A DNA stretch of 64,000 nt from a virus. Location: the IMG/VR virus record IMGVR_UViG_3300022562_001644, positions 27,959 to 91,958 of that record. One strand, given 5' to 3'. The notes beneath the pieces were generated by a model. It was not told the origin of the DNA. It worked only from the letters and a program-made list of their open reading frames with translations, and did no database searches. This document shows positions 1 to 64,000 of the stretch, one piece after another. Made by a program: the position numbers and the translations under genes. Numbering within the stretch: position 1 is the first letter of the stretch; each line of letters begins with the position of its first letter.

Positions 1-216
1 AGCCACAGTCAGTCGGACAAGTGGAGCGCAGAAAAGTTGGCTCCAATTCTAAAGAAGCATGGCCATGACGTGTCCGAGCTGGCCAACGCAGACACCAAAA
101 AGGTCAAAAAGCTGCTCAAACAGGCCACCAAGGAGAATCCAGCCCTGGCCGCCGATATCGAAAAAATTCGAGAAGAGAAGCACACGACCAAATTCCAGGG
201 CTACCAGCGGAAGTAG
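1..216 (+). CDS. C-terminal fragment of a lysine-rich protein (5' end outside window)
   Basis: An open frame from base 1 ends in TAG at 214-216 and gives 71 residues with no start inside the window, so the gene is cut by the left edge. The fragment is rich in Lys, Glu and Ala and is probably helical (KKHGHDVSEL, then KKVKKLLKQATKENPAL). I see no recognisable domain. It is followed 21 nt later by the next gene, which has its own promoter-like box. Confidence 0.6.
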   Translation, partial: SHSQSDKWSAEKLAPILKKHGHDVSELANADTKKVKKLLKQATKENPALAADIEKIREEKHTTKFQGYQRK

Positions 217-224
217 TCTCGATG

Positions 225-238
225 TAGACTCTGCAGCA
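225..238 (+). promoter_or_regulatory. Leaderless-type -10 box (TAGACT) before the gene at 238
   Basis: TAGACT at 225-230 fits the TANNNT -10 consensus and lies 7 nt before the ATG at 238. There is no Shine-Dalgarno sequence in this gap. A transcript starting at normal distance would begin at or next to the ATG. The same arrangement precedes the genes at 5634, 6044, 28110, 41583 and (reverse strand) 40563. Confidence 0.45.
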
Positions 239-699
239 TGACAACTCGTCGCCAACTGTTCGGGGCCAACCAAAAGTCATCGGGTGAAGACATCATTCCG
301 GCGACCGTCAAGTTCCGCATTGACAAGAAAAAGGGCCGCATCAAACCACTCAGCTCTGAAGAGAAGATGCTTTGCGCATTGCGCAAGGTTCTCGCTTCAA
401 TGTCGGATGCCAATGATCATGGATGCCGGTACTACATTGATCGGCAAAAAGTCCAGCTCACAAAGCGTCCAGCAAGCTCGAGCGATGATGGGTCCAAAAG
501 GTCCTATAGCGCTGCAGGTCGATGTCGGCTCGGGGTTTGTCACCCAGAGGGTCATAAGAGCTCGATGTTCGTCGAGTTCAAGATCAGCTTCAAGGACATC
601 GTCGACGAGCGTGGCTTGCCCGACGTCGCTTTCTTTGACCCGACAACGATTGACGAGCTCCCTCGGAACAGCCCGCTGATTCCGACGGTGCTCCGATAG
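238..699 (+). CDS. Hypothetical protein, 153 aa
   Basis: ATG at 238 to TAG at 697-699. The N-terminal half is basic (IDKKKGRIKPL). The C-terminal half has alternating hydrophobic strands (SMFVEFKISFKDIV) ending in a Pro-rich tail. No family was recognised. The ATG is preceded by a TANNNT box rather than a ribosome binding site, so translation may be leaderless. It is followed by a 195-bp intergenic stretch with hairpins and a terminator, so it is probably the last gene of its transcript. Confidence 0.6.
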   Translation: MTTRRQLFGANQKSSGEDIIPATVKFRIDKKKGRIKPLSSEEKMLCALRKVLASMSDANDHGCRYYIDRQKVQLTKRPASSSDDGSKRSYSAAGRCRLGVCHPEGHKSSMFVEFKISFKDIVDERGLPDVAFFDPTTIDELPRNSPLIPTVLR

Positions 700-754
700 G
701 TTGAGCACATACTGGAGGCACTCTCATAGGCCGACAGGCCTGGATCTCCTTTGC

Positions 755-860
755 CATAAGCATGGGCCGGACACCCATGCAAAGGGGCTTTCAGTACCGG
801 CGACAGGGCCGGGTGCTCATGTGAAACCTCCTCTGCCTGTCTCGAGGAGGTTTCTTTTTT
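755..860 (+). ncRNA. Candidate short structured RNA between CATAAG box and terminator
   Basis: A CATAAG box (755-760) in a context like the phage promoter motif (TCCTTTGCCATAAG) is followed by a perfect 7-bp hairpin (GCATGGG 760-766 with CCCATGC 774-780). A further GC-rich inverted segment follows near 797-813, and then a strong terminator at 824-860. No convincing reading frame fills the space. A roughly 90-nt RNA is possible, but it could also be the untranslated tail of the upstream gene. Confidence 0.25.
824..860 (+). terminator. Rho-independent terminator
   Basis: A perfect 10-bp stem (AAACCTCCTC 824-833, GAGGAGGTTT 844-853) with a 10-nt loop is followed by a T-rich run to 860. It separates the 238-699 gene from the sliding-clamp operon, whose promoter motif starts two bases later. 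Confidence 0.85.
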
Positions 861-861
861 A

Positions 862-880
862 GGCATAAGACATGTACACG
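862..880 (+). promoter_or_regulatory. Phage promoter motif GGCATAAGA-N4-TGAACC (variant) before sliding clamp
   Basis: GGCATAAGA at 862-870 directly after the terminator is the shared core. The downstream half (TACACG) is degenerate here. The clamp gene starts at 894 with an AAGGAGG ribosome binding site. Matching copies lie at 27565, 40599, 42198 and 58462, always ahead of a + strand gene. Confidence 0.55.
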
Positions 881-893
881 CAAGGAGGTGTAC

Positions 894-2285
894 ATGTCCA
901 AAAAAATTGCCCTTGTGAAGATGCCTGATAAGGCTCTCCAGAAGACAAGGCAAGAGAAATTCGCTCGCAGTGAGAAACCATTCATGATGGTTCGTGGCGA
1001 GACCATGTCTGAAGAAGACATGCATTTCGAGAGAGCCCTGGAGAGAAGAGGGCGGAGTCCGATTGATGTTCTGAAAGAGTCATCTCGGATACAGCCACCG
1101 CTTGGTAAGGGAGCGATGGTAAACCTTGAGACAGCGTTGAGCTTCCTGTCTGCGTTCGATGAAATCGTTCCGTCAGGCTCAATCAACCCAGCCCTGGCTA
1201 GCATCAAGGTTTGGTTCAACCCGGAGGAGGACTGCAAGCTTTTCATGGAGGGCGGAAGTCACTGTGTGTGGGCGATTGCAGCGATTGATGCTGATCCAAA
1301 GACAGAAAAAATCTTCACAACCCTGGTTCCGGTAAGGCGGGCGAGGAATGTGCTTAGGGCGACAAGTCAGGCACAGAGGAGTGTCATGGTTGCCGTAGAC
1401 GAGGACGGCGTCTGCCTTGGTTCTCACTCCATTCCGTTCGGTGGGAAGATTGCAGATTTTCCCGTTCAGCCAGTAATGCTGGAGCCAATCGCCAGGGCGG
1501 TGATGCCGTCATTCTATTATCGCGATGTAGCATCTAGAGTTGTTCCAGCGAGGGGACTGAACAGGCTTGAGGGCCTTGGGTCCGACAAGATCCTCCTGGA
1601 CTTCGAGTTCTGCGATGTAGACGGAGCCTCGTCCGTGGTCTGTGTCGCAGTGGCAATGGATGGAGACCGAATCCATATGTTCCAGATGCCCAGGATGGTG
1701 ATTGACCCAGAGGCAACGAGAATGCCTCCTGCGGTTCACGTAGATGCGAGTTTCTTCCGGTATCTGACGATGGTGGCAAGCGGAGACTGGACAGCTGTCG
1801 AGCTCGGGGATGAACAGGTCATCGTGAAGGGGAAGGACTTTCTGGTCATTGCTAAGGCGGTCGCCGAGAAGAAGCACTCCCCTACGAGAATTGGTGAGTG
1901 GCGAAAGATAAACGTTTCCCATGAGGGAAGCTGGCTGGTCGAGTCCGAGGGTCTCAGGGCGATGCTCGGAATGATGCCGGGCAAGTCCATTCGCATGAAA
2001 TTCGATTGCATGTACGACTCGATATCGGTCTCCGGCGTAGATAACGAGGGAACTAGGTGCAAGCGATCGATGTCGGCACAGAGGCGTGGAGGAGCGTCCT
2101 ATGTAGACGTTGAGGTGAATAAGAAATACATGCTCGAGGCGATAGATGGGTGCTCTACCAATCTTGTCCGCCTGAGCTTTGACCACGACATGGAAGAACA
2201 GCCGTCCGCCCCAATCGTGGTGCGAGGCGAAGACGAACTATTCAAGGCAATCATCATGCCTATTTCAGGAGATACCGATGCATAG
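894..2285 (+). CDS. dnaN: DNA polymerase III beta-like sliding clamp
   Basis: The product is 463 residues. In the family this ring clamps the replicative polymerase to DNA. The C-terminus is diagnostic: a penultimate helix motif (YMLEAIDGC) and the end PIVVRGEDELFKAIIMPIS match the bacterial beta-clamp ending, in which the last strand reads VIMPM. The rest is alternating beta/alpha, as expected, but divergent and longer than the usual 365-400 residues. ATG 894 is chosen because AAGGAGG (882-888) sits at ideal spacing; the in-frame GTG at 888 lies inside that site. It heads the replication operon and overlaps the next gene by 8 nt. Confidence 0.8.
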   Translation: MSKKIALVKMPDKALQKTRQEKFARSEKPFMMVRGETMSEEDMHFERALERRGRSPIDVLKESSRIQPPLGKGAMVNLETALSFLSAFDEIVPSGSINPALASIKVWFNPEEDCKLFMEGGSHCVWAIAAIDADPKTEKIFTTLVPVRRARNVLRATSQAQRSVMVAVDEDGVCLGSHSIPFGGKIADFPVQPVMLEPIARAVMPSFYYRDVASRVVPARGLNRLEGLGSDKILLDFEFCDVDGASSVVCVAVAMDGDRIHMFQMPRMVIDPEATRMPPAVHVDASFFRYLTMVASGDWTAVELGDEQVIVKGKDFLVIAKAVAEKKHSPTRIGEWRKINVSHEGSWLVESEGLRAMLGMMPGKSIRMKFDCMYDSISVSGVDNEGTRCKRSMSAQRRGGASYVDVEVNKKYMLEAIDGCSTNLVRLSFDHDMEEQPSAPIVVRGEDELFKAIIMPISGDTDA

Positions 2286-2934
2286 ATGCGGACCAAACTG
2301 CGGCGTATTAAAACGCCTTCGAAAGATTGCCCTACTCAGGGCGAATCCGGTATCGGATGAAATCATTCCTGTTAAGTCATGGTGCCGCGTTTGCGGTGTT
2401 CCAGTATTGCTTGAGGTGATGAACAGTTACGACATGGCCGTCCGACACTTCTACGCCCTGGACGACACGCCGATGGTTCACAAGGCAATCCACGCTGAAA
2501 CCTCTGGCTGGGGAGTTCATTGGCGACTGGACGATGTCTTGGCGACGGTATTTCCCCACCAGCATCCGATTGATGAGCTCTATTGGCCGATGCCGCCCTG
2601 GTGGATTGAGAACTACGGAGAGCCGCAATCCGAGGATCAGGGGATACTTATCCTCAGCCAATCGCAGATTGACAACTACGAGGAGGAGCACATGGACCTT
2701 GAGCTCCATCTGCTCTCTCGGTACCTCCGCGACAATCCCAGGGATGCAGCTCAGCTCGAGGGCGAGTACGGTGAGGTCTGGAGCGCGGAGGACGTTGGTG
2801 AGGACTTTGAGATACTGGGCTTCAAGAGCCCATTTGCCATAGCCAAATGCAGGAAGACGGGGCAGCGAGGGAGCCTGGTCTTTCAGAACAATCCAAGGTT
2901 CTACTTTGGCTGGGATCCAGAGAGGGTCATATGA
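2278..2934 (+). CDS. Hypothetical protein with N-terminal cysteine pairs, 218 aa
   Basis: ATG 2278 has an AGGAG site 7 nt upstream and overlaps the clamp stop, so the two are probably translationally coupled. Near the N-terminus CGPNC and WCRVCG form a CX3C/CX2C set that could bind zinc. The remainder is acidic and aromatic (YWPMPPWWIENYGE) with no recognised family. It sits in the replication operon and ends in an ATGA overlap with the next gene. Function unknown. Confidence 0.7.
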   Translation: MHRCGPNCGVLKRLRKIALLRANPVSDEIIPVKSWCRVCGVPVLLEVMNSYDMAVRHFYALDDTPMVHKAIHAETSGWGVHWRLDDVLATVFPHQHPIDELYWPMPPWWIENYGEPQSEDQGILILSQSQIDNYEEEHMDLELHLLSRYLRDNPRDAAQLEGEYGEVWSAEDVGEDFEILGFKSPFAIAKCRKTGQRGSLVFQNNPRFYFGWDPERVI

Positions 2935-3125
2935 ACTCCTGTGTGTTTTGCAAGAAGCCAATTGAGCCAGGAACGCCCGCCACGTCCGTTGTTGGTGGCC
3001 AATTCCCCAGGGAAGACCCCGATTTCTTCATGGTGGATGAGACGGTTCTGGCCGAGAGCTACTCGCATCTTCCCTGCCTGATAGGAGCTGTTTCAAGAGG
3101 AGGGGAATCCGGGAACAGATCGTGA
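2931..3125 (+). CDS. Small zinc-finger-like protein, 64 aa
   Basis: It starts by ATGA overlap with the preceding gene. Its 64 residues contain CVFCKKPI near the start and HLPC near the end, a CX2C...HX2C arrangement typical of small treble-clef or zinc-ribbon proteins. The middle is acidic. No enzymatic motif is visible. A nucleic-acid or protein-binding role is only inferred from the likely zinc site. Confidence 0.65.
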   Translation: MNSCVFCKKPIEPGTPATSVVGGQFPREDPDFFMVDETVLAESYSHLPCLIGAVSRGGESGNRS

Positions 3126-3158
3126 TAGAGTCTTTGAACAAAGGACATTGCAGTCGCC

Positions 3159-3614
3159 GTGCGGGTCAAGAAGGAACTCAACACACACCACGTCAGTCGC
3201 ATCAAGGGGGAGACGAGCCGAGAGCTCGCCGACCGATGTCCAGATCGACTGGTTGTGTTTCCTTCTTCTCCGTGCACCAACGTCGGTTGCAAATACGCGA
3301 TCAAAGAACCCGGCTATATGAATTGTACGTTTGTCGCGGCAGAGGCTGGAGAGCATACGCTCGAGGCCATCGGCGACATGATGGGCATCACCAGAGAAGG
3401 TGTCCGCCTTATCGAGAGGCGCGCTCTCATAAAGATCCGGGCTCAGCTATCGCAGGATAAGCTCGATGAAACGGACCGGACCACCCAGCGTCAACCATGT
3501 TTTGCTTCAGGGGGAGATAACGTCTACCCCATCAGTGAAGTCAATAAGCTCTCGCACCCAGGTGACATCATTCCAGCTCTCAATGACAGAGAGCTGGGTG
3601 AATGCGGAGGGTGA
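3159..3614 (+). CDS. Sigma-70 region 4-like DNA-binding protein
   Basis: GTG start at 3159, 151 codons. Residues 62-100 (HTLEAIGDMMGITREGV, then RLIERRALIKIRAQL) follow the sigma-70 region 4.2 helix-turn-helix pattern: TLEE-G-...-TRERIRQIE-KAL-KLR. That element reads the -35 box in sigma factors. The N-terminal part has cysteines (PCTNVGCKY, NCTF) that may bind metal. No region 2 is visible, so this is a region-4-only protein: a partial sigma, a co-regulator, or a partner of the phage RNA polymerase at 43735. The last ~50 codons overlap the OB-fold gene in another frame and look non-conserved. Confidence 0.65.
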   Translation: MRVKKELNTHHVSRIKGETSRELADRCPDRLVVFPSSPCTNVGCKYAIKEPGYMNCTFVAAEAGEHTLEAIGDMMGITREGVRLIERRALIKIRAQLSQDKLDETDRTTQRQPCFASGGDNVYPISEVNKLSHPGDIIPALNDRELGECGG

Positions 3615-3876
3615 ATACCGAGAACGCAAAAACCGAGTCATCGTAGAGGTGGTCGGGAAAGACTCTGCTCGAGTGGCAGAGCAGGCGAAGCTTGGTTCAT
3701 GGGTTACCCTGGAAGGTTACTTCCGCTCTGAGCTCTTCAAGGGCCAGGAGTTGACGAAAGTGCGTACTCTCTCTGTTGATATTTGGGAGAGAGATAGTGA
3801 CAAAGAGAGAGAAGCTTCAGGCTCGGTATCAGAAAGAGCTCGACAGAATGGAAAGAGAGCGCTTGCCCGGCGCTAA
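3466..3876 (+). CDS. Divergent SSB-like OB-fold protein
   Basis: 136 residues from ATG 3466. Residues 8-105 follow the single-strand DNA-binding OB-fold order: NHVLLQGEITSTP (strand 1), TSFQLSMTESWVNAEGEYRER, NRVIVEVVGKDSARVAEQ, LGSWVTLEGYFRS, ELTKVRTLSVDIW. This matches the SSB pattern of 'v-L-G-l', 'f-la', 'vv-wgk-A', 'G..v.veG'. The C-terminal tail is basic rather than acidic, so it lacks the usual SSB partner-binding tip. It overlaps the sigma-like gene by 149 nt and the next gene by 80 nt. A standard SSB is encoded separately at 40660. Confidence 0.6.
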   Translation: MKRTGPPSVNHVLLQGEITSTPSVKSISSRTQVTSFQLSMTESWVNAEGEYRERKNRVIVEVVGKDSARVAEQAKLGSWVTLEGYFRSELFKGQELTKVRTLSVDIWERDSDKEREASGSVSERARQNGKRALARR

Positions 3877-4381
3877 GGAGGAACTCGAGCGAGGCGCGGG
3901 AGAAAAAGGAAAATGGATGCGCTCCCAGAAAGAGAAGATCGAGCGCGCCATAAGGGATGAGGATGAGATCTTGTTTGAGCGAGCTCTCGGGGGCTGGCTG
4001 AAGGGCTGGGGGACGGTCAATACTGAGATCGCCGAGAATTATCGCAAGACCGTAGAGCCCGAGATGTGGGAGCTCCGTTACGTTCGATGGATGAACATCA
4101 GGTTCATGAAGCTCGAGTGCGACATGGGAACTTTTTACATCGTCCCCAGGACTCCGAATCGCAGGCCAAAGACTGACCACTGGTTCACCGTAGACGAGAT
4201 GCTAGACATTCTCGCTGCTCCCGGTGTAGTGGCGTCATCCAAGGCGTTCGGTGCACTGCCCAGTCGCCCGGACTCTACATCCAGGCCTGGGTCTGACGAG
4301 CGCCACCTTGTGGTCAACTTTGCCGACAGTAACAAGCCTGCCGTTTACTACGACTATAGGGGGAGGCCTAGCGATGGCTGA
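3797..4381 (+). CDS. Hypothetical charged coiled-coil protein, 194 aa
   Basis: GTG 3797 is chosen because GGGAGAG lies just upstream; an in-frame TTG at 3776 is the alternative. The first ~75 residues are almost entirely charged and helical (KREKLQARYQKELDRMERER). The middle part is mixed (YVRWMNIRFMKLECDMGTFYIV) and a Ser/Pro-rich stretch precedes the end. No family was recognised. It overlaps both neighbours in the replication operon. AGGGGGAGG near its 3' end serves as the ribosome binding site of the nuclease gene. Confidence 0.6.
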   Translation: MTKREKLQARYQKELDRMERERLPGAKEELERGAGEKGKWMRSQKEKIERAIRDEDEILFERALGGWLKGWGTVNTEIAENYRKTVEPEMWELRYVRWMNIRFMKLECDMGTFYIVPRTPNRRPKTDHWFTVDEMLDILAAPGVVASSKAFGALPSRPDSTSRPGSDERHLVVNFADSNKPAVYYDYRGRPSDG

Positions 4382-4871
4382 AAAGGGTTTTGTCGATGCA
4401 CTCATCAAGACAGTGAAAGATTTCGAGAATGCTGTAGCGGTTCGCCCATCCGACAACTACACGATGGGAATACCGGATGTGCTTGGCTGGATTCCGGTGA
4501 ACTCTCCCAGTCCCGTGGTCTGGGCCGTGGCCATAGAGGCCAAGGAGGTTAACCCTCTGATGGAAGACCCGTTCCACAAGGGGCGCCGAACGGGTCGGAT
4601 GCTGAAGCACGAGTTCACAGGCCCCCAGGTATCGATGTTGCGGAAGATGAAGCAGGCTGGGGTCGACGCCTTCGGTCTTGTCAGAGCCTCCAGTGATACT
4701 GCCTTCCGAATCGAGCCGGAAGATATCCCCACCAAGACAGGAAATTTCACGCACGAAGAGCTCGTGAAATTCGGCACCGTGGTCCGGCGAGAAAAAGGCA
4801 TCTGGAAATTCTGGGAGACAGACAATGATCAAGTACCTGGTTCAAGACATCGAGACGATCCCCGAGAGTGA
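4374..4871 (+). CDS. PD-(D/E)XK nuclease (Holliday-resolvase or VRR-NUC type)
   Basis: 165 residues from ATG 4374, which has a strong GGGGGAGG site. Residues 30-58 carry the catalytic signature: MGIPDVLG with Asp35, then a strand ending AIEAKEV with Glu55 and Lys57. An upstream acidic helix (VKDFENAVAV) could supply the first metal-binding Glu. A later GPQVSMLRKMKQAGVDAFGLVR matches the Q-x-x-x-L helix of VRR-NUC and resolvase-like phage nucleases. The substrate (branched DNA or nicked duplex) is inferred from the family and the replication-operon context. Confidence 0.6.
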   Translation: MAEKGFVDALIKTVKDFENAVAVRPSDNYTMGIPDVLGWIPVNSPSPVVWAVAIEAKEVNPLMEDPFHKGRRTGRMLKHEFTGPQVSMLRKMKQAGVDAFGLVRASSDTAFRIEPEDIPTKTGNFTHEELVKFGTVVRREKGIWKFWETDNDQVPGSRHRDDPRE

Positions 4872-5619
4872 GATCGTAGACATGTGGACGCCCACCGATG
4901 CGGACAAGGAGCGCTACCCCGACAGGGCACCCTTCCCGCCAATCTGGTGTCACAAGGTCATCTGTATCGGAATGCTCGCCTTGGACAAAGATTTCAAGGC
5001 CACGAAGGGTGGTTGTGCCGCCGGCGGACTGAGCGGTGGCAAATCCGAGAAGGAGATGATCGAGCGCTGGAGCTACGCGGCATCAGGCAAGATGTGGGAG
5101 CAACCGCGAGCTCTTCGCATGGTGGATTACAACGGCCGGGGTTTCGATGTCCCCGTGCTTCAGACTCGAGCTTTCCGGTATGGAATTCAACTGCCCTGGT
5201 ACTTCGGAAGGCTGCCGGACAACAAGGGAACTATCTCGACGTGGTCCAAGGAATACCGAGACCGCTACGGCGGGCATCATCTTGACATCCAGGAGCTCTG
5301 GACCAACAAGGGCTCATTCCGTTATCCGCACCTGGCCAACCTGGCATGCCTTATGGGCCTGCCTGGAAAGGTCGGGATCGACGGCAGCAAGGTTCACGAG
5401 GCCTACCTGAAGGGGCAGCGCGAGGAAATCGACATCTACTGCATGCAGGACGTCTATCAGACGGCTTTCATCTTCCAGCGGTTCCAGTACATGTCGGGGC
5501 GACTGGCTCTCGAGGGTTACCGCGAGGCGGCCACAAGTGTCCTTGATATCATCGCAAAAGAGGAGGTCCACTCTGATTTCCTTGGGCAAATCGACAAGGC
5601 TGCCGTTCTGCTCGAGTAG
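4825..5619 (+). CDS. PolB-like DEDDy 3'-5' exonuclease
   Basis: 264 residues. Exo motif I is Asp8/Glu10 (VQDIETIP), motif II is YNGRGFD with Asn103 and Asp108, and motif III is IYCMQDV with Tyr205 and Asp209. This is the DEDDy set of the 'predicted 3'-5' exonuclease related to PolB' family. Such proteins degrade single-stranded 3' ends and may proofread or process recombination intermediates. There is no polymerase domain. It overlaps the nuclease gene by 47 nt, so the pair is probably co-expressed and may act together. Confidence 0.7.
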   Translation: MIKYLVQDIETIPESEIVDMWTPTDADKERYPDRAPFPPIWCHKVICIGMLALDKDFKATKGGCAAGGLSGGKSEKEMIERWSYAASGKMWEQPRALRMVDYNGRGFDVPVLQTRAFRYGIQLPWYFGRLPDNKGTISTWSKEYRDRYGGHHLDIQELWTNKGSFRYPHLANLACLMGLPGKVGIDGSKVHEAYLKGQREEIDIYCMQDVYQTAFIFQRFQYMSGRLALEGYREAATSVLDIIAKEEVHSDFLGQIDKAAVLLE

Positions 5620-5621
5620 TG

Positions 5622-5633
5622 TAGAATCGGGCC
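5622..5633 (+). promoter_or_regulatory. Leaderless-type -10 box (TAGAAT) before gene at 5634
   Basis: TAGAAT at 5622-5627 plus CGGGCC leads directly into ATG 5634, a 6-nt gap with no ribosome binding site. No clear -35 is visible at 16-18 bp upstream. It shares the GTAG...GGGCCATG context with the promoter at 6009-6043. Confidence 0.45.
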
Positions 5634-5987
5634 ATGCCCACGCTGAAGATTGACGGAACGCTGTCCTTCCCCATTGGGTCCGAGTCGAATCTTTCGAGTC
5701 GCACGTTTTCCGCACAACTCTTCTACGATGAGCGAAGCTTGGATGACGTGTCGATTCCTGGTGCTGTAGTTGACCAGGATCTCATGAGTCTTATCGCGGA
5801 TGCGAAGGCCTGTTACATCGAGGTCGTGTCGGGCGAGGGAGAGCTAAAAATCAATGGCTCAGCTCCAACCTTGCCGATCTCGGTGGATGGTGGTTTCTGG
5901 GTCTGGTTCAATCCCAACGGAGGATTGACCGCCCTCTCCATCACCACGGCCGCAGCCGCAAAGCTGCGCGTCTACATGTTCACTTGA
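5634..5987 (+). CDS. Hypothetical beta-rich protein, 117 aa
   Basis: A small protein of alternating hydrophobic strands (KIDGTLSFPIG, CYIEVVSGEGELKING, FWVWFNPNGG, AKLRVYMFT). It resembles small virion or decoration beta-sandwich proteins in composition, but no family was recognised. It is probably translated from a leaderless message because TAGAAT stands 6 nt before the ATG. A T7 run with no convincing hairpin follows at about 5999-6004. Confidence 0.6.
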   Translation: MPTLKIDGTLSFPIGSESNLSSRTFSAQLFYDERSLDDVSIPGAVVDQDLMSLIADAKACYIEVVSGEGELKINGSAPTLPISVDGGFWVWFNPNGGLTALSITTAAAAKLRVYMFT

Positions 5988-6008
5988 TCAAAACGTCTTT
6001 TTTTAGCA

Positions 6009-6043
6009 TTGACGCTTTGATGTCCCTTTCGTAGGTTTGGGCC
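6009..6043 (+). promoter_or_regulatory. Sigma70-like leaderless promoter TTGACG-N17-TAGGTT
   Basis: TTGACG at 6009-6014, an exact 17-bp spacer, and TAGGTT at 6032-6037, followed by TGGGCC and the ATG at 6044. This is the best-formed example of the leaderless promoter class. It has both hexamers, and the expected transcription start falls on the start codon. Confidence 0.65.
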
Positions 6044-6556
6044 ATGCCATCACGCTTATTTGACGCTCGAGTAAAGCTAATGAGCCAGGAGGAGGCTCGA
6101 GCGTCCCGCGAGGAAGCGAAGAAGAGAGCCCAGGAGGCGGATGACGCCATCAAGGAGCTTGAGGAGACGGACGCCGCCAGCGTCAAGCTTAGAGAGACCC
6201 TGGCCGCGGCACAGGCTGTGGCGCCGATCGTCTACAAGGAGTACCGCCGGCCTGGCTCGAAGTGGATGATCGAGCACTCCCAGGTAGGCCAAGACTACAT
6301 CTTCCAGGTCCACACCCTGAAGCCGCCGAAAATCGAGGTCCAGGGAGTACTTGGGCTGATGATCAGCGCAATGGACGTGATCTTCCCAAGATCGTTGGAT
6401 ATTCGCTATGTTCCGCCGAGCCCGCGGTACAAGCTTCAATTTTACACAATCAGGGTAGAGAAGGTGGTGGGACTGCCTGGATGGTCAACGGCCATCGAGC
6501 GGGCACTGGCCTCCCTGTCAGTCATGGACGCCTGGCCTCGCCAGGAGCGCGGCTAG
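6044..6556 (+). CDS. Hypothetical coiled-coil protein, 170 aa
   Basis: Residues ~12-55 form a highly charged coiled coil (SQEEARASREEAKKRAQEAD). It is followed by a globular domain with strands KYEYRRPGSKWMIEH-like, DYIFQVHTL and YKLQFYTIRVEKVVG. No family was recognised. It is the last gene of the left + strand block and converges on the - strand structural block; its stop codon overlaps the stop of the opposing gene at 6553-6556. Probably leaderless. Confidence 0.65.
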   Translation: MPSRLFDARVKLMSQEEARASREEAKKRAQEADDAIKELEETDAASVKLRETLAAAQAVAPIVYKEYRRPGSKWMIEHSQVGQDYIFQVHTLKPPKIEVQGVLGLMISAMDVIFPRSLDIRYVPPSPRYKLQFYTIRVEKVVGLPGWSTAIERALASLSVMDAWPRQERG

Positions 6557-6849
6557 CCCCGTCCACGTCGCGACATGCGACCGATGGTCTTGAGCCCCAG
6601 GGCGGCCAGGAGACCGCCGAGAGCGCCCTTCTTGAGAGCTCCCACGGCAGTCTCCTGGGGTCCGTCGTATGGGTTGGGGGAGAAGCCGGCCTTGACGCTG
6701 TCGATGGCATGGCCCCCGAGTCCTGCCAAAGCGCCGCCGACCCCGAGTCGTTCATACAGGCGGTCCGGCCCAATCCGGATTTTCGCCTGCTTAGCGAAGC
6801 CCCCCGGCCTGAGCCGGAGGAGTTCGTCGGTGAACGACTGTAGGTTCAT
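6553..6849 (-). CDS. Small protein with N-terminal DEL tag and Gly-rich segment, 98 aa
   Basis: It begins MNLQSFTDELLRLRPGG and then FAKQAK, a variant of the recurrent N-terminal peptide GFxDELxKxA found in five other genes here. The body contains a glycine-rich hydrophobic helix (LGVGGALAGLGGHAI) and a second one near the end (ALGGLLAALGLKTIG), then a basic tail. It is the last gene of the tail operon, 6 nt after the tube gene. The function is unknown; a virion-internal or membrane-active role is possible. Confidence 0.65.
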   Translation of the reverse strand: MNLQSFTDELLRLRPGGFAKQAKIRIGPDRLYERLGVGGALAGLGGHAIDSVKAGFSPNPYDGPQETAVGALKKGALGGLLAALGLKTIGRMSRRGRG

Positions 6850-6855
6850 TGAGGT

Positions 6856-7626
6856 CTACTGGTTGGCGAACAGCGGCTGGCCAGCGCCGGTGAGCTGCAT
6901 ACGGATCGGGCGAACCTGATCGAACTGAAGACTCACGCCCTCCATGAGGAGGACAGAGCCAGAGCTGATGGACAGCTGGTGGCCCTGGATGTAGCACTCC
7001 TCGAGATAGACGGCACCGAGAGTCATGTCGAGCTGGTTGCGGAAGTAGATGCAGATACCAGTGGGCTGATTGAAGATATCCGACGCCAGGTTCATCCAGA
7101 GATCGTCATAGCCTGGATTGAACCGAACCCTGTGGAGCTCTTGCTGAAGCTGAGGAAGATTCAGCAGAGTCTTGTTGGGGTTGGGAATATCGACGCCGCC
7201 GACATTGACCGTGTCATCGCTTTCGTTCAGGAAGTTGAACTTGTCGGAAGCGGTCTGTTTGTAGTGGGCGTACAACACCTTCAGAAGGGATGGACCGTGG
7301 TAGAGGACTCGACCCAGGGTGATCGAACCAATGGTTCGGCCGGGGATGAAGTACGAGCGGCTGGAGCCAATCTCGAAGATTCGCTGAAGCTGCTTCGACT
7401 GGCTCAGGCCTACGTTCTCTAGAACTCCGATGGGGAATACCTGGTCCCCTTCGTCGTCGGTCAGGGCGTCATCGCCATTGCCGATGTCACTAAGCCGAGG
7501 AGGCCCGGCGGCGATGAGCGTTGTCTCTGCCGAGACAAATTCACCGCCGAGGAGCTCCTCTTGGACGTGGTGGTTGTGGAAGTCCCAGTTGTTGAAGGAC
7601 GTGGTTGCTGCTGGACGAAGAGGCAT
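6856..7626 (-). CDS. Probable tail tube protein
   Basis: 256 residues, AAGGAG ribosome site, directly downstream of the sheath gene, which is where contractile phages encode the tube. The sequence is beta-rich. A C-terminal stretch (QLSISSGSVLLMEGVSLQFDQV, shown here only in part) recalls tube proteins that stack as hexameric rings. The N-terminus is polar (FNNWDFHNHHVQEEL). It is longer than T4 gp19 (163 aa). The identification leans on gene order and fold-like pattern, not on a signature motif. Confidence 0.5.
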   Translation of the reverse strand: MPLRPAATTSFNNWDFHNHHVQEELLGGEFVSAETTLIAAGPPRLSDIGNGDDALTDDEGDQVFPIGVLENVGLSQSKQLQRIFEIGSSRSYFIPGRTIGSITLGRVLYHGPSLLKVLYAHYKQTASDKFNFLNESDDTVNVGGVDIPNPNKTLLNLPQLQQELHRVRFNPGYDDLWMNLASDIFNQPTGICIYFRNQLDMTLGAVYLEECYIQGHQLSISSGSVLLMEGVSLQFDQVRPIRMQLTGAGQPLFANQ

Positions 7627-7645
7627 TGTTTCTCCTTACCTGGGA

Positions 7646-10480
7646 CTAGACGAGAAGGGTCAGCTTGATGTTGTTGAGTGGAATCGGAATGGAGATGTCG
7701 ATGTCGATCTCCACCGTATCCGGCGCGATATCGGACTCCTCGATCCTGGTCAGAGAGCCGCCGCGGAGCGGAGCTCCGATTCGAGCAACTCGTTGATCTA
7801 GCAGGAAAGTGATGCCGCTCTGCCCCCTGGTCTTGAGTAGGTCCAACAGACCGTCGGTGATGTTGTAAATACCCAGGAACGGGCGATAGAGGCGACGGAA
7901 GAATCGCGCGATGAGGTCGACGTTCTTCGTGACCGAGAACTCCTGGAAGTAGATCGTGGTCAGGTCGGTGGTCAACTGGTGGCGAACAATGAGAGCAGCG
8001 TCCGGCACTGGCTGAACGAAGATCATGTTGCCGCCGCCGGCGATAGTGTCGAGCTGGACGTCGCTGAAGATGTCATCCGAGTTCTCGCGACCAACGAATC
8101 CAGTCAGGGCAAGATTGGTGAAGCCCTGCTGGCTCGGCAGTCCGGCGGTTAGGCCAGAGAGAACCGGTGCAGCAAAGTACCCTGGGATGAGAGTTGCTTC
8201 GCCGTTGACCGACACGGCAAGCCTGTCCGGCCAGGTGTGAACGACACGGCGGCTTCCAAAGGAGCTCGCGTATCCGGCCAGGAAGTCCGCTTGCTCATTG
8301 AGCGAGAGGTCTTTCGTGATGCGGTACTCTACATCGGTAAGGGTGCCACCGAATCCAGCGGTCGGATCGGAGTCGAGGGTGATCTGAGACTCAGAGTCAA
8401 TCGATGCAATCGGATGACGAGTGCCAGTAATGAAGGCATCCTCGGTCGCATTTGGCGTGACCGACACGACATCGAGAGTCGTTAAGGTCGGAGTGGTGAG
8501 ACCGTTGAATTCCTCGGTGACCGGGACAGTGCTGTTGTCTGTCCGAACGACCGTAGAGGAGAGAACAGCCTCGATGATGTGATCGGCGTTGTTGGCGCCG
8601 TTGGTAGCACCAGCAACACGCAGCTTCCGACCGATGTCGTCATCAGTGAAGATCGCGCCGAGGATAGTCCACTGCCGGCTCGGTCCGTCGACGGAGTCGG
8701 AGACAGCATCGCGAGCAGGCTCACGATTGATGTCGTACAGGGTCGCCGCATGGCCGGCAAATGTTTCGTCAGCCCCGGGAACCTCGATGGTGGTGATGGT
8801 CGTAGAGCTGAGGACGTTTCCTACGGTGAAGACGCCGTCATTGAGCCCACCGACAGTTCCGGTGATGTACAGCAGGCGACCGATATCAGCCGGCGTGAAC
8901 GCGCCATTGGTGAAGGTCCAGGTCTTGGTGGCCTGGACAACATTGTCGACACCGTCATCGGTGGTGATGGCTCGAGCCAGGTCAACAATCCAGGCACGGG
9001 TGCCTGCGGCCATGAGCTCGGCGCCGCCCGGCGGAGTCGGGGTCACACCGACCTTCGCAGTGCTCACGATGGAGGCAATTGCGTAGGCGATATCATTGGC
9101 CGGGCTGGTCGCACCGCGGACCAGGATGGTTCTCCCGACGTCTGCGGCAACGAACTCGCCGTTGGTGATCTGGATTTCATCCGGGCCAGCGGTGAAGTAG
9201 TCTCGCTCGTCCGGAGTTACCGAACGCTGGACACCTTCAACAGCGGTGTACGAAATGATTTCCAGCAAGGAGCCAACAGTCACGTCATCGGTGATGAAGC
9301 TTCCGTTGTCTGGGTCGCGGAACTGAGTGTTTTCGGTTCCGGCGATTCCATTGCCGACGCCGGAGGATGTCTCGGTGCCAATCCCGCTGGGCGGGACAAG
9401 AACTTCGACTGTGCGAATCTTTCGGTTGAAGAAGCAGACCCTTTCCCTGCCGACGGTTGATACAGACATGCCTTCGACATGAGCCTTGGCGAGCTGGTGA
9501 ACGGCAGTGTTGTGGGTCATTACGGCAATGCCGTAGACGTCCTTGTTCTCAAGGAACTCCAGGGCGTCCTGCCAAGCCTGCTCTTCATTCGAGAGAAACC
9601 CTCCCCCCAGGCCAGTAAAGCTAACCTCGGTGGTGGTGTTCTGCAGGGCGAGGTTTACGCCGTAAGCGCCGACGTTCGAGGGAACAATGTTGCCAATCCC
9701 GAAGACGGCCTCAAGAGAGTCTAGGTCGGTGAATACCGTAAGGTCTCCGGCTAAGTCAGGTCGGAGAGCTCTCCAGGAGAGCAGAACGGTTCCCTCAACG
9801 ACAGGAAGAGGGGTCGCATCGTTGCTTTGAAGGCCGGGGAGGACGTCGACGCTGGTGGCGGTCTTGGTGATGCCGTTGGCAGCAAAGTCTTCTTCTGAGT
9901 ACTCTTCTTCCGCTCGGTACTCAAGGACTCGGTACTCGACGTTGGTTAGGGGAAGAGCACTCTTCCACTCGGCAGCGAGAACAAGGGTGTTGTCATCGGT
10001 CTTCCTGATAACAAGCTTACGCCCCTGGTCGGCTGGATCTATGCCAACTGCATCGATGATGTCGACGTAGAAGACGGGGGCACCCTCTGCGTCAGGATCG
10101 AACGATGAAAAGGCGCCAGCCGTGGCATCGGTGAAAAGATTTGGAGTGTCGAGGACTCCAGTAATCTTGCTGGCCGATGGCAGCGGGGGTTCTTTTACGA
10201 GGTAGACGTCCTGGAGCTTGAAGCCAACGCCCTTGTGGGCACTAGCCTCGGCTTCATCATCGGGAGCATCGCCGAGGTCAACAATTGCACCCACCTCGAG
10301 CCCGACATAGGGATACGAGGTGATGGAAAGGTTGTCCTCAGAGTAGACACCGGCGTTGACGTCGTCTTCGATTTGGTAAGCCGGTCCGGCTACCAATGCG
10401 GGAAGAGACGGAAGCGCAAGTGCGGCGGCGGCTTGCTGGAACTCTTGGATTACTTCAACTGCAGGTCGGCGATATGCCAT
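7646..10480 (-). CDS. Contractile tail sheath protein
   Basis: 944 residues with an AGGAGG ribosome site. The N-terminal MAYRRPAVEVIQEFQ is typical of sheath subunits, in which this arm links to the neighbouring ring. The C-terminal third contains a conserved sheath-like block (FFRRLYRPFLGIYNITDGLL, FLLDQRVARIG) and ends IDIDISIPIPLNNIKLTLLV. It is larger than most sheaths (T4 gp18 is 659). The extra length is in the middle, where three ~45-residue repeats occur (ADVGRTILVRGAT, ADIGRLLYITGTV, DDIGRKLRVAGAT). Next to the tube gene. Confidence 0.8.
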   Translation of the reverse strand: MAYRRPAVEVIQEFQQAAAALALPSLPALVAGPAYQIEDDVNAGVYSEDNLSITSYPYVGLEVGAIVDLGDAPDDEAEASAHKGVGFKLQDVYLVKEPPLPSASKITGVLDTPNLFTDATAGAFSSFDPDAEGAPVFYVDIIDAVGIDPADQGRKLVIRKTDDNTLVLAAEWKSALPLTNVEYRVLEYRAEEEYSEEDFAANGITKTATSVDVLPGLQSNDATPLPVVEGTVLLSWRALRPDLAGDLTVFTDLDSLEAVFGIGNIVPSNVGAYGVNLALQNTTTEVSFTGLGGGFLSNEEQAWQDALEFLENKDVYGIAVMTHNTAVHQLAKAHVEGMSVSTVGRERVCFFNRKIRTVEVLVPPSGIGTETSSGVGNGIAGTENTQFRDPDNGSFITDDVTVGSLLEIISYTAVEGVQRSVTPDERDYFTAGPDEIQITNGEFVAADVGRTILVRGATSPANDIAYAIASIVSTAKVGVTPTPPGGAELMAAGTRAWIVDLARAITTDDGVDNVVQATKTWTFTNGAFTPADIGRLLYITGTVGGLNDGVFTVGNVLSSTTITTIEVPGADETFAGHAATLYDINREPARDAVSDSVDGPSRQWTILGAIFTDDDIGRKLRVAGATNGANNADHIIEAVLSSTVVRTDNSTVPVTEEFNGLTTPTLTTLDVVSVTPNATEDAFITGTRHPIASIDSESQITLDSDPTAGFGGTLTDVEYRITKDLSLNEQADFLAGYASSFGSRRVVHTWPDRLAVSVNGEATLIPGYFAAPVLSGLTAGLPSQQGFTNLALTGFVGRENSDDIFSDVQLDTIAGGGNMIFVQPVPDAALIVRHQLTTDLTTIYFQEFSVTKNVDLIARFFRRLYRPFLGIYNITDGLLDLLKTRGQSGITFLLDQRVARIGAPLRGGSLTRIEESDIAPDTVEIDIDISIPIPLNNIKLTLLV

Positions 10481-10502
10481 CTAACGATCCTCCTGATGCA
10501 CG

Positions 10503-11189
10503 CTAGTGTGTGCCACTCCCGCTTGTCCGTACAACAATGTCTTGCAGCTTCTTGGAGTTATTCGGCCTCACGCTGTATCTCCGCTGCACCATGGCCTGAA
10601 TGGCGATGGGAACAACAGACATTTCTGGGCGTGAGTCGCTTTTTACGAGGGCTTCTTCCCCCATGTTCGTGGCCTCGACTTTGAAAAAGCCTAGATGATT
10701 CGGGACCATGATACCGCGTCTTGCGATTTTCCGCAGGACGTCTCGTAGCACCTGGAATCCCTCAAAAAGGTAGCCAGCAATGTCCTCGGCCTCGACGCCC
10801 TGGCGAGAGAAGCAAGAGAGAACTACAGACCCTCGAATGAGGTCGGTGTGAGTCCTGGTGTCGGTTCGCATGTCGATGGACTGGAGCTGTCGAAAACCGC
10901 TTGTACGCATCCACGCGAGGGGACCCCGATTGGCCACGATGGCCGGCTTGGAGCCAACCTGGTCGAGGTTGAATGCGTACTTATCCACAATCATTATCTG
11001 GGTTTTCTCCTGGTCTGGATCCCAGCAGATTCCCATCGGGTTGTTCTCGAGGAACATGAGCTGAGCAATTTCAAGGGCGTATGACTTGATGACCTGGTGC
11101 GCGCGCACGTACCGCCGCTGATCGTCATGGACGCTGCGGGCGTTGTCCTGAGAGACCTCAGGGGGAAGTACTGGTTGGTCGTCGCTCAT
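10503..11189 (-). CDS. Putative tail terminator or neck protein, 228 aa
   Basis: Encoded immediately upstream of the sheath in transcription order, the usual place of tail-completion proteins. It contains the pattern LIRGSVVLSCFSRQGVEAED followed by IAGYLFEGFQVLRDVLRK, resembling tail-terminator proteins in which a strand and long helix line a ring. The C-terminal part ends in VPIAIQAMVQRRYSV. The call is inferred from position and pattern. It overlaps the next upstream gene by 4 nt. Confidence 0.4.
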   Translation of the reverse strand: MSDDQPVLPPEVSQDNARSVHDDQRRYVRAHQVIKSYALEIAQLMFLENNPMGICWDPDQEKTQIMIVDKYAFNLDQVGSKPAIVANRGPLAWMRTSGFRQLQSIDMRTDTRTHTDLIRGSVVLSCFSRQGVEAEDIAGYLFEGFQVLRDVLRKIARRGIMVPNHLGFFKVEATNMGEEALVKSDSRPEMSVVPIAIQAMVQRRYSVRPNNSKKLQDIVVRTSGSGTH

Positions 11190-11707
11190 GTAGTCGGGTT
11201 CTCATCTTCGACTTCCTTCAAAGCCTCTTCGAAGGCGTCGCCCAGTCTATTCCTAACCGTGTTGGTTACGGTGTTTTTCATGGATTCGACGGAAGCCTTT
11301 TCTGACTGCTCACGGAAGATGTTCTCGAGCTCGATGCGACGGAATACGAGGTCCGATCGGCCATCTGACCGAGACCTGATTTCGGGGACTCCAGTGCTGG
11401 CCTCGAACAAAGACTCTACCGATACGGCATCGACCCCCTCAGACTTGTCATGTTGAGCCATCTTCGAGGTGGCCCCAAGAATTTCGCTGGCATTGTCGGA
11501 GGTAATAACGAAGCGATTCCCTTCCGTCTTAACCTTGACTGCTGCACCGGGAGCTCTGTTGAGCCCTGGATCTGCCTGAGTGTTCAGATCTCTCTCAATG
11601 TTCTTGCCGATCTTGTCGTTCACCCTCTGCAAAACGTCTTCGTAATTATCGAAGGCCGTCGACTTTCTCAGGTCGAATCTGAACCAGTTGTTGAAGTTCG
11701 TGCTCAT
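11186..11707 (-). CDS. Hypothetical neck/head-tail protein, 173 aa
   Basis: The product begins MSTNFNNWFRFDLRKSTAFD, then a helical region and a Ser-rich middle, and ends with a helical stretch (ENIFREQSEKASVESMKNTV) and an acidic tail. In the cluster it lies between a stopper-like gene and the tail-terminator candidate, so a HK97-gp10-like connector role is plausible but unproven. Both ends overlap neighbours by 4 nt. Confidence 0.5.
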   Translation of the reverse strand: MSTNFNNWFRFDLRKSTAFDNYEDVLQRVNDKIGKNIERDLNTQADPGLNRAPGAAVKVKTEGNRFVITSDNASEILGATSKMAQHDKSEGVDAVSVESLFEASTGVPEIRSRSDGRSDLVFRRIELENIFREQSEKASVESMKNTVTNTVRNRLGDAFEEALKEVEDENPTT

Positions 11708-11952
11708 GAGAGGCTGGAAAAGTTCGTCAGGTGATTGGGGGTGGTCAGCGGAGTTGGTGCCACATTGTATTGAGCGGTGGCGGTTAACTGCGGCTGGCCA
11801 GACTTGAGTCCAGTCCTTGCGCCTGATCCCTGTGTTGCATCCATCACGGACTGGATCGCAGACGCGAGGTCATATCCGGCCGGTCGCTCATGCTGAGGGT
11901 AAGCTGCTATCTTGATGAGCTCGTCGGCAAATCCGCGCATGAAGTGATTCAT
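11704..11952 (-). CDS. Small GFxDEL-tag protein, 82 aa
   Basis: It starts MNHFMRGFADELIKIAAY, one of the clearest copies of the recurrent N-terminal peptide. The remaining 65 residues are low in structure: QHERPAGYD, then Gln/Thr/Pro-rich sequence ending NHLTNFSSLS. It overlaps both neighbours (4 nt downstream, 1 nt upstream). It is embedded in the neck genes, so it is likely a minor virion or assembly protein; function unknown. Confidence 0.65.
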   Translation of the reverse strand: MNHFMRGFADELIKIAAYPQHERPAGYDLASAIQSVMDATQGSGARTGLKSGQPQLTATAQYNVAPTPLTTPNHLTNFSSLS

Positions 11953-12827
11953 CAGAAAAGCCTCTCGTCCTTAATCTTCTCCCATTCTCGCACGATTTCA
12001 CGCAGCTCTGCGTCGTCAATCTTCTGGACGAGTCTTGTGTACTCAACCTGGTCGCGACCAATGCCATTGAGGCGGCAAATGTGCTGAATGGTTGTGCCCA
12101 TGGGCTGAATTGTGCGAACCGATGCGATTCGCCAAAGCGTGGCAGGCATGACCTCGTAGATGAGGTCCCCGGGTTTGACCTGAGGGTATGCGGAGAACCA
12201 GCAGTCTTTTTCTTTAGACTGGAGCTCGCCGAAGTCGGCTATCTGAACCAGCTTCTCGTCGGGGTTGTAGTCGACGAAGAATGGAATCGGATCGAAGTAT
12301 GGCCGCTGTCGCCCGGTGTTTAAGCACAGCGTGCAATCTGAGCGGTCCGATCTTCCAGTTGTCGGGTTGTAGCAGACGCACCTGGCCGACGAGATCGTCC
12401 GCTCGACGAAGGCAAACGATGGCTTGCCCTGGAGATACTGGAGGACGAAGTCGTGGCGACGGATGATCTCAAGCTCGTGGGGCCTGGGGCTCGTCTCCCA
12501 TGTACGAATCTCGGACAGGATGTCGCCGTTGGCCGTGGTTGCCCGAATTCGGTAGTAATACCTGCGCCACCAGTTGATAAGGTTCGCCGTGATGTCGACG
12601 TACTCATAGGATAGAACACCGCCCTGTCCAGCGATGCCGGTTTCGAGAACATCTATTTCATCGTCATCCGAGAAGCTCGGGGACTGAGATCGTTCGACGG
12701 CGAACTCAACTGTGTCGAGACCGCTGTGCTGGGTGACGAGATCCCATGAGACCAATATCCTCGCATTCCCGCTCGGCGGCGACTCGGGCTGAGCGATGAT
12801 TATGTCGAGCCGTTTGAAAGCGAGCAT
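11952..12827 (-). CDS. FN3-like plus stopper-like neck protein, 291 aa
   Basis: The first ~110 residues have an FN3-like pattern (ILVSWDLVTQHSGLDTVEFA, then WWRRYYYRIRATTANGD). A central cysteine knot (ARCVCYNP ... DCTLCLNTG) could bind zinc. The C-terminal part (VKPGDLIYEVMPATLWRIAS, then GTTIQHICRL) resembles head-tail stopper proteins, in which a beta barrel closes the neck. It sits next to the adaptor-like gene at 12832, as in a connector module. Domain calls are by pattern only. Confidence 0.5.
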   Translation of the reverse strand: MLAFKRLDIIIAQPESPPSGNARILVSWDLVTQHSGLDTVEFAVERSQSPSFSDDDEIDVLETGIAGQGGVLSYEYVDITANLINWWRRYYYRIRATTANGDILSEIRTWETSPRPHELEIIRRHDFVLQYLQGKPSFAFVERTISSARCVCYNPTTGRSDRSDCTLCLNTGRQRPYFDPIPFFVDYNPDEKLVQIADFGELQSKEKDCWFSAYPQVKPGDLIYEVMPATLWRIASVRTIQPMGTTIQHICRLNGIGRDQVEYTRLVQKIDDAELREIVREWEKIKDERLF

Positions 12828-12831
12828 CGAC

Positions 12832-13308
12832 CTACCAGAAGTAATTGAGGATGGAGTATTCGGAGATCACGCCGCTGGCGAGCGAGCTGTTGATGTTCGC
12901 CGAGATCTTGAAGTTTTGCTTCTTCCGCTCGTACTCAGCCACGAACTGCGCAATCCAGCTCTGGTAAAGCTGGGTCTTGTCGAAGATACGGACGGAAACA
13001 CCGCCGGAGCTATATGCGAGCTCATTCCTCGATTGCAGAATGCCCTTGCTTCGGAGCACCTGGATAGTGGCTCCATATATCAGCAGGTACAGAGAGGGAA
13101 AGGTAGCAAGACCACTGGCACCCAGGAGGGGCGCCGTGATGTTGTAGTCGTCGATGGCCAAGTCGATTGCTAGATCGAGGTCCGTGTCCGTCGACTCTTC
13201 CCGTCGAATCAGCCGGTTGAGCTCGGGGGTATCATTGAGAAAGAGGCGAAGGAGCTTCCTTACTCGTTCGCGCTCGTTCTCTTCTGCGGTACCGGTTGTG
13301 GTTGCCAC
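12832..13308 (-). CDS. Putative head-tail adaptor protein, 158 aa
   Basis: The N-terminal helical region (RKLLRLFLNDTPELNRLI) and DTDLDLAIDLAIDDYN, followed by ATFPSLYLLIYGATIQVLRS, fit the helix bundle of phage head-tail adaptors that dock under the portal. The C-terminal helix (SWIAQFVAEYERKKQNF) is long. Its place between capsid and stopper-like genes supports the call. No catalytic motif. Confidence 0.45.
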   Translation of the reverse strand: MATTTGTAEENERERVRKLLRLFLNDTPELNRLIRREESTDTDLDLAIDLAIDDYNITAPLLGASGLATFPSLYLLIYGATIQVLRSKGILQSRNELAYSSGGVSVRIFDKTQLYQSWIAQFVAEYERKKQNFKISANINSSLASGVISEYSILNYFW

Positions 13309-13336
13309 TGACTAGCCTCCCGGCGGGTGCCGGCGA

Positions 13337-13798
13337 CTAGCCTTCCCCGCGCCTGTTACGACGCTTTTTCTTCGAGCTCGAGTCATCCTCGGAACTCGAA
13401 TCAGCATCGTCGGCGGAGGAAGACTCATCGCTGTCCGTTTCCTCCGCGGACGCAGCCTCGGCCTCAGCCAAGGCTTTTGCCTCGGCCTCAGCCTTCGCTT
13501 TCGCCAAAATCTCAGCCTTGGCTTTTTCCTTGGCTTCAGCCTCGGCCTTGGCCTTGGCGGCCCCGTCGTCCGAAGCCTGCTTAGCAGGCTCGGACTCGGG
13601 GAAGATCGGAGTAGGAGCGAACGAGCCCTCCTCGAGCTTCAGGACACCGGCGTCAACCAGAACCATGGTTCCCTTGTCCAGTCTGTTGACCGGACACTTG
13701 TCCCCTGGTTTCAGAAGTTTTCCGGCCTCAGTCAAGAAGACGTTTCGAGCACCCTTCTTGGATGAGGCGGAAATGTTTGTGACCCTGTACTTGAGCAT
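13337..13798 (-). CDS. Low-complexity head-associated protein, 153 aa
   Basis: The first ~70 residues form a compact domain (MLKYRVTNISASSKKGARNV, VNRLDKGTMVLVDAGVLKL), similar to small capsid-associated proteins. Residues ~75-120 are an Ala/Glu/Lys helix made of repeats such as KAKAEAEAKEKAKAEIL, followed by an acidic Ser/Asp stretch and a basic end (KKKRRNRRGEG). The segmental charge suggests a flexible linker or scaffold contact. It lies just after the major capsid gene. Confidence 0.55.
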   Translation of the reverse strand: MLKYRVTNISASSKKGARNVFLTEAGKLLKPGDKCPVNRLDKGTMVLVDAGVLKLEEGSFAPTPIFPESEPAKQASDDGAAKAKAEAEAKEKAKAEILAKAKAEAEAKALAEAEAASAEETDSDESSSADDADSSSEDDSSSKKKRRNRRGEG

Positions 13799-13849
13799 GG
13801 CTTACGTTACGCTCCGTCCGGTACTTGCGTCAAGTGACGTGATGATCTC

Positions 13850-14743
13850 TTAGATCAGGGTCATCTTGGCGGCGGCACGGAGGTTTCCGTAGCCCATACC
13901 GACGTATTCCCAGGTCTGCCAGGAGACCATGTCAGCACGCTTCTCGATGTAGAACTTGGTGTCGTTCAGAATGTAGAAGTTGCCGAGGTATTTGGGGTCG
14001 GTGAAGATGTACAACGTTCCCGGGGGCACGATCGACGACTTGATCGTGACGACCAGCTTGTGGCCGAGGATGGTGTTGTACTTGTAGCCGTTGACCAGGA
14101 TCTCCGAGGCCAGCGGCGAGCCGATGACGGCCGACTCCTGGGTCATGAAGTCGTCCCAGTCCGCCTTGTGCATCAGGATGGTGCCAACGGCGAGCTCGTC
14201 GGTGTCGAGGGCCTTGAACAGTTTCACCAGGTTCTCGGAGGTGGCCGGGCCGGCAACCGCCGGGGCAACGTCCTTGCCGTTCGCGGCGATGACCGCGTCG
14301 GTGAACTCGATGAACTTTCCGTCCTCGATCTTCTGGATGTCCTTGACCGAGTTCTCCTCGATGACCTTGGTCACCGGGAAGTCGTAGGCCAGGAGCTCGG
14401 CTTCGTTCTTCTTGAACTTTTCCGATTCGATCTTGAAGAACGGAATCTCGTAGCGGTCGCCCTCGATGTACCGCTCGAACGCCTTGCCTCGGAAGTTCAC
14501 CGCGGCCGCCGAGCTCTGGGGCTCGATGTCGACGATCTTCACGAGGGTGTCGTGATTGACCGAACGCTGGCAGTCCGCCTTGGTGACGTATTCCGGGGGA
14601 AGAATCGAACGGGTGAACGAGACTTCGCGCAGGCGCTCGCGCACGAAAGCGCCACCCGCCTGAGCGGCCTTCTCGAGACCGTCGTTGGTGTCCAACCTGG
14701 AAATGAACAGGTTGTTAAAGGTTGCGGCATCAATCTGATCCAT
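13850..14743 (-). CDS. Major capsid protein (HK97-fold, probable)
   Basis: 297 residues with an AGGAG site. The C-terminal half has typical capsid-fold pieces: GTILMHKADWDDFM (backbone helix/strand), SEILVNGYKYNTILGHKLVV (A domain) and TLYIFTDPKYLGNFYI, ending YGNLRAAAKMTLI. The N-terminal portion starts with AATFNNLFISRLDTNDGLE and a helical arm. No separate scaffold domain is seen. The neighbours (decoration-like gene upstream, neck genes downstream, protease farther upstream) agree. The 297-residue length suggests little or no cleaved delta domain. Confidence 0.7.
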   Translation of the reverse strand: MDQIDAATFNNLFISRLDTNDGLEKAAQAGGAFVRERLREVSFTRSILPPEYVTKADCQRSVNHDTLVKIVDIEPQSSAAAVNFRGKAFERYIEGDRYEIPFFKIESEKFKKNEAELLAYDFPVTKVIEENSVKDIQKIEDGKFIEFTDAVIAANGKDVAPAVAGPATSENLVKLFKALDTDELAVGTILMHKADWDDFMTQESAVIGSPLASEILVNGYKYNTILGHKLVVTIKSSIVPPGTLYIFTDPKYLGNFYILNDTKFYIEKRADMVSWQTWEYVGMGYGNLRAAAKMTLI

Positions 14744-14790
14744 GACTTTCTCCTATAGTCCTTGCTGGGTTGCCTTTGACTCAGCCGGGA

Positions 14791-15297
14791 CTATGCCGGC
14801 GACTCGTAGTGAAGGACGCCGTTCGCGACTTCAAGAACCCGGCCAACGGCCGCTTGAAGCTGCGCAACAGTGACAGCGCCGGGGTCGACGGCATCGAGCA
14901 TGCCCTTGCCGCCCTGGAAGGTGGCTACGAGCAGGTTGCCGGGGGCGAGGAAACCGGAGGCCGCATTGTACAGCTTGGTTTTCGCCTGGTAGGTGCCGGA
15001 CAGAAGGTCGACGGTGCCAGTGGCAAGCGCGTCGGCCTGGCCGTTGCAGGAATCATCCTGACGGTAGCGGGTCCACGACGCTTTCGCGCCGAGGGCCGGA
15101 GCAGCGAGGGTATCGCCAGCGTCCAGCTTGGCAGCCTGGGTTTCTCCGCCGGCGGAGACAGGCTTCAGCCATTCACCAACATCGATCTCGGCAGCCGGAT
15201 CGTTGATGGTCATGGGGTGACGAATGAGCTCGTCCATTCCTTTGACGAGTTCGAATTCGCGGGTAGTGCGAACATCTTTGGGTACGGGAAATGCCAT
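14791..15297 (-). CDS. Putative capsid decoration protein, 168 aa
   Basis: A very strong ribosome site (AAGGAGG) and a position directly upstream of the major capsid gene suggest high expression. The sequence is Ala/Gly-rich and beta-like (TLAAPALGAKASWTRYRQDD, then ALATGTVDLLSGTYQAKTKL), similar in style to trimeric head-stabilising proteins. No specific family motif was recognised; the decoration role is inferred from context. Confidence 0.45.
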   Translation of the reverse strand: MAFPVPKDVRTTREFELVKGMDELIRHPMTINDPAAEIDVGEWLKPVSAGGETQAAKLDAGDTLAAPALGAKASWTRYRQDDSCNGQADALATGTVDLLSGTYQAKTKLYNAASGFLAPGNLLVATFQGGKGMLDAVDPGAVTVAQLQAAVGRVLEVANGVLHYESPA

Positions 15298-15318
15298 AGT
15301 TGACCTCCTTCAGGATCG

Positions 15319-16101
15319 TTATTCTTCCGCCAGCCTATGGAAGAAGGCTGCCGTGGCATCTTGGGGAACGCCTCCAGAAGAGGCAACTTTGCCGAAATCG
15401 GGCATGTCGACGTCGAGATTCAGAGCTTCTTCGACGACACGAAGATCTTTCTCCATAAGAGAAGCGATCTTTTCCTCGAACTCAGCGAAATTTTCAAACG
15501 GGGCAACCTTGCCTCGTTCCACCATGCTGAAAGCGAGCTTCACTGCATCATTGCGTCGCTGGACATGGTCGAGCATGTCGGCCGCCTGCTTCAGCAGAAC
15601 GTCTTTATCTTCCACTCGCTGTTCGTTGTCGTTTGCCATTTTCTCTCCGCCTGTCTTGTCTAGTTTCTCCGCAACGTACATTGTTGCCGCCAGCGGCGAT
15701 ACTACCTTGACTGCCTTCGAGATTGGGGCCGTTGCACTGTGAGTCTCATGTTCGATGAGTGCCCGATGCTTTGCCATTCCCATGGTACGCCGGGTGGGTA
15801 ATACGTCAACTTGGCGAAACATTTTCTTTGTGCCGAGCTCGCGCTCGAGCATCCGCCCCAGTTTCTCGTCGATGTTTTTGATGGGACGGTGGTACTTGTC
15901 GTACAAAGCACGATTGACGCGCTCCTTACCCTTGAGCTTTCGGGCACCTGCGAGGAGCGGCCATAGGAAAAGAGAGCCAGACCCCTCGTCCTTCATAGCC
16001 TGACGGCGTCCCTCTCGAACGATCTTACTCGTGCTCGGGCTATCCTTTGTGATGCGTCGAGCCAGGTCGCGCACCGTAGCCATTGCGCGACGGCGAGGCA
16101 T
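15319..16101 (-). CDS. Hypothetical virion-region protein, 260 aa
   Basis: A basic N-terminus (MPRRRAMATVRDLARRITKD) is followed by a helical middle and a C-terminal half with several K-x-A tripeptides (LLKQAADML, AVKLAFSM, RGKVAPF, FGKVASS). A short hydrophobic piece (KAVKVVSPLAATMYVAEKL) could be a buried helix. No family was recognised. It is the first of a series of internal or scaffold-like proteins between capsid and protease. An alternative start is the in-frame ATG at 16083. Confidence 0.55.
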   Translation of the reverse strand: MPRRRAMATVRDLARRITKDSPSTSKIVREGRRQAMKDEGSGSLFLWPLLAGARKLKGKERVNRALYDKYHRPIKNIDEKLGRMLERELGTKKMFRQVDVLPTRRTMGMAKHRALIEHETHSATAPISKAVKVVSPLAATMYVAEKLDKTGGEKMANDNEQRVEDKDVLLKQAADMLDHVQRRNDAVKLAFSMVERGKVAPFENFAEFEEKIASLMEKDLRVVEEALNLDVDMPDFGKVASSGGVPQDATAAFFHRLAEE

Positions 16102-16104
16102 AAC

Positions 16105-16977
16105 CTAGCCGGTGATGATTACGGGACCGCGACCAGACTTCTGCTTGTCGCCGCCGCCAGAAAGCGCCCTGTGACCCATATATCCCGCGCCAGCGTAGAG
16201 AGCAGGTTTCTTCATGGCATTGAGCTGCTTGCTGGTGAGACCAACCTCAGACCCACCAATCGTTCCGCTGACGGCGTAGTTCTTGGTGGCTTTCTCGCCA
16301 GCCTGAGCTGCCTGCATGGGGACAGACTTTTTCAGGTCATCGAACCCTGGAACCTTTTTGAAGCTCGTGTTTGGCATCGAGGTAAGAAGATTCAGTGATG
16401 AATCGTCGCCGAGATTCCGCCTCATCCTGGATAGGATAGCCATTTTCTCTGCTTCACTGGCACCCTCGGCCCTTCTAAGAACATCCTGCCACTCGCGAAT
16501 GTTCTTGCTGCTGTAGGCCTGAGCCTTCTCAAGCTTTTGGCCGGCTCGACCGAACCTTTTGGTCGCTACAAATTCTCGGGCCCGACGGCCCACTCGCCCG
16601 AAGACAGCCTGTTTCTCGAGAAACTCAGCAACCTCATGCGGGCTATGGCCAGCGTCAAGGGCAGCTTTGATGAAAGCTGCTTCCTTGGAGCCAAACTGCG
16701 CGGCCACCTTCACCGACCCTGGAGAGGAGTCTTCGATTTCTCGAAGCTCGGACAGAGTCCGGCCAATGATGGCGACCGCAGCAGTTTTCTCGACCAGTTC
16801 CTGCTGGTTCGACGAAACGACCTCTTCGGGGGTCGCCTCTGCAGCACGACGACACCGCTCGGCCAGTTTCTGAAGATCAGGTCCCTGGCTTTTTGCGGCG
16901 GCTTGTTTTTTCAAGCTGCCACCGGAGAGCTCGCTGACTCCGGTGACATCAAGAAGTTGATCGAGTGTGTAGCCCAT
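16105..16977 (-). CDS. Hypothetical Lys/Ala-rich virion-region protein, 290 aa
   Basis: The N-terminal ~90 residues contain repeated K-x-A units (KKQAAAKS, LQKLAERC, VEKTAAVA, VKVAAQ) and a helix pattern. The centre is arginine-rich (FGRVGRRAREFVATKRFGR). The end is glycine-rich and flexible (AGAGYMGHRALSGGGDKQKS). No enzyme motif. The placement and composition suggest a procapsid core or internal protein processed by the protease, which is an inference. Confidence 0.55.
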   Translation of the reverse strand: MGYTLDQLLDVTGVSELSGGSLKKQAAAKSQGPDLQKLAERCRRAAEATPEEVVSSNQQELVEKTAAVAIIGRTLSELREIEDSSPGSVKVAAQFGSKEAAFIKAALDAGHSPHEVAEFLEKQAVFGRVGRRAREFVATKRFGRAGQKLEKAQAYSSKNIREWQDVLRRAEGASEAEKMAILSRMRRNLGDDSSLNLLTSMPNTSFKKVPGFDDLKKSVPMQAAQAGEKATKNYAVSGTIGGSEVGLTSKQLNAMKKPALYAGAGYMGHRALSGGGDKQKSGRGPVIITG

Positions 16978-17019
16978 CTACATTTCCCCTGTGGGATGAG
17001 GTTTACCCTCGGTAATCCC

Positions 17020-17472
17020 CTAGCCGGGGTAGTGCTTAGAGATCAGGTGAGAGACGTAAGAAGGGTCTTCGGCCATGCGCTCGAGGATTGCAGCCTTGAT
17101 GGAGGCCTTCTTCTCGGACTCTTCGCCGCCCTTGTCTTCCTCGCCTTCACTCTTGGCTTTAGTTTCCTCGTCCTTTTTCTCGGACTCGGAAGACTTCTCG
17201 CCTCGAGCTTTCGCCATGAGGGCGGCGACGGCTTTCTCTTTCTCGCCTTCGCTCGCCTCAGGCATTTCCTCTTCCATCGCCTCTTTGACCAGATCGGCCA
17301 TGACGTGATGGGCGAGAACTCGACCAATGTGGTCGTAGTCCTGTGCTTGCTTGATCAGCTCAGCGTCGACATTCGAGAAGTCGGCTCCGTACTGAGCGGA
17401 AGCCTGCGCCTGGGCTTCTTTGACGTGGTCTTGCTCATTGAGCGCCACGAACACTTCTTTGAGTGAGTTCAT
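17020..17472 (-). CDS. Acidic scaffold-like protein, paralogue A, 150 aa
   Basis: ATG 17472 (second of two adjacent ATGs) has the better spacing to GGAG. The N-terminus MNSLKEVFVALNEQD, followed by HVKEAQAQASAQYGADF, matches the segment of the 17523 gene that starts MHSLQDIYMAINQHD. Both continue to a D-x-x-GR(I/V) helix, here DHIGRVLAHHVMADLVKEA. The rest is a highly charged low-complexity linker (KSSESEKKDEETKAKSEGEE) and a short folded end. This is typical of a scaffold or core protein, though unproven. Confidence 0.55.
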   Translation of the reverse strand: MNSLKEVFVALNEQDHVKEAQAQASAQYGADFSNVDAELIKQAQDYDHIGRVLAHHVMADLVKEAMEEEMPEASEGEKEKAVAALMAKARGEKSSESEKKDEETKAKSEGEEDKGGEESEKKASIKAAILERMAEDPSYVSHLISKHYPG

Positions 17473-17522
17473 CATCTTCTCCGGGGTTCAGTTGGAAATA
17501 ACGGTCGGGGAAAACCCCAGGC

Positions 17523-18239
17523 TTACGCCTGGAGATCTCGAACCGTGGCGAACCCGGCCGGCGAACCGCTGCCCAGGCTGGTCGCCATGGACTCGGGGTC
17601 ATCGCTGGTGCCCTGGCCGGCAGAGATGGTTTTGTTCGGCTTCAGCGAGTCTTTGTAGACTTGCTTCGGCGCCATGCCGGCGGTTTCGATCTTGCCGTCG
17701 TGGGCTTCGTTGCCAGCGAAGTTGGTTTCGACAGTCGGCAGACCGCGATCACCAAGAGCCGGGGTCGACGCCGCAGACGGCGATTCGGTCATCTGGTTCT
17801 CGTTGACATCGGTGTCCATGTTGCCGGCGAGCTTCTGGAACTCATCGAAGAAGCCGCGAGCCATGATGCGGCCAGCAGCGTCATACTCCGATGCGATCTT
17901 GATGATGTCCGGAGTCTCCTCCTGAACGTACTCATCGGCCTCGGCGTCGGCCAGAGCCTCAGCCATCTTGGCAAAGTCGACGTCTTCTTCGCCGTAGTAC
18001 TCTTCGCCGTAAGCTTGCGGGATGGCGGCGGCTTCTTTGACCACGCCATCGTGCTGATTGATTGCCATGTAGATGTCTTGCAGTGAGTGCATTTGTTCCC
18101 CTCCAGAGGCGAGCTTGGTTGTGCCGACACCATCGTCGGCAAAGTTACTATCCGAGACGAATTCGCCTCCGGAATCAAAGGTTTCATCGGCGGCCGCAGC
18201 CGAACCGAACTTCTCCATCAACTCATTGAGAGTGGCCAT
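17523..18239 (-). CDS. Acidic scaffold-like protein, paralogue B, 238 aa
   Basis: The frame opens at ATG 18239 (MATLNELMEKFG) with a weak ribosome site. An internal in-frame ATG at 18092 (MHSLQDIYMAINQHD) has a strong GGAGGGG site and would give 189 residues aligned with paralogue A, so two products are possible. Near the middle, after Asp-Ala, it carries the tag-like helix AGRIMARGFFDEFQKLAGN. The remainder is acidic or disordered, ending with Gly/Ser-rich sequence. It overlaps the protease-like gene upstream by 17 nt. Confidence 0.6.
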   Translation of the reverse strand: MATLNELMEKFGSAAAADETFDSGGEFVSDSNFADDGVGTTKLASGGEQMHSLQDIYMAINQHDGVVKEAAAIPQAYGEEYYGEEDVDFAKMAEALADAEADEYVQEETPDIIKIASEYDAAGRIMARGFFDEFQKLAGNMDTDVNENQMTESPSAASTPALGDRGLPTVETNFAGNEAHDGKIETAGMAPKQVYKDSLKPNKTISAGQGTSDDPESMATSLGSGSPAGFATVRDLQA

Positions 18240-20175
18240 GAGTGGTTCCTTTCTTTTTCTGCGCGAGCCGCTTGATTGCTTTGAAAATGGCTGCGTCGAT
18301 GGCTGCGCCAGCCAGTACAGCCGGCATGAGCTTTGAGGATGATCCCACCGCATACAGCGCCATGTCTCCCATTGCGCTGCTGTGCTTCGTGAGGTTTTTC
18401 ATCCCTTTCATCACCTGAGGTGCCAAGGCAAACGAGGCGAGTCCGGCAATATCTGGACGCATCGCTACGAAGCGATCGAATGCGTTCAGTTTTGCTCCCT
18501 GTCTCCATCGTTTTTGTTGGACGCCTGAGTAAATGTAAGCGAGGGGAATGAGGCCAATACGGGCCAATGGGTTCACCCCTGCAGTCTTGGAATGATGGTA
18601 GGCGGATGATTTCTTACCGTCAAGCCCGCGTCCTGTGCCGTTAGGACTTAATGGCATGGGCCTGTCTTGGGCGTCAAAGCCAACTGTAGCCCCGATTCCA
18701 GCACCGATTAGAATCGGAAGCAGCCACGGGTGCTTCGCCAGAGCCTTGATTGGGGCCGGTCCTTTGGTCACAAGCCCCGGGAAAGCCCTGCGGAAAACCA
18801 AGAATCCACCGGCCAGAGCCATGCTTGCTGGAAGCATTCCTCTCGTGCCCGACGAGGCCCGCAACCCCTCTTCGGTCATCGGATACCACTGGTTGCCCCT
18901 ATCGTATCCGTCGAAGTCAGCTTTCTTCTCCATGTCTTGGAGGCGCCCGAGAAGAATTTCTGGGTAGCAGGACCGGTCAGCGACATAGGGTCGAAGCATC
19001 ATCGCCACCTTTTCGCTGACGTCATCTTCCCCAAGCTGCGCAAATTCACTTGACCAGGATGGTGGCGTCGAGCTCGGTCTGGTCTCATCGAAAACCAGGC
19101 GATTCCGCTCGAGCTGGTCGGCGAGCTTCACATGCCCCTGCTTGATTAGGATGATTCGCTGGAATTCCTGCGGTCGAAGATCGATACCAAGAGCGGCGAT
19201 AGTGCCAAGAATTTTCCGCAGAGGGAATCCGTTGGACAGTCGGTCGAGAAGTTCGGGCGGCAGCGGTCGCTCCATCCCTTTGACCGTGCCAGCGTCCTCC
19301 ATAAAGGAGTTCAGCTTGGCCTTGTCCTCGGGGGTGGCCCCTTCAATGTTCGCCGCCGGCTGCGAAGGAACATCTTTCTCGATCTCGGCCCGCTTGTCCT
19401 GGGCGGCCCGCTTATCTTCTGCAGACAGCTTGGAGTAGAAGACTTCCCCGAGTTCCGCTGACGGACGCACCTCATATGGGCGCTGAGTGTAAGCCACCTT
19501 CTTGAGGACATGGCTAGCCTTCTCGGCGCCAATGGTGACGAAGCTGATGTCGAAAAACTTCGGAAGCCTGTTGTAGGCAAAGACCCTGCGACCATCCTGC
19601 AAGATCTTGTTCATTTGGTAGCGCAGATGCGTGCAGTACTCACCACGGTTCCGTGCGCGGTTTTTACAGATGGAGCATTCGTCCCACGGGACCTTGCAGC
19701 CCATCGAGACATCCCAGTAGTGGTTCTTTGCCAGGTCGCCAAGAATATCCTGACACTTCATGTCGTCGACGATGACGATGAGAAGAACCCGGTGCATGTT
19801 GGGGTCGTAGGCAGATAGCTTGACCTTCTCCCCGTATGCGCGCGCTGGGTCTTTGTTGACATGGTGCTTGTACGGGTAGGCGTAATGCATGAACGTCTCG
19901 TACCCGTAGTCGGCACCTTTGTGGCGGAGGGCTTCTTCGGGGAAGTAGTCTCCGTTGACGTTCGATCCGTAGTACTCGCCAGCCCCCATCGCATCGATGA
20001 GGAGCTGCGTCTTCCCGGGGATGGGCTTGGCCGACCGGATGTAGTTTTCCATCTCCGGTGGCAGCGGACGAGCCATCTTGATATGGCCGATGGTCTTGTT
20101 GACGTCGGCCTCGATGGGAAAGATGTGGGGTCCGGTAGCGTTGTCGTACCCCGCAAATGTGACAAGCTTGTACAT
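18223..20175 (-). CDS. Putative prohead protease with C-terminal hydrophobic extension
   Basis: 650 residues, start coupled to the upstream stop (TAATG). The N-terminal ~230 residues look like a head-maturation serine protease: a beta core, His104/His105 in YPYKHHVNKDPARAYGE, and Ser157 in YWDVSMGCKV. Next comes a Cys/His cluster (C167, C170, C181, H183) that probably binds zinc. This order is the expected His...Ser arrangement of phage prohead proteases. The C-terminal half is unusual: hydrophobic helices near residues 460-520 and 600-640 (HPWLLPILIGAGIGATVGF). Encoded upstream of the capsid gene, as expected. The assignment is moderate because no family search was possible. Confidence 0.5.
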   Translation of the reverse strand: MYKLVTFAGYDNATGPHIFPIEADVNKTIGHIKMARPLPPEMENYIRSAKPIPGKTQLLIDAMGAGEYYGSNVNGDYFPEEALRHKGADYGYETFMHYAYPYKHHVNKDPARAYGEKVKLSAYDPNMHRVLLIVIVDDMKCQDILGDLAKNHYWDVSMGCKVPWDECSICKNRARNRGEYCTHLRYQMNKILQDGRRVFAYNRLPKFFDISFVTIGAEKASHVLKKVAYTQRPYEVRPSAELGEVFYSKLSAEDKRAAQDKRAEIEKDVPSQPAANIEGATPEDKAKLNSFMEDAGTVKGMERPLPPELLDRLSNGFPLRKILGTIAALGIDLRPQEFQRIILIKQGHVKLADQLERNRLVFDETRPSSTPPSWSSEFAQLGEDDVSEKVAMMLRPYVADRSCYPEILLGRLQDMEKKADFDGYDRGNQWYPMTEEGLRASSGTRGMLPASMALAGGFLVFRRAFPGLVTKGPAPIKALAKHPWLLPILIGAGIGATVGFDAQDRPMPLSPNGTGRGLDGKKSSAYHHSKTAGVNPLARIGLIPLAYIYSGVQQKRWRQGAKLNAFDRFVAMRPDIAGLASFALAPQVMKGMKNLTKHSSAMGDMALYAVGSSSKLMPAVLAGAAIDAAIFKAIKRLAQKKKGTTHGHSQ

Positions 20176-20816
20176 TAGGTTGGCGGCTTAAAGGTCGTAT
20201 TGCTGAGCGCGTTGCGTATCCTTGGAGCCGGCACAGGAGCACTGGCTACACTTCTCTGCGCTTGAGGCTGGAAGCTGGGGGTGAAGGACCCTTTTGGAGT
20301 GCCAGATGGGTTTAGCGCCCTCATAACGCCTCCGGCGAGCTGCTTTGCTTTGCCTACCTGCTTGCTGCCCTCAGCCTTCTGGTAGGCGTCCCAGCTCTTC
20401 TTCTTCTCAAGCCTGACCGCTCTTTCCTGATTCGTCTCCCAGGCCGGCCTATCGTACTTGGCCGCCGCGCCGCCCTTGCCCCTGTTACCAGAACCGCGCT
20501 GTTTGGACGCAGCCGGTGCTGATTCGGGCGATGAGTCGAACTTGATTCCAGGGGCTGGCCGATACTGCGCTGGTTGTTCGGTGGGCCTGTAGGCACCAGG
20601 GCTAACCCTCGAAACATTGACCGCCGGCTTCCCAAGAGGGCCAACCTCTGCCGGCTTTGGAGCCGGAGGGGATTTGGGCGCACCGCCCCCTGCCGGCTTT
20701 GAGGCCGGAGGGGGCTTGGGCTGGCTCGCCCGAAACGTACTTTGCTGCTCAAGTGGGGCCTGTGCGACCCCAAGCTTGAGCAGTTCAGTAGCGAATCCGT
20801 GCAGGAAGTGGTTCAC
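20175..20816 (-). CDS. GFxDEL-tag protein with Pro-rich body, 213 aa
   Basis: The N-terminus MNHFLHGFATELLKLGVA is a tag copy in which the acidic Asp is replaced by Thr. It is followed by a Pro/Lys/Ala-rich, probably disordered region (PKPPPASKPAGGGAPKSPPA), a basic helical segment (RAVRLEKKKSWDAYQKAEG), and a Pro-rich end. No folded domain was recognised. It is translationally coupled to the protease-like gene downstream, consistent with an internal head or core component. Confidence 0.6.
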   Translation of the reverse strand: MNHFLHGFATELLKLGVAQAPLEQQSTFRASQPKPPPASKPAGGGAPKSPPAPKPAEVGPLGKPAVNVSRVSPGAYRPTEQPAQYRPAPGIKFDSSPESAPAASKQRGSGNRGKGGAAAKYDRPAWETNQERAVRLEKKKSWDAYQKAEGSKQVGKAKQLAGGVMRALNPSGTPKGSFTPSFQPQAQRSVASAPVPAPRIRNALSNTTFKPPT

Positions 20817-20828
20817 GGTCAGTCAGTC

Positions 20829-21254
20829 TCAGCCCCGCTTCGGCACAGTGCCAGTTGCTCGAGAGTGAGTAACCGATTGCGAAGCTCCAAGGTCATTTTG
20901 GGGCTTCGGGGTAGAAGCCTTCCTGGATCCAGGCATACTAGAATAGCCAGTGTTCGATGACTTGGTGTTCCCACCAGTCATTTTCGACATTGGCCAGTTT
21001 GCCTTAGTCTGCGATGGACCTCCAGACAACTTCTGGCCGGCTACACTGTACTCGTTGTTCTTGTTAAGTTGAACGACGCCGCCCGTGAGATTCGGCGCAG
21101 CAAGCTTGCTGAGCTCATCGGCGAAACCGCGAGCCATGATGCGACCGGCGGCATCTTCTTCTTCGGCTTGCTTCCACATTTCAGCCGCTTGCTTTTCGAG
21201 CTCCTCGTCCAAGGGGACGATTTGCTGGTTGTACAGATCTGTAAGACTATCCAT
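20829..21254 (-). CDS. Tag-bearing scaffold-like protein, paralogue C, 141 aa
   Basis: AAGGAG ribosome site. It begins MDSLTDLYNQQIVPLDEEL and runs through K-x-A helices to AAGRIMARGFADELSKLAAP (residues 35-54), the same helix as in the 17523 gene. Residues 55-141 are Ser/Thr/Gly-rich and likely disordered (NTGYSSMPGSRKAS). It shares its architecture with paralogues A and B, so the three form a small family around the protease gene. Function unknown; capsid-core association is inferred. Confidence 0.6.
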   Translation of the reverse strand: MDSLTDLYNQQIVPLDEELEKQAAEMWKQAEEEDAAGRIMARGFADELSKLAAPNLTGGVVQLNKNNEYSVAGQKLSGGPSQTKANWPMSKMTGGNTKSSNTGYSSMPGSRKASTPKPQNDLGASQSVTHSRATGTVPKRG

Positions 21255-21280
21255 TTTCCTGCTCCTTGGTTATTGCGGGC

Positions 21281-22366
21281 TTAATCCCCGGCGACCAGTT
21301 TCTTAAGCCCGCCGAACGTTCTTCCGGCGAGACTGGGTTGTGGTTTGCGTCCAACTTTGGCCAAACGGCCAAGACCTTTCATGCCCGCGCGTCCGAGAAG
21401 GAAGGCGCCGAGACCCACGGCGAGTTTGCTCTTGGATGCATCCTCAAGCAACTTTCCACCCCTATCCACAATCTCACGACCACCTTCTTCGCCCGTTCTC
21501 ACGATGTTGCGTCCGAGCTCCTCGAGGGAGACAGCAGACTTTTCCATCCCTCGGTTGTACGAGGTCCCAAGGAATCGCTGCGGCGCCGCAGGGGCGGAAG
21601 CATGCTTGCCCATCTGATGACCCGAGCCCTTGCCCATACGCATGCGACCGCCTTCGACCAGGCCGTGACCCGTGCCGGTGTAGGCCGGTCCCTTGGCAGT
21701 GGTGCTGTGGAAGCGTTCGCCGCCAGCCTCGAGGGCCTCGGGTTGCTCGTATGATGGGCGATGGAATCCGGTCGGCAGACCGTCGCTCTCCATCACGTCA
21801 ATGTCGCTTGGAGTGGCAGCCGCGGACTTCTCTTCACTGTCTTCACCCTCTTCACCCTCTTCGGCCTTGCGTTCTTTGCCGCCGGCGGCATTGGCAAGGA
21901 GGTCTTGGAGACGATCCGTGTCGTTCTCCTTCTTCTCGGACTCCTTGCTTTTCACGCCCTCGCCAGAGCCGTACATGCCGCCACCCTTGCTGCCGGGCTG
22001 AATCATGACGTTCCGGCCCACCGACTGACCGCTCAGCATGCCATCATTGGGAGGCGAGACATTCATTCCTCCGCCGGCCGGAGTACTCGCTGCTTGCGCG
22101 CTCTTCTCGTGGAAGTTTGCGTCATCCCGGCCTGGCATGTCACGAAAGAACCGACCAGCCTGAGGACGAGCCATCTTCTCGAAGAACAAGCCTTCGGATG
22201 CTTTCTTTTCTCGCATGGGGGGTAGGTTCTTTCTCTTGGGGTTTACCTGAGGGTTCTTCTTCTCGGGAAGATTTTTGAAGCTCTTCGTCTCGTCAGCCCA
22301 CTCTTTGGCCTTACTGGGATTGGTGGCGAACATCCACCTTTGCTGGGCTTTGGACTTGAAGGGCAT
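21281..22366 (-). CDS. Virion-region protein with KSKAQQRWMFA motif, 361 aa
   Basis: It starts MPFKSKAQQRWMFATNP followed by SKAKEWADETKSFKNLPEK, a motif common at the ends of phage and prophage proteins of unknown role. Next come FEKMARPQAGRFFRDMPG, long Gly/Ser/Glu-rich disordered stretches, and a C-terminal basic/hydrophobic helix (KLAVGLGAFLLGRAGMKGLG). The layout suggests an internal virion protein. It ends exactly one base before the start of the metallopeptidase-like gene's stop region, so the two are tightly packed. Confidence 0.55.
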   Translation of the reverse strand: MPFKSKAQQRWMFATNPSKAKEWADETKSFKNLPEKKNPQVNPKRKNLPPMREKKASEGLFFEKMARPQAGRFFRDMPGRDDANFHEKSAQAASTPAGGGMNVSPPNDGMLSGQSVGRNVMIQPGSKGGGMYGSGEGVKSKESEKKENDTDRLQDLLANAAGGKERKAEEGEEGEDSEEKSAAATPSDIDVMESDGLPTGFHRPSYEQPEALEAGGERFHSTTAKGPAYTGTGHGLVEGGRMRMGKGSGHQMGKHASAPAAPQRFLGTSYNRGMEKSAVSLEELGRNIVRTGEEGGREIVDRGGKLLEDASKSKLAVGLGAFLLGRAGMKGLGRLAKVGRKPQPSLAGRTFGGLKKLVAGD

Positions 22367-22696
22367 TTACTTCCCCGATGCGGCCTGTCGGCGATGCTGC
22401 ATGAGAGCTCGATGGTAAGCAAGAACACCTTCGCGGCGACCGATCATGCGAGCCTGCTGGGCCACGTCCATGACATCTTTGCTGCCGCTCTCGTAGCCGG
22501 ACTTTCTGCCTCTGCGCCGACCGACCTCAGCGCCAGCGGCTCCGGTTGCGCCAGCCACGAGAAGGCCTTTGCCAACACTCATCTTGCCTGGAGTTCGACC
22601 TTGGGCAGCTCGACGCCCGACCATTTGAGCAAGGCGGCCCATCGATGGGCGAGCCATCTTGACCAGTTCGTCACCGAAGCCACTAATAAAATTCAT
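22367..22696 (-). CDS. Possible nested in-frame product: GFxDEL-tag protein, 109 aa
   Basis: An internal ATG at 22696 within the metallopeptidase-like frame is preceded by AAGGGAG nine bases upstream. It would start MNFISGFGDELVKMA, exactly like the stand-alone tag proteins at 11952, 20816, 25847 and 28110, where the tag is at the very N-terminus. Expression as a separate product is inferred from that ribosome site and from the family pattern. Confidence 0.4.
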   Translation of the reverse strand: MNFISGFGDELVKMARPSMGRLAQMVGRRAAQGRTPGKMSVGKGLLVAGATGAAGAEVGRRRGRKSGYESGSKDVMDVAQQARMIGRREGVLAYHRALMQHRRQAASGK

Positions 22697-23200
22697 CGCT
22701 ACTTTCTCCCTTTGAGCTCGATCGAGAAGATCCTGCATGAACTGCGCCTTGCGTGGAACCACTTCTTTGGTTTTTTCGTTGTGAATGAAGAACTCAGAGA
22801 AGGTGTCGCAGAAATCTTCCTCTGGGCTTGTTTTCGCATAATCGTCGACAAATCCATCGCCCTTTGTTGACTCAGACCATTCTAAAACAAGGGAAGGGTC
22901 GTGTTTGAGGATGGCGTGAGCGAGCTCATGATAGACAGATCGGCGAAACTGTTCAGGATCAATCTTCCCGTCATGATACACGCCCTTGTCGAATACAACA
23001 ATTGCGCCGAGCTTCGGCTCGTACTTTGAATGCCCCGGAGCCTCGGGGGGTGCATTTATGAGGACCGGCCGCCTGATGATGCTTTTGATATGGGGGTTTT
23101 GCTCGAGCCATGCCGACGGCAATGGTTTGAGCATCGCCAAGAGATGGCGAGCCTCCTGGGGCGACCATTTGCCCTCGAGCTCGACGCCGCGAATTCTCAT
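22367..23200 (-). CDS. HExxH metallopeptidase-like protein fused to GFxDEL-tag protein
   Basis: 277 residues. The first ~165 contain the zinc-protease signature HELAH (His91, Glu92, His95) and a downstream acidic motif SPEEDFCDTFSEFF (residues 125-138) that could supply the third ligand, as in gluzincin-type peptidases. From Met169 the sequence reads MNFISGFGDELVKMARP, a full tag. It then continues as a small basic protein with a Gly/Ala helix (GLLVAGATGAAGAEVG). That Met has its own ribosome site, so this may be a fusion of two genes still able to make the small one alone. Confidence 0.6.
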   Translation of the reverse strand: MRIRGVELEGKWSPQEARHLLAMLKPLPSAWLEQNPHIKSIIRRPVLINAPPEAPGHSKYEPKLGAIVVFDKGVYHDGKIDPEQFRRSVYHELAHAILKHDPSLVLEWSESTKGDGFVDDYAKTSPEEDFCDTFSEFFIHNEKTKEVVPRKAQFMQDLLDRAQREKVAMNFISGFGDELVKMARPSMGRLAQMVGRRAAQGRTPGKMSVGKGLLVAGATGAAGAEVGRRRGRKSGYESGSKDVMDVAQQARMIGRREGVLAYHRALMQHRRQAASGK

Positions 23201-24807
23201 AGGACACGCGCGAGGTCCGAATACATCTTGGCAAGCACGCCGCCAGAAAGAGCAGCGCCAGCTGCGACCAGTCCAGCAAAGCGAAGAGGATGGCGCTCAC
23301 GCCACTCGTCGTTGGTGCGGCTGTGAACCAGAGCAAGACCTTCGTCTGAGCCCGATTGAGTTCTGCGAACGTCCGCTGGGTCCATCCGCTTCCGAACCTC
23401 CTTGCCGCTTTCTGTACCGTAAAGATACAGACCGGCGAGGGTCGCAGGCACGGCAGAGATCATCGCGCCCTGGATAAATGTTGGATCGGTGCCAACTTCT
23501 TTGGCGGCCTGAGTGACCCGGTGCAGAACCTCGCGGTTGTTGATCATGTCCTTGGACTGCTGGGCGATTTGCTTCCCAAGGAAGGCTGCGTCTCTCCCCG
23601 CCGATCTGATGCCTCGAGCGGCTTGCCCGATGAGATCTACTGGATTCATAGACCTAGCAAGGTCAGAGATGGCACCGCTGGTTTTCTCCAGGTCTTGCAG
23701 CTTCTGGGCAATCAAGTCTTCGGTCTCACCCTTCTCCTCCCTTGCCTCCCGCATGTACTTGCGAGCAAGCGAGAGCCCAACGATCGTAGGGATGGCACCG
23801 AGAACGTAGGTTCCCCACCCTGCACCAAGACGCTTGAGGGATTTCAGCGCAGCCGCACGCCCTTCTGTCTCCTTGATGTGCTGAAGTGCGAGGACCGACG
23901 CCTTAGCCTCCGGGTAGAGAGTCGTTGCAGCAATCGTGGCCCCGGCAATCTCCGGGGCATGCCTTTGCATGAACTCAATGGCCTTGTCGTCGATGGTTCC
24001 CGGGAGAAGCTCTTTGATTCGATCACCGGCAATGAGCGCGGTGGGCAGAGCAATCTGCGCACTTCTGCGAAGCAATGGCTCCAGGTTTGCGCGAACCTTG
24101 CCAATCCGACCCTTGGTATAGTCGGCTGCGTGGCCGAGTTCGTGTAGCGCGAGCTCCTTGCTGACATCGGGGAGGTAGACGCGCTTTGTTGCGAGCTCGT
24201 ATCGAGGACCAAGCATCCAGTTGAGTGGTCCCTGCTTTAGGTTTGTGGTGACACCCTTTTGAGCCAGGTTGTGCTTGTCGATGAATGAGTCGACGGTGTC
24301 CGTGATCTTGCTAACGGTACCCAGCACATTTATCCGCTTCTCCCCCAGAGGATGTTTCCAGGTGTGCTTGTACTCTGGGTTTTCTGCGAAGCGAGCGAAG
24401 GCTTCGTCGGTCTCCTTCAATACAGCCTCCGGAATGCCAGGTATCCGAGCCTTCACATCAAAGAGACCAAGCAAGCGAGCTTTCGGATCCTTCGCACCGT
24501 AGTTGAGATCACCCAGCCGTTTCAGATCGGACGCCTGGGTCTGCCTGATGATTGTTGCGAACGGAGACTCCTTATCACCCTTCATCATTGCGTTGCGGAG
24601 GGCCACGTTGCCAAGGAAGCTGGCGACCCCGCCAACGGTGGAGCCGCCGACGGCGAGTATTCCTGCCATGGCTCGTTCCCCTGGATCAATACTTTGTGGA
24701 TCCGGGTCGCGAGTGAAAGGCTTCTGCTCAATATCTTGAGCGGTATCTACCGCAGACTCTGTCGCGGTCTTCTCGTTCAAGAAGAATGTAAGGGGATCCC
24801 TGCTCAC
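23197..24807 (-). CDS. Membrane-type zincin-like virion-region protein, 536 aa
   Basis: HELGH (His222, Glu223, His226) in SKELALHELGHAADY is a clear HExxH site. A Glu in TTLYPEAKASVLAL (~300) may be the third ligand. Hydrophobic helices flank it: residues ~46-70, IALPTALIAG, TYVLGAIPTIVGLSLA and the C-terminal LRFAGLVAAGAALSGGV. The HELGHA-to-REEKGE block (~222-380) aligns by eye with the 42632 protein, so they are paralogues. It could be a peptidase acting on the host envelope or a structural relic; activity is not proven. Overlaps the 22367 gene by 4 nt. Confidence 0.55.
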   Translation of the reverse strand: MSRDPLTFFLNEKTATESAVDTAQDIEQKPFTRDPDPQSIDPGERAMAGILAVGGSTVGGVASFLGNVALRNAMMKGDKESPFATIIRQTQASDLKRLGDLNYGAKDPKARLLGLFDVKARIPGIPEAVLKETDEAFARFAENPEYKHTWKHPLGEKRINVLGTVSKITDTVDSFIDKHNLAQKGVTTNLKQGPLNWMLGPRYELATKRVYLPDVSKELALHELGHAADYTKGRIGKVRANLEPLLRRSAQIALPTALIAGDRIKELLPGTIDDKAIEFMQRHAPEIAGATIAATTLYPEAKASVLALQHIKETEGRAAALKSLKRLGAGWGTYVLGAIPTIVGLSLARKYMREAREEKGETEDLIAQKLQDLEKTSGAISDLARSMNPVDLIGQAARGIRSAGRDAAFLGKQIAQQSKDMINNREVLHRVTQAAKEVGTDPTFIQGAMISAVPATLAGLYLYGTESGKEVRKRMDPADVRRTQSGSDEGLALVHSRTNDEWRERHPLRFAGLVAAGAALSGGVLAKMYSDLARVL

Positions 24808-24816
24808 GGGGTTCCC

Positions 24817-25509
24817 CTACATCATGAGAGCTTTGGCCGCAAATTCGCCAGCCTTGAGCGGAGCCATTTTCATGGGACCCCGATCTTCCCTCGCTTCATC
24901 AATCCTGCTTTGGGTCTCAGCGAGGTTCTTGATGTCGGCCGGCTGAATTTGGCCAAGCTGGGCGGTGGACGTCACCCAGGTTCCGGCCACGGTTGGATCG
25001 GCTGCAAGGGATGGGGCATACCTCGCGAGGACGCCGAAGTGACGGCGGACGCGACCTGGATCGTCCTCCTCGAGCTCCTTCAGAACCGGATGCTCTTTGA
25101 ACATCTGTTTGTAGGACATGTCGATCTCAGTCTTGAGCTTTTTGTCTCGGCTGTGACGCATAAGCCCGCCGATGCCAGCGGTGGCTCCAGCCGTCATGCC
25201 AGCCAGCGCCATCATCTTGCCAAGATTGGCTGCGACATCAGACCAGCCAGCGGTCTCTGGCGGATCGCCCTTGATCGGAGGAGGTGGAGTCCTTCCACCA
25301 ACCTTGAGCTTTTCAAAGAACCCACCAAGCCCACCGGAGGGCTCTTTTCTCGGAAGGCCTCGCATCGACTGAAACAGTCGGCTTGCGTATTTCCCCATCT
25401 CTTTTTTGATGAGGCGTTCACGTTGCTGGAGGACTTCGGCGGCAGCCTCCTTGGACATAAGGCCACGGCGTTGACACTCAGCGATCATTTGCAGCGATGA
25501 CTTGGGCAT
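24817..25509 (-). CDS. Hypothetical virion-region protein, 230 aa
   Basis: A helical, basic N-terminus (RRGLMSKEAAAEVLQQRERL) is followed by a Pro/Gly-rich linker, a hydrophobic helix (MMALAGMTAGATAGIGGLM), then HPVLKELEEDDPGRVRRHFG and VLARYAPSLAADPTVAGTWV. I did not recognise a family. The single membrane-like helix followed by a compact helical domain resembles other proteins in this block, suggesting internal virion or membrane-contact proteins. It lies 10 nt after the zincin-like gene in transcription order and 3 nt before the tag gene. Confidence 0.5.
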   Translation of the reverse strand: MPKSSLQMIAECQRRGLMSKEAAAEVLQQRERLIKKEMGKYASRLFQSMRGLPRKEPSGGLGGFFEKLKVGGRTPPPPIKGDPPETAGWSDVAANLGKMMALAGMTAGATAGIGGLMRHSRDKKLKTEIDMSYKQMFKEHPVLKELEEDDPGRVRRHFGVLARYAPSLAADPTVAGTWVTSTAQLGQIQPADIKNLAETQSRIDEAREDRGPMKMAPLKAGEFAAKALMM

Positions 25510-25511
25510 GA

Positions 25512-25847
25512 CTATCTCCGAAAGGCCTCTTCTTTGTATTTACCATGGATGCGCTCGAGCTCGCGCTCAGTCGGCTTGTTCTTCATAAGCCGATTGAAAT
25601 TCGTTGTCGCCGCTGGACTGACGTAGGCCTGCCTGGCTATCGGGTCGTATCCGGCATGAAGGTAGCTCTCAGCCTGCTCGCCGGATCTTCCACGCTTGTA
25701 TCCCTGCCTTGCCGCAAGGGCTGTTCCGCCGACGGTCATCCCCAACCCGAGGGAATGAAGGGGGTGTTTTACAGCAAGGCCCAGAAGCTTTTTTGCAATA
25801 GCTGTCTTGACGAGCTCGTCACCAAACCCTGCAAGAAAATGGTTCAT
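25512..25847 (-). CDS. Small GFxDEL-tag protein, 111 aa
   Basis: It begins MNHFLAGFGDELVKTAIA, the cleanest tag copy. A hydrophobic or amphipathic segment (LGLAVKHPLHSLGLGMTVGG) follows, then a basic helix and a C-terminal charged segment (TERELERIHGKYKEEAF). The overlap with the upstream gene is 4 nt. The tag plus short helical body matches the proteins at 6553, 22367 (nested) and 28110. Confidence 0.65.
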   Translation of the reverse strand: MNHFLAGFGDELVKTAIAKKLLGLAVKHPLHSLGLGMTVGGTALAARQGYKRGRSGEQAESYLHAGYDPIARQAYVSPAATTNFNRLMKNKPTERELERIHGKYKEEAFRR

Positions 25848-26794
25848 GACAGCTCGCGGAGCCTCTGGTGGTAAACCTTCACCTCGTCATCGATACGCAG
25901 AAGGTTGTGGAGACCGTTCTTGATCTCGCCGGTCTTGCGCTGAACGGTATCCAACGAGATGAGGACGGGGTGAGCACCATTGATGACGGTGACGTTCCCC
26001 ATGTCATCACTGATGTAGTCCTCCGGGGCCTTTGAGATCGCCATCTTTTCCAGTCTAAGACGGGCGCTTCCGTGAACCTCCTTGAGGAGGCGTTCCTCGA
26101 AACGTGGAAGATATTCTTCGGCGACCTTGTGCAATCCAGACCCCGACGCAGCTTCGTAAATCTGCCTGAAGGTGGCACCACCGAGAACAGCTTGTTTCAC
26201 AGTGGCATAGGCACTCTTCTCAAGCGATTCAAGCTCCATGCCTTTGTAAAGAACCTTGTCCTCGGCGTCCTGGCGTTCGGCGGCCTTTTTCTGGAGGATG
26301 ATGATGATGCGCTTCTTTTCACCGTCCTCGTGAAGACCATTGTGCACGGCGGCGGGATCTGCGCCCATCATTGAGATGGTCGACGGGCCGGACAGGGGGA
26401 TACCCTTCGGCGGACCAGCGTAGTCGGAGTCTGACATCGGAGGACAGCTGACCATCGGACTCTCTGGATCGTCGGAGTCAAGCGGCTTCTTTCCGACAAC
26501 CTGAACAACGGTCTTGGCATCTGCCAGAGGGAATGCAATGGACTCCTTCTGGGCGGTCTTTGACCAAAGAGCTCGATGAGTGGCAATGTTGGCCATCTCA
26601 CAGATGCGCTCGATCTGGTTTGCGTTCAGATCGTTTTCTTCGGCGATCTTCTGAATCGTGGAGTTGAGCGGAACTCGTTCTTCGAGATATCGCTTGGCTG
26701 CAGTTTTGGCCAGAAGCTCGAGGCGATCGGCCGCAACCTTGATATGTCGACTGCTCGGTTCGGAAAGCAGGTAGTTAAAGTGGCTCATGGACAT
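25844..26794 (-). CDS. Hypothetical K-x-A-rich virion protein, 316 aa
   Basis: The N-terminal MSMSHFNYLLSEPSSRHIKV resembles the start of the 54701 gene (MNKHFSYLLDEQ), giving a second recurrent N-terminal peptide. The helical body has many K-x-A units (LAKTAAKRY, IQKIAEEND, WSKTAQKES, HKVAEEY, EKMAISK). A Pro/Ser/Asp-rich insert and a short beta-like C-terminus (NVTVINGAHPVLISLDTV) follow. It is the first gene of this - strand segment, back to back with the + strand gene at 26884. Confidence 0.55.
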   Translation of the reverse strand: MSMSHFNYLLSEPSSRHIKVAADRLELLAKTAAKRYLEERVPLNSTIQKIAEENDLNANQIERICEMANIATHRALWSKTAQKESIAFPLADAKTVVQVVGKKPLDSDDPESPMVSCPPMSDSDYAGPPKGIPLSGPSTISMMGADPAAVHNGLHEDGEKKRIIIILQKKAAERQDAEDKVLYKGMELESLEKSAYATVKQAVLGGATFRQIYEAASGSGLHKVAEEYLPRFEERLLKEVHGSARLRLEKMAISKAPEDYISDDMGNVTVINGAHPVLISLDTVQRKTGEIKNGLHNLLRIDDEVKVYHQRLRELS

Positions 26795-26825
26795 CCAGGA
26801 TCCTCGCTTCTTGGTTCTACTCGAA

Positions 26826-26844
26826 GGTATAAGGATAGAGTATC
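26826..26844 (+). promoter_or_regulatory. Variant of the CATAAGA promoter motif before gene at 26884
   Basis: GGTATAAGG-ATAG-AGTATC resembles GGCATAAGA-ATAG-TGAACC at 42198, with two changes in the first half. It lies 40 nt ahead of an AAAGGAG ribosome site. TATAAG is also a fair sigma70 -10 box. Confidence 0.4.
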
Positions 26845-26883
26845 AGGGTCAAGAAAGCGGAAATACAGTCAAAGGAGAAGCAA

Positions 26884-27555
26884 ATGAAATTTTGTCCTCA
26901 TTGTGGAGGAGACCTCACATCATACATGGCAGCCGAGCAAGGCAACTCGGCTGTCCTGAGGCCCCCAAACCGTGAGAAGTACGACCAGGACAAGACCTGG
27001 CGTCAGCTCATCATGGATGCCGAGGCCCTCAAGGGGTCACCCCCCACCCCCATGGAGCTCGTCGGCAAAGCGGTCGACAGGGTTCGAGGGGCATTTTCGG
27101 GCACGAAGGAGGGTGACTCCGTTGGCACGATTGTTCATATCGCGACAGATCGCAATATCCAGCCCCAGGGCGGAGTCCTGCATCGAGCGACCCTCCTGGA
27201 GGGGAGAGTGCAAGACGACATCAGCAAGATGGAGCGGATGGGCTATGCCGTTCAGGACGGGAAGGTGGTGGTCGTCAACGATATCCCGGTTGGACGCGGT
27301 TACGTCGCAATCAATTACTGGGGAGGGGAAAAGCAGTATCGCCGCTGGCACATGTCGAAACCGGTCACCATAAACCCATCGAGGAACGGCAACCCCTTCT
27401 TCATGGACGAGAACATGATCGCATTCGGAGTATCGTGGAAAGACCCAAGCAAGATGGAGGAGGCGCTTCTCGAGCTCTGCGAGATCCTGGCCGAGGGCGT
27501 TCATAAAGAGCGGACCATCGGCATACCGCTAGCCATGGAGCTTGTCTGGCAATAG
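26884..27555 (+). CDS. Hypothetical protein with N-terminal CPHCG, 223 aa
   Basis: AAAGGAG ribosome site, ATG 26884. The first residues MKFCPHCGGDL give one CX2C knuckle without a visible partner pair. The remainder is a globular alpha/beta protein (VGTIVHIATDRNIQPQGG, then VVVVNDIPVGRGYVAINYW). No family was recognised. It starts a + strand island of three genes inserted in the - strand structural block. It is followed by a separate promoter for the next gene. Confidence 0.65.
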   Translation: MKFCPHCGGDLTSYMAAEQGNSAVLRPPNREKYDQDKTWRQLIMDAEALKGSPPTPMELVGKAVDRVRGAFSGTKEGDSVGTIVHIATDRNIQPQGGVLHRATLLEGRVQDDISKMERMGYAVQDGKVVVVNDIPVGRGYVAINYWGGEKQYRRWHMSKPVTINPSRNGNPFFMDENMIAFGVSWKDPSKMEEALLELCEILAEGVHKERTIGIPLAMELVWQ

Positions 27556-27564
27556 TCGGTTCCT

Positions 27565-27583
27565 GGCATAAGAAGGATGAAAG
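27565..27583 (+). promoter_or_regulatory. Phage promoter motif GGCATAAGA-N4-TGAAAG
   Basis: GGCATAAGA (27565-27573), four bases, then TGAAAG. The upstream context GGTTCCT matches the other copies. The AAAGGAG ribosome site overlaps its end and the gene starts at 27595, so the leader is very short. Confidence 0.6.
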
Positions 27584-27594
27584 GAGAACTTCTT

Positions 27595-28044
27595 ATGTCC
27601 ATAGGAACAATGAGAGAGCAATTCGCTGAAGCGTTTGACCGCCTAATGCATTGCCGGATCGTTCTCGAGAACCTCAAGAAAACAGCCGAAGATTGCCTGG
27701 AGCCAGCTCAGCCAATTCTCAAGCTCATCCATCTTGGTCGCCTGAAGGCTGACGGAGAGACCATGCGAGACATCGAAATCGGTGTGAAGCGGGTTGAATC
27801 CGACAAGCGGAATGCAATCAAGTGCATGGATGATGCCGAGAAGAAAGCTGATTCCTGCTCCAGCATCATCAGCCGGCTTGAGCTCTACTCGAGAACGCCA
27901 ACCAGCAATGAAGAAATACGAAGGTGGGAGGACAAGTTTCAGGAAGAACTCTGGTTTCTGAATGCCTCGATAGAGGAAGTTCAAGCGCTACGTGCGCAAA
28001 TCGAAGGGAGTGCAGCTTCCCTAGACAAATCGCTGCCCCTGTGA
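27595..28044 (+). CDS. Hypothetical helical protein, 149 aa
   Basis: ATG 27595 is preferred over the in-frame ATG at 27577 because AAAGGAG stands 8 nt upstream. The protein is nearly all helix with heptad-like spacing (MREQFAEAFDRLMHCRIVLE, EEIRRWEDKFQEELWF) and scattered cysteines. No family was recognised. It is transcribed alone from its own promoter and ended by a strong terminator directly after the stop codon. Confidence 0.65.
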   Translation: MSIGTMREQFAEAFDRLMHCRIVLENLKKTAEDCLEPAQPILKLIHLGRLKADGETMRDIEIGVKRVESDKRNAIKCMDDAEKKADSCSSIISRLELYSRTPTSNEEIRRWEDKFQEELWFLNASIEEVQALRAQIEGSAASLDKSLPL

Positions 28045-28045
28045 G

Positions 28046-28087
28046 CCACAGCGGGGGGCCTCACGGTCCCCCGTTGCGGTTTTTTTT
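28046..28087 (+). terminator. Rho-independent terminator
   Basis: A long GC-rich stem with wobble pairs (CCACAGCGGGGGGCC against GGTCCCCCGTTGCGG, four-base loop TCAC) is followed by eight Ts at 28080-28087. It starts two bases after the stop codon of the 27595 gene. Confidence 0.85.
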
Positions 28088-28109
28088 AGCTATCGGGTAG
28101 ACTGTGGGC
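28074..28109 (+). promoter_or_regulatory. Leaderless promoter TTGCGG-N18-TAGACT inside terminator tail
   Basis: TTGCGG (28074-28079) lies in the terminator stem. An 18-bp spacer follows, then TAGACT at 28098-28103 and six bases to ATG 28110. There is no ribosome site. Terminator and next promoter therefore share sequence. Confidence 0.5.
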
Positions 28110-28619
28110 ATGGATAACGTCCTCGAGGGGTTTGCCGATGAGCTTGTAAAGCTCGCTGGGAAGCGGAGTTCGTCGGCGGGCGCGGAGGACGAAGACCTTC
28201 TCGCTCTCTACCAAAGGGTGAAGAGCAGAAGTGACAAGGGCCTAAATGATAGCACTCTGAAAAAAATCAGAGGTAAGGGACGTCAAGTCAGTCGCGATTA
28301 CCTGGCGTCCACCCTGATTGGCTCTGTCGCAACCCCAGTTGCCCTCCTTGGAAGCAAGCGGATCTCGAGAGCCTTGCACAACCGAGAAGTCCTCAAGGCC
28401 ATGCAGGGTGTGAAGGGGAGGCGTCGAAAAGCCCTGGCTGGATACCTAGAGAGCGGCCCTATGCTTGGGAAGACGAAGGTTCCTGGGATGATGAAGGGCA
28501 AGAAGCCCATGATGACCCACGCCGAGCTAGCCGGTCACTCAATTCGCGGTGGAGCGATGGGTTCCATCATCCAGATGCTGCGAGACCGGTTCTCTGGCTC
28601 AGCTGGCATCGGCGAGTAG
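28110..28619 (+). CDS. GFxDEL-tag protein on + strand, 169 aa
   Basis: ATG 28110 is chosen over the in-frame GTG at 28104 because the TAGACT box is exactly 6 nt upstream. The N-terminus MDNVLEGFADELVKLAGK is a full tag, here on the opposite strand from all other tag genes, so the peptide is not a by-product of one operon. The body is basic (KGRQVSRDYLASTLIGS, then VKGRRRKALAGYL) with a Gly/Met-rich region. Function unknown. It converges on the - strand gene at 28620. Confidence 0.65.
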   Translation: MDNVLEGFADELVKLAGKRSSSAGAEDEDLLALYQRVKSRSDKGLNDSTLKKIRGKGRQVSRDYLASTLIGSVATPVALLGSKRISRALHNREVLKAMQGVKGRRRKALAGYLESGPMLGKTKVPGMMKGKKPMMTHAELAGHSIRGGAMGSIIQMLRDRFSGSAGIGE

Positions 28620-28727
28620 CTACCACCACTGGCCTACGAATAGGCCCAGTGTGAAGAACAGCGTAGAGAACACAAGCAGCCTCCAGTTCCTGCCAAGCCT
28701 CGTCAGGCCCTCCTGGGGAGTCTTCAT
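28620..28727 (-). CDS. Tiny membrane protein, 35 aa
   Basis: The start ATG overlaps the upstream stop (ATGA at 28727). After a charged stretch the remaining residues form one transmembrane helix (LLVFSTLFFTLGLFVGQWW). It resembles the C-terminal helix of the upstream 66-residue protein, with both ending in G-x-x-x-G(H/Q)W, so the two may have arisen by duplication. A small membrane role in lysis or superinfection is possible but unsupported. Confidence 0.5.
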   Translation of the reverse strand: MKTPQEGLTRLGRNWRLLVFSTLFFTLGLFVGQWW

Positions 28728-28924
28728 GCCGGGCTCCAGTGCCCCATGAGTACACCCAGGGCGAAGGCTGTGACGAAGTACACCCAGCGCCTCTGGGTGA
28801 ACCAGGAGCGCAACACGGACGAGTAGGTGTTGTTCGCAACCCTGTCGACGGCTAGATAGATGTCGATTGCGATCAGTATGAAGATGACGCAGAGGACGAA
28901 TATCTTTGTTGCTGTCGGGCTCAT
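28724..28924 (-). CDS. Small two-helix membrane protein, 66 aa
   Basis: The N-terminal helix IFVLCVIFILIAIDIYLAV and the C-terminal helix YFVTAFALGVLMGHW are separated by a charged loop with TQRRW, giving a hairpin topology like small holins. The start overlaps the upstream fibre-like gene (ATGA type, 4 nt). The holin idea is tentative; nothing else in the immediate neighbourhood is a lysis gene. Confidence 0.55.
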   Translation of the reverse strand: MSPTATKIFVLCVIFILIAIDIYLAVDRVANNTYSSVLRSWFTQRRWVYFVTAFALGVLMGHWSPA

Positions 28925-30036
28925 TCGTCTTCACTCAGGCAGTAGAAGGCCGCGGTGACGTACGAGCCGCCAAAAGCCGTTCCGTGCTCCAGATAGATGC
29001 GGACCTCCATGCCGGCCGCGCTGGACAACGGAAGAGCTGCTGCATAGTTCCATGGGAACACCGTGACCGGCTGGCTGGCCCCTCTCCAGTTGGATCCGAT
29101 GGATGGAATCGTTGGGTAGGCTCCGTTGCTTTCGTCGATGAACTGAGGAAGTGACTTGTAGACAGTCTTCCTGATCGGGATCAGGGTCCCTGACGGGTAG
29201 GGGCCAGGTGGGTCGGCGGTGTCCAAGAGCTGTGGGGCAAACACATCAACATAGCCATAGGTTTCAAACATGACCGTGTCATTCAGCTCCACGTCGGCAG
29301 AGAACTGGACTTCAGCGGCGTTGATGAGCAGACGCTTCCCTGCGTCTGGCTTGAGCAAAAAAGTGCTTCCGCTTTCGTACCAGTAGCTCGCGCGAACGCT
29401 GGCGCCAGGATCGATGACTGGACTGAAGGTGATCTTTCCAGTGGCATAGTTCAGAGTGTAATCGCCCACGCCTGTATGCGGATCGTTCTCCGTCTTGGAG
29501 GTCCACCCTCCACCCTCATCGATCTCCACCAGTACACTGTGAGTGGCCTCGAAGCCCTCCTCCTCCCAAAGCTTTCCATGTCTCACATCGATGATGTTTT
29601 GATGCGGCATGTCGTAGCTGGTCCCTGCGACATCCGCTGCACAGGCCTGCTCCGTAGCCTGCACTGAGTCATGAATCCACGTTGTCGGATCATTCCAGCG
29701 GTGAGATATCTTGGTCGTGCGAGAACCCTCTGTCGGCCATGGAGAAACCTTGAGAACCTTATCGGAGGTATACCGGGGACCAAAGTTCTCGCCGAACTGT
29801 GACTGGATAACGAACGCCAGGGCATCATCTTCGTCGACCGCCAGAGCGGCGCCAGGAAAAGATGATAGCCAATCAGCGTGGTCTGCTCCCCACACAACAG
29901 CCTTCACAGGAGTCTCTGCCGTTCCCGAGTAGGCGATGATTCGATCAGACTTGTTCCCCTGGGTGTACCAAGAAGGCCACATCGCAGAAGTGACAAGCGA
30001 CTTCCATGTTGCGTATGGGATGTTCAGAACTCTCAT
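28921..30036 (-). CDS. Beta-rich virion/fibre-like protein, 371 aa
   Basis: Mostly beta pattern with aromatic and Gly/Asp-rich loops (KAVVWGADHADWLSSFPG, DYTLNYATGKITFSPVIDPG, VRASYWYESGSTFLL). The C-terminal strands VRIYLEHGTAFGGSYVTAAF resemble the end of the neighbouring 30036 protein. This suggests a shared attachment or fibre module. No adhesin family was named. It overlaps its neighbours by 1-4 nt, so it is in one operon with the fibre-like genes to 34260. Confidence 0.5.
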   Translation of the reverse strand: MRVLNIPYATWKSLVTSAMWPSWYTQGNKSDRIIAYSGTAETPVKAVVWGADHADWLSSFPGAALAVDEDDALAFVIQSQFGENFGPRYTSDKVLKVSPWPTEGSRTTKISHRWNDPTTWIHDSVQATEQACAADVAGTSYDMPHQNIIDVRHGKLWEEEGFEATHSVLVEIDEGGGWTSKTENDPHTGVGDYTLNYATGKITFSPVIDPGASVRASYWYESGSTFLLKPDAGKRLLINAAEVQFSADVELNDTVMFETYGYVDVFAPQLLDTADPPGPYPSGTLIPIRKTVYKSLPQFIDESNGAYPTIPSIGSNWRGASQPVTVFPWNYAAALPLSSAAGMEVRIYLEHGTAFGGSYVTAAFYCLSEDE

Positions 30037-30770
30037 TATTCGAATGTCCCGTAGAAAGTTGCCGTCAGGTAGGTGACTCCGAGGGCTCCTAGACCAAGGT
30101 TATCTCTGATGGTCACCCGAACCTCATCAGAGGTCCCACCTTTGAGCAACGTTCTTCCGCCGAACTGGAATGCTGCCGCCAAAACTTGGTTTGCAGCGTT
30201 CCTGTCAACAAAAGGAGTACCACCGATCAGTCGAAGCCATCCTTCGTTAAGAAAGATTTCCGCGAGAGTAGTCGTCGACCCATTGTTGATGGTCGCATCA
30301 AACAAGATGCCGTTGGTTAGTCCGCTGCCTTTTCCGAAAGAAGAACCGTCGAACGATATTGTTCCGAGGACAGAAAATACGAATCTGATCTCGGAAACGA
30401 GGATGTCATTTACCGGGTCGGCAGGAAAGCTGAACACGACCGGTGTGACAGATCCGTTGACGATCATGTCGTGGGAGCCAGCCGGAGTCCCGTCGTCGGT
30501 CAAAAATTGTTGAACAATTAGATCTGGATCTGGCGTGGCCGGAACGACAGATATGGTTGCACCAGGCTTTATGTCTGCTTCGACCTGGAGTCTCTTGTGA
30601 GTGGCGTTGACTGGGTCCTGTATGGTTGTGACCTTGACCTCGGCTCCAGTCCCAGCCTGCTGCCCGACCAGCGTAGACCTGGTCTCGAGTCGTCGTATCG
30701 AGTTGTCGAGAACGACCGCCACAGCGTTGCCGGCTGCGTCATAGAGAATGGATACGGGTGAGTCGCTCAT
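30036..30770 (-). CDS. Beta-rich virion protein, 244 aa
   Basis: An N-terminal VSILYDAAGNAVAVVLDNSI is typical of small virion proteins that wrap a particle surface. The centre is beta with GSVTPVVFSFPADPVNDIL. The end VRVTIRDNLGLGALGVTYLT, then ATFYGTFE, resembles the neighbour's C-terminus. No signature motif; a decoration or fibre role is inferred from cluster and pattern. Confidence 0.5.
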   Translation of the reverse strand: MSDSPVSILYDAAGNAVAVVLDNSIRRLETRSTLVGQQAGTGAEVKVTTIQDPVNATHKRLQVEADIKPGATISVVPATPDPDLIVQQFLTDDGTPAGSHDMIVNGSVTPVVFSFPADPVNDILVSEIRFVFSVLGTISFDGSSFGKGSGLTNGILFDATINNGSTTTLAEIFLNEGWLRLIGGTPFVDRNAANQVLAAAFQFGGRTLLKGGTSDEVRVTIRDNLGLGALGVTYLTATFYGTFE

Positions 30771-31240
30771 ACGATGGTTCTTGTTCGATCAGTCTCGAAT
30801 GGGCCGCTGTAGGAAATGGTATCCGTCACGGTGACTAGAACGGTTGTGCCATCGGTATCGTACATTTTCCACTGGATCGTAGTTGGAAATGCCGTCGTAT
30901 AGGTGATGGTCTTCTCGACAATCTTCTGGGCTTTACCGTTGTCGGTGTACCAGATGATGGATGTTGGGAATGGGTTGGCCGTTGGGAGAACTTCCTTGTA
31001 GGCCCCGGTGGCGAACCCTTCGGCAGGTCCGTTGTCGATGAAGTGAATCAGCGACCGCACGGGGTCGTGAATCTTCTTGTGGAGTAGGGCCTCCACACCG
31101 GACGAGAATCTGTAGCGGATGCTGTCGCCGAGTCGGCGCATTGCCCCTTGGACTATGGGGTCCCCGTCGACCGTGCGGTCCTCGAGCTGGAGCTCCTCTT
31201 CGACTGCCGGTCCCGGCGTTCTGTCTGGGGTGAGTCCCAT
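30767..31240 (-). CDS. Hypothetical virion-region protein, 157 aa
   Basis: A polar N-terminus (PDRTPGPAVEEELQLEDRTV) is followed by a helix and then a beta region (TITYTTAFPTTIQWKMYDTD, TTVLVTVTDTISYSGPF). The strand-rich end suggests a particle-surface protein. No family was recognised. It overlaps the downstream gene by 4 nt and lies 10 nt after the preceding coiled-coil gene. Confidence 0.5.
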   Translation of the reverse strand: MGLTPDRTPGPAVEEELQLEDRTVDGDPIVQGAMRRLGDSIRYRFSSGVEALLHKKIHDPVRSLIHFIDNGPAEGFATGAYKEVLPTANPFPTSIIWYTDNGKAQKIVEKTITYTTAFPTTIQWKMYDTDGTTVLVTVTDTISYSGPFETDRTRTIV

Positions 31241-31249
31241 GGCCCCAGT

Positions 31250-31747
31250 CTAACCCTTGCCAGGGCTCGCAGAAGATCTCTTTGACTTCTTTCGCAAAGG
31301 CTTCTTGTGGCTAACCTTTGGTTTCGCAGCCTTGCTTCGCGCCTGCTCAGCAAGCCCGTCACGCTTCTTTGCGAACGCGCGATGCGCTTCCGCCTGCTTC
31401 ATGAAGTCGTCGGCCATGGTCTTTGCATGGTCAGATTGCCCCTCCACCAGGAGTTGTTGTCTCTGCTGATTTTTTGCATTCCTATCGCATTCAGCAGCAA
31501 GTCTCCTGATGAGCTTCTTCATTTCTCTGAGAAGGAGCTCGGCCTTTTCACCGCGAATCTCTGTACTGGCAGAGATCTCTTCCTCGACCGTTGCCGCATG
31601 GTTGAGTATCTGATCGGTCATCAGCCTGAAGGCATCGTAAGCACCTTTGTGCTCGATGGATTCGCGGTACTTCTTGAGGGCGATGGCCTTTTGCTTCTCC
31701 GCCTGGTCCTCAAGCACTGAAACGAGGGCTTCTGTCTTTTCGCTCAT
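31250..31747 (-). CDS. Basic coiled-coil protein, 165 aa
   Basis: ATG 31747 is preferred, with AGGAAC upstream; the longer frame would run through a terminator hairpin. Charged helices (EDQAEKQKAIALKKYRESI, KKLIRRLAAECDRNAKNQQR) run throughout and the C-terminus is very basic (KPKVSHKKPLRKKSKRSS). This could be a nucleic-acid-associated or chaperone-like protein. No family recognised. Confidence 0.55.
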   Translation of the reverse strand: MSEKTEALVSVLEDQAEKQKAIALKKYRESIEHKGAYDAFRLMTDQILNHAATVEEEISASTEIRGEKAELLLREMKKLIRRLAAECDRNAKNQQRQQLLVEGQSDHAKTMADDFMKQAEAHRAFAKKRDGLAEQARSKAAKPKVSHKKPLRKKSKRSSASPGKG

Positions 31748-31765
31748 GTTTTTTGTTCCTGGTGT

Positions 31766-31800
31766 AAAAAAAACCGGGGACGCCACTGGACGCCCCCGGT
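31766..31800 (-). terminator. Rho-independent terminator on - strand
   Basis: Read on the - strand, ACCGGGG (31800-31794) pairs with CCCCGGT (31779-31773) across a 14-nt loop and is followed by eight Ts (31773-31766). It ends the 31820-33439 transcript and separates it from the 31250 gene, implying a promoter or read-through for the latter. Confidence 0.75.
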
Positions 31801-31819
31801 GGTTTATAGGGACAAGCTA

Positions 31820-33439
31820 CTACGGGATCTCAAGCCAGTCCACGATGTAGATGACGTCTCCAACCTTGATCTTCTTCTCGAACTTGAGCTGGCCGTTGGC
31901 CAGCGAAGTGCCTGGGTAGACGTCCTTGTCGTTTGCGCCAGTCGTGGAGGTGTCTTGCACCTGAATAGCGCCGTTCAGGTAGATATCAAGCTTTGTGCTG
32001 GAAAGGCCGAAGTCGTGGCCCGAAAGGTTGCCCAAATCTGTGTCGAGGTTGTTGTCGTTGGATGGGCCAGATACGTCGACGTCAGCGTTTGCATCTACCG
32101 TGCAGACGGCATACACGATCCGCCTGGTGGTTGAAGCCTTCGCCTCAATGAGCATCTGAATAAGAGACTTTTCTCCACCATAGATGGTCTCAAGGTTGCT
32201 CCACTCAAGTGTGGTCTCCGATAGCTTCAGGCCAAGAGTGGCCCAGGTGGAGCCTGTTCGGTTTCCGTCGTCGAGGTAGAGCTCGCCGGCGCCAAGCATG
32301 GTGAGGTCTGCGCCGCCACCGGAGGCTACGGTCAGCACACCGCCTGCGTCGATCTGGTTTGGTGTGACACCAACGTTAATCGTGGTCGCAATAGATCCAG
32401 TGTCAAACGATGCCCCATTGAGGAAATCGTTTACGGATGCGTTGTTATCAAAGATATCAACGTCCGCCCCGAATTCGATCTCACTGGTCCCCCCAGCACT
32501 TCCCTCGATGATGCGGAACAACGAGGCTTCAAGATTGTCGCGAATCGTCCACTCGACACCGGCGGCTTCCAGGTCAAGGAAGGAACTTGTGAGCACATCG
32601 ACAGGAGTGGTGCCCTGGTTTCCGTAGCCAGCCTGTCGCGTAACCAGTGCAGTTCCCGGAACATCGACAATCGCACCGGTCAGGAAGTCATACTCGTTGA
32701 GGTCCTGCTGTCTGACTCGCTCCCTGGTGCAGTAGTTGATAGTCCTGTTTTCGACGTCGGCGAATGGGACTGCTTCGAGGTCATCCCCGGTTGCGTTGAC
32801 GCGAACAAATGAGATCTGAACCCTGGTCGTTGTCGTATCCGTGATGGTGGCGCCATCCGTTAGACCAGACTCTCCTTGCAGCAATCCATAGACCTTGCGG
32901 TTATCTGACAGAATGTCATCGCGCGTATTCCCATCCACGATTTGCATCAGATTGAGCGGGCTGATTGCGTTTGCCCCAGGAATTTCAGACAGGGCGTGAG
33001 TCCCGAAGGTTCCGCCATGGGCTGCGACTACAGTGCCGAGCGTGGTCACGCCTCCAACGGCTGCAGTTGTGTTGGTTGGAAGCTCGCCAGTTCCGAGGAT
33101 TACAAAGTTGTTTCCTGCGCCAACAGTGACATCCACGAAGCTGCAGACGTCACGAAGGACGCGCTTCTTCTCAAGAGCATGGAGGGCCGCGTTGAGATCG
33201 TTGACGCCCCGCTGGCTACCCGTTTCGAGGGCCGATGGTGTAGCCAGATCCCCAAACCAGTTGCTTCCCCTGTTGTCCAAGAGCGTGTGGATCTGGGATC
33301 GCAGGCTGTTCAGATCGTCCAGCAGGGACACCGGGTTCGTTTCAAAATTCGCCTCAGACGGAGCAATGCTATCGTTGTAGAGGGAGACGGGAAACGTTCG
33401 TCGGATCTGTGTTTCTTGGTCGAGTAGTGAGATTGCCAT
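31820..33439 (-). CDS. Fibre-like virion protein with C-terminal DVYPGTSL module, 539 aa
   Basis: The N-terminal ~90 residues (SLLDQETQIRRTFPVSLYND) are helical, like domains that anchor fibres to the particle. The middle is beta-rich (GAGNNFVILGTGELPT, GGGADLTMLGAGELYLDDG). The last ~100 residues (from RRIVYAVCT to VGDVIYIVDWLE, with DVYPGTSLANGQLKF) are a discrete module also found as almost the whole of the 33494 gene. Receptor binding is plausible but unproven. Starts with AAGGGC upstream. Confidence 0.55.
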   Translation of the reverse strand: MAISLLDQETQIRRTFPVSLYNDSIAPSEANFETNPVSLLDDLNSLRSQIHTLLDNRGSNWFGDLATPSALETGSQRGVNDLNAALHALEKKRVLRDVCSFVDVTVGAGNNFVILGTGELPTNTTAAVGGVTTLGTVVAAHGGTFGTHALSEIPGANAISPLNLMQIVDGNTRDDILSDNRKVYGLLQGESGLTDGATITDTTTTRVQISFVRVNATGDDLEAVPFADVENRTINYCTRERVRQQDLNEYDFLTGAIVDVPGTALVTRQAGYGNQGTTPVDVLTSSFLDLEAAGVEWTIRDNLEASLFRIIEGSAGGTSEIEFGADVDIFDNNASVNDFLNGASFDTGSIATTINVGVTPNQIDAGGVLTVASGGGADLTMLGAGELYLDDGNRTGSTWATLGLKLSETTLEWSNLETIYGGEKSLIQMLIEAKASTTRRIVYAVCTVDANADVDVSGPSNDNNLDTDLGNLSGHDFGLSSTKLDIYLNGAIQVQDTSTTGANDKDVYPGTSLANGQLKFEKKIKVGDVIYIVDWLEIP

Positions 33440-33493
33440 GAGTGCCCTTGCCTATCGCGTTGCGGAAAATTCTATCACGCAGACTTTTTCAGA

Positions 33494-33865
33494 TCATTCG
33501 TCCCAGTCGATGAGCGTAATGATGTCGCCAACCTTGAGTTTCTTGCTGAATTTCAACTGGCCATTGATGAGGCTTGTCCCCGGATAGACGTCGCCAGAGC
33601 CTGGTCCAAACACTGCGACTTGCCTGGCTCCGTTCAAGAGAATGTCGTAAGCGGTTACAAAGGATGCTCCTGCAAGACTGCCTAGGTCGGCATCCAGGTT
33701 GTTGTCCCCCGAAGGACCCGACACGTTCGTATCGGCAGGAATTTGAGACGTCACGGTTGCATAGACAATTCTACGATCCAGCGGAGACGGTCCACCACCA
33801 GGTGGTGTGCCGCCGCCGCCGGTATCGCACAGCGAGCAAGATGCTTTGCCGTTACGAAAAGCCAT
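33494..33865 (-). CDS. Small protein made of the DVYPGTSL fibre-end module, 123 aa
   Basis: Start ATG 33865 shares a base with the upstream TAA stop. A short N-terminus with two cysteines (CSLC) and a Gly/Pro linker (GGGGTPPGGGPSP) precede a ~90-residue module. The module reads RRIVYATVT ... DVYPGTSLINGQLKFSKKLK ... IDWDE and aligns throughout with the C-terminus of the 31820 protein. It is therefore a stand-alone copy of that domain, perhaps an accessory or exchangeable tip. Confidence 0.6.
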   Translation of the reverse strand: MAFRNGKASCSLCDTGGGGTPPGGGPSPLDRRIVYATVTSQIPADTNVSGPSGDNNLDADLGSLAGASFVTAYDILLNGARQVAVFGPGSGDVYPGTSLINGQLKFSKKLKVGDIITLIDWDE

Positions 33866-34260
33866 TAGACAGGTGATTGCAGGTGAACCCTGCAGATAAG
33901 CTTTGCTGAAGCGCCTGCAGTCCTGACTACCAGCGACTGCTTGGCTGTGATAATGAATGAGTCTGCGAGAGTTGTCAGGAAATCTGTCTCGTCCGTCCCG
34001 CAGAGAATGAGGAGCTCGTCCCCATCCTTGTCCCGCTTGTGGACCGTCCAGGCCGTCTGGCCGCCGAGCTTGAGCTCGATGCTGCGGACCCAAAGGGGCT
34101 GGTCGCAGTCATAGGGGTCGAAGTCGAATAGGCCTCCCGCCGGCCCTGGGGGCCATTCCTCGATGTTGTTGGCCCGGGTAAGACTCCCCGCCGGAATCGT
34201 GCCATCGAAGTCATTTCCAGCCGCGACAGTCTGCTGGAATGTGCGAATTCCGAGACCCAT
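33865..34260 (-). CDS. Hypothetical beta-rich virion protein, 131 aa
   Basis: Beta-strand pattern (LWVRSIELKLGGQTAWTVHK, ELLILCGTDETDFL, SFIITAKQSLVVRTAG) with acidic loops. It is immediately downstream of the terminase gene with a 3-nt gap and coupled to the next small gene. Probably a minor virion component. Family not recognised. Confidence 0.55.
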   Translation of the reverse strand: MGLGIRTFQQTVAAGNDFDGTIPAGSLTRANNIEEWPPGPAGGLFDFDPYDCDQPLWVRSIELKLGGQTAWTVHKRDKDGDELLILCGTDETDFLTTLADSFIITAKQSLVVRTAGASAKLICRVHLQSPV

Positions 34261-34263
34261 CGA

Positions 34264-36033
34264 CTAGAACTTCCCAATACTGATGTCTGCAGCGAGCTTG
34301 CAGTAGGCCAAGCTGTGCAGGGCATCGTCTGGTTGATCGATGGGGTGGTCGTACATCATCGTCCTGGTGCGCTCATTGTACTCCACGTACTCGGCCAAAA
34401 TGTCCTTGGCAAATGGCTCGAATGTTTCCCATTCGGGGAACAGGAAATTCTGCTGCTTGATGCTCTGGAAAAGGTTGGACAGGACCGCGTTCCTGTTGAT
34501 GATGAACTTGAAGGCGTCGGGATCCCACCGCTTTCTTTCTCCCAGCGAGGTCGAGTAGGCAAACTGCATGACTCCCTGGCGACCTCGAGCCTTAAACAGG
34601 CGGCTGTTCATTCCCCAACCATGCCCCCAGTCGGCGCCAATGACTTCGACATTCCAGTGACCGCAGATATGAAGAACGTCAGGGACGATGAATTCAGGGT
34701 CGATCTCCTTCCCGACATATCGTTTCATCAGGAAGGGCCAAAAAAGATCTGAGTTCAGGTAGCAGCCAAGCGTAAGCACGGTCCAGGAGGCAAATTTTTT
34801 CTTACCTCCAGCGACCTCACCTTCCTCACGCCCCTCACCCCAGTCGATGCCGGCGAAGAAACGGAAGTTCATTGTGCTATCTCGGGTATGAATGAACTTG
34901 CTGCTATCTCTTCCGGTGATTTTCTTGATTGGATAGCAGCACTGCTGGACATCCATCTTGGTAACTGGGGCAGATGCTGTGTCGTAGGAAAATCCAAGGA
35001 TCTCGTTTTGAAACTTCCCGTCCGGCCATTTTTCGTAAGGGAGAACAATCTCAGCTCGCCATGCCTCCTCCGACTGCTTCCACGGCACCATGAGCTGAGA
35101 GATGTGATAGCCGACGTAGTGCTCTCCCGGCGCAAGTGTTACCCATTGGCCGTCCATGGGATTGATTCGCTTGTCACAGTTCGCGCAAACTAAACCGTTC
35201 TTCCCAATGTTCTCCGGTCCAAGCAGGTTCCAAAAGCGCGGCTTCTTGCAGTCACATGGAACAAGCCATTCGTTCTGCGTTGACCACTGCCAGTACTCCT
35301 CAAGAGTATTGGCGAAGGTCAGGGGCGTCCCGCAGATGAACTCCATACCCTCCACGCCAGCCGAGAGGCGGGATGCCGAGAGAGACTGCGAGATGACCTT
35401 GATATTGTCCTTGAGGAGATCCTGGGCCTCGTCGAAGAATACGCGGCTGGCCGGAATGCCTCGAGCTCGAGCAGCAGTGAGAAAGGCGTAGCGCAGGAAC
35501 ATGTACGACCCATTCAAGATCGTTTTCTCGAAGACCTGGTCCGTTATCCCCTTTCCGATGAACGCACGCTTGACGAACGGAGAATCGTACAGGGTAGGGC
35601 GCAGTTTCTCGTTGGAATACTGTCTGGTCTGGAGTGCTGACGGAGAAACATAGAGGCTTCTCCAGTGCGGTCGAATCAGGGACTCGGTTACCTGCAGATT
35701 GCACACGGTCGTCGACTTAGCGACCTGGCGAGAGCACTTAAGGACTAGCCGCGGGTCTTCGTCGTTGTAGACCGGCAACATAAAGGCATGATTGTCTAGT
35801 CTGAGGGGTCTCCCAAGGTGATGAAGACAAGCCTGGGCAATGTCGCTTTTTCGACCCTTGAATCCGGGACGATCCGTGTCCGTGGTGATCTCAATAAGGC
35901 GAGGCTTCCAGTCGTAGAGTTCTTCATTCCAGTTGATGTCGGGAACAAGGTTTGGAAGTTCACCAGACTTGCCGGTGAAATCAAATGGGTCGCTGTCGAG
36001 CTCGTCAGGCTCATGTGCCAGTTCCTCCATCAT
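34264..36033 (-). CDS. terL: Terminase large subunit (TerL)
   Basis: 589 residues. The ATPase that drives DNA packaging is seen as a Walker A variant CSRQVAKSTT (100-109) and Walker B RVFFDEAQD with Asp201/Glu202. A nuclease domain follows: GIDWGEG (Asp397), VIGADWGHG (Asp468), and HPIDQPDDALHSLAY near 575. These are the acidic triad positions of the RNase H-like fold that cuts concatemers. An insertion carries CDC ... CANC (260, 262, 283, 286), a probable zinc site between the two domains. Start overlaps the upstream gene by 4 nt. Confidence 0.9.
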   Translation of the reverse strand: MMEELAHEPDELDSDPFDFTGKSGELPNLVPDINWNEELYDWKPRLIEITTDTDRPGFKGRKSDIAQACLHHLGRPLRLDNHAFMLPVYNDEDPRLVLKCSRQVAKSTTVCNLQVTESLIRPHWRSLYVSPSALQTRQYSNEKLRPTLYDSPFVKRAFIGKGITDQVFEKTILNGSYMFLRYAFLTAARARGIPASRVFFDEAQDLLKDNIKVISQSLSASRLSAGVEGMEFICGTPLTFANTLEEYWQWSTQNEWLVPCDCKKPRFWNLLGPENIGKNGLVCANCDKRINPMDGQWVTLAPGEHYVGYHISQLMVPWKQSEEAWRAEIVLPYEKWPDGKFQNEILGFSYDTASAPVTKMDVQQCCYPIKKITGRDSSKFIHTRDSTMNFRFFAGIDWGEGREEGEVAGGKKKFASWTVLTLGCYLNSDLFWPFLMKRYVGKEIDPEFIVPDVLHICGHWNVEVIGADWGHGWGMNSRLFKARGRQGVMQFAYSTSLGERKRWDPDAFKFIINRNAVLSNLFQSIKQQNFLFPEWETFEPFAKDILAEYVEYNERTRTMMYDHPIDQPDDALHSLAYCKLAADISIGKF

Positions 36034-36926
36034 CCATCCCCCTCCTCGCGCCTAGGCTTCCTGGGAGTAGCAACCTCTCCCTGGAGCTCAGCGAGTGTTG
36101 GGTGCGATGACTTGGAAATTTGGACGGAGAACAATCCAGCAAATCCTCCAGACGGGATCTCGTTATCGCTCTCACTGACCTTCGGCCTAATGTCGTGAAG
36201 CTGCTTTGCAGCCTTCAGGGCCATGTCAGCCCACATCCTGATGTCAGCACCTACGGGAATGGGCTGCTTCTTAGCTTTGTTGAACTGGATGATGGCGGTC
36301 GCCGCAATCTGGGAAGTGATTTGTTCAGGATCTAGGGTGACGCCAACCTCAACGAGATCTCGAATTTCTTCAGGTGTAAGGCCCTCAAGGCCAAGCGCAA
36401 TGCTGTGACGCTCGTGCTTGCTCCTGAGGCTGGGAATAAAGTCGTCCCATCCTCGTCGGCCCATATGTGAAACGTCCCAGAAGATTCTTTCGTAGACCTC
36501 GAGTGCCTTTTCATTGAACTCGATGTCGTACTTCTCTTGGAGAATCTCCTCTATCTCGTCTTTGGGAATGCCGGAAAGAAGAAGCAATCCCATTGTTCCC
36601 CTGGAATGGGGGTTCATGAACACGCGGAACGAGAGATCGATTTCCGGCGGAGGGGGGCCGCCGCCGAACTCCTTCTGCAGCTTCCAGAGTTCTCCAAACC
36701 CCTCGCCGTCGGCCCAGTCGAGAATTCCCTCTCTGCCCATGAGCTCATCGCCCTTTGAGCCCATGTAAGCGGCAAGCGCATACGGCGCCTCCTTGGAGAT
36801 CCTGGCTTGCTCTTTCGCAATCCAGAGGTCTCCGACAGGAGGCAATCCATAGCGCTCAAGCGCCTGGTTTACGTCAACCTTGCGCGATACAAAGAAGCGC
36901 AGTAGTCGGTCGTAGGGATAGCGCAC
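36030..36926 (-). CDS. Possible terminase-partner protein, 298 aa
   Basis: Directly upstream of terL and overlapping it by 4 nt, the classic position of a small terminase, though 298 residues is long for one. The N-terminus YPYDRLLRFFVSRKVDVNQA, then LERYGLPPVGD, looks like a helical domain. A middle segment (GIPKDEIEEILQEKYDIEF) resembles a helix-turn-helix. The end is basic and disordered. Small-terminase identity is inferred from position alone. Confidence 0.35.
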   Translation of the reverse strand: MRYPYDRLLRFFVSRKVDVNQALERYGLPPVGDLWIAKEQARISKEAPYALAAYMGSKGDELMGREGILDWADGEGFGELWKLQKEFGGGPPPPEIDLSFRVFMNPHSRGTMGLLLLSGIPKDEIEEILQEKYDIEFNEKALEVYERIFWDVSHMGRRGWDDFIPSLRSKHERHSIALGLEGLTPEEIRDLVEVGVTLDPEQITSQIAATAIIQFNKAKKQPIPVGADIRMWADMALKAAKQLHDIRPKVSESDNEIPSGGFAGLFSVQISKSSHPTLAELQGEVATPRKPRREEGDG

Positions 36927-36932
36927 GAATCA

Positions 36933-39125
36933 TCATCGCGCGAACCCTATGGGGGACGCAGCGGAAGGGAGGCGGCCGCCTACATGACTCTGCATAGAGG
37001 GAGTTCTGGCGGCCGATGTCTTCACCCCATGCTCCTCCATCATCTTCAGCCGCCCGAGACCCTCGATGACCTTCTGCAGATGCATCAGAGCTGCTCGGAC
37101 TGCTTCTTCGGGGATGTCCTCCATTCCAAGTCGAGAGGCCAGCAGAAGCTTGGCCAGCATATGACTCACCTCCCAGAGCATCGGTTTTGCCGATGCGAAG
37201 CGAGCAATGTTCTCTTCGTTGATAAAGCCAAGGCTCAGTACCGAGTCAACGCTTTGTGCGTCATCTAGCGCTGCCGCAATCTTGACCAAGTCCTGGATGG
37301 GCGCTTTCAGCGATGCAGCGATCTTGCGAAGATGCTTTTTGTTCGACGCTGTTTTGACTTCCCCTGGCAGGGGCGGGAAGTTCAGGTGGTGGACTTCTAG
37401 GTGAATGTGGCGCTTAGTTCCGTCGAGAACCTCGGCAGTTTTCTCGTGGTCGAGTCCCCAGGATCGAAGCAGAAACTCAGCTTCATGCCTTGGCAGACTG
37501 TTGAAGTCGATGTTCTTGTTGACAGATGCGTACTTTGCCAGTGGTCCGCCACGGAAGATGTATCGTCCGTTAGCCTGGGCTACCTTGATTGGGTTGAGGT
37601 CGAGGTGCTCGAGGGCTACTCGTTTGAAGTCCTCTGGGTTCTCCGAGACGGGACACAGGCGAGGCATTCGGACGAAGAACATCTTCGCTGAAACGATGTA
37701 GTTGTTGCCTGTGCCAACAAGCGGACCAAGGTCACTTCGCTGGCTATCGGTGATGCGAACGATCCCGTCTACGTTTGGAGACAGGATCAGGTTTGCCTGG
37801 TTGCCCTTATAATCAACCACGCCGAGGCTGCGAAGGTTTTTGTAAACGGTGACCGAGGTAACCTGGAACGGTGCGGTGGCCATCACCCTGTCGCCATTGC
37901 GATAGATGAGGGTTCCGATTTTCCCTGTATCAGCCCGATCTGGCTTGAGTCCGGCATCATCGTCGTCGCCGTAGAGCGGGATTCCGGAGATTCGGCCCTG
38001 GATGGAGGCTAGCGCTTTGCCCAAGAACAGCTTGGTAGGCAAGGGTGAGCCGTCGAAGCTCACGACGTTGGGGACGACATAGCCCTTAGCAATTACACCG
38101 TCTCGGTCTCGAACGGCATATCGGCCAAACGATCCAATGGTTGTGACGGTGCGGTCGTCTTGCAGTGGGTCGAAGACCCAGGGGTTCTTGTGCTCTCCCA
38201 GGCTGGCCCCGTAGGAGCCAGACCCGTCGACGCCGTTGCCGGTCGGGCCATCCACATCGGCCCCATAAGGAGTCTTTGGCGGCTCCAGGGTGAAGTGGCC
38301 GTACTGGTCGACGCTATGAAGTGGGTCGTGCTCGTAGTCCCAGAGCTCCGACTTGCGCATATCGAGCCAGTTCAGTAGTCCCTGCCGATCAGTGGTGACC
38401 ATGCCCGGGTCGTAGACCTCGTCGGGTGCGGAGTAAAGTCGATAGGCGTCAGGGCCATCCTTCTTGATCGTAAAAACTCTGGCGGCCCTCTCCTTGTTGA
38501 TGCGCTCCTGCTCGCCAGATCTGGGCTTGTCCTCAGCGGCATATTTCTGAATGACGTCGAAGTTTCCGCGCCTATGGTATCCGGCCAGGAGGGCCGGGTT
38601 TCTTGCAAAGGCTTGCTTGAAGAGAGCCACGTCCTTCTGGTCCAGGGTTCCGCTGATCAAGTCGATCACAGACATCGAAGACGAGTACGAGTACTTTCCT
38701 CCGAGCGGTGGGTTGCGAGCATCCGAGAAAACGTCGTCCGCCATATTGGGGGGCGGCTTTTGCGTTGCCAGCCCAGCTCCGAGACTGTTCTGGTAGAAGA
38801 TTTTGGAGATGTTGTCGTCGCTCAGGGGGTAAAGCTTTCCCTCGCTGAAGAAAAGATCAATGGGGGCGAGGTGCCACGACTTGATGACAATGGGTACACC
38901 AACTTGCCTGCCACTCGACGAATCCTTCGCGATAGCAGTTCCAACGCCGTAACCCTTCTCGTCGTCTACGTCCTGGAAGACCATGGTCACGTCCAGGTCG
39001 AGATCATGCGGAAGTCGCTCAGCGACCATGGCGCTGATTTCTTGCTGCCACTCCCGAACGTTGTCCGAGAGCTTCTTGTACTGGACTCGTCGGAACTGAG
39101 GGTCTTCTGAGAAGAGGTTTTCCAT
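36933..39125 (-). CDS. Large virion-region protein of unknown function, 730 aa
   Basis: The N-terminal third is globular (SWHLAPIDLFFSEGKLYPLS; VGVPIVIKSW). The middle is beta-rich (VTSVTVYKNLRSLGVVDYKG). The last third contains many K-x-A units (IQKYAAED, KYASVN, EKTAEVL, VKTASNK, RKIAASLK, VKIAAAL) and two amphipathic helices (HMLAKLLLASRLGMEDI). No enzyme motif was recognised. It lies between the spike-like protein and terminase genes, so it is probably a tail-tip or core component. Confidence 0.5.
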   Translation of the reverse strand: MENLFSEDPQFRRVQYKKLSDNVREWQQEISAMVAERLPHDLDLDVTMVFQDVDDEKGYGVGTAIAKDSSSGRQVGVPIVIKSWHLAPIDLFFSEGKLYPLSDDNISKIFYQNSLGAGLATQKPPPNMADDVFSDARNPPLGGKYSYSSSMSVIDLISGTLDQKDVALFKQAFARNPALLAGYHRRGNFDVIQKYAAEDKPRSGEQERINKERAARVFTIKKDGPDAYRLYSAPDEVYDPGMVTTDRQGLLNWLDMRKSELWDYEHDPLHSVDQYGHFTLEPPKTPYGADVDGPTGNGVDGSGSYGASLGEHKNPWVFDPLQDDRTVTTIGSFGRYAVRDRDGVIAKGYVVPNVVSFDGSPLPTKLFLGKALASIQGRISGIPLYGDDDDAGLKPDRADTGKIGTLIYRNGDRVMATAPFQVTSVTVYKNLRSLGVVDYKGNQANLILSPNVDGIVRITDSQRSDLGPLVGTGNNYIVSAKMFFVRMPRLCPVSENPEDFKRVALEHLDLNPIKVAQANGRYIFRGGPLAKYASVNKNIDFNSLPRHEAEFLLRSWGLDHEKTAEVLDGTKRHIHLEVHHLNFPPLPGEVKTASNKKHLRKIAASLKAPIQDLVKIAAALDDAQSVDSVLSLGFINEENIARFASAKPMLWEVSHMLAKLLLASRLGMEDIPEEAVRAALMHLQKVIEGLGRLKMMEEHGVKTSAARTPSMQSHVGGRLPSAASPIGFAR

Positions 39126-39133
39126 GTCGTTTC

Positions 39134-39592
39134 CTATTGCAACGGGACGAGCGCCCCGGAGGCGGTTACCTTTACGGAATTGAGTGTAAATGCTGAAATC
39201 GTTGCGGCCAAGCCATCTGCTTGCTGGGTTGAGGTGGCGTCATCTGGCTGGGAGCTGCTGAGGATTCCAGTTGGCACCAGGACCGTAGCCACGGCCGGGT
39301 TTGGAGCGCTTGGAATGTAAGGCACAACCAGGCCAATCCAAAAGGTTGTAAGAGCAACAATGAACAGCGGAATGCCAGCGCCAAGGAGCTGTGGGTTAAA
39401 GGCAGTTGCCAGATCCACGGCAAGCAAAGCTTGCTTCGGTCTAGCTGTAGGTATGCCTGCTGCCACGACATAGTCAGTGTAAGCCTTCGCCCATATCTTG
39501 GCGGCATTCAAAGTGGTTTCCGGTGTCGTCCTGGGATCAAACAGGGGCTCGAACCCTCTAGCAAGTAGAGGCTGCTGTGGACCAAGGGGCAT
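39134..39592 (-). CDS. Hypothetical virion-region protein with hydrophobic segment, 152 aa
   Basis: The helical N-terminus (NAAKIWAKAYTDYVVAAGI) is followed by a hydrophobic helix (IPLFIVALTTFWIGLVV) and a Ser/Thr/Ala-rich tail. The start overlaps the upstream stop by one base (TAATG-like coupling to the spike gene). The single hydrophobic helix may be a membrane or hydrophobic-core segment. The family was not recognised. It lies directly after the spike-like gene. Confidence 0.5.
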   Translation of the reverse strand: MPLGPQQPLLARGFEPLFDPRTTPETTLNAAKIWAKAYTDYVVAAGIPTARPKQALLAVDLATAFNPQLLGAGIPLFIVALTTFWIGLVVPYIPSAPNPAVATVLVPTGILSSSQPDDATSTQQADGLAATISAFTLNSVKVTASGALVPLQ

Positions 39593-40563
39593 TATAGGCT
39601 CGGCGGATTCTTCGACAGGTAGATAAAAGTTGAAAGAATCTTACCAGATAGCTGTTTTTGAAGTTGCTCGATCTGAGTCTGGGTGTTTGCCAGGGGCGGG
39701 GTCGAAGGTCCAAACGCCGTTCCGACCGTCAGTGTTTTGAGTATTTGAAACAGCGTGTTGAAAGCGGAAACGAGTTCATTTCCCAGAACTGCTGGCTCAC
39801 CGGCACCGGCCCCTCCCCACCTATATTCCTTGGCCTCGCCGATCCATCTGCCGTCATCGAAGTACGTTTCTCTTGCCTTGACGACAGCAGTTGCGGCTCC
39901 ACCGGCGACGGTGACCTGGGCGAGCTCGAGCCGGCGTTTGGCTCCACCTTCGAGGTTTCCGTGGTCAATTCGTAGTCGGTAGTGGCTGCCGCCGGCCATG
40001 TCCAGGAAGTCGTCTCGGTGAACGGTCTCGGGCTCCGTTTTCCCGACCTCCTGTCGGCCTCGGGTCGAGGAGTGACCGTCTGCGACCACCTTGTAATTCG
40101 ATGAGCGGAGAGTCATTTGATTGTTCTGAGGGTTGCAAACAATGCTTACCCCAGGACCCGCCTCAACAAACAAGGAGCCCCCCCGCTTCAGAACAAGGGC
40201 TGCGCCTCCGGCGGTTCCGTAGACCTTGTCTCCGGGAGAGACACTGGTAGCCGGGCTGGGTATTTTCGGATCTTCATCCTTTGTTTCATCGAACTCAGGA
40301 GGCCGATGGAATCCAACGATAAAGCAGCCAGCCCCATTTGTGCTCATAAGTGCAACACATGGAGACCCGGCTCGAGGCTTGATAACGTCCCCCGCTCCGC
40401 CAATGTCCGAATCTGCACTCAGCAAATGAGCATCATTTATGATGTACCCATCGGTTGAGCAGAACCGGTACACACCCGGCTTCCCCTCCTGCTCTTCACC
40501 GAGGCAGCCGTAGAGGATTTGCCCCTGAGGAGTTCCGTTTCCTCTCCAAAATCTGTCGTTCAC
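39592..40563 (-). CDS. Putative spike/needle baseplate protein (gpV-like)
   Basis: 323 residues, GTG start. The N-terminal ~90 residues have an OB-like pattern (GVYRF, DGYIINDAHLLSADSD, VALMSTNGAGCFIVGFHRPP), as in the OB domain of phage spike proteins. The centre GDKVYGTAGGAALVLKRGG, then SLFVEAGPGVSIVC, resembles the trimeric beta-helix stem. The C-terminal part is helical (LVSAFNTLFQILKTLTV). Spikes of this type pierce the host envelope. The start has TAAGAT 6 nt upstream, so the transcript may be leaderless on this strand. Confidence 0.45.
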   Translation of the reverse strand: MNDRFWRGNGTPQGQILYGCLGEEQEGKPGVYRFCSTDGYIINDAHLLSADSDIGGAGDVIKPRAGSPCVALMSTNGAGCFIVGFHRPPEFDETKDEDPKIPSPATSVSPGDKVYGTAGGAALVLKRGGSLFVEAGPGVSIVCNPQNNQMTLRSSNYKVVADGHSSTRGRQEVGKTEPETVHRDDFLDMAGGSHYRLRIDHGNLEGGAKRRLELAQVTVAGGAATAVVKARETYFDDGRWIGEAKEYRWGGAGAGEPAVLGNELVSAFNTLFQILKTLTVGTAFGPSTPPLANTQTQIEQLQKQLSGKILSTFIYLSKNPPSL

Positions 40564-40569
40564 TTCGCC

Positions 40570-40575
40570 ATCTTA
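40570..40575 (-). promoter_or_regulatory. Leaderless-type -10 box (TAAGAT) on - strand
   Basis: Read on the - strand, TAAGAT (40575-40570) precedes the GTG at 40563 by six bases, with no ribosome site. This is the same geometry as the + strand leaderless genes. It lies back to back with the + strand GGCATAAGA promoter at 40599. Confidence 0.45.
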
Positions 40576-40598
40576 CATCAGGGCACTCAAAGTTCCTT

Positions 40599-40617
40599 GG
40601 CATAAGACCAATGAACC
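40599..40617 (+). promoter_or_regulatory. Phage promoter motif GGCATAAGA-N4-TGAACC before ssb
   Basis: GG at 40599-40600, CATAAGA 40601-40607, four bases, TGAACC 40612-40617: a perfect match to the shared motif. It is followed by a leader hairpin (40621-40639) and the SSB gene at 40660. Confidence 0.65.
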
Positions 40618-40620
40618 CGC

Positions 40621-40639
40621 AGAGCAGGTGGTCTGCTCT
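40621..40639 (+). promoter_or_regulatory. Leader hairpin in ssb 5' untranslated region
   Basis: AGAGCAG (40621-40627) pairs perfectly with CTGCTCT (40633-40639) across a 5-nt loop. It lies between the promoter and the ribosome site (AAGGAG near 40646). The position suits autoregulation of SSB or mRNA stabilisation, which is inferred. Confidence 0.4.
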
Positions 40640-40659
40640 AAACATAAGGAGATCAAGAA

Positions 40660-41040
40660 ATGGCAGCTTCAGTAAACAAAATGATCCTCGTCGGCAACCT
40701 CGGCAAAACCCCCGAGCTCAAACACACCAACTCAGGAAAGTCCACCTGCACGTTGGCCGTTGCCACGACGGAGACATGGAAGGACTCAGAGGGGAACAAG
40801 CAATCCCACACGGAGTGGACCGATGTTGTCCTCTGGGGCAAGCAGGCCGAGAACGCCTGTAAATATCTCAGCAAGGGGCGCCCGGTTTTCATCGAAGGTC
40901 GAAAGCGAACCCGTGTCTGGGAAGACAAAGATGGTATTAAGCGATATGCCGTCGAGTGCGTCGCGAACGATGTCCAATACCTTGGCAGCAAGGGCGACAG
41001 CAGTGGCGACAGCAGCAAGGATGAAGATGAGTCGTTCTAA
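40660..41040 (+). CDS. ssb: Single-stranded DNA-binding protein
   Basis: 126 residues, classic bacterial-type SSB. The OB fold begins VNKMILVGNLGKTPELKHTN and continues through CTLAVATTETW, EWTDVVLWGKQAENACKYL, GRPVFIEGRKRTRVWEDKDG and a final strand CVANDVQYLG. A short Gly/Ser linker ends in the acidic tip DEDESF, the counterpart of the DDDIPF tail that recruits partners. It starts a + strand island, from a strong phage-type promoter and behind a leader hairpin. Strongly supported. Confidence 0.92.
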   Translation: MAASVNKMILVGNLGKTPELKHTNSGKSTCTLAVATTETWKDSEGNKQSHTEWTDVVLWGKQAENACKYLSKGRPVFIEGRKRTRVWEDKDGIKRYAVECVANDVQYLGSKGDSSGDSSKDEDESF

Positions 41041-41063
41041 GCCCAAGATAGAAGCCACAGTCA

Positions 41064-41573
41064 ATGAGCGCAATAGCAGGAACCATCGCCTTCTTTGTCA
41101 TCGAAGAAGAGGAGCAACGAATACATGACGAACCAGAACCGGAGGCCGGTGACCTGGTATTGAACTCTGGGTCATTCCTCGTCTGTGAAACTGGCGTAAC
41201 AGCCAAGCTGTCCCCGCCGCTTGGCTTTCTGTCGCGTCACTACGAATGGAAATGGGTGCCTCCGGGAATCGGTGCCCTACGGCTAGCAGTACTGGGAGAG
41301 GGGGACACGCCAAGTACCCTCTACCGGTTCATGAACGAGAGGCAGAAAGATCAGCTAGAGATGGAGCTTGGGAAGGTCTACTGGACCTGCGAGGAACACA
41401 AAGATTTCCTCGAGCACAACTCCACGCTGGCCGATGATGTCTCAAGGATATGGGACTGGATGCCAAGCCTGGTATCCAAGTGTCCATATCAGTCAGTCAT
41501 TCACGACATCAACATGGTTCGAGATATGTCGGACCAGGAGCTAGACAGCTACGTGATGGCAAAATTGCTGTAG
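41064..41573 (+). CDS. Hypothetical protein, 169 aa
   Basis: It follows ssb by 23 nt with no obvious ribosome site, so it may be weakly expressed or coupled. The acidic N-terminus (VIEEEEQRIHDEPEPEAGD) is followed by a mixed alpha/beta body (ERQKDQLEMELGKVYWTCEE, LADDVSRIWDWMPSLVS). No family was recognised. Its 3' end holds the TAGTAT box of the next gene. Confidence 0.6.
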   Translation: MSAIAGTIAFFVIEEEEQRIHDEPEPEAGDLVLNSGSFLVCETGVTAKLSPPLGFLSRHYEWKWVPPGIGALRLAVLGEGDTPSTLYRFMNERQKDQLEMELGKVYWTCEEHKDFLEHNSTLADDVSRIWDWMPSLVSKCPYQSVIHDINMVRDMSDQELDSYVMAKLL

Positions 41574-41582
41574 TATCTGCCC
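41571..41582 (+). promoter_or_regulatory. Leaderless-type -10 box (TAGTAT) before gene at 41583
   Basis: TAGTAT (41571-41576) and CTGCCC lead into ATG 41583. The box begins with the stop codon of the upstream gene. No ribosome site and no clear -35 box are visible. Confidence 0.45.
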
Positions 41583-42104
41583 ATGGCAGATAGACTGTAT
41601 GACTACAGTGCGCTGACAGACGAACAGCGAAAGCATCTGGAGACTCTCGAGACAGAGATTCAACAGGCGCAAAAGAAGATACTGGACGAAGCTCCAGACC
41701 ATCTTCTGCAGCTCGGAGGAATCCTCCGACGCAGCACCGAAACAGAGAGTCTCGAAGAGTTCCGCAGCTACCTCCAGAAACATTCTATTGATATCGCTGG
41801 CGGCGAACGAGAGCTTGCACTGTTTCGTGACCTCCTCATCATCCGACGCATTGATTTGAAAGATCTAGAACCAGAGGCTAGGCAGCGACTCCGCTTCCAC
41901 ACCCTGATTCAGGAGAATCCAAAGAACATGAGCTCGGACTACAGGGCAGCGATCAGCGAGGGAGATATCCCAAACTGTCGTGACTGTAGATGGTTCGTCA
42001 CTCCACCAAATGACGGACAAGAGGGGTCAGACAAGGCTTGCGTTGAGTTTGGGACCAAGGGCGCCGACCAGGCGTGCTACGGGTTCACTAACAAGCTCAA
42101 CTAA
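41583..42104 (+). CDS. Hypothetical protein with C-terminal Cys cluster, 173 aa
   Basis: The N-terminal two thirds is helical (EQRKHLETLETEIQQAQKKI). The C-terminus has PNCRDCRWF ... DKACVEFG ... ACYGF, four cysteines in a CX2C...C...C pattern that may bind zinc or an iron-sulphur cluster. No family was recognised. It is the second gene after ssb and is probably also transcribed from its own leaderless box. Two hairpins follow at once. Confidence 0.6.
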   Translation: MADRLYDYSALTDEQRKHLETLETEIQQAQKKILDEAPDHLLQLGGILRRSTETESLEEFRSYLQKHSIDIAGGERELALFRDLLIIRRIDLKDLEPEARQRLRFHTLIQENPKNMSSDYRAAISEGDIPNCRDCRWFVTPPNDGQEGSDKACVEFGTKGADQACYGFTNKLN

Positions 42105-42171
42105 AAAGAACACAACAGCTGAGTGTTCTTTGCCGGTACGGGGATGTGGCTCCCCCTGTACCGGTTTTTTT
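42105..42171 (+). terminator. Tandem hairpin terminator
   Basis: First hairpin: AAAGAACAC (42105-42113) with GTGTTCTTT (42123-42131), a perfect 9 bp. Second: CCGGTAC-rich stem (42133-42164) followed by seven Ts (42165-42171). The second is the likely terminator of the ssb island's first transcript. Confidence 0.8.
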
Positions 42172-42197
42172 AGCCCCATAATCAGTGGTCGTTTTCG

Positions 42198-42216
42198 GGC
42201 ATAAGAATAGTGAACC
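42198..42216 (+). promoter_or_regulatory. Phage promoter motif GGCATAAGA-N4-TGAACC
   Basis: GGCATAAGA (42198-42206), ATAG, TGAACC (42211-42216), an exact match. The gene starts at 42235 (GTG) with an AAAGGAG ribosome site. It comes 27 nt after a terminator, so the gene forms its own transcription unit. Confidence 0.65.
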
Positions 42217-42234
42217 CAAAGAAAGGAGTACTTC

Positions 42235-42549
42235 GTGCTCAAAGACACTGTATTCACAGTCTTCCTGAGTGACCTGTCATTCATCGCAAGAACCTTGTGG
42301 AATGGCCACTTGGTCGCCAAGCATAACCAAAGAGTAATGCGCGGCGACCTGTGGCCGCTCTACAAGATTACGTCGAGCGATGGAGATGCTGTCACCTACA
42401 AAAGACTGTGTCCCCAATGCTGCGAACACGACATCAAACTCAATAAAGACTATTTTGAGTTCATGGCCTCGGATAGAGGCAAACGACGGCACGTCGAAAA
42501 GTGCGACAGATGCGGCAAAGCCGCACCCATGAAGAACGCGTCTAAGTGA
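42235..42549 (+). CDS. Small zinc-ribbon-like protein, 104 aa
   Basis: GTG start, AAAGGAG site. The C-terminal half has LCPQCC and KCDRCGK, two CX2C pairs about 33 residues apart, as in zinc-ribbon proteins that bind nucleic acid or RNA polymerase. The N-terminal part is hydrophobic and basic (VFLSDLSFIARTLWNGHLVA). It sits directly opposite the 3' end of the zincin gene and near the RNA polymerase gene, but a transcriptional role is only a guess. Confidence 0.6.
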   Translation: MLKDTVFTVFLSDLSFIARTLWNGHLVAKHNQRVMRGDLWPLYKITSSDGDAVTYKRLCPQCCEHDIKLNKDYFEFMASDRGKRRHVEKCDRCGKAAPMKNASK

Positions 42550-42579
42550 CGCCCGAGCTGGCCGGAGCCAGTATGTAGA

Positions 42580-42633
42580 AGCCCGTACTACGTGCGGGTG
42601 GAAAGAGCCCGTACTACGTGCGGGTTCTTTTTT
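42580..42633 (+). terminator. Tandem identical hairpins with T-run
   Basis: The 20-bp unit AGCCCGTACTACGTGCGGGT occurs twice (42580-42599 and 42606-42625). Each copy can fold a CCCGTAC/GTGCGGG stem with a 3-nt loop. The second copy is followed by TTCTTTTTT. This is a terminator for the + strand gene; its T-run overlaps the stop of the opposing gene at 42632. Confidence 0.7.
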
Positions 42634-43735
42634 AGCCTACGGTCGCAATACGGAACCCGCGCTGTGGGTTGTAGAGCGATTCAAGCAAGTCCTTGTGATA
42701 CATGCGATTGCTCGGCGGCTTGGCCTGGCTTCGACCTCGAGCAGTCGCAGACAGCCTGGAGTTCGGTTTGATTGACTTGGGCTTCGGTGGAGTTCTTCCA
42801 CCGATGTGCCAAGCAGCCGCCGCAATGCTTCGAAGGAGGCCCGGAGCCTTCACTTCATTGCCGGGCATCGCTGCAGCCTGCTTTTCCTCACCCTTCTCCC
42901 TGAGCGTCTTCATGAGGTTCTTTGCGACAAGAGTCGCAAGCACCGTTCCAAAAGCTGGGCCAACATAGGTTGCGAAGGCCGGTCCCATCTCCCTGATGAC
43001 CTTTGCGGCCCCAAGGCCCTGGCTACGAGCTCCCTTAATAGCCTTTGCCGTGGCTCTCGCCTCCTCCGCAATTTCAGGGATGTGCGTTGCGCCAGCCAGG
43101 GCCGGGGCGTAATCGTAGGCAAACTGACCGAGGGTCGAAGTGTCCTCGTCTGGCGGCATGATAGTTCGACCAAGAAGCGCATAGCGACTCATGCTTCCAG
43201 GGAGACCCGATGACATAGCTGCAGCTCTCTGGAGGACCTTTCTTGCCGCATGGCTCCCCCTTACCGGAGAAGCGTGCCCGATCTCATGGAACGCCATCGG
43301 AAGAGAGGTGGTGCTGAGCCCGATATGAGATCCAATTTCTGGAACCTCTTGGCCAATGCTCTTGAGGACACGCTTTCGGACACGATCCAGCAAATCCTCG
43401 TCTGCAATGAAGTATGCGTTTCTGGTCGACCGTGCAATCGGATCCAGTCCTGCAACGATCGGAACAGCCACACCGCTCTCTCGGGCAAATCGCTGTATAG
43501 CTTTAACCTCCTTGCGGGAGAATTCGGCAATATCTTGGAGGAGAGTTCCACCCTCGGCTGCGATCGGTTGTCCGCTAGAAAGAGCCTGGGACAGGAAGCT
43601 CGGTGCACCGCCAGTAATATGACCTGTTACACGAGGGATTCCCTCGAAGATCGCAGCAGCAGCAAGAGCTGGAGACACTCCCAGCTTCTTTTTTAGTTCC
43701 TGGTCGATTTCGCGAGTGTCCTCGTCTCTAGACAT
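42632..43735 (-). CDS. Zincin-like paralogue, 367 aa
   Basis: HEIGH (His150, Glu151, His154) lies in LPMAFHEIGHASPVRGSH. The following region to REKGEEKQ aligns by eye with the 23197 protein: ALAGATHIPEIAEEARATAK resembles EIAGATIAATTLYPEAKASV, and the FATYVGPAFGTVLATLVAKN helix resembles TYVLGAIPTIVGLSLARKYM. The start codon shares a base with the RNA polymerase stop. Metal-dependent protease function is inferred. The basic tail is Pro/Arg-rich. Confidence 0.55.
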   Translation of the reverse strand: MSRDEDTREIDQELKKKLGVSPALAAAAIFEGIPRVTGHITGGAPSFLSQALSSGQPIAAEGGTLLQDIAEFSRKEVKAIQRFARESGVAVPIVAGLDPIARSTRNAYFIADEDLLDRVRKRVLKSIGQEVPEIGSHIGLSTTSLPMAFHEIGHASPVRGSHAARKVLQRAAAMSSGLPGSMSRYALLGRTIMPPDEDTSTLGQFAYDYAPALAGATHIPEIAEEARATAKAIKGARSQGLGAAKVIREMGPAFATYVGPAFGTVLATLVAKNLMKTLREKGEEKQAAAMPGNEVKAPGLLRSIAAAAWHIGGRTPPKPKSIKPNSRLSATARGRSQAKPPSNRMYHKDLLESLYNPQRGFRIATVG

Positions 43736-46700
43736 TAGTAGACCCCTTCACCTTTTTTGCCGATAGGCTCAACGCCAAACTCGGCTCCATAGGCGAAAGC
43801 TGGAATCGGTGCGTACCCGTGAATATCGCTTTCTTGCATTTTGGTGGCTCCCTGGATCAGGGCATCCTTGATCTCACGATACCCCATCTGGCTCATCCAG
43901 TCTTCACGCAACATGGGAACTCGCTCAATTCCAGCCAGGAACGGGGCATCCTCTATGGGCTTAGGACCAACCTCGACACTGCTTTTACCTGAACGCTCCA
44001 GGATAGTCTTCACCCTGTCGTCGATGACATCACCCTTCTTGGCGCCCGCAACATCCTCGAGGAGCTTGTGGCCGAGGGCCTCGCTTAGCGGCATTTTTCC
44101 AAGCGACCTATTGTTGAAGTCCTGCACAACTGTCCAAGGAGCAATGTCACCAGGCAGAAATTCACTGTCCCCCGGGTCAATCACTTTCGTTGTATTGCCA
44201 ACGGCGCGCATCACCGTCTCCACAGCCCTCCTCCTAATCGGAACTCCCTGGCCCTCATAGGCTTCTTGGATTTGCCCGGAGACATAGTCTTGGGCCTCCA
44301 ACATACCCTTCAGCTTGACGAGCTCCTTTGGCTGAACGAGCCCCTTCGACAAAATGTCTCCTTTATTTACCGATGCACCAACCCGGGCTTTCGCGGAATC
44401 CCACATGTCACCTTCGACGAAATGTGGCTTACCTCCGATGTAGACATCTTTTCCACCCTTCTTGTCCTCAACCTTCTCGATCTTTCCAGACTTCTCAGCG
44501 AGCGTTGCCTTGCCACGCTCGATTTTGTGCATGGTGAATAGTTTGTCGATCTTGTCGTAACCAGTTACGACGCCTCGAGTCCCAGAAATACCACCTTGGT
44601 GGAAGGTTCTCATGGTCATCTGAGTCAAGGGCTCAGAGAGAGCCTGCCCAGACACCGCTCCAACGTTGTCTCCGATGGACGGGCTTTGCCCATACTCATT
44701 TAGTCCATAGCACTTTGAGCAAAGACCCTTCGGTTTACTGCATGTAAGCGGAGACCGGACCTTGACTGAGTCAACCCTGCGATCCCGCAGGGTATTCATA
44801 AGTGAAGAAGTGATTGGGTCACCTGCCCTGGCGAGAACGGTGCTTCCGACTTTGATGTCTTTGGCGAGAAAACGGTCTTCGATATCCTGTGGGCGGAAAG
44901 CACCCTTGCTGTCCTTAAGTTTGATGTCCAACCCATTCTCTGTGCCACAGTCAACGTCGGAGATCACCTCAGTAATCGAGGTCGCCATGATGTTCTTGTT
45001 GAAGGCGCCAGGGTTTGCGGTCTGGAGTTGCTTGTCGACGGCGGCTGCTCGAGCTCCGTAGAGGGTGCTCCAGTAGTCTGAGAAGGGTAGTCCCTCCGCA
45101 AACGACTTTGTCACCGGCACGGGAATTGGGTTTCCCTTATGATCATCAACCATGAACGGGGCCGAAACAATTTGCTTGAGCTGGTTCATGTTTCCGCGCG
45201 CGCCAGACTGAACCATTAGGCGGAAGTTGTTGGGTTGCTGATCAAGCCCTTTCTCGACAGCCTTGTCGAGCTCTTCGTTTGCCCTGGCAACAATCTCGGT
45301 CGCCATCTCTCGACCCTTTGGGGTTTTGAGGTTCAGCTTGCCTATGCGAGCTTCTGTCTCTGAGAAGATTCGGTCTTTTCCTGGGATGTTTGGCAGAAGA
45401 TCTTTGATGCCGACGGTGAAGCCAGTCCTGTAGGTGTGCTCGTCACCCATTTCCTTCAGCTTGTCGACCACTTTACCGTGGTCTCGCGGAAGCTCCTCTG
45501 CAATATCCTTCATGAGACCAGCCAGGCCGTTCTTGTCGAGCGTCTTGCCCCCCCACTTCTTTTGAGCCTCGGGCGGAAGCTCTTTCATTATCTTCTTTTG
45601 CCCCTCCGGATCCTTCGATAGCAAGTAAAGGCCAAGGGCCGCCTCGTTCTGGGGCTGAATCATGATTTGCCCGGTGCCTGGATTGTAGAGGTTGTTGGAG
45701 GGGAGCATTTTCTCCGCCTCCCTTACGGCATCTGTGAGCACCGGAACATGGATCGTCATGGCATCGCCATCGAAGTCTGCGTTGAACCCCTTAACAACCA
45801 GCGGGGGGATCTTGACAGCCTTTCCGTCAGTCAGCCTTGGCTTGAATGCCATGATGCTGAACTTGTGAAGTGACGGAGCCCTGTTCAGCATGACTGGTCT
45901 CTCGGACATTTCTGCTTCAAGCATCGAGCGGGCGATTGGAGTCCTGTTCTTCACCTCGTCGCTCGCTTGTACTGGGTTCATTCCAGACTGGCTGGTAAGT
46001 CGCCTGATGACGAATGGTTCGAACAGGCTCCAAGACATCTCTTCTGGAAGACCTACTTCATCAACCCCAAGCTTTGGCTCCGGGATGATCGTTCCGCGGC
46101 CGACCAGGTTTTGCTGCCGTCGAAGAACTTTGTACTGAAAAAAACCTTCCTTGGCCTTCGGACCCTTGAGCTGCTCAACAATGCCCTTTGGTCGACGTGC
46201 TTCCGGATAGAACGCAATCGGTTTCCCGAGGCCAGCCACCGCCTGAACGCCCTCGTAGAGTTTCTGTCGGAGGTCGGCCTTGATCTCGTCGTCTATAAAC
46301 GGGGTTTCGTTCTGCCACTTGAGCTCATTGCTGATCAGGCCGACGTCGCGGTAGAGCGTGTTGATGCCGGGGTTCGATAGCTTGCCGTCTTCGAGCTCAG
46401 CGATTGGGCGGAAAATCGGGGGAAGAACCGGGATCTTTGTCTGTAGGTAAGCCTCCTCGGGGCGTACCTTGAGCTTCTTGAGGGCGCTGAGGTACTTGAG
46501 CTTCTTGTTGGCCTCATCGAGCTTGCTCTCGCTCTTGGCTGTCTTGGCCTTCTCGGTCCACTGCTTGATCTGGTCATCTACGTCAATGTTCCCAAGGATG
46601 ACCTTGAATGCGTTGCCCCCTGTAACGCCCTGGTCGGCAAACTCTCCGGTGTTTGGATCAACGAATAGTTCTCCACGAACTAGGCCCATGTATTGCTGGT

Positions 46701-49700
46701 TGTTCAGGCTCGTCAGCTTCTTGATTGGATCGGCGAAAACCGGATTGGGTATTGGCTCTGGAAGCTCAATGTGTCCCCAGCGGTCTCCCATCCTGCCACC
46801 GAAGGTGAAGGTGTCCATGAGTCCACCCTTTTCCTCCTTTAGATTCTTTGCCCGAAGGAAGACGGGGTCTTTTACTTCGCCGTTGCTGAGCTTCTCGACC
46901 TCGCGATCCGTCATCGGGCCGAGAACCATCTTCGACCCTCTCTTCTGGACATTGACTCCAGCACCCTTCAGATAGGCCTCAAACTTGCGGTAAGCAAATG
47001 TGGGCTCAGGCTGAGGTTTCAGTAAGCCAGAACTTGCCCCAGCCGACAGCCAATCCCAGAACGGTTGATTCTGGGTTGCCTTGTAAGTGGCCATCTCCCT
47101 GAGATTTGCTCGAGAGCCGTGAGAGAGCATCGAGTAAAAGCTGATAAGGTCGAGGGCCTTGGACCCATCATCTCCACCGCGAAGAGGGGATCGGTTGATG
47201 TCGTATTTACCCTCTGAGCGAGCGGAGAACTGAGAGGTCGCCTGTTTTGACAGCTTCAGGATGTACTGGGGTCCAGTGAGAACCTCGCCGAGAGGTTCTT
47301 TAGAGTGGGGATCAAACAGTGTCTCCGTGTCACTAATACCAGCTTTCTTGAGATCGGCCTCAACCTTGCGAACGTAGTCCTCGCCCGAGAAGTTGTCGAC
47401 GACATAGGGCTTGCCCGTCTTCTCGGCAATTTTCGCTGCAGCAGTCTCAAGAATCTGAGAAGGATTTATACGGCTGACGATGCCGTGCGGATTGAGCAAG
47501 ATATCGACAGGCTTGCCGTCATTGGTGTACGGGGCTTCCCCGTCTGGAATAATCTTCGTGATGATTCCTTTTCCACCGTGTCTGTTGGTTAGCTTGTCGC
47601 CGATCTGGGCAGGCTCTCGAGTCTTGATGTAGACCTTAGCCTTCTTTCCAGAGCGGACAACATCGACAACTTCACCTTCGACGTCTCCCGTCCATGACTC
47701 TTGGAATCCCTTTCTTGAAGGGAAACTGGCCCCCAGCCTCTTCATGATTGTGTAGTCAGGGTCTTGCCGGTTCTCGCGAACGCCAACGAAAATAGGGTCG
47801 CCCTTTTTCAGGACAGTCCCCTTCTTCACAACGCCGTCATTGTCCAAGGTGGACTGTTGCTCGAGGGTGAGATCACCCTTCCAGGCCACGCGCTTTTTCA
47901 GAGACAGTTCGGTCGTGTTGTCTGCTTGGGCGCCATACTCATGCATGTGCTCGCTCGTTAGCTTTTGAGCCGCTGACTCAGTAATGACGATCCCGTCTTC
48001 GAAGTTATAACCTTTCCATGGAATGTAGGCCGCCTTGAGATTCGTTCCCAACGCAAGGGTTCCTCCATCCGTGAAATTGGAGTCGGCGATGACATCTCCA
48101 GCCGCAACCTTGTCACCGACGCTCACCCGCGGGCTTGCATGCAGGAATGACTTATGGTTAAGCGGCATATTGTTGTAGAGAGGCTGCTCTACTTCCCCAT
48201 CTTTCGTTTCTATGACGACCTTGCTTTTGGATACACTTTTGACGACGCCGTCGTCCTGGGCTCTCAATGAAAATCCAGAGCCAATCGTGTTCTCTATTGT
48301 CGTCTTTCCGATTTTGACCTGAACAAAAGGAGCTTCTCTGCCTGACAGCGGAATCGCCTGCTCTGACATCTTTGTGGCCATCTGAGCTCGCACACCCTGA
48401 GCCGATGGCAGAAACGGTATGGTATTTGTTGCAATCGAAAAAGCCTGTTTCGATGACCGGAGAACAGCATCAACTTCCCTCTGGTCAACCAGCTGATGCT
48501 CGCCATCAACAATAGCCTTGACCTTCTTGCCTTTGAACTTTCCATCTTGAAACTGATCAGGAAGGGCAACAACCATCTGCCTCATGTCACTGGGTGACAC
48601 AGCCCTGGTTGTTTTCTTTCGGACGTCGTAGACCTGGGTGAGGAGATCACCCCCCTTCTTCCTGGCCCCCAGTGGAAGATTCATGACAATGCCGATCTTC
48701 TCTGAGTCAGGCGTGTGAATCGGATCGATGTATCCAAGGTGAGATGGATGCACGGAGCGCTCCTCAGCCCTGACCATCATGGGGTCCTTGATTCCGCCCT
48801 CGCCCATGACAGTAATCTTCGACATACCGTTTAGCATGTGAAGTGGGTTTGTCTGATCGGGGGTATTCGACAGAGTCGACTGTGTGAAGAATGATGTCAG
48901 GGCAGGGGTGAACTGACTGGCACTAATCAGCTCATCAACACGCTTAGGTGGAGCTTTCTGGTTGTTCATCTTCCGATGAATCTTTTTTCGGAATTCATTG
49001 ATCTTCTGAGTCAACTCGCCGTTCGGCTTGAAAAACCGTTCGCGCATGACATCGGAGAGGGAAAGGACCTTCTTGTATTCAAGAGCCTGCCTGTCATCTG
49101 GCCCACGCTCACCGGCCACGGCTCGCAGAAGCTCCTTGCTGCCAACAAGGACGGCCTCGGGGGAGAGCTTACTGAACTCTTTGCCGATGGTGTTCTTAGT
49201 AACCTCTGGGCGCAACTCGTGCTCTTCGAAGTACTCACGGATCGCCTTCGCTGCATCGTCTGCTGACTCATACTTGGTTGAGGTGAAATGTTCAGCGGCC
49301 TTTAGAACGGATTGCTCAGCCTTCTTGGGTGAGACGGCTTTGTTGACTGCAAGGATCCTGTCGCCCCACGCCTTGGCAAGCTGACCATCTGTCATTCCCA
49401 TGCGAGAAAGAATCGGGTATAGCGGAACCCCGCTTGTATCGGCTGCTCCGCGCATAAGCCGAAATGTCTCACTCTTCGGGTCAAACCGAACATCGAATGC
49501 TCGACCGGCGATGTTGACCTCCGTCTTGAGGCTCCGGTTCTTCATCTCGGTGATGTAGATCCCAGGCTTCCTGCGAAGCTGGTTGTTCACCTGATAGTGT
49601 TTTCCATCGACAATGAAGCTGCCTAGGTCCGTGCTCTTAGGAAGGGTTGCGAGCTTAATCTTGCTGGATGACGAGATTACCTTTCCGCTATTCCGGTCTA

Positions 49701-49926
49701 CGAGCTCGACGGTTCCGTAGACTGGAACGCCCCAGGTCCTGTCCTTTCTCACAGCCTCTTTTTGAGACTGCCAATCCGATGTGTCTTTGTTGTCTTCGAC
49801 CCAAATATCTTTGGCTCGAAGTTGCAGCCCCGTGGCCGCGGCCTGCACATCCAGCGCCTTGGAGAAGGCTGTCTTCACATCCTTCTTCACTATTTCAAAC
49901 TGGTCTTGGTAGTCGAACGTTTCCAT
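43735..49926 (-). CDS. rpoBC: Single-chain DNA-directed RNA polymerase, beta-beta' fusion, 2063 aa
   Basis: One reading frame contains both large catalytic subunits. The beta part (~1-1000) has GSFIVDGKHYQVNNQLRRKP (~103), PDQTNPL (Asp357), HPSHLGYIDPIHTPDSEKIG (~395), PWKGYNFEDGIVITE (~640), IGDKLTNRHGGKGIITKI (~780) and the flap segment VDILLNPHGIVSRINPSQIL. The beta' part has RWGHIELPEP (~1050), RPVMLNRAPSLHKFSIMAF and the Mg site NADFDGD (1382-1388). Its zinc cysteines are C1660/C1729/C1736/C1739 (E. coli spacing 74-7-3, here 69-7-3), and its trigger helices are EPLTQMTMRTFHQGG. All catalytic elements are present and no alpha subunit is seen. It is ~700 residues shorter than E. coli beta plus beta'. 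Confidence 0.92.
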   Translation of the reverse strand: METFDYQDQFEIVKKDVKTAFSKALDVQAAATGLQLRAKDIWVEDNKDTSDWQSQKEAVRKDRTWGVPVYGTVELVDRNSGKVISSSSKIKLATLPKSTDLGSFIVDGKHYQVNNQLRRKPGIYITEMKNRSLKTEVNIAGRAFDVRFDPKSETFRLMRGAADTSGVPLYPILSRMGMTDGQLAKAWGDRILAVNKAVSPKKAEQSVLKAAEHFTSTKYESADDAAKAIREYFEEHELRPEVTKNTIGKEFSKLSPEAVLVGSKELLRAVAGERGPDDRQALEYKKVLSLSDVMRERFFKPNGELTQKINEFRKKIHRKMNNQKAPPKRVDELISASQFTPALTSFFTQSTLSNTPDQTNPLHMLNGMSKITVMGEGGIKDPMMVRAEERSVHPSHLGYIDPIHTPDSEKIGIVMNLPLGARKKGGDLLTQVYDVRKKTTRAVSPSDMRQMVVALPDQFQDGKFKGKKVKAIVDGEHQLVDQREVDAVLRSSKQAFSIATNTIPFLPSAQGVRAQMATKMSEQAIPLSGREAPFVQVKIGKTTIENTIGSGFSLRAQDDGVVKSVSKSKVVIETKDGEVEQPLYNNMPLNHKSFLHASPRVSVGDKVAAGDVIADSNFTDGGTLALGTNLKAAYIPWKGYNFEDGIVITESAAQKLTSEHMHEYGAQADNTTELSLKKRVAWKGDLTLEQQSTLDNDGVVKKGTVLKKGDPIFVGVRENRQDPDYTIMKRLGASFPSRKGFQESWTGDVEGEVVDVVRSGKKAKVYIKTREPAQIGDKLTNRHGGKGIITKIIPDGEAPYTNDGKPVDILLNPHGIVSRINPSQILETAAAKIAEKTGKPYVVDNFSGEDYVRKVEADLKKAGISDTETLFDPHSKEPLGEVLTGPQYILKLSKQATSQFSARSEGKYDINRSPLRGGDDGSKALDLISFYSMLSHGSRANLREMATYKATQNQPFWDWLSAGASSGLLKPQPEPTFAYRKFEAYLKGAGVNVQKRGSKMVLGPMTDREVEKLSNGEVKDPVFLRAKNLKEEKGGLMDTFTFGGRMGDRWGHIELPEPIPNPVFADPIKKLTSLNNQQYMGLVRGELFVDPNTGEFADQGVTGGNAFKVILGNIDVDDQIKQWTEKAKTAKSESKLDEANKKLKYLSALKKLKVRPEEAYLQTKIPVLPPIFRPIAELEDGKLSNPGINTLYRDVGLISNELKWQNETPFIDDEIKADLRQKLYEGVQAVAGLGKPIAFYPEARRPKGIVEQLKGPKAKEGFFQYKVLRRQQNLVGRGTIIPEPKLGVDEVGLPEEMSWSLFEPFVIRRLTSQSGMNPVQASDEVKNRTPIARSMLEAEMSERPVMLNRAPSLHKFSIMAFKPRLTDGKAVKIPPLVVKGFNADFDGDAMTIHVPVLTDAVREAEKMLPSNNLYNPGTGQIMIQPQNEAALGLYLLSKDPEGQKKIMKELPPEAQKKWGGKTLDKNGLAGLMKDIAEELPRDHGKVVDKLKEMGDEHTYRTGFTVGIKDLLPNIPGKDRIFSETEARIGKLNLKTPKGREMATEIVARANEELDKAVEKGLDQQPNNFRLMVQSGARGNMNQLKQIVSAPFMVDDHKGNPIPVPVTKSFAEGLPFSDYWSTLYGARAAAVDKQLQTANPGAFNKNIMATSITEVISDVDCGTENGLDIKLKDSKGAFRPQDIEDRFLAKDIKVGSTVLARAGDPITSSLMNTLRDRRVDSVKVRSPLTCSKPKGLCSKCYGLNEYGQSPSIGDNVGAVSGQALSEPLTQMTMRTFHQGGISGTRGVVTGYDKIDKLFTMHKIERGKATLAEKSGKIEKVEDKKGGKDVYIGGKPHFVEGDMWDSAKARVGASVNKGDILSKGLVQPKELVKLKGMLEAQDYVSGQIQEAYEGQGVPIRRRAVETVMRAVGNTTKVIDPGDSEFLPGDIAPWTVVQDFNNRSLGKMPLSEALGHKLLEDVAGAKKGDVIDDRVKTILERSGKSSVEVGPKPIEDAPFLAGIERVPMLREDWMSQMGYREIKDALIQGATKMQESDIHGYAPIPAFAYGAEFGVEPIGKKGEGVY

Positions 49927-50072
49927 GCGTCACGAGCTCTTTTCTGGCACAAGGTTTTTGAACGAGGAAGCCCACGCCCGCAAAGGAGATTATCACCTGG
50001 GAAAACCCAACAATAACGTCTTTGTAATAGCTTCTATCCAAGAAAGCGAAAAAGCACTAGAGGAGGACCTGA

Positions 50073-50375
50073 ATGGTCGCAGCAATCGGCGCAGTGATCG
50101 CCGCAAACGAGTACATCGAGCAGGAGATGGCAATCTCCAGAGCTCAAGAAAATAAAGAGGCAGAAGACTCGCCTCGCACAAGGAGAATCCGCCACAGCCT
50201 TATTTCGGACGCGCTCGAGCTCGGCGTCCGAATGGCAGCCCTGTCGTTCGTGGTCTTCAGCGGACTTACCATTGGACTCAAGATGTTTGGCCTAGCCGCC
50301 AGCGCCATGGGATTTCTGGCCACGAAGGTCTTGGCCATCGATGCTGGGGCGATGCCACAGGGAGCGCCTTCGTAA
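50073..50375 (+). CDS. Small membrane protein, 100 aa
   Basis: AGGAGG ribosome site. The N-terminus MVAAIGAVIAANEYIEQEMA resembles that of the next gene (MVGAVIGALAYFDEVEPEL). A charged linker is followed by a long hydrophobic stretch (MAALSFVVFSGLTIGLKMFG, LAASAMGFLATKVLAI), probably one or two transmembrane helices. It is divergent from the RNA polymerase gene. No family was recognised; with its neighbour it forms a + strand pair next to lysis-like genes. Confidence 0.6.
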   Translation: MVAAIGAVIAANEYIEQEMAISRAQENKEAEDSPRTRRIRHSLISDALELGVRMAALSFVVFSGLTIGLKMFGLAASAMGFLATKVLAIDAGAMPQGAPS

Positions 50376-50403
50376 AGAAAAATCAACAAGGAGAAGCTAC
50401 CCA

Positions 50404-50874
50404 ATGGTGGGAGCAGTAATAGGCGCACTCGCCTACTTTGATGAAGTAGAGCCAGAGTTGTTCGCTGTACCAGACCGTCCAAAACAGCAGGGGCCGCGAA
50501 TGGTTGACCTGAGAAGGCTTGCGGGATCCGTTGTTCCCGCCCACGGCCTGATCATCAATAGCCGTGGAATATCAGCCGGAGGGTTTGGCGGTCGAGTGTT
50601 TATGTGGATGAGGAAGCTGTTGGGTGCAGTTTCCGTAGCAGGCATGATCGCCCTAGGTCTGTTTGTCTACACAGAGTTCACCCACGCCTGGCAAAAGAGG
50701 GGGTTGCCTACAATACCAATCTCGGCCCTGTCTGCGCTCGACGAAGCAGCGCAACAGGGCAGGTCGTCAGGTTCAGCCACGACCACTGGTCGGGGCGATG
50801 TGTACCAGCCAGGAGTAAGGCGCGAGTCTGGGGCTCAGAGAAACCTGAGTCTCCTTAATGACTACATTGGTTAG
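50404..50874 (+). CDS. Small membrane protein, 156 aa
   Basis: ATG 50404 has AAGGAG upstream; a longer in-frame start would overlap the previous gene. The N-terminal hydrophobic peptide MVGAVIGALAYFDEVEPEL is shared with the upstream gene. A central transmembrane helix (LLGAVSVAGMIALGLFVYTE) is followed by a Ser/Thr/Gly-rich tail. It converges on the - strand spanin-like gene with a 4-nt overlap. Role unknown. Confidence 0.6.
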   Translation: MVGAVIGALAYFDEVEPELFAVPDRPKQQGPRMVDLRRLAGSVVPAHGLIINSRGISAGGFGGRVFMWMRKLLGAVSVAGMIALGLFVYTEFTHAWQKRGLPTIPISALSALDEAAQQGRSSGSATTTGRGDVYQPGVRRESGAQRNLSLLNDYIG

Positions 50875-51311
50875 TCAATCAGCTCGCTAACCAGGAATCC
50901 TGCTAGCACAGATGTCGAGACAGCGGCTGCGGTCCAGGCCAGGGGAGATCCCCACCTGGGCCGTACCCGCTCGTCTTGGTATTTTTTATCCAAGGCAATC
51001 AGGTCGGTTCGCAACTTGTCGTTGCTTGCAATGAGTAGATCGTTGCTGGCCGAAATGGCTTCCGCCTGCCTGAGCAGGTCTTTTTTTTGCTCTTCAAGCA
51101 GCGTGACTTTTTGGTCTTGGAGCTTGAGCTGGACGCGGGCAGATACGAGCTCGGCATCGACCTTTAGAACAAGCTTCCACTCGCCAAGCGTGTAGCCGCA
51201 AAAATCTCCGGCCAGCTTGCACTTAGGAACAATCTTGGGCTCGTAGCCGTCAGCGAACGCCGGCGTCCCGCCAAGAACGAATGCTATCGATAGCACGCAA
51301 ATCAGCCTCAT
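50871..51311 (-). CDS. Spanin-like protein: signal peptide, coiled coil, C-terminal helix, 146 aa
   Basis: MRLICVLSIAFVLGGTPAFA is a clean signal peptide without a lipobox. Residues ~55-110 form a coiled coil (LKLQDQKVTLLEEQKKDLL, NDLLIASNDKLRTDLIALDK). A hydrophobic C-terminal helix (WTAAAVSTSVLAGFLVSEL) could anchor it. The gene starts 62 nt inside the upstream membrane coiled-coil gene. Overlapping coiled-coil membrane pairs after a holin-like gene recall Rz/Rz1 spanins, although the topology is not canonical. Confidence 0.4.
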   Translation of the reverse strand: MRLICVLSIAFVLGGTPAFADGYEPKIVPKCKLAGDFCGYTLGEWKLVLKVDAELVSARVQLKLQDQKVTLLEEQKKDLLRQAEAISASNDLLIASNDKLRTDLIALDKKYQDERVRPRWGSPLAWTAAAVSTSVLAGFLVSELID

Positions 51312-51693
51312 AGCGCTTCTCCTCTGCCCTCATGTCGGCCTCGAGGACACGGATCTCATTCTCTGCCTTGTCGATCCGCTTCGCCGCCTCAAGCACCACC
51401 ACCAGGTTCTTGCTGAGCTTCTTGTCAAGCTCAGCCTTCTCCTTGAAGATCTTTGCCTTATTCTTCTCGTGACGAAGCTTGGCCAGTTCTTTGTTCCTGC
51501 GCCAAGAAATCCACGACCAAACGGCCGTGCCGATAAGCACGACCGCAATGATCACGACCACGCCGACCCAAGACTTACCGCCCCCCGACTTCTTCTTGTT
51601 GTCGTTGACGATTCCCTTGAGCTGGTCGAGGAGACGGTGGGGGTCGAAGGGTGGTTTCTTTAGCTCCTTCGACCCTTGTTTCTCGTCAGCCAT
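51250..51693 (-). CDS. Inner-membrane coiled-coil protein, i-spanin-like, 147 aa
   Basis: A basic N-terminal region is followed by one transmembrane helix (WVGVVVIIAVVLIGTAVWSW) and then a long coiled coil (KNKAKIFKEKAELDKKLSKN, AENEIRVLEADMRAEEKRYE). This is the topology of an i-spanin: cytoplasmic N-terminus, one membrane helix, periplasmic coil. It overlaps the following signal-peptide gene. Spanins join inner and outer membranes at lysis, which would suggest a Gram-negative host. Inferred, not proven. Confidence 0.4.
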   Translation of the reverse strand: MADEKQGSKELKKPPFDPHRLLDQLKGIVNDNKKKSGGGKSWVGVVVIIAVVLIGTAVWSWISWRRNKELAKLRHEKNKAKIFKEKAELDKKLSKNLVVVLEAAKRIDKAENEIRVLEADMRAEEKRYEADLRAIDSIRSWRDAGVR

Positions 51694-52353
51694 CTAGGGG
51701 TTCAGCGGAAGCGAGTCGTCCACGTCTAGGCGGCGTGAGAAAAGATGAGCCTCGATAAGGCCCTCGAGCTTCTCTCGTCCAATATCTGGTAGACCCGAGG
51801 CCTTACCAATATCCAATGCCCAGTTCGCTGCAACCTCGAGGATTTCAGGACCCGGAATCTTCTTGTCATCGGTCATGTCACGCATCTTGTTGCGAGCCCA
51901 TTCACCGCCACGCTGTGCAGCCTTGCCAGCCAGCTTCGACCAGGCGTCGAGCTGCTTATCGCCCACGTCGATCTTGTACTTCTTCCTAACCCAAGTAAGC
52001 AGAAGTCCCACAAGGCCCGTGACCAAAGCCCCGAATGCTGGAACGAGAATGGCCATGAGCTCGTCGCTGAGTCGCTGGAGGGCAGTGCCTGCAGCAGGTG
52101 AGGAATCGTCAGCTTTTGGTTCGGGGGCTGCCTCGGGATCCGGATCGGGCTCTGGTTCTGGCGCTGGCGCTGCCGAGGGCTCTGGAGTTGGAGCCGGCGC
52201 GGGATCCACTGCCTCAACAGCATCGACGCCAGCATCGCTTTGCGCGAACGCGACGAACGGAACGGCTGCGAGGCCGAGGCTGAATACGAGTACGAGTACG
52301 CTAGCCAGCCGAGCGTTCACTCGACCAGTCTTTTTGTGCTTCAAAAATTTCAT
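51694..52353 (-). CDS. Holin-like membrane protein with Pro/Glu linker, 219 aa
   Basis: ATG 52353 has GGGAG upstream; a longer start at 52374 is less likely. A hydrophobic N-terminal signal or anchor (LASVLVLVFSLGLAAVPFVA) is followed by an Ala/Pro/Glu-rich linker and a membrane segment (ILVPAFGALVTGLVGLLLTW). A domain starting RKKYKIDVGDKQLDAWSKLA resembles the cytosolic part of LL-H-type phage holins. Together with the two spanin-like genes downstream it looks like a lysis cassette. No endolysin gene was found in this window. Confidence 0.45.
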   Translation of the reverse strand: MKFLKHKKTGRVNARLASVLVLVFSLGLAAVPFVAFAQSDAGVDAVEAVDPAPAPTPEPSAAPAPEPEPDPDPEAAPEPKADDSSPAAGTALQRLSDELMAILVPAFGALVTGLVGLLLTWVRKKYKIDVGDKQLDAWSKLAGKAAQRGGEWARNKMRDMTDDKKIPGPEILEVAANWALDIGKASGLPDIGREKLEGLIEAHLFSRRLDVDDSLPLNP

Positions 52354-52648
52354 CTTTGTTGTCTCCCTTGGCACGCTTAGGCGCCTTTTCCCAGTATTGG
52401 ACCACGAGAATAACTTCCTCGGAAGTCGTCACGACTAGGTCCTGCCCTGTACCTTCGCGAACAGTATTCTTTCGTTCGTACTCGCGCATCATCTCAATCT
52501 TGATGCCTGAGGAAGCGTCATTTGCTCGATTGCGAAGATCTGCATATCGCTCAAGGTCCGCATCTTCGAACATCGAAAATTTCTCGATGCGAAAATTACC
52601 TAGATTGCTGTTACTGCTACCGAATTTTACCTCGGTGACCTTAGCCAT
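52301..52648 (-). CDS. Hypothetical protein, 115 aa
   Basis: An acidic/basic mixed protein with strands (EEVILVVQYWEKAPKRAKG) and helices (DADLERYADLRNRANDASSG). Its 3' end overlaps the holin-like gene by 53 nt, and its start overlaps the portal stop by one base. No family was recognised. The compact size and coupling to the portal gene suggest a small head or assembly protein. Confidence 0.5.
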   Translation of the reverse strand: MAKVTEVKFGSSNSNLGNFRIEKFSMFEDADLERYADLRNRANDASSGIKIEMMREYERKNTVREGTGQDLVVTTSEEVILVVQYWEKAPKRAKGDNKDEIFEAQKDWSSERSAG

Positions 52649-54696
52649 CAGATGCTTCCATCCTCGCGCCGCGGGGGCGCAACCTGCGGGTTCGGACGCA
52701 TCTTGTCTGCTGCGTCTGCAGCTGTGCCGCCCGGACCCATCTGTGTGAGTAGCTGCTCAACCAGGCGAGCCATGTTCGGCATTCTCTGGCGGAGCTCAGC
52801 GAGAACCTGATCCCTTTGAGCCTGCGGCATCTGAGCCAGCCGATTAGCCCACTGCTTGGCGATCTTGGAGGCATCCATTTCAACTACTTGGCCCCCACCA
52901 CCGGCAGACTGGCCTGTTGCCCCCACTTCCTGAGCCTGGACCTGCGCCGCTTGCCCCTGCGCCGCTTGAGCGGCCATCTGCTGGTCCTCGGCGAGCTCAG
53001 CCGACGTTGCCGGCGACGCCCCTTCCTGGGGCTGCTGTTGGCCGCCTTGGCCCTCCTGGGGAGGCTGGCCCTGCTGGGGCGCCTGCTGGGGCTGGCCTCC
53101 CTCCTGCGCAGCCTGCTGCGCCGAGGCCTGATCCTGCCCCTGGCCCTCAAGTCCAGGCTGCCCTCCGGACATAGCGCCCTGCGCCTCCTGGAAGGCCTCT
53201 TGCGCCCTGGCCTGGTACTTGGCCGACAGGATCTGTGCCTCGCCCTGCGCCTCCGTCTGGGCTTTCTGGACCAGCGCCTGAATTCGATTCCGCTGTTCGG
53301 TCTCTTTCTCGATCATCTTGAGTTCATCGTCGTAGTCGAACCCGAGCTCGGTAAGCATCGTGTGATCGGAGATCTTGTTGGCCGCGTTCAGCTGGATGAC
53401 GATCTGCTTTCGCTGAATATCGTCGGCCATCTTGAACTCGGTGAAGCCGATGTCCACATCGGGAAGACCGAGGTACAGCTGGATGCGGTTCTTCGCCCAG
53501 TTAACGAACCGGAGAAGAAGCCGCCGATACATGAGGAAGTGGTTCTCCAGGGTCCTGAGGCTGACGCTGGAGCCAGACCAAGAAAGGCCGCCGAAGACGA
53601 ATTCAATGGGTACGCCCATGCCACCCGTGATCTCCTTGTTCGTGACTTCGATTTCTGGGCCAAGAAGAAGAGCTCGGCCGTCGCCACCCAGCCTCTCGAA
53701 TCCCAAGGGCACCGACACGACCGAGATGTAGTTGGGGTCGATACGCCATTTGCGGATCTCCGACTGCACCGTGCCTTGCCAGCTGGACAGGTTGACGTGC
53801 TGGTAGGGGTCTTGCTGTGCGTTTGCCTGCGGGAAGATGAACTCAAGCGGCATAATGCGCTGGAGAGCGATCGCCTCCTGGGCTCGCCGAAGAACGTAGA
53901 GGTAGAACATGCGGCCCATCGAGTGAATGATGAGCGGCTTGCCCCAGCCCATGTCCTGCTCTGCGAGCGTTGGCCTCTTGAAGTGGAAGAGGTTTTGGTC
54001 GGAGAGCGCAATGTCACGACGCTTTTTGAGCGCCATGAGAAACACTTCGGGGATGTCGACCAAGACCTCACGAACGCCACCCTGTATCGCCTTGCGAATT
54101 TTGTTTGGAATCTTGTAGCGGTACTTCGACTTGCCGGTAATCGGGTTGTAGTGAATGTCGATATTTTTGGGATCCCATCGAACAAAGTTAATCCCCGTTT
54201 GGTCCCTGATGGGCCTGTCGACGATTTTCCCAACGACCTGTTCTGTGCAGCTTGGGCACTGGAGGTGAAATTCGAAGTTGGTGAACTTGTACTTCAGTCG
54301 CTCGTCCGCCAGCTTGTGAAGCGAATCGCACTTTGGGCAGCGAATCCATCGGACGAATGGAAGGTTAATACTGACAAAAGCATTGCCGTAACAGAAATAG
54401 TCGAGGCCGATCTCAATGAGGAACGGCTTCAGGTTCAGCGTGTCCTCGAGGACGTTCTTCCATCCTTCGCGGACGTGCTTCTCTTCGGCGTTGTAGATGA
54501 AGTTCGTGACTGGATACTCGGCGATCTTTGTGACCACCGAACCAATCATCGGGTCCTTGTAGAAGAAGTACTGACACCACCGAAACAGTTCCTTGACTGT
54601 CGGCGGCATGTACGTCTGCGCGATATCGAAGAAGGGGGACGGATAAACCGTTCCCCTCCGTCGATCACGGGCAGTCGTTATGCTTCCTCCGGCCAT
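52648..54696 (-). CDS. Portal protein
   Basis: 682 residues. The N-terminal half has typical portal features: PMIGSVVTKIAEYPV, DYFCYGNAFVSI, and a helix-rich core with GGMGVPIEFVFGGLSW, then SGSSVSLRTLENHFLM. A zinc ribbon (C120/C123 and C147/C150) is inserted early. From ~480 the sequence becomes a long Gln/Ala/Gly/Pro-rich region, followed by a short basic helix (IAKQWANRLAQMPQAQR) and a basic end. Portals form the 12-fold ring through which DNA enters. Located at the start of the head operon, upstream of the capsid genes. Confidence 0.75.
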   Translation of the reverse strand: MAGGSITTARDRRRGTVYPSPFFDIAQTYMPPTVKELFRWCQYFFYKDPMIGSVVTKIAEYPVTNFIYNAEEKHVREGWKNVLEDTLNLKPFLIEIGLDYFCYGNAFVSINLPFVRWIRCPKCDSLHKLADERLKYKFTNFEFHLQCPSCTEQVVGKIVDRPIRDQTGINFVRWDPKNIDIHYNPITGKSKYRYKIPNKIRKAIQGGVREVLVDIPEVFLMALKKRRDIALSDQNLFHFKRPTLAEQDMGWGKPLIIHSMGRMFYLYVLRRAQEAIALQRIMPLEFIFPQANAQQDPYQHVNLSSWQGTVQSEIRKWRIDPNYISVVSVPLGFERLGGDGRALLLGPEIEVTNKEITGGMGVPIEFVFGGLSWSGSSVSLRTLENHFLMYRRLLLRFVNWAKNRIQLYLGLPDVDIGFTEFKMADDIQRKQIVIQLNAANKISDHTMLTELGFDYDDELKMIEKETEQRNRIQALVQKAQTEAQGEAQILSAKYQARAQEAFQEAQGAMSGGQPGLEGQGQDQASAQQAAQEGGQPQQAPQQGQPPQEGQGGQQQPQEGASPATSAELAEDQQMAAQAAQGQAAQVQAQEVGATGQSAGGGGQVVEMDASKIAKQWANRLAQMPQAQRDQVLAELRQRMPNMARLVEQLLTQMGPGGTAADAADKMRPNPQVAPPRREDGSI

Positions 54697-54700
54697 CTAT

Positions 54701-56011
54701 TTAGTCGCCGAACATCGTTTTGCCGACCATGTACGCGCCGAGGCCAGCCTGGACCTTCTCGGACGTAGTCAGCGAGCTAATTCCCTGGTTCATCATCTTG
54801 TCGATGATGCCTGGAGGAGCGTTGTTCTCCTTGGCGATGTTGAGAGCCTGTTCTTGGTTGGGCATTGCCTTTGGCGTTGACTCCGGCTTTGGCTGGCGGG
54901 CTGCGCCATCGGTACCCGTCCCCTTGGGTGGCTTGTAGCCAGGAGCACTTGAGATAGGAGTGACGCTGCCTTCTGCAGCCTCCCTCGCCTTCTCGGCGCC
55001 CCGCTGAGTCTCCATCTGAGTCTTTGCGGTGTCAGCTTGGGTCTTAGCGGTAACCGTTTCAGAGGTCGTTTTCGCTGGGCCAGCGGTTCCTTTTGGTGCC
55101 GCACCGGCTCCACCGCCCCTACGAACGATTACCTGAGGCGGCTTCGGCGGACGGTTTGCCTTGAGCAAATCTGTCGCCTTTCGCTGAGCCTCAGGGATGG
55201 ACTTCGACAAACTCTTCTCCGCAGCTCGAGCGTATTCACCGGCTTTTCCAGGGGCGGTGGATATAGCCCTCGCCGCCTGCCTGGCCTTGAGCAATTCGGC
55301 TTCTGAGCCAAGAATGGCTCCGCGTCGACCAGCCCTAAACTCCCTGCCAAGAGCCTTTCCGCCTCGAGCCGTAGCTTTGAATGGTCGAGCAATTTGCTTT
55401 CCGGCTGCCGTCAGCCTGCTGCCTGCGATAGATTTTGCGCCGGCTGCTGAAGCACGCATTTTAGCTGCCGTTGTTCCGGCTCCGGACATCAAGCCACCAA
55501 GCCTTTTCGCACCACCCAAAAGAAGTCTTCCCGCCGCTGCCGCAATCGCCTGCTTTTCAAGCAGCGCATATTCGGTCATCTGATGACCGACCTTCGCCAG
55601 GGTTTGCTCTACGATCCAATGCTCATCTTCGGGTAGCTGGGAACAGGCTTGCTCGTAAGCTGCCTGCAGGTCACCTTCGATTGATTCGGCGGCAACCTTG
55701 TCGAAGATTTCTCCGAACTCCTCAATACTGAGATTGTTGTTTGTTAAAAGAACGTCGATGTATGCATCGGCGCGTTTTGTCATCCCGCCGTTGAAGCCAC
55801 ATGGACCAGCCGTCTTGAGGATGTAAAGGTCTCGATCAATACGACCGGCGATTTTCTCGAAGTCAGACGGCGCAGAAGCCTGCTTCTCAATAGGCTCCGG
55901 CTCCGGCCGCGGAACGCGAACCCTGTGGACCTGCTCGGCCTGGCGCATTGCAACCTTCTGGAAGAAGGAGTCCGACTGCTCATCGAGCAGATATGAGAAG
56001 TGCTTGTTCAT
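54701..56011 (-). CDS. K-x-A-rich virion protein, 436 aa
   Basis: ATG 56011 is preferred over the longer frame because GGAGG stands 5 nt upstream. It begins MNKHFSYLLDEQSDSFFQKV, related to the start of the 25844 gene. K-x-A units recur (IEKQASA, FEKIAGR, ILKTAGP, FDKVAAE, LEKQAIA). The middle is Arg/Ala-rich helix. The C-terminal part is Pro/Thr-rich and disordered with a short glycine end (LGAYMVGKTMFGD). It lies next to the portal gene, so it is a candidate internal head protein. Confidence 0.55.
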   Translation of the reverse strand: MNKHFSYLLDEQSDSFFQKVAMRQAEQVHRVRVPRPEPEPIEKQASAPSDFEKIAGRIDRDLYILKTAGPCGFNGGMTKRADAYIDVLLTNNNLSIEEFGEIFDKVAAESIEGDLQAAYEQACSQLPEDEHWIVEQTLAKVGHQMTEYALLEKQAIAAAAGRLLLGGAKRLGGLMSGAGTTAAKMRASAAGAKSIAGSRLTAAGKQIARPFKATARGGKALGREFRAGRRGAILGSEAELLKARQAARAISTAPGKAGEYARAAEKSLSKSIPEAQRKATDLLKANRPPKPPQVIVRRGGGAGAAPKGTAGPAKTTSETVTAKTQADTAKTQMETQRGAEKAREAAEGSVTPISSAPGYKPPKGTGTDGAARQPKPESTPKAMPNQEQALNIAKENNAPPGIIDKMMNQGISSLTTSEKVQAGLGAYMVGKTMFGD

Positions 56012-56012
56012 A

Positions 56013-56201
56013 TTAGCCTCCGTCGGCCCACCAGGGGCCACGCCCATTGCCGCGGGCTGGATCGTACTCAGATTCTACGACTTCGTCGCATTCCCTGGCG
56101 ATATCGTTGTACATGCCTTCGATATATTCGCGGCGGTAATCCGCAATCTCGTCGGCAATTTTCTGCAGAGCGTCCATGTCCTTGTTTTCAGGCCCTATCA
56201 T
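56013..56201 (-). CDS. Small acidic helical protein, 62 aa
   Basis: The start ATG overlaps the upstream TGA (ATGA). It is nearly all helix and acidic (ALQKIADEIADYRREYIEG, ARECDEVVES) and ends in a Gly/Trp-rich tail. The spacing to the next gene is one base. No function could be assigned. The strict stop/start coupling is the best evidence that it is real. Confidence 0.5.
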   Translation of the reverse strand: MIGPENKDMDALQKIADEIADYRREYIEGMYNDIARECDEVVESEYDPARGNGRGPWWADGG

Positions 56202-57229
56202 GGCACAGGCGGGCTGGTGGTTGAAGAGCTTGCCGGCGCACCCGGCACGCGCCCGCGCTCAGCCTCACGTTCCCTGAGATACGTCTGGACCACAAAGAGC
56301 TTGAGGATATGGATATCCCGCGGGTCTTCCTCGTTCCATTCGATTTCCTCCGGGTTCTCACCCTTAACGCGCTCCCAGGTCATCTGTACATCGTTCTTCA
56401 GCCCAACCAGGTGCTCACGGTTGCGCTCGAGCACCTCCTGGGCGCCGTCGAACCATTCCTCGGGTGCCCACACCCATCCATGGTCATCCAGTATTGCCGC
56501 CATGTATGCCTTAACTTCGTGAGCAAACTCGTCATCTGGTCGGATTCCTCGCATAACCTGAACAGCGAATGCAAGCTGCATGGGTGTCATGGGCTGAAAA
56601 GATCCGATGATGGGAATGATGTCATTCCAGGCTAATCCGCAGTCTTCGAAAACATCCCAGTCGATCCATGGAATGTCTGTCGTAGCAGCCAGCCTGAGCG
56701 CCATGATCTTATTTCGCACAAGCTCGCCCACGGGACCGAAGCTTCTTCTTAGCGCCCACCAGAGCGTATCCGACTCCCAGTCGGCCCAGTCCGCCTTGTA
56801 ACGCATCGTCAAGACCTCCAGGAGCTGGAGCGGGTGAGCTCGCTTGTCAGTGAACAGCTTGCCGTGGGTCAGCCTCGACGGGAGCTCTGGCTCGACTGCC
56901 CCCTCTTCCGGCTCTGGCTCTTCATCGTTTCTCTGAAACGAATCGATCTGGACTGCCTCACCAGCCTCTCCCGGAGGCTGCTCCTGTACCTGATCCTGGT
57001 CAGAGCCCTCGTCCTCTGACGCCTCTTGTTCTGGCGGGCTCGCTTGATCCTCTTGCCCTTGGGCAGCCTGCTCCTCGAGCTGGTCGAGAATGCTCGGTGA
57101 AACCGAAGGGACGCCAAGAGCGTCAGCCACACCCGGATCAAGGTCGACCGCAACTTTCGTTCGCCCACTGTCATCCAGCAGAGCTCCAAGGAAACCCTGC
57201 TCTGCCTCATTGAGAGTATGTCTGCTCAC
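56198..57229 (-). CDS. Acidic virion-region protein, 343 aa
   Basis: Residues ~45-110 are a low-complexity Gln/Glu/Ser/Pro stretch (EEQAAQGQEDQASPPEQEAS). A folded C-terminal domain follows (AHPLQLLEVLTMRYKADWAD; TLWWALRRSFGPVGELVRNK; WDVFEDCGLAWNDIIPIIG), mostly helical and tryptophan-rich. No known family was identified. It is adjacent to the 57231 gene (1 nt) and the 56013 gene (4-nt overlap), so it is part of the first portal-operon genes. Confidence 0.55.
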   Translation of the reverse strand: MSRHTLNEAEQGFLGALLDDSGRTKVAVDLDPGVADALGVPSVSPSILDQLEEQAAQGQEDQASPPEQEASEDEGSDQDQVQEQPPGEAGEAVQIDSFQRNDEEPEPEEGAVEPELPSRLTHGKLFTDKRAHPLQLLEVLTMRYKADWADWESDTLWWALRRSFGPVGELVRNKIMALRLAATTDIPWIDWDVFEDCGLAWNDIIPIIGSFQPMTPMQLAFAVQVMRGIRPDDEFAHEVKAYMAAILDDHGWVWAPEEWFDGAQEVLERNREHLVGLKNDVQMTWERVKGENPEEIEWNEEDPRDIHILKLFVVQTYLREREAERGRVPGAPASSSTTSPPVP

Positions 57230-57230
57230 T

Positions 57231-58376
57231 CTATGCCTCGCCGGAGATGACCTGTTTGATCAGGACTTTCTCAGGCGTAGGCAACGACTCGAAGATCTCG
57301 GTAGGGTGCTCCGAGAACTGGCGGGCGAAAGCCTCTCCAAGGTATCCCGCCAGTTTCTTCGATGTGGCTGCTTTCCTGAGATCTTCCTCAGTGATGGTCC
57401 GCCCATCTACTTCAGCAGACCAGCCAGTGGCAATCTTGTCCATTGTGCTGGCATAAGCATCAGTAAGGCCGCGGTCGTAGTACTTACTAAGTCCTGTCGA
57501 CTGGTCGAATGTCTGCAACGCATTCGCCATGTCTTCTGGAGTGGTCTCGCTCAGAGATGCGGCCAGCTTGTCCAGCACATCTCGAGCACCCGGATTTCTT
57601 GGCAAAAGAGATTTGCGCTGCTCGAGGTGTGCATGAACGTTCCTGTTCCAGTTCGTCGAGGCCCACTTCTGGAGCGTGTCGCTGGCTGATACATCAACCC
57701 CGAGCTCTTCGGCTCGATTTTGCACCGACACAGCAAACCTGTGCCGATACTCAGAAGGGAGATCCTTGGCATACTTTTCGAAATACGCGGCCGCCATCTT
57801 TACATGGTGCTGATCAGGCATCGCATATTTCCGAATAACAGAGCCATCACCCTGCCGAATGACCAAAGCAAAATGTTCGTTTGGCAGCTCGGTCATTGCA
57901 TTCATCTCGACCGCCGCTGTCTTTTCCATTCGCAATTCCCGCTGCGCCAACTTGCGCAACATCCAACCACTCTCGGACCCTTCAACGAAGGTGTTCGATC
58001 CGGCCTCGCCCTCTTCGACTCGGGCAGCATAGGCATCAACGAGGGGAGAAGCTAGAACGCCGTAGGCGTCGCATGCCTTCTTGATGAACTTTGCGGCGAT
58101 GAATCGGGCAGGGAAAGCCAGCTTCTCGTGAGTCTGGTCGAAGTACTGTGCCGACAACCAGGCATTGCCTGGATCGTTGACAGGGAATTTGCGGAAAACC
58201 GATGCCCTCTTCGTGAGAACGATGAGACCAAACTCGGAGTCAGGTAATCCCTGATGCTGCTCTGGCGTGAGCACCGTGACGTTTGCATTCCCCATCTCTA
58301 CGGGCATGGAGACCTTCGTCATGAGTTCATGTTGGGTGTCGTCGTAGAAATCAATGACGGCTGCAGCAATCGACAT
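57231..58376 (-). CDS. Virion-region protein with duplicated 65-residue domain, 381 aa
   Basis: ATG 58376 is chosen (GAGG upstream; the in-frame TTG at 58391 is less likely). Two segments align: LPDSEFGLIVLTKRASVFRK ... YFDQTHEK (~43-110) and LPNEHFALVIRQGDGSVIRK ... YFEKYAKD (~165-232). Each is a beta-hairpin plus helix, so the protein has an internal tandem domain. K-x-A units recur (KLAFPA, RKLAQRE, MEKTAAVE, DKIATG). It is the first gene of the large - strand operon; no function was recognised. Confidence 0.6.
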   Translation of the reverse strand: MSIAAAVIDFYDDTQHELMTKVSMPVEMGNANVTVLTPEQHQGLPDSEFGLIVLTKRASVFRKFPVNDPGNAWLSAQYFDQTHEKLAFPARFIAAKFIKKACDAYGVLASPLVDAYAARVEEGEAGSNTFVEGSESGWMLRKLAQRELRMEKTAAVEMNAMTELPNEHFALVIRQGDGSVIRKYAMPDQHHVKMAAAYFEKYAKDLPSEYRHRFAVSVQNRAEELGVDVSASDTLQKWASTNWNRNVHAHLEQRKSLLPRNPGARDVLDKLAASLSETTPEDMANALQTFDQSTGLSKYYDRGLTDAYASTMDKIATGWSAEVDGRTITEEDLRKAATSKKLAGYLGEAFARQFSEHPTEIFESLPTPEKVLIKQVISGEA

Positions 58377-58405
58377 ACCTGTGTTCCTCAAAGGCGGTTT
58401 CGCTC

Positions 58406-58435
58406 ACGGTAGCACGGCCCCGAAAAGGAGGTCAA
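58406..58435 (-). promoter_or_regulatory. Candidate sigma70-like promoter for the - strand operon
   Basis: Read on the - strand, TTGACC (58435-58430), an 18-bp spacer, and TACCGT (58411-58406, fitting TANNNT). The ATG of the 57231 gene is 29 nt downstream with GAGG between. It would drive the long structural operon. Confidence 0.35.
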
Positions 58436-58461
58436 TCACGCTAAAGCACTCGACATTTCCT

Positions 58462-58480
58462 GGCATAAGAATGTTGAACC
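58462..58480 (+). promoter_or_regulatory. Phage promoter motif GGCATAAGA-N4-TGAACC
   Basis: GGCATAAGA (58462-58470), ATGT, TGAACC (58475-58480), an exact match with TTTCCT upstream. A long leader follows. TTGAACC (58474-58480) is the perfect complement of GGTTCAA (58510-58516), so the transcript start region may fold back. Confidence 0.6.
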
Positions 58481-58540
58481 AAAAGAGTGCCAATTCCGGC
58501 ATATCCGTAGGTTCAAAGAAACTCGAAATAGGAGCCACCT

Positions 58541-58786
58541 ATGAGCAACGAAAACCAGAACAAGAGCGGAACCAGCAACGTCCACACCAAAGACGCGAAG
58601 GAGCCCATTGTCGATCGCGTTTGGGGATTCACCAAGAGCATGGCCAAACCCGCCATCGCAGGCGCTGCCGGTATCGGCATCGCTGCAGGCGTCAAGGCCG
58701 GCTTCAACCGATTCGCCCAACGCTCGACCGAGAATGCGGCCTCCTCCGCCGTCCACGGCGGTGGAACCAAGCTGAAGCCGTTCTAG
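58541..58786 (+). CDS. Small Gly/Ala-helix membrane-type protein, 81 aa
   Basis: AGGAG upstream, 60-nt leader. A polar N-terminus (MSNENQNKSGTSNVHTKDAK) precedes a glycine-zipper-like hydrophobic helix (AIAGAAGIGIAAGVKAGF) and a short polar tail. The single helix with spaced glycines suggests membrane insertion or tight packing. It is isolated on the + strand with its own promoter and hairpin, like a moron gene. Function unknown. Confidence 0.6.
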   Translation: MSNENQNKSGTSNVHTKDAKEPIVDRVWGFTKSMAKPAIAGAAGIGIAAGVKAGFNRFAQRSTENAASSAVHGGGTKLKPF

Positions 58787-58800
58787 GTCTTGAACGGTTG

Positions 58801-58826
58801 CACCTCCCCCCGGAAGGGGGGAGGTG
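58801..58826 (+). terminator. GC-rich hairpin after the gene at 58541
   Basis: A perfect 11-bp stem, CACCTCCCCCC (58801-58811) with GGGGGGAGGTG (58816-58826), loop GGAA. Only a weak T-run follows, some 20 nt on, so it may act as a stabiliser or bidirectional terminator rather than a strong one. Confidence 0.55.
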
Positions 58827-58850
58827 GCCTCCACCTAGAATTTCTTTAGC

Positions 58851-59147
58851 CTAGATGAGGTCAACGAAGTTCGCGGTCGCCGCGGCAGGTACCACGACCT
58901 CTTTCCTCAGATTGATATCTGGGATCTCAAGCTCGACGATGGCCCCCTGAACGATGTCGATCGAAAAGCTGCCGTCGCTTTGGCTAATTGCCGAAACGAT
59001 GCCAGAAGTAATGCCGGCTCCTCCGGCGATCTGTCCGCCCTGGTCGTCAAGTGTCGACTTCACGGTCGCACGGATTTGGGCACCTTCAGAGGGAGTCCCA
59101 TCGACGTTGCAAATCGTTCCAGAGATTACGCAGATTGCTGCAGGCAT
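58851..59147 (-). CDS. Small carboxypeptidase-regulatory-like fibre domain, 98 aa
   Basis: A single beta-sandwich-like unit: CVISGTICNVDGTPSEGAQI, FSIDIVQGAIVELEIPDINL, KEVVVPAAATANFVDL. It aligns with the C-terminal ~100 residues of the 59960 protein (VQGTVFDPQGNPS ... LEIPAIGYDRRVLVP ... LFTDL), and both end in F-x-DL. Such domains often decorate fibres or tails. It is a stand-alone copy and the last gene of the cluster that starts with the tailspike. Confidence 0.6.
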   Translation of the reverse strand: MPAAICVISGTICNVDGTPSEGAQIRATVKSTLDDQGGQIAGGAGITSGIVSAISQSDGSFSIDIVQGAIVELEIPDINLRKEVVVPAAATANFVDLI

Positions 59148-59150
59148 GGA

Positions 59151-59456
59151 TCAGCTGGCCTCTTTCCTCGCAGGCTGATTGGCGAACCTTTTTTTAGCCA
59201 TGTAGAACGCAAGGTTTGCATACAAGGCAACTAGCAATGAAATTCCAGTTGAGATGAAAGTGATGACTTCAATCTCAACGCTGCGAGTAATAGCCCATAC
59301 GCCAGTCACAGATAGCCACACGATGAGGATGATGGCTGCGCAGATGGCGAGGCTGATCGGGTTATTTCGCTTGATCCAGTTCTGATAGAACCTAACCACG
59401 ATTGGAGCCCAGAGGATGGCTGTCGCCCCAGTCAACGCATAGTAAGCAGTAAGCAC
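59151..59456 (-). CDS. Three-helix membrane protein, 101 aa
   Basis: The GTG at 59456 follows the upstream TAA at once (TAATGTG). Three hydrophobic segments are visible: ALTGATAILWAPIVV, LAICAAIILIVWLSVTGVWA, and FISTGISLLVALYANLAFYM. The basic C-terminus (KKRFANQPARKE) would stay in the cytoplasm. It follows two other small membrane proteins, suggesting a holin/antiholin-like set, but no family was recognised. Confidence 0.5.
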   Translation of the reverse strand: MLTAYYALTGATAILWAPIVVRFYQNWIKRNNPISLAICAAIILIVWLSVTGVWAITRSVEIEVITFISTGISLLVALYANLAFYMAKKRFANQPARKEAS

Positions 59457-59457
59457 A

Positions 59458-59718
59458 TTAACCCGCGCTTCCTCGTGCGATCTTTTTCTTCGTCTCCGGA
59501 TACCAGGTGCAGTCCTGCGGGACGTTCGTTGGTGCACGACCAAAGCGTTCGACGTGTTTCTTCTCCGCAATCTCCCCTATCTCTGGCAATGCCTTTGAGG
59601 CAATGTCCTCGGTCCCCCTGTCGATGCTTTTTGACCGTCGCGCCACGAAAAGCATTCCGACAAGAACAGCAACAATGACCAAGCACCAGATGAAAAAGGA
59701 AAGATCTCCGGGACTCAT
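59458..59718 (-). CDS. Single-helix membrane protein, 86 aa
   Basis: The N-terminal transmembrane helix FFIWCLVIVAVLVGMLFVA is followed by a basic and polar cytoplasmic part (RRSKSIDRGTEDIASKALPE) with a late Cys/Trp. It overlaps the upstream BhlA-like gene by 4 nt and the next by a few bases. Part of a trio of small membrane proteins; the exact role is unknown. Confidence 0.5.
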   Translation of the reverse strand: MSPGDLSFFIWCLVIVAVLVGMLFVARRSKSIDRGTEDIASKALPEIGEIAEKKHVERFGRAPTNVPQDCTWYPETKKKIARGSAG

Positions 59719-59939
59719 TTTTTGTCATCCTCTCTCAGCGACCTGACAGATCCAGTCTGACGGGTGTAGTCGATATGCGTATCGATCGACTTCGCGAGGA
59801 CTGCTGTGGATTGCATCAGGGAAGTTAGGAGCTCGAGCAGTCGATCGATCCTCTTCTCCATGCGCCACATAAACCATACGGCCACGAAGACGGGGAACCC
59901 GAACTTCATCATCATAGCCATTCCCTGGTCGTAGCTCAC
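59715..59939 (-). CDS. BhlA/UviB-like holin candidate, 74 aa
   Basis: 74 residues with one N-terminal membrane helix (FGFPVFVAVWFMW), immediately followed by the charged amphipathic segment RMEKRIDRLLELLTSLMQ. This is the pattern of BhlA/UviB-type small holins. The rest is polar (DTHIDYTRQTGSVRS). It starts a trio of small membrane genes downstream of a fibre-module gene. Holin identity rests on this short pattern only. Confidence 0.4.
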   Translation of the reverse strand: MSYDQGMAMMMKFGFPVFVAVWFMWRMEKRIDRLLELLTSLMQSTAVLAKSIDTHIDYTRQTGSVRSLREDDKK

Positions 59940-59959
59940 GACAAGAAGATAACAGGCTA

Positions 59960-60580
59960 CTAAAGGTCCGTAAACAGTACCGAGGCCTGGTCGGGAACTA
60001 ACACCCTACGGTCATAGCCAATGGCCGGAATTTCGAGACGAAAAGTCCCCCCTCGAACCAGGGGAATGTCGAAGTCGCCGAGGTCATTCGTGTAGGTGGC
60101 GACGACCCTGTCCGACTCTATCGACCGCCCGATGCTGTCGCTGTAGCCAGGAATCAGGATTGCGCGAATGAGCTGGTTCTTGGACGGATTGCCCTGCGGA
60201 TCGAAAACCGTTCCCTGCACCGAGCAGAGCTCGAGGGAGGCGGCGCCGGCGAGCGGGCCAAATACAAGGTCCTCGTACTTCAGGGCGAGCGTGCCAACGA
60301 CATTGCTCATCTTCGTGATGTAGCGCGTCGACCCAGAAAGTGTGTCGAGTGACTGGTCAAAATCGAAATGGTAGCGACCGGGCAGGCTTGCCGAGTCAGT
60401 TTGGGACATGACGTTCTCGACGATTGTCGGCTGCCACGTACCGTCCGAGGCCTGGAACCAGCTCCCGTCAGCAATCCGCTGAATGGCCGCCGTCGGACCC
60501 TGGCCGATGACTCCGGCTCCGGCCGAGATGATGTCGAGATAGAGGCGAGCGACCTCTCCGCGGCTGAATCGACTATCCAT
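59960..60580 (-). CDS. Fibre-like protein ending in the 58851-type domain, 206 aa
   Basis: The N-terminal half is a beta/mixed virion domain (SRGEVARLYLDIISAGAGVI, YHFDFDQSLDTLSGSTRYI). The C-terminal 100 residues are the same beta unit as the whole 58851 gene (VQGTVFDPQGNPSKNQL ... RAILIPG ... LEIPAIGYD). Probably a tail or fibre attachment protein. Overlaps the upstream 60573 gene by 8 nt. Confidence 0.55.
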   Translation of the reverse strand: MDSRFSRGEVARLYLDIISAGAGVIGQGPTAAIQRIADGSWFQASDGTWQPTIVENVMSQTDSASLPGRYHFDFDQSLDTLSGSTRYITKMSNVVGTLALKYEDLVFGPLAGAASLELCSVQGTVFDPQGNPSKNQLIRAILIPGYSDSIGRSIESDRVVATYTNDLGDFDIPLVRGGTFRLEIPAIGYDRRVLVPDQASVLFTDL

Positions 60581-60893
60581 TGCTTGAGTCCTTCCTCACC
60601 ATGCTTCCGTTGCCATCGTACACCCATTCGCCCTGGGACAGATCGAGCATGCCAGCCATCGCCCGAACCACCTGAGCTCGCTGCCGCTCCGCATGGAGGG
60701 CGGCTGCCTTGCAAGACTCCAGCTTCTTTTCCATTCGCTCGAAGGAACGCTTGGCCTCGTCGTAGCTAAGATACGTCTCCCCCAGGGCAGCCATCGAGCT
60801 CGAGACCCAGCCGTTTGCCTCCTCGAGGGCACGGCGCTGATCGGCGGACAGCTCGATCTTGTCAGGCTGCCGAATGGGAGAGACGTCGCTCAT
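60573..60893 (-). CDS. Coiled-coil protein, 106 aa
   Basis: Residues ~15-80 are helical and charged (ADQRRALEEANGWVSSSMAA, RSFERMEKKLESCKAAALHA). They are followed by a short beta end (GEWVYDGNGSMVRKD). The gene overlaps the next gene by 8 nt and the upstream one by 4 nt. No function was recognised; perhaps a tail-fibre chaperone or connector by position. Confidence 0.55.
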   Translation of the reverse strand: MSDVSPIRQPDKIELSADQRRALEEANGWVSSSMAALGETYLSYDEAKRSFERMEKKLESCKAAALHAERQRAQVVRAMAGMLDLSQGEWVYDGNGSMVRKDSSNG

Positions 60894-61129
60894 ACCAGCA
60901 GCTCAGCCTTGACGCCTTCCCAGTAGGCAATCTCGGCATCGTACCGGTCCATGTCTTCCTGCTTCCGGGTATTGATACCAGCGATTTTGAGATCGATCAT
61001 CTCAGTCGAAAGAACCTGGTTCTTGCGCCACGTAGGAGCGCCCTCGAGCTCGACCTCGAAGCGGTTTTCAGCCGCTTCGTAGCGCTCATGTCCTTCAGTA
61101 ATCGGTGTCTTTGCTTTTATGTGTGGCAT
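60890..61129 (-). CDS. Small helical protein, 79 aa
   Basis: The N-terminal part is polar (MPHIKAKTPITEGHERYEA), then mixed strand/helix (RFEVELEGAPTWRKNQVLST) and a C-terminal helix (QEDMDRYDAEIAYWEGV). It stands directly after the tailspike gene. In the frame without the 46-bp duplication, the tailspike stop would sit two bases before this ATG, so the original spacing was very tight. No function recognised. Confidence 0.55.
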   Translation of the reverse strand: MPHIKAKTPITEGHERYEAAENRFEVELEGAPTWRKNQVLSTEMIDLKIAGINTRKQEDMDRYDAEIAYWEGVKAELLV

Positions 61130-61201
61130 TTCTAGGTATCCAGGTTGAGGGCTTGAGCATTGCTTGCAACATCAGATGGCGGCGTGGTCGTGTTATCAAT
61201 C

Positions 61202-61293
61202 AAATTTTTGACCTGCTCACTTCCTGCAGCCACGAGAATACTTTGCTAAATTTTTGACCTGCTCACTTCCTGCAGCCACGAGAATACTTTGCT
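61202..61293. repeat. 46-bp perfect tandem duplication in tailspike 3' end
   Basis: Two identical 46-bp units lie back to back (61202-61247 and 61248-61293). Because 46 is not a multiple of 3, the second unit in reading direction is translated in another frame and meets a stop at 61217-61219. Removing one copy restores a frame that continues to TAG at 61134-61132, next to the following gene. Either a recent mutation or an assembly artefact. Confidence 0.9.
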
Positions 61294-64000
61294 GAGCTGG
61301 GGCACCGGAGTTGGCTAGGTTTCCTACAACGACTACCCCAACAGACACCGTTGCTTCAGATGTGTTAATTGCAGCACCGTTGGCAGTAGCACCGGTAGCC
61401 TGAACAATATTCGCTGAGACAGTTACGAAGTTGCAACTAAAGACACGAACCCCTCTTCCTGAAACCGCACCAGTATTGCCATTAAAAAGCACGTTTCCAG
61501 CAATGGAAACAGTATTTGCATTGGAGACCTCAATGCACGGACTGGCGCCAGTGCTGTCGTTGCGAACAACATTGCCGTTGACGGCCACGTCATCGACATC
61601 GTCAATGTCGATACCGAATCCAAGACCCTCTAGGTTATTGTTGCTGACAACAAAGTTTCTTTGAGCGTCTCCTGAGATGCGAATGCCGCGGTTGTCGTAG
61701 TCCTTGATTGAATTACCGTTGATGGTGAAATGCTCGCCAACGGCGAATGCGCCGTTGGTTACATCAACGCTGATCCCGAAGTAGGTTTCGCTGATGTCAT
61801 TGTCGCTGATGACAATTTTTTCCATCGGACCAACGCCGTCCGACTGGTTCACCCAGATTGCAGTTGGACTTAGATTCGCTGAGTGAACGATGCTTCTGAT
61901 TACGTTGCCGCAAATTCGCATCTGAGATGCGTTTTGCTGGATATCCATTCCGTAACAGAGGCCAGTGAATCCATCGCTGCCGCAGTTCAGGTTGGTGATG
62001 ATGTTCTTGCTGCAGACGGCATCAGTGTTCGTTCCGGATCCAGGGTCTTGGAAATAGATACCTCTCGTAGACACCTGTGACGTCAGGTTGCCGCATGTAT
62101 CGATCTTGTTTCCGGATACTGAAAGGCTTTGCCATGAAGTGAGAACAATGACCTGCGTGTACTGAGCAACCGCTGGGCCGGAGGTTCCAATGTTGCGAAG
62201 CCTGTTGTCGTCGATCTCGCACAGGATGAGATTGTCTTCCGATACGATTCCAAAGTTTCCGTTCTTTGCCCTGACTGAATCGATGGAGTTCTTCGATATG
62301 CTCACCTCGAGACTGAAGTTGGTGGTGAGCCTGATACCGTAACCATCAAGGAGGTTGACGCCGGCTGATGCACCGATGCCATCGATCTGGTTGTTACAGA
62401 CGCTGACGCGCCGCATGGTCTCTTCGAGGAGAATGCCGTGGGCCGCTGTTACCGCACCGGAATCATCGGTCATTTCCTCGATTGTGTTGTCATCGATGCA
62501 TGAGTTCAGCAGCTCGCCACCGGACGATGTCATCCAGATCCCAGCACGACCGCGGGAACCGCTGTCTGCAGTGATCACGTTCTTCGTGACATAGACCTCC
62601 GACAAGTTTCCAAGTGTCGGATCCAGAACAACACCGTAGTCGCATTCAGACATTCTATTGTCCTGAATGCGGATTCCTCGAACCGTACCCACCGGGGACT
62701 GGACTCGAACAGCGCGACCTTCGGTAAGCGACGTCGACGTGTCCTGGTAAAAATCACATCCTAGAACAGCTACACCTGAACCAGAGATATCGATGCCTGA
62801 TCCGTCTTCGGGGACGACAATTCGACAACCACGAACCAGGTTGCCGGCACGCGACATCGTAGTCGGCGCTCCCAGAAACTCACCGGCACCGGAAGGTGTC
62901 TCAATGATGCAATCAAGGACGTGAATGTCCTGCATCGCACGGTTCAGGAACTCAAACGCAGTGGCGACCGCCCCAACCGCCCCGGCCTCGAATCGGCAGT
63001 CACGGAAGGTGACGTTCATCGAAGCGTCTTCATCCAGGGTAACGAGAGCCGTCGGATCCACCGTCGCAGCATCGAAGCTGCACCCGTCGAACTTGCCCCT
63101 GGTCGTGCCCGTGGACAGCGATACACAGCGGGAGGCTGCACTCGCAAGGTTCGTCTCAAATCGGCACCCGTAGAAGGTGAAGTCGGTGAACACGCCAGTA
63201 AGCGCATGCGTGCCGCTGGCTGGAGTATAGAACCGCGTGTTGCGGAACTCCGGCCTGGTCATTGATGTCGACGTCAGTCCTTGAATAAGGCAGGTATCGA
63301 ACAGCGACTCGTTGGCAGCCAGGGTGACATCGACCGCGTAGGCGTTCGTTCCACCGCTAATGATGACACCGATATTGCGCAGAGTGACCGTCGACGCGAT
63401 GTCGATGACCAGGGCTGAGGCAGCTCCAGTTGCTGCAAGGACAGTGATCGCTGGTCCATCACCAACAATCGTGACGGCTTTGTTAACGGTGACCGCCGTG
63501 GCTAGGAAGTAATTGCCAGCCTTGATGTAGACCGTGCCACCAACGGCGACAGAGTCGATGGCTGCCTGGATGACGGATGTCGAGGTCCCATTGAAGTCTC
63601 CGAAGCTCGTGACCCCATCGCCGACAGAGACGGTGTGAGTCTTCGCTCCACGAATGGAATGGACGGCTTCCGTCCTGGCCTCACCGCCAACAAGGGCTGC
63701 ACCCGTCGACCCGATGATCATGGGTCGCTCGTTCGTTTCGTCCAGGTCAATTCGGTGGACCTGACCGTCGTCGGCATGAACGCTCCGAATGACAAGGTCC
63801 CGCGTATTCACGGCCTCGATGGCAGGCGTGGTGCCGGCGGCCTGGATGTACTCGTAGAAGTCGAGTTTGTCGAGGAGCAGAGACCGAGCACCGTCGATGT
63901 CAACAACGGGGTTGGCCGTACCAGTGCTGTTGCCCCAGAAGCTGACGTTCTTGATCGAGGCCTGGTGGGACTTGTAGACCGTGAGCAGCTCTCGCGTGTT
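61217..64000 (-). CDS. Beta-helix tailspike (5' end outside window; C-terminus frameshifted)
   Basis: The frame stays open from 63811 to the window edge, so 927 residues are visible and the N-terminus is missing. Residues after the first ~100 visible ones have the pectate-lyase-like entry GGTVYIKAGNYFLATAVTVN, followed by dozens of short repeats of the N-x-(I/V) type (LRNIGVIISGGTNAYAV, NNQIDGIGAS, ISKNSIDSV), diagnostic of a right-handed parallel beta-helix. Such spikes bind and often degrade host surface polysaccharide. No catalytic residues were assigned. The last residues result from the 46-bp duplication. Confidence 0.8.
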   Translation of the reverse strand, partial: NTRELLTVYKSHQASIKNVSFWGNSTGTANPVVDIDGARSLLLDKLDFYEYIQAAGTTPAIEAVNTRDLVIRSVHADDGQVHRIDLDETNERPMIIGSTGAALVGGEARTEAVHSIRGAKTHTVSVGDGVTSFGDFNGTSTSVIQAAIDSVAVGGTVYIKAGNYFLATAVTVNKAVTIVGDGPAITVLAATGAASALVIDIASTVTLRNIGVIISGGTNAYAVDVTLAANESLFDTCLIQGLTSTSMTRPEFRNTRFYTPASGTHALTGVFTDFTFYGCRFETNLASAASRCVSLSTGTTRGKFDGCSFDAATVDPTALVTLDEDASMNVTFRDCRFEAGAVGAVATAFEFLNRAMQDIHVLDCIIETPSGAGEFLGAPTTMSRAGNLVRGCRIVVPEDGSGIDISGSGVAVLGCDFYQDTSTSLTEGRAVRVQSPVGTVRGIRIQDNRMSECDYGVVLDPTLGNLSEVYVTKNVITADSGSRGRAGIWMTSSGGELLNSCIDDNTIEEMTDDSGAVTAAHGILLEETMRRVSVCNNQIDGIGASAGVNLLDGYGIRLTTNFSLEVSISKNSIDSVRAKNGNFGIVSEDNLILCEIDDNRLRNIGTSGPAVAQYTQVIVLTSWQSLSVSGNKIDTCGNLTSQVSTRGIYFQDPGSGTNTDAVCSKNIITNLNCGSDGFTGLCYGMDIQQNASQMRICGNVIRSIVHSANLSPTAIWVNQSDGVGPMEKIVISDNDISETYFGISVDVTNGAFAVGEHFTINGNSIKDYDNRGIRISGDAQRNFVVSNNNLEGLGFGIDIDDVDDVAVNGNVVRNDSTGASPCIEVSNANTVSIAGNVLFNGNTGAVSGRGVRVFSCNFVTVSANIVQATGATANGAAINTSEATVSVGVVVVGNLANSGAPAQQSILVAAGSEQVKNLAKYSRGCRK

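Follow-up and report, generated by a model that had tools for sequence, protein, structure and literature searches.

A fused β-β' RNA polymerase gene in a tailed phage and in a large group of mostly uncultured relatives

We found that a 64,000-nucleotide stretch of viral DNA (the window), i.e., bases 27959 to 91958 of a 91,958-base IMG/VR virus record (source contig of about 92 kb), carries a real and complete fused β-β' gene in a phage genome. The best overall explanation is that the gene quite probably encodes the functional core of the phage's own bacterial-type RNA polymerase, with β and β' in one polypeptide. Judged from its sequence, the protein is most likely an active, α-free core enzyme that would work with phage σ factors.

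The preliminary description of this DNA had placed β and β' motifs in the bacterial order in a single 2063-residue frame, and the profile searches it proposed gave the same picture, β domains followed by β' domains. The gene (43735-49926, minus strand) runs from ATG to stop in one frame that is also intact in the source contig, and the plus-strand frame across the same bases is closed by many stops. Pfam domains follow one another in the order Rpb2_3 (residues 357-419), Rpb2_6 (556-917), Rpb1_1 (1115-1259), Rpb1_2 (1326-1408), Rpb1_4 (1540-1587), and Rpb1_5 (1612-1921), with a best E value of 1e-52 and with Rpb1_1 as the only one of the set under its curated cut-off. The protein also matched bacterial β' chains in the PDB by phmmer (E = 8e-120) and could be aligned with bacterial RNA polymerases over 1,924 columns at 26-29% identity. 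A chance frame can be discounted because about 1,900 columns align with bacterial enzymes and because the single frame is preserved in 93 of the 107 related viral loci.

AlphaFold models of residues 1-1010 (β, pTM 0.81) and 900-2063 (β', pTM 0.85), made as the preliminary description had suggested, matched bacterial β and β' with TM-scores of about 0.73-0.78. That description had also listed all the core elements as kept, which holds for the flap, NADFDGD, the trigger helices, and the second β' zinc site (Table 1), but not for the N-terminal β' zinc domain. In all of the fused members checked, a short turn takes the place of the latter (E. coli Cys70-Cys88), and only the second of the two β' zinc sites is kept in the window protein. 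The alignment and the model show a recognizable flap, tip helix included, and a recognizable counterpart of the β' coiled-coil region to which σ binds in bacteria. We considered whether the flap-tip helix might be absent and rejected this, since both the alignment and the model give a helix at residues 723-730; the deletion near the flap concerns a later hairpin. The bacterial positions that we take to be the rifampicin contacts, including those of E. coli H526, R529, and S531, are largely substituted in the phage polymerase, which is thus predicted to be insensitive to rifampicin.

Table 1. Coordinates of the polymerase gene, its elements, its neighbors, and candidate regulatory features in the window
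Feature	Position	Strand	Basis
Fused β-β' RNA polymerase gene	43735..49926	-	Frame, Pfam, phmmer; 2,063 codons + stop
β half, residues 1-996	46939..49926	-	Pfam Rpb2_3 and Rpb2_6; model pLDDT 86.5; best PDB matches bacterial β
β' half, residues 999-2063	43738..46932	-	Pfam Rpb1_1, 1_2, 1_4, 1_5; model pLDDT 89.3; best PDB matches bacterial β'
Flap, residues 711-771, flap-tip-like helix 723-730	47614..47796	-	DSSP of model; alignment
β catalytic motif GDKLTNRHGGKG, K778 and K786 invariant	47566..47601	-	Conservation among phage members
Junction, residues 991-1004: last β strand, 2-residue turn, first β' strand	46915..46956	-	Alignment; predicted strands 991-996 and 999-1004
Site of absent bacterial β' N-terminal zinc-binding domain, residues 1041-1050	46777..46806	-	Alignment with E. 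coli, B. subtilis, Nocardia
Mg-binding NADFDGD, residues 1382-1388	45763..45783	-	Three Asp invariant in all phage members
Bridge helix, residues 1615-1650	44977..45084	-	DSSP of model; R1626 and G1640 invariant
Second β' zinc site, C1660, C1729, C1736, C1739	44710..44949	-	Cys in 93-94%
Trigger loop and helices, residues 1755-1798, H1776	44533..44664	-	DSSP of model; His 99% conserved
Portal protein, upstream neighbor	52648..54696	-	PHROG portal E = 4e-5
730-aa virion-cluster protein, downstream, conserved	36933..39125	-	Same strand downstream in 75/88 related loci
Terminase large subunit, downstream	34264..36033	-	PHROG E = 7.5e-50; PF05876
Major capsid protein	13850..14743	-	PHROG 2522 E = 2.6e-17
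GFxDELxKLA-like motif proteins	17523-18353, 20175-20816, 20829-21254, 22367-23200, 25512-25847, 28104-28619		
Small protein with σ70 region-4 helix-turn-helix, candidate initiation factor	3159..3614	+	PF04545, 32 bits, cut-off 24.1
Promoter-like site TGGCATAAG-N5-TGAA	27564..27581	+	Motif search
Promoter-like site TGGCATAAG-N5-TGAA	40598..40615	+	Motif search
Promoter-like site GGGCATAAG-N5-TGAA	42197..42214	+	Motif search
Promoter-like site TGGCACAAG-N5-TGAA, divergent from polymerase gene	49945..49962	+	Motif search
Promoter-like site TGGCATAAG-N5-TGAA	58461..58478	+	Motif search

At the junction, which reads FEAYLKGAGVNVQKRGSKMVLGPMTDREVEKLSNGEVKDP in the window protein, the β C terminus passes into the β' N terminus without an extra linker in the alignment to E. 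coli, B. subtilis, and Nocardia. Two overlapping AlphaFold models agree on a continuous β-hairpin, with a strand to residue 996, a two-residue turn, and the next strand from 999; the pLDDT of this block is 92-95 in the β' model and moderate in the β model, where the region is the chain end. All aligned phage members have the junction at the same site, even where the gene later broke at another point, and the region of residues 970-1055 shows little length variation across 102 phage members, what varies falling after the junction. One ancestral fusion is the simplest reading of this shared junction. The chain might instead be a polyprotein that is cut at the junction into β and β', e.g., by the putative HExxH-type protein whose HEIGHA-motif gene adjoins the polymerase gene, or by the head maturation protease encoded in the contig. 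We regard this as very improbable, however, because alignment and models leave no exposed linker at the hairpin turn, the HEIGHA protein matches no protease family, and only 10 relatives have its gene.

To place the gene among its relatives, we used two viral-contig scans and three annotated phage records, which gave 110 loci, 107 of them from IMG/VR. β and β' are whole and in one frame in 93 of these 107, a proportion that is not a natural frequency, since the relatives were selected for their resemblance to fused proteins, and some of them are near-duplicates of each other. Their identities to the window protein range from about 33% to 66%, and they are therefore not copies of one assembly. 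The preliminary description had not regarded this layout as common in phages; the fusion is indeed real, but it is widespread: no fewer than 93 IMG/VR contigs carry it, and a broken version occurs in cultured phages (Vibrio phages D69, D148, and D181 and Salmonella phage Arash). Given the solely metagenomic origin of the window, one may suspect an assembly error that joined two genes, or a contig that was misassigned and carries a bacterial fusion. The chance of this is negligible, as the same join recurs in the 93 contigs at the identities given above, phage hallmark genes lie on both sides of the gene, the trees place the polymerase with phages, and all 80 of the cellular comparison loci fetched (nearly all from Bacteroidota) have separate rpoB and rpoC. 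The frameshift or assembly join, and the bacterial non-phage contig, that the preliminary description had itself allowed for were likewise rejected, together with bacterial contamination, by the intact contig frame, the single-frame relatives, and the trees.

The β and β' trees were computed separately, with FastTree supports, and covered phages and, as the cellular group, bacteria. Bacteria formed one clade with a support of 1.0 in both, and the polymerase fell with phages, outside the sampled bacteria, in the tree analysis that had been proposed. The fused phages grouped together in both trees, with a support of 0.91 in β'; the corresponding β value adjoins the re-rooting point and is not meaningful. 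Their nearest neighbors were the separate-gene polymerases of Cobetia phage Carin-5, Yersinia phage GN1, and metagenome contigs L032-L037, joined in the β' tree by that of Rhizobium phage TM30. Although Carin-5, GN1, and TM30 are the nearest outgroup, they have separate β and β' proteins and a Gp23 capsid; Carin-5 and GN1 have the β' gene first, unlike the β-then-β' order of the fused gene, and a σ gene adjoins the polymerase in Carin-5. When fused polymerases were sought in plasmids, the matches inspected had rpoB and rpoC as separate genes of the ordinary kind. Clostridioides difficile plasmids matched as rpoB-rpoC carriers in twelve records, and the C. difficile plasmid that we opened and a Bacillus subtilis plasmid (L219, NZ_CP149712.1, and L218, NZ_AP028965.1) contain a complete cellular rpoB-rpoC-rpsL-rpsG block. 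Three records labeled as phages (OR846602, OR844998, and CAKLQH020000005) have ordinary bacterial rpoB and rpoC inside and resemble host chromosome contigs.

Phage-specific bacterial-type polymerases, which are not among the phage polymerase types that the preliminary description named, have already been described as those of mReC, the multi-subunit RNAP-encoding Caudovirales (Weinheimer and Aylward 2020, PMC7481178). These are tailed phages with bacterial-like β and β' bearing NADxDGD and with an RNA polymerase clade outside bacteria, and the fused lineage resembles them in all three respects. The window contig has TerL, portal, major capsid protein, tail sheath, and head protease genes together with the polymerase; β and β' with NADxDGD are present by Pfam, where the mReC criterion uses COG models; and the clade stands apart from bacteria, the cellular group sampled. 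On the other hand, the capsid proteins detected in mReC are all Gp23 (PF07068; 8 major capsid proteins in 97 contigs), and we found Gp23 in none of the 14 fused-type records, versus 9 of 9 separate-gene phages tested. As so few mReC capsid proteins were detected, the fused lineage may still lie inside mReC despite lacking Gp23. The terminase trait of mReC is PF03237/VOG01069, and the window TerL is PF05876; PF03237 occurs in two fused-type and two separate-gene records. We conclude that the fused lineage belongs to mReC or stands beside it as its sister. The mReC paper, in the text consulted, handles β and β' as subunits and describes no fusion (PMC7481178); a phage RNAP gene for "beta and beta prime" close to the mReC clade is named in a 2023 paper that does not discuss fusion (PMC10159854); and in the literature searched we found no published description of the fusion in this phage lineage. 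The seamless single-chain layout without α and with σ genes thus appears to be undescribed.

Among other known systems, fused rpoBC genes occur in Helicobacteraceae and Wolbachia (PMC7483510) and likewise have β then β' in one frame, but they encode cellular enzymes, whereas the window protein belongs to a phage clade outside the sampled bacteria (those genera being unsampled) and has no β' N-terminal zinc domain. The φKZ/AR9-type enzymes are also phage-borne, related to bacterial RNAP, and without α; they consist of four or five polypeptides in two enzyme sets (PMC7598289), in contrast to the one chain and one β gene of the window, and bacterial σ has no homologues among them (PMC13282480). 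Jumbo phage RNA polymerases have no homologues of bacterial α, σ, or ω according to a 2026 review (PMC13282480), from which the full-architecture core and σ70-family genes of the fused lineage differ. Both barrels lie in one polypeptide in crAss-like φ14:2 gp66, P23-45 gp64 and gp96 (PMC10770324), and YonO too, but these are reduced and highly diverged, whereas the fused phage enzyme keeps nearly the whole bacterial β-β' architecture and remains alignable in sequence.

No α homologue (PF01193) was found in any of the 14 related records, i.e., the window contig and 13 others, in a search that matched 13 of 14 control genomes; the absence of α noted earlier for the window thus extends to the whole contig. 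In bacteria, an α dimer brings β and β' together. In the fused protein, the last β strand would run straight into the first β' strand as a hairpin, so that the two double-psi barrels could assemble inside one chain and the need for an α dimer would be removed, although host α could bind the fused enzyme. A phage σ70-type factor would then bind the core and direct it to phage promoters, which is plausible given that the core has kept its main channel and active site as well as the flap and the β' coiled coil. σ region 2 was found in 8 of the 14 related records and region 4 over the cut-off in 7, these σ assignments being by family only; no σ match passed the cut-off in two large relatives, of 186 kb and 146 kb. 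We infer from these gene contents that the fusion takes over the role of α and that σ-type proteins provide the promoter choice. Each related record has a single β gene, and T7-type polymerases were not found in the relatives in a search run without a positive control.

These results indicate that a fused polymerase, of a general kind already known, is present in a large group of tailed phages, most of them uncultured. A single-chain enzyme with nearly full architecture and no encoded α could give a far simpler transcription machine to study, and the questions of a minimal complete bacterial-type polymerase and of its self-assembly would become testable with one gene. As a derived character, presumably from one ancestral event, the fusion can also help to arrange in time the evolutionary steps of a phage polymerase lineage that has been proposed to be very old.

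The contig is that of a tailed phage, with a contractile tail to judge by its tail sheath gene, and also encodes a head maturation protease, a clamp-like protein, SSB, RecT, a 3'-5' exonuclease, and a further nuclease. The preliminary description had located the polymerase gene inside the virion gene cluster, and its portal and terminase flanks are seen in the window and across the lineage: the portal gene is upstream on the same strand in 79 of the 89 related loci with enough flank, and the terminase gene is downstream in 62 of 88. The polymerase gene is therefore part of the virion cluster throughout the lineage. This position fits late expression, probably along with the virion genes, and permits packaging, proving neither; virion packaging of the polymerase is plausible from the gene order. 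HExxH-type motifs are present in three virion-cluster proteins (HEIGHA, HELGHA, and HELAHA at 42632-43735, 23197-24807, and 22367-23200, respectively), none of which gave a confident match to a protease family; the HEIGHA gene starts exactly where the polymerase gene ends and lies beside the polymerase in 10 relatives. Six window proteins within 17020-28619 share a GFxDELxKLA-like motif, often near the N terminus, that occurred in none of the shuffled proteins and may be a capsid-targeting or protease-processing signal. We looked for this motif in the polymerase as a packaging clue, and it was absent.

A promoter-like motif, TGGCATAAG-N5-TGAA, has 8 sites in the window when up to two mismatches are allowed, where 0.91 would be expected. 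Two relatives are enriched in it as well, and nearly all sites lie on the strand that carries the non-virion genes. In form, the motif is like an extended -10 element plus start site, without a clear -35. A promoter-word analysis of Vibrio phage D69 brought up TAAAATA but no firm motif, and that of Salmonella phage Arash yielded none. With regard to when the core enzyme acts, it may be a non-virion late polymerase, the host enzyme reading the early genes and the fused enzyme with a phage σ reading later genes, its own operon included. We hold this to be somewhat short of an even chance: the σ70-family factors in the related records agree with it, as does the one β gene per genome, in contrast to the separate virion and non-virion enzymes of φKZ-like phages, but no promoter motif was found ahead of the virion genes, and an enzyme encoded in its own operon needs another enzyme first. 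The same enzyme could alternatively serve as a virion RNA polymerase: it would be produced late, when the capsid genes are expressed, and after packaging it would be injected and read the early genes. The gene's location, flanked in most relatives by portal and terminase genes of the same strand, the near confinement of the promoter-like motif to the strand of the non-virion genes, and the precedent in φKZ-like and P23-45 phages (PMC7598289, PMC10770324) speak for such a role; however, the fused protein has no GFxDELxKLA motif like that of several neighboring virion-cluster proteins, a position in the virion cluster is no proof of packaging, and the link between motif and polymerase is only putative, which leaves this role doubtful. 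Less likely again is the most specific form of the proposal, in which the fused chain and one phage σ-like protein would make a two-polypeptide, α-free, full-architecture bacterial-type polymerase that is packaged in the virion and reads the extended -10 promoter on early genes.

Some members of the lineage have a broken or interrupted polymerase gene. In one subclade, which includes Arash, D69, D181, and metagenome contigs L016, L024, and L029, the gene is genuinely split near residue 1445, some 60 residues past NADFDGD. The chain is broken there in all of the cultured relatives found, and D181 is broken within β too. β still runs into β' at the same junction in this subclade, but the chain is broken farther on and so need not be continuous to function in these phages. 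The C-terminal β' piece of L016 (18531-22640) has several hundred additional residues at its end. The gene occupies two frames in loci L012, L019, and L207, of which L012 still carries the coding sequence for the missing stretch in a different frame. Insertions interrupt conserved motifs in three sub-lineages, after NADFDGD (L017), after RHGxKG (L025, L026, and L031), and at residue 949 (L020); those of L017 (14129-15715) and L020 (3451-4530) gave LAGLIDADG and intein-splicing matches, and the L025 insert (12245-13288) has intein-like ends.
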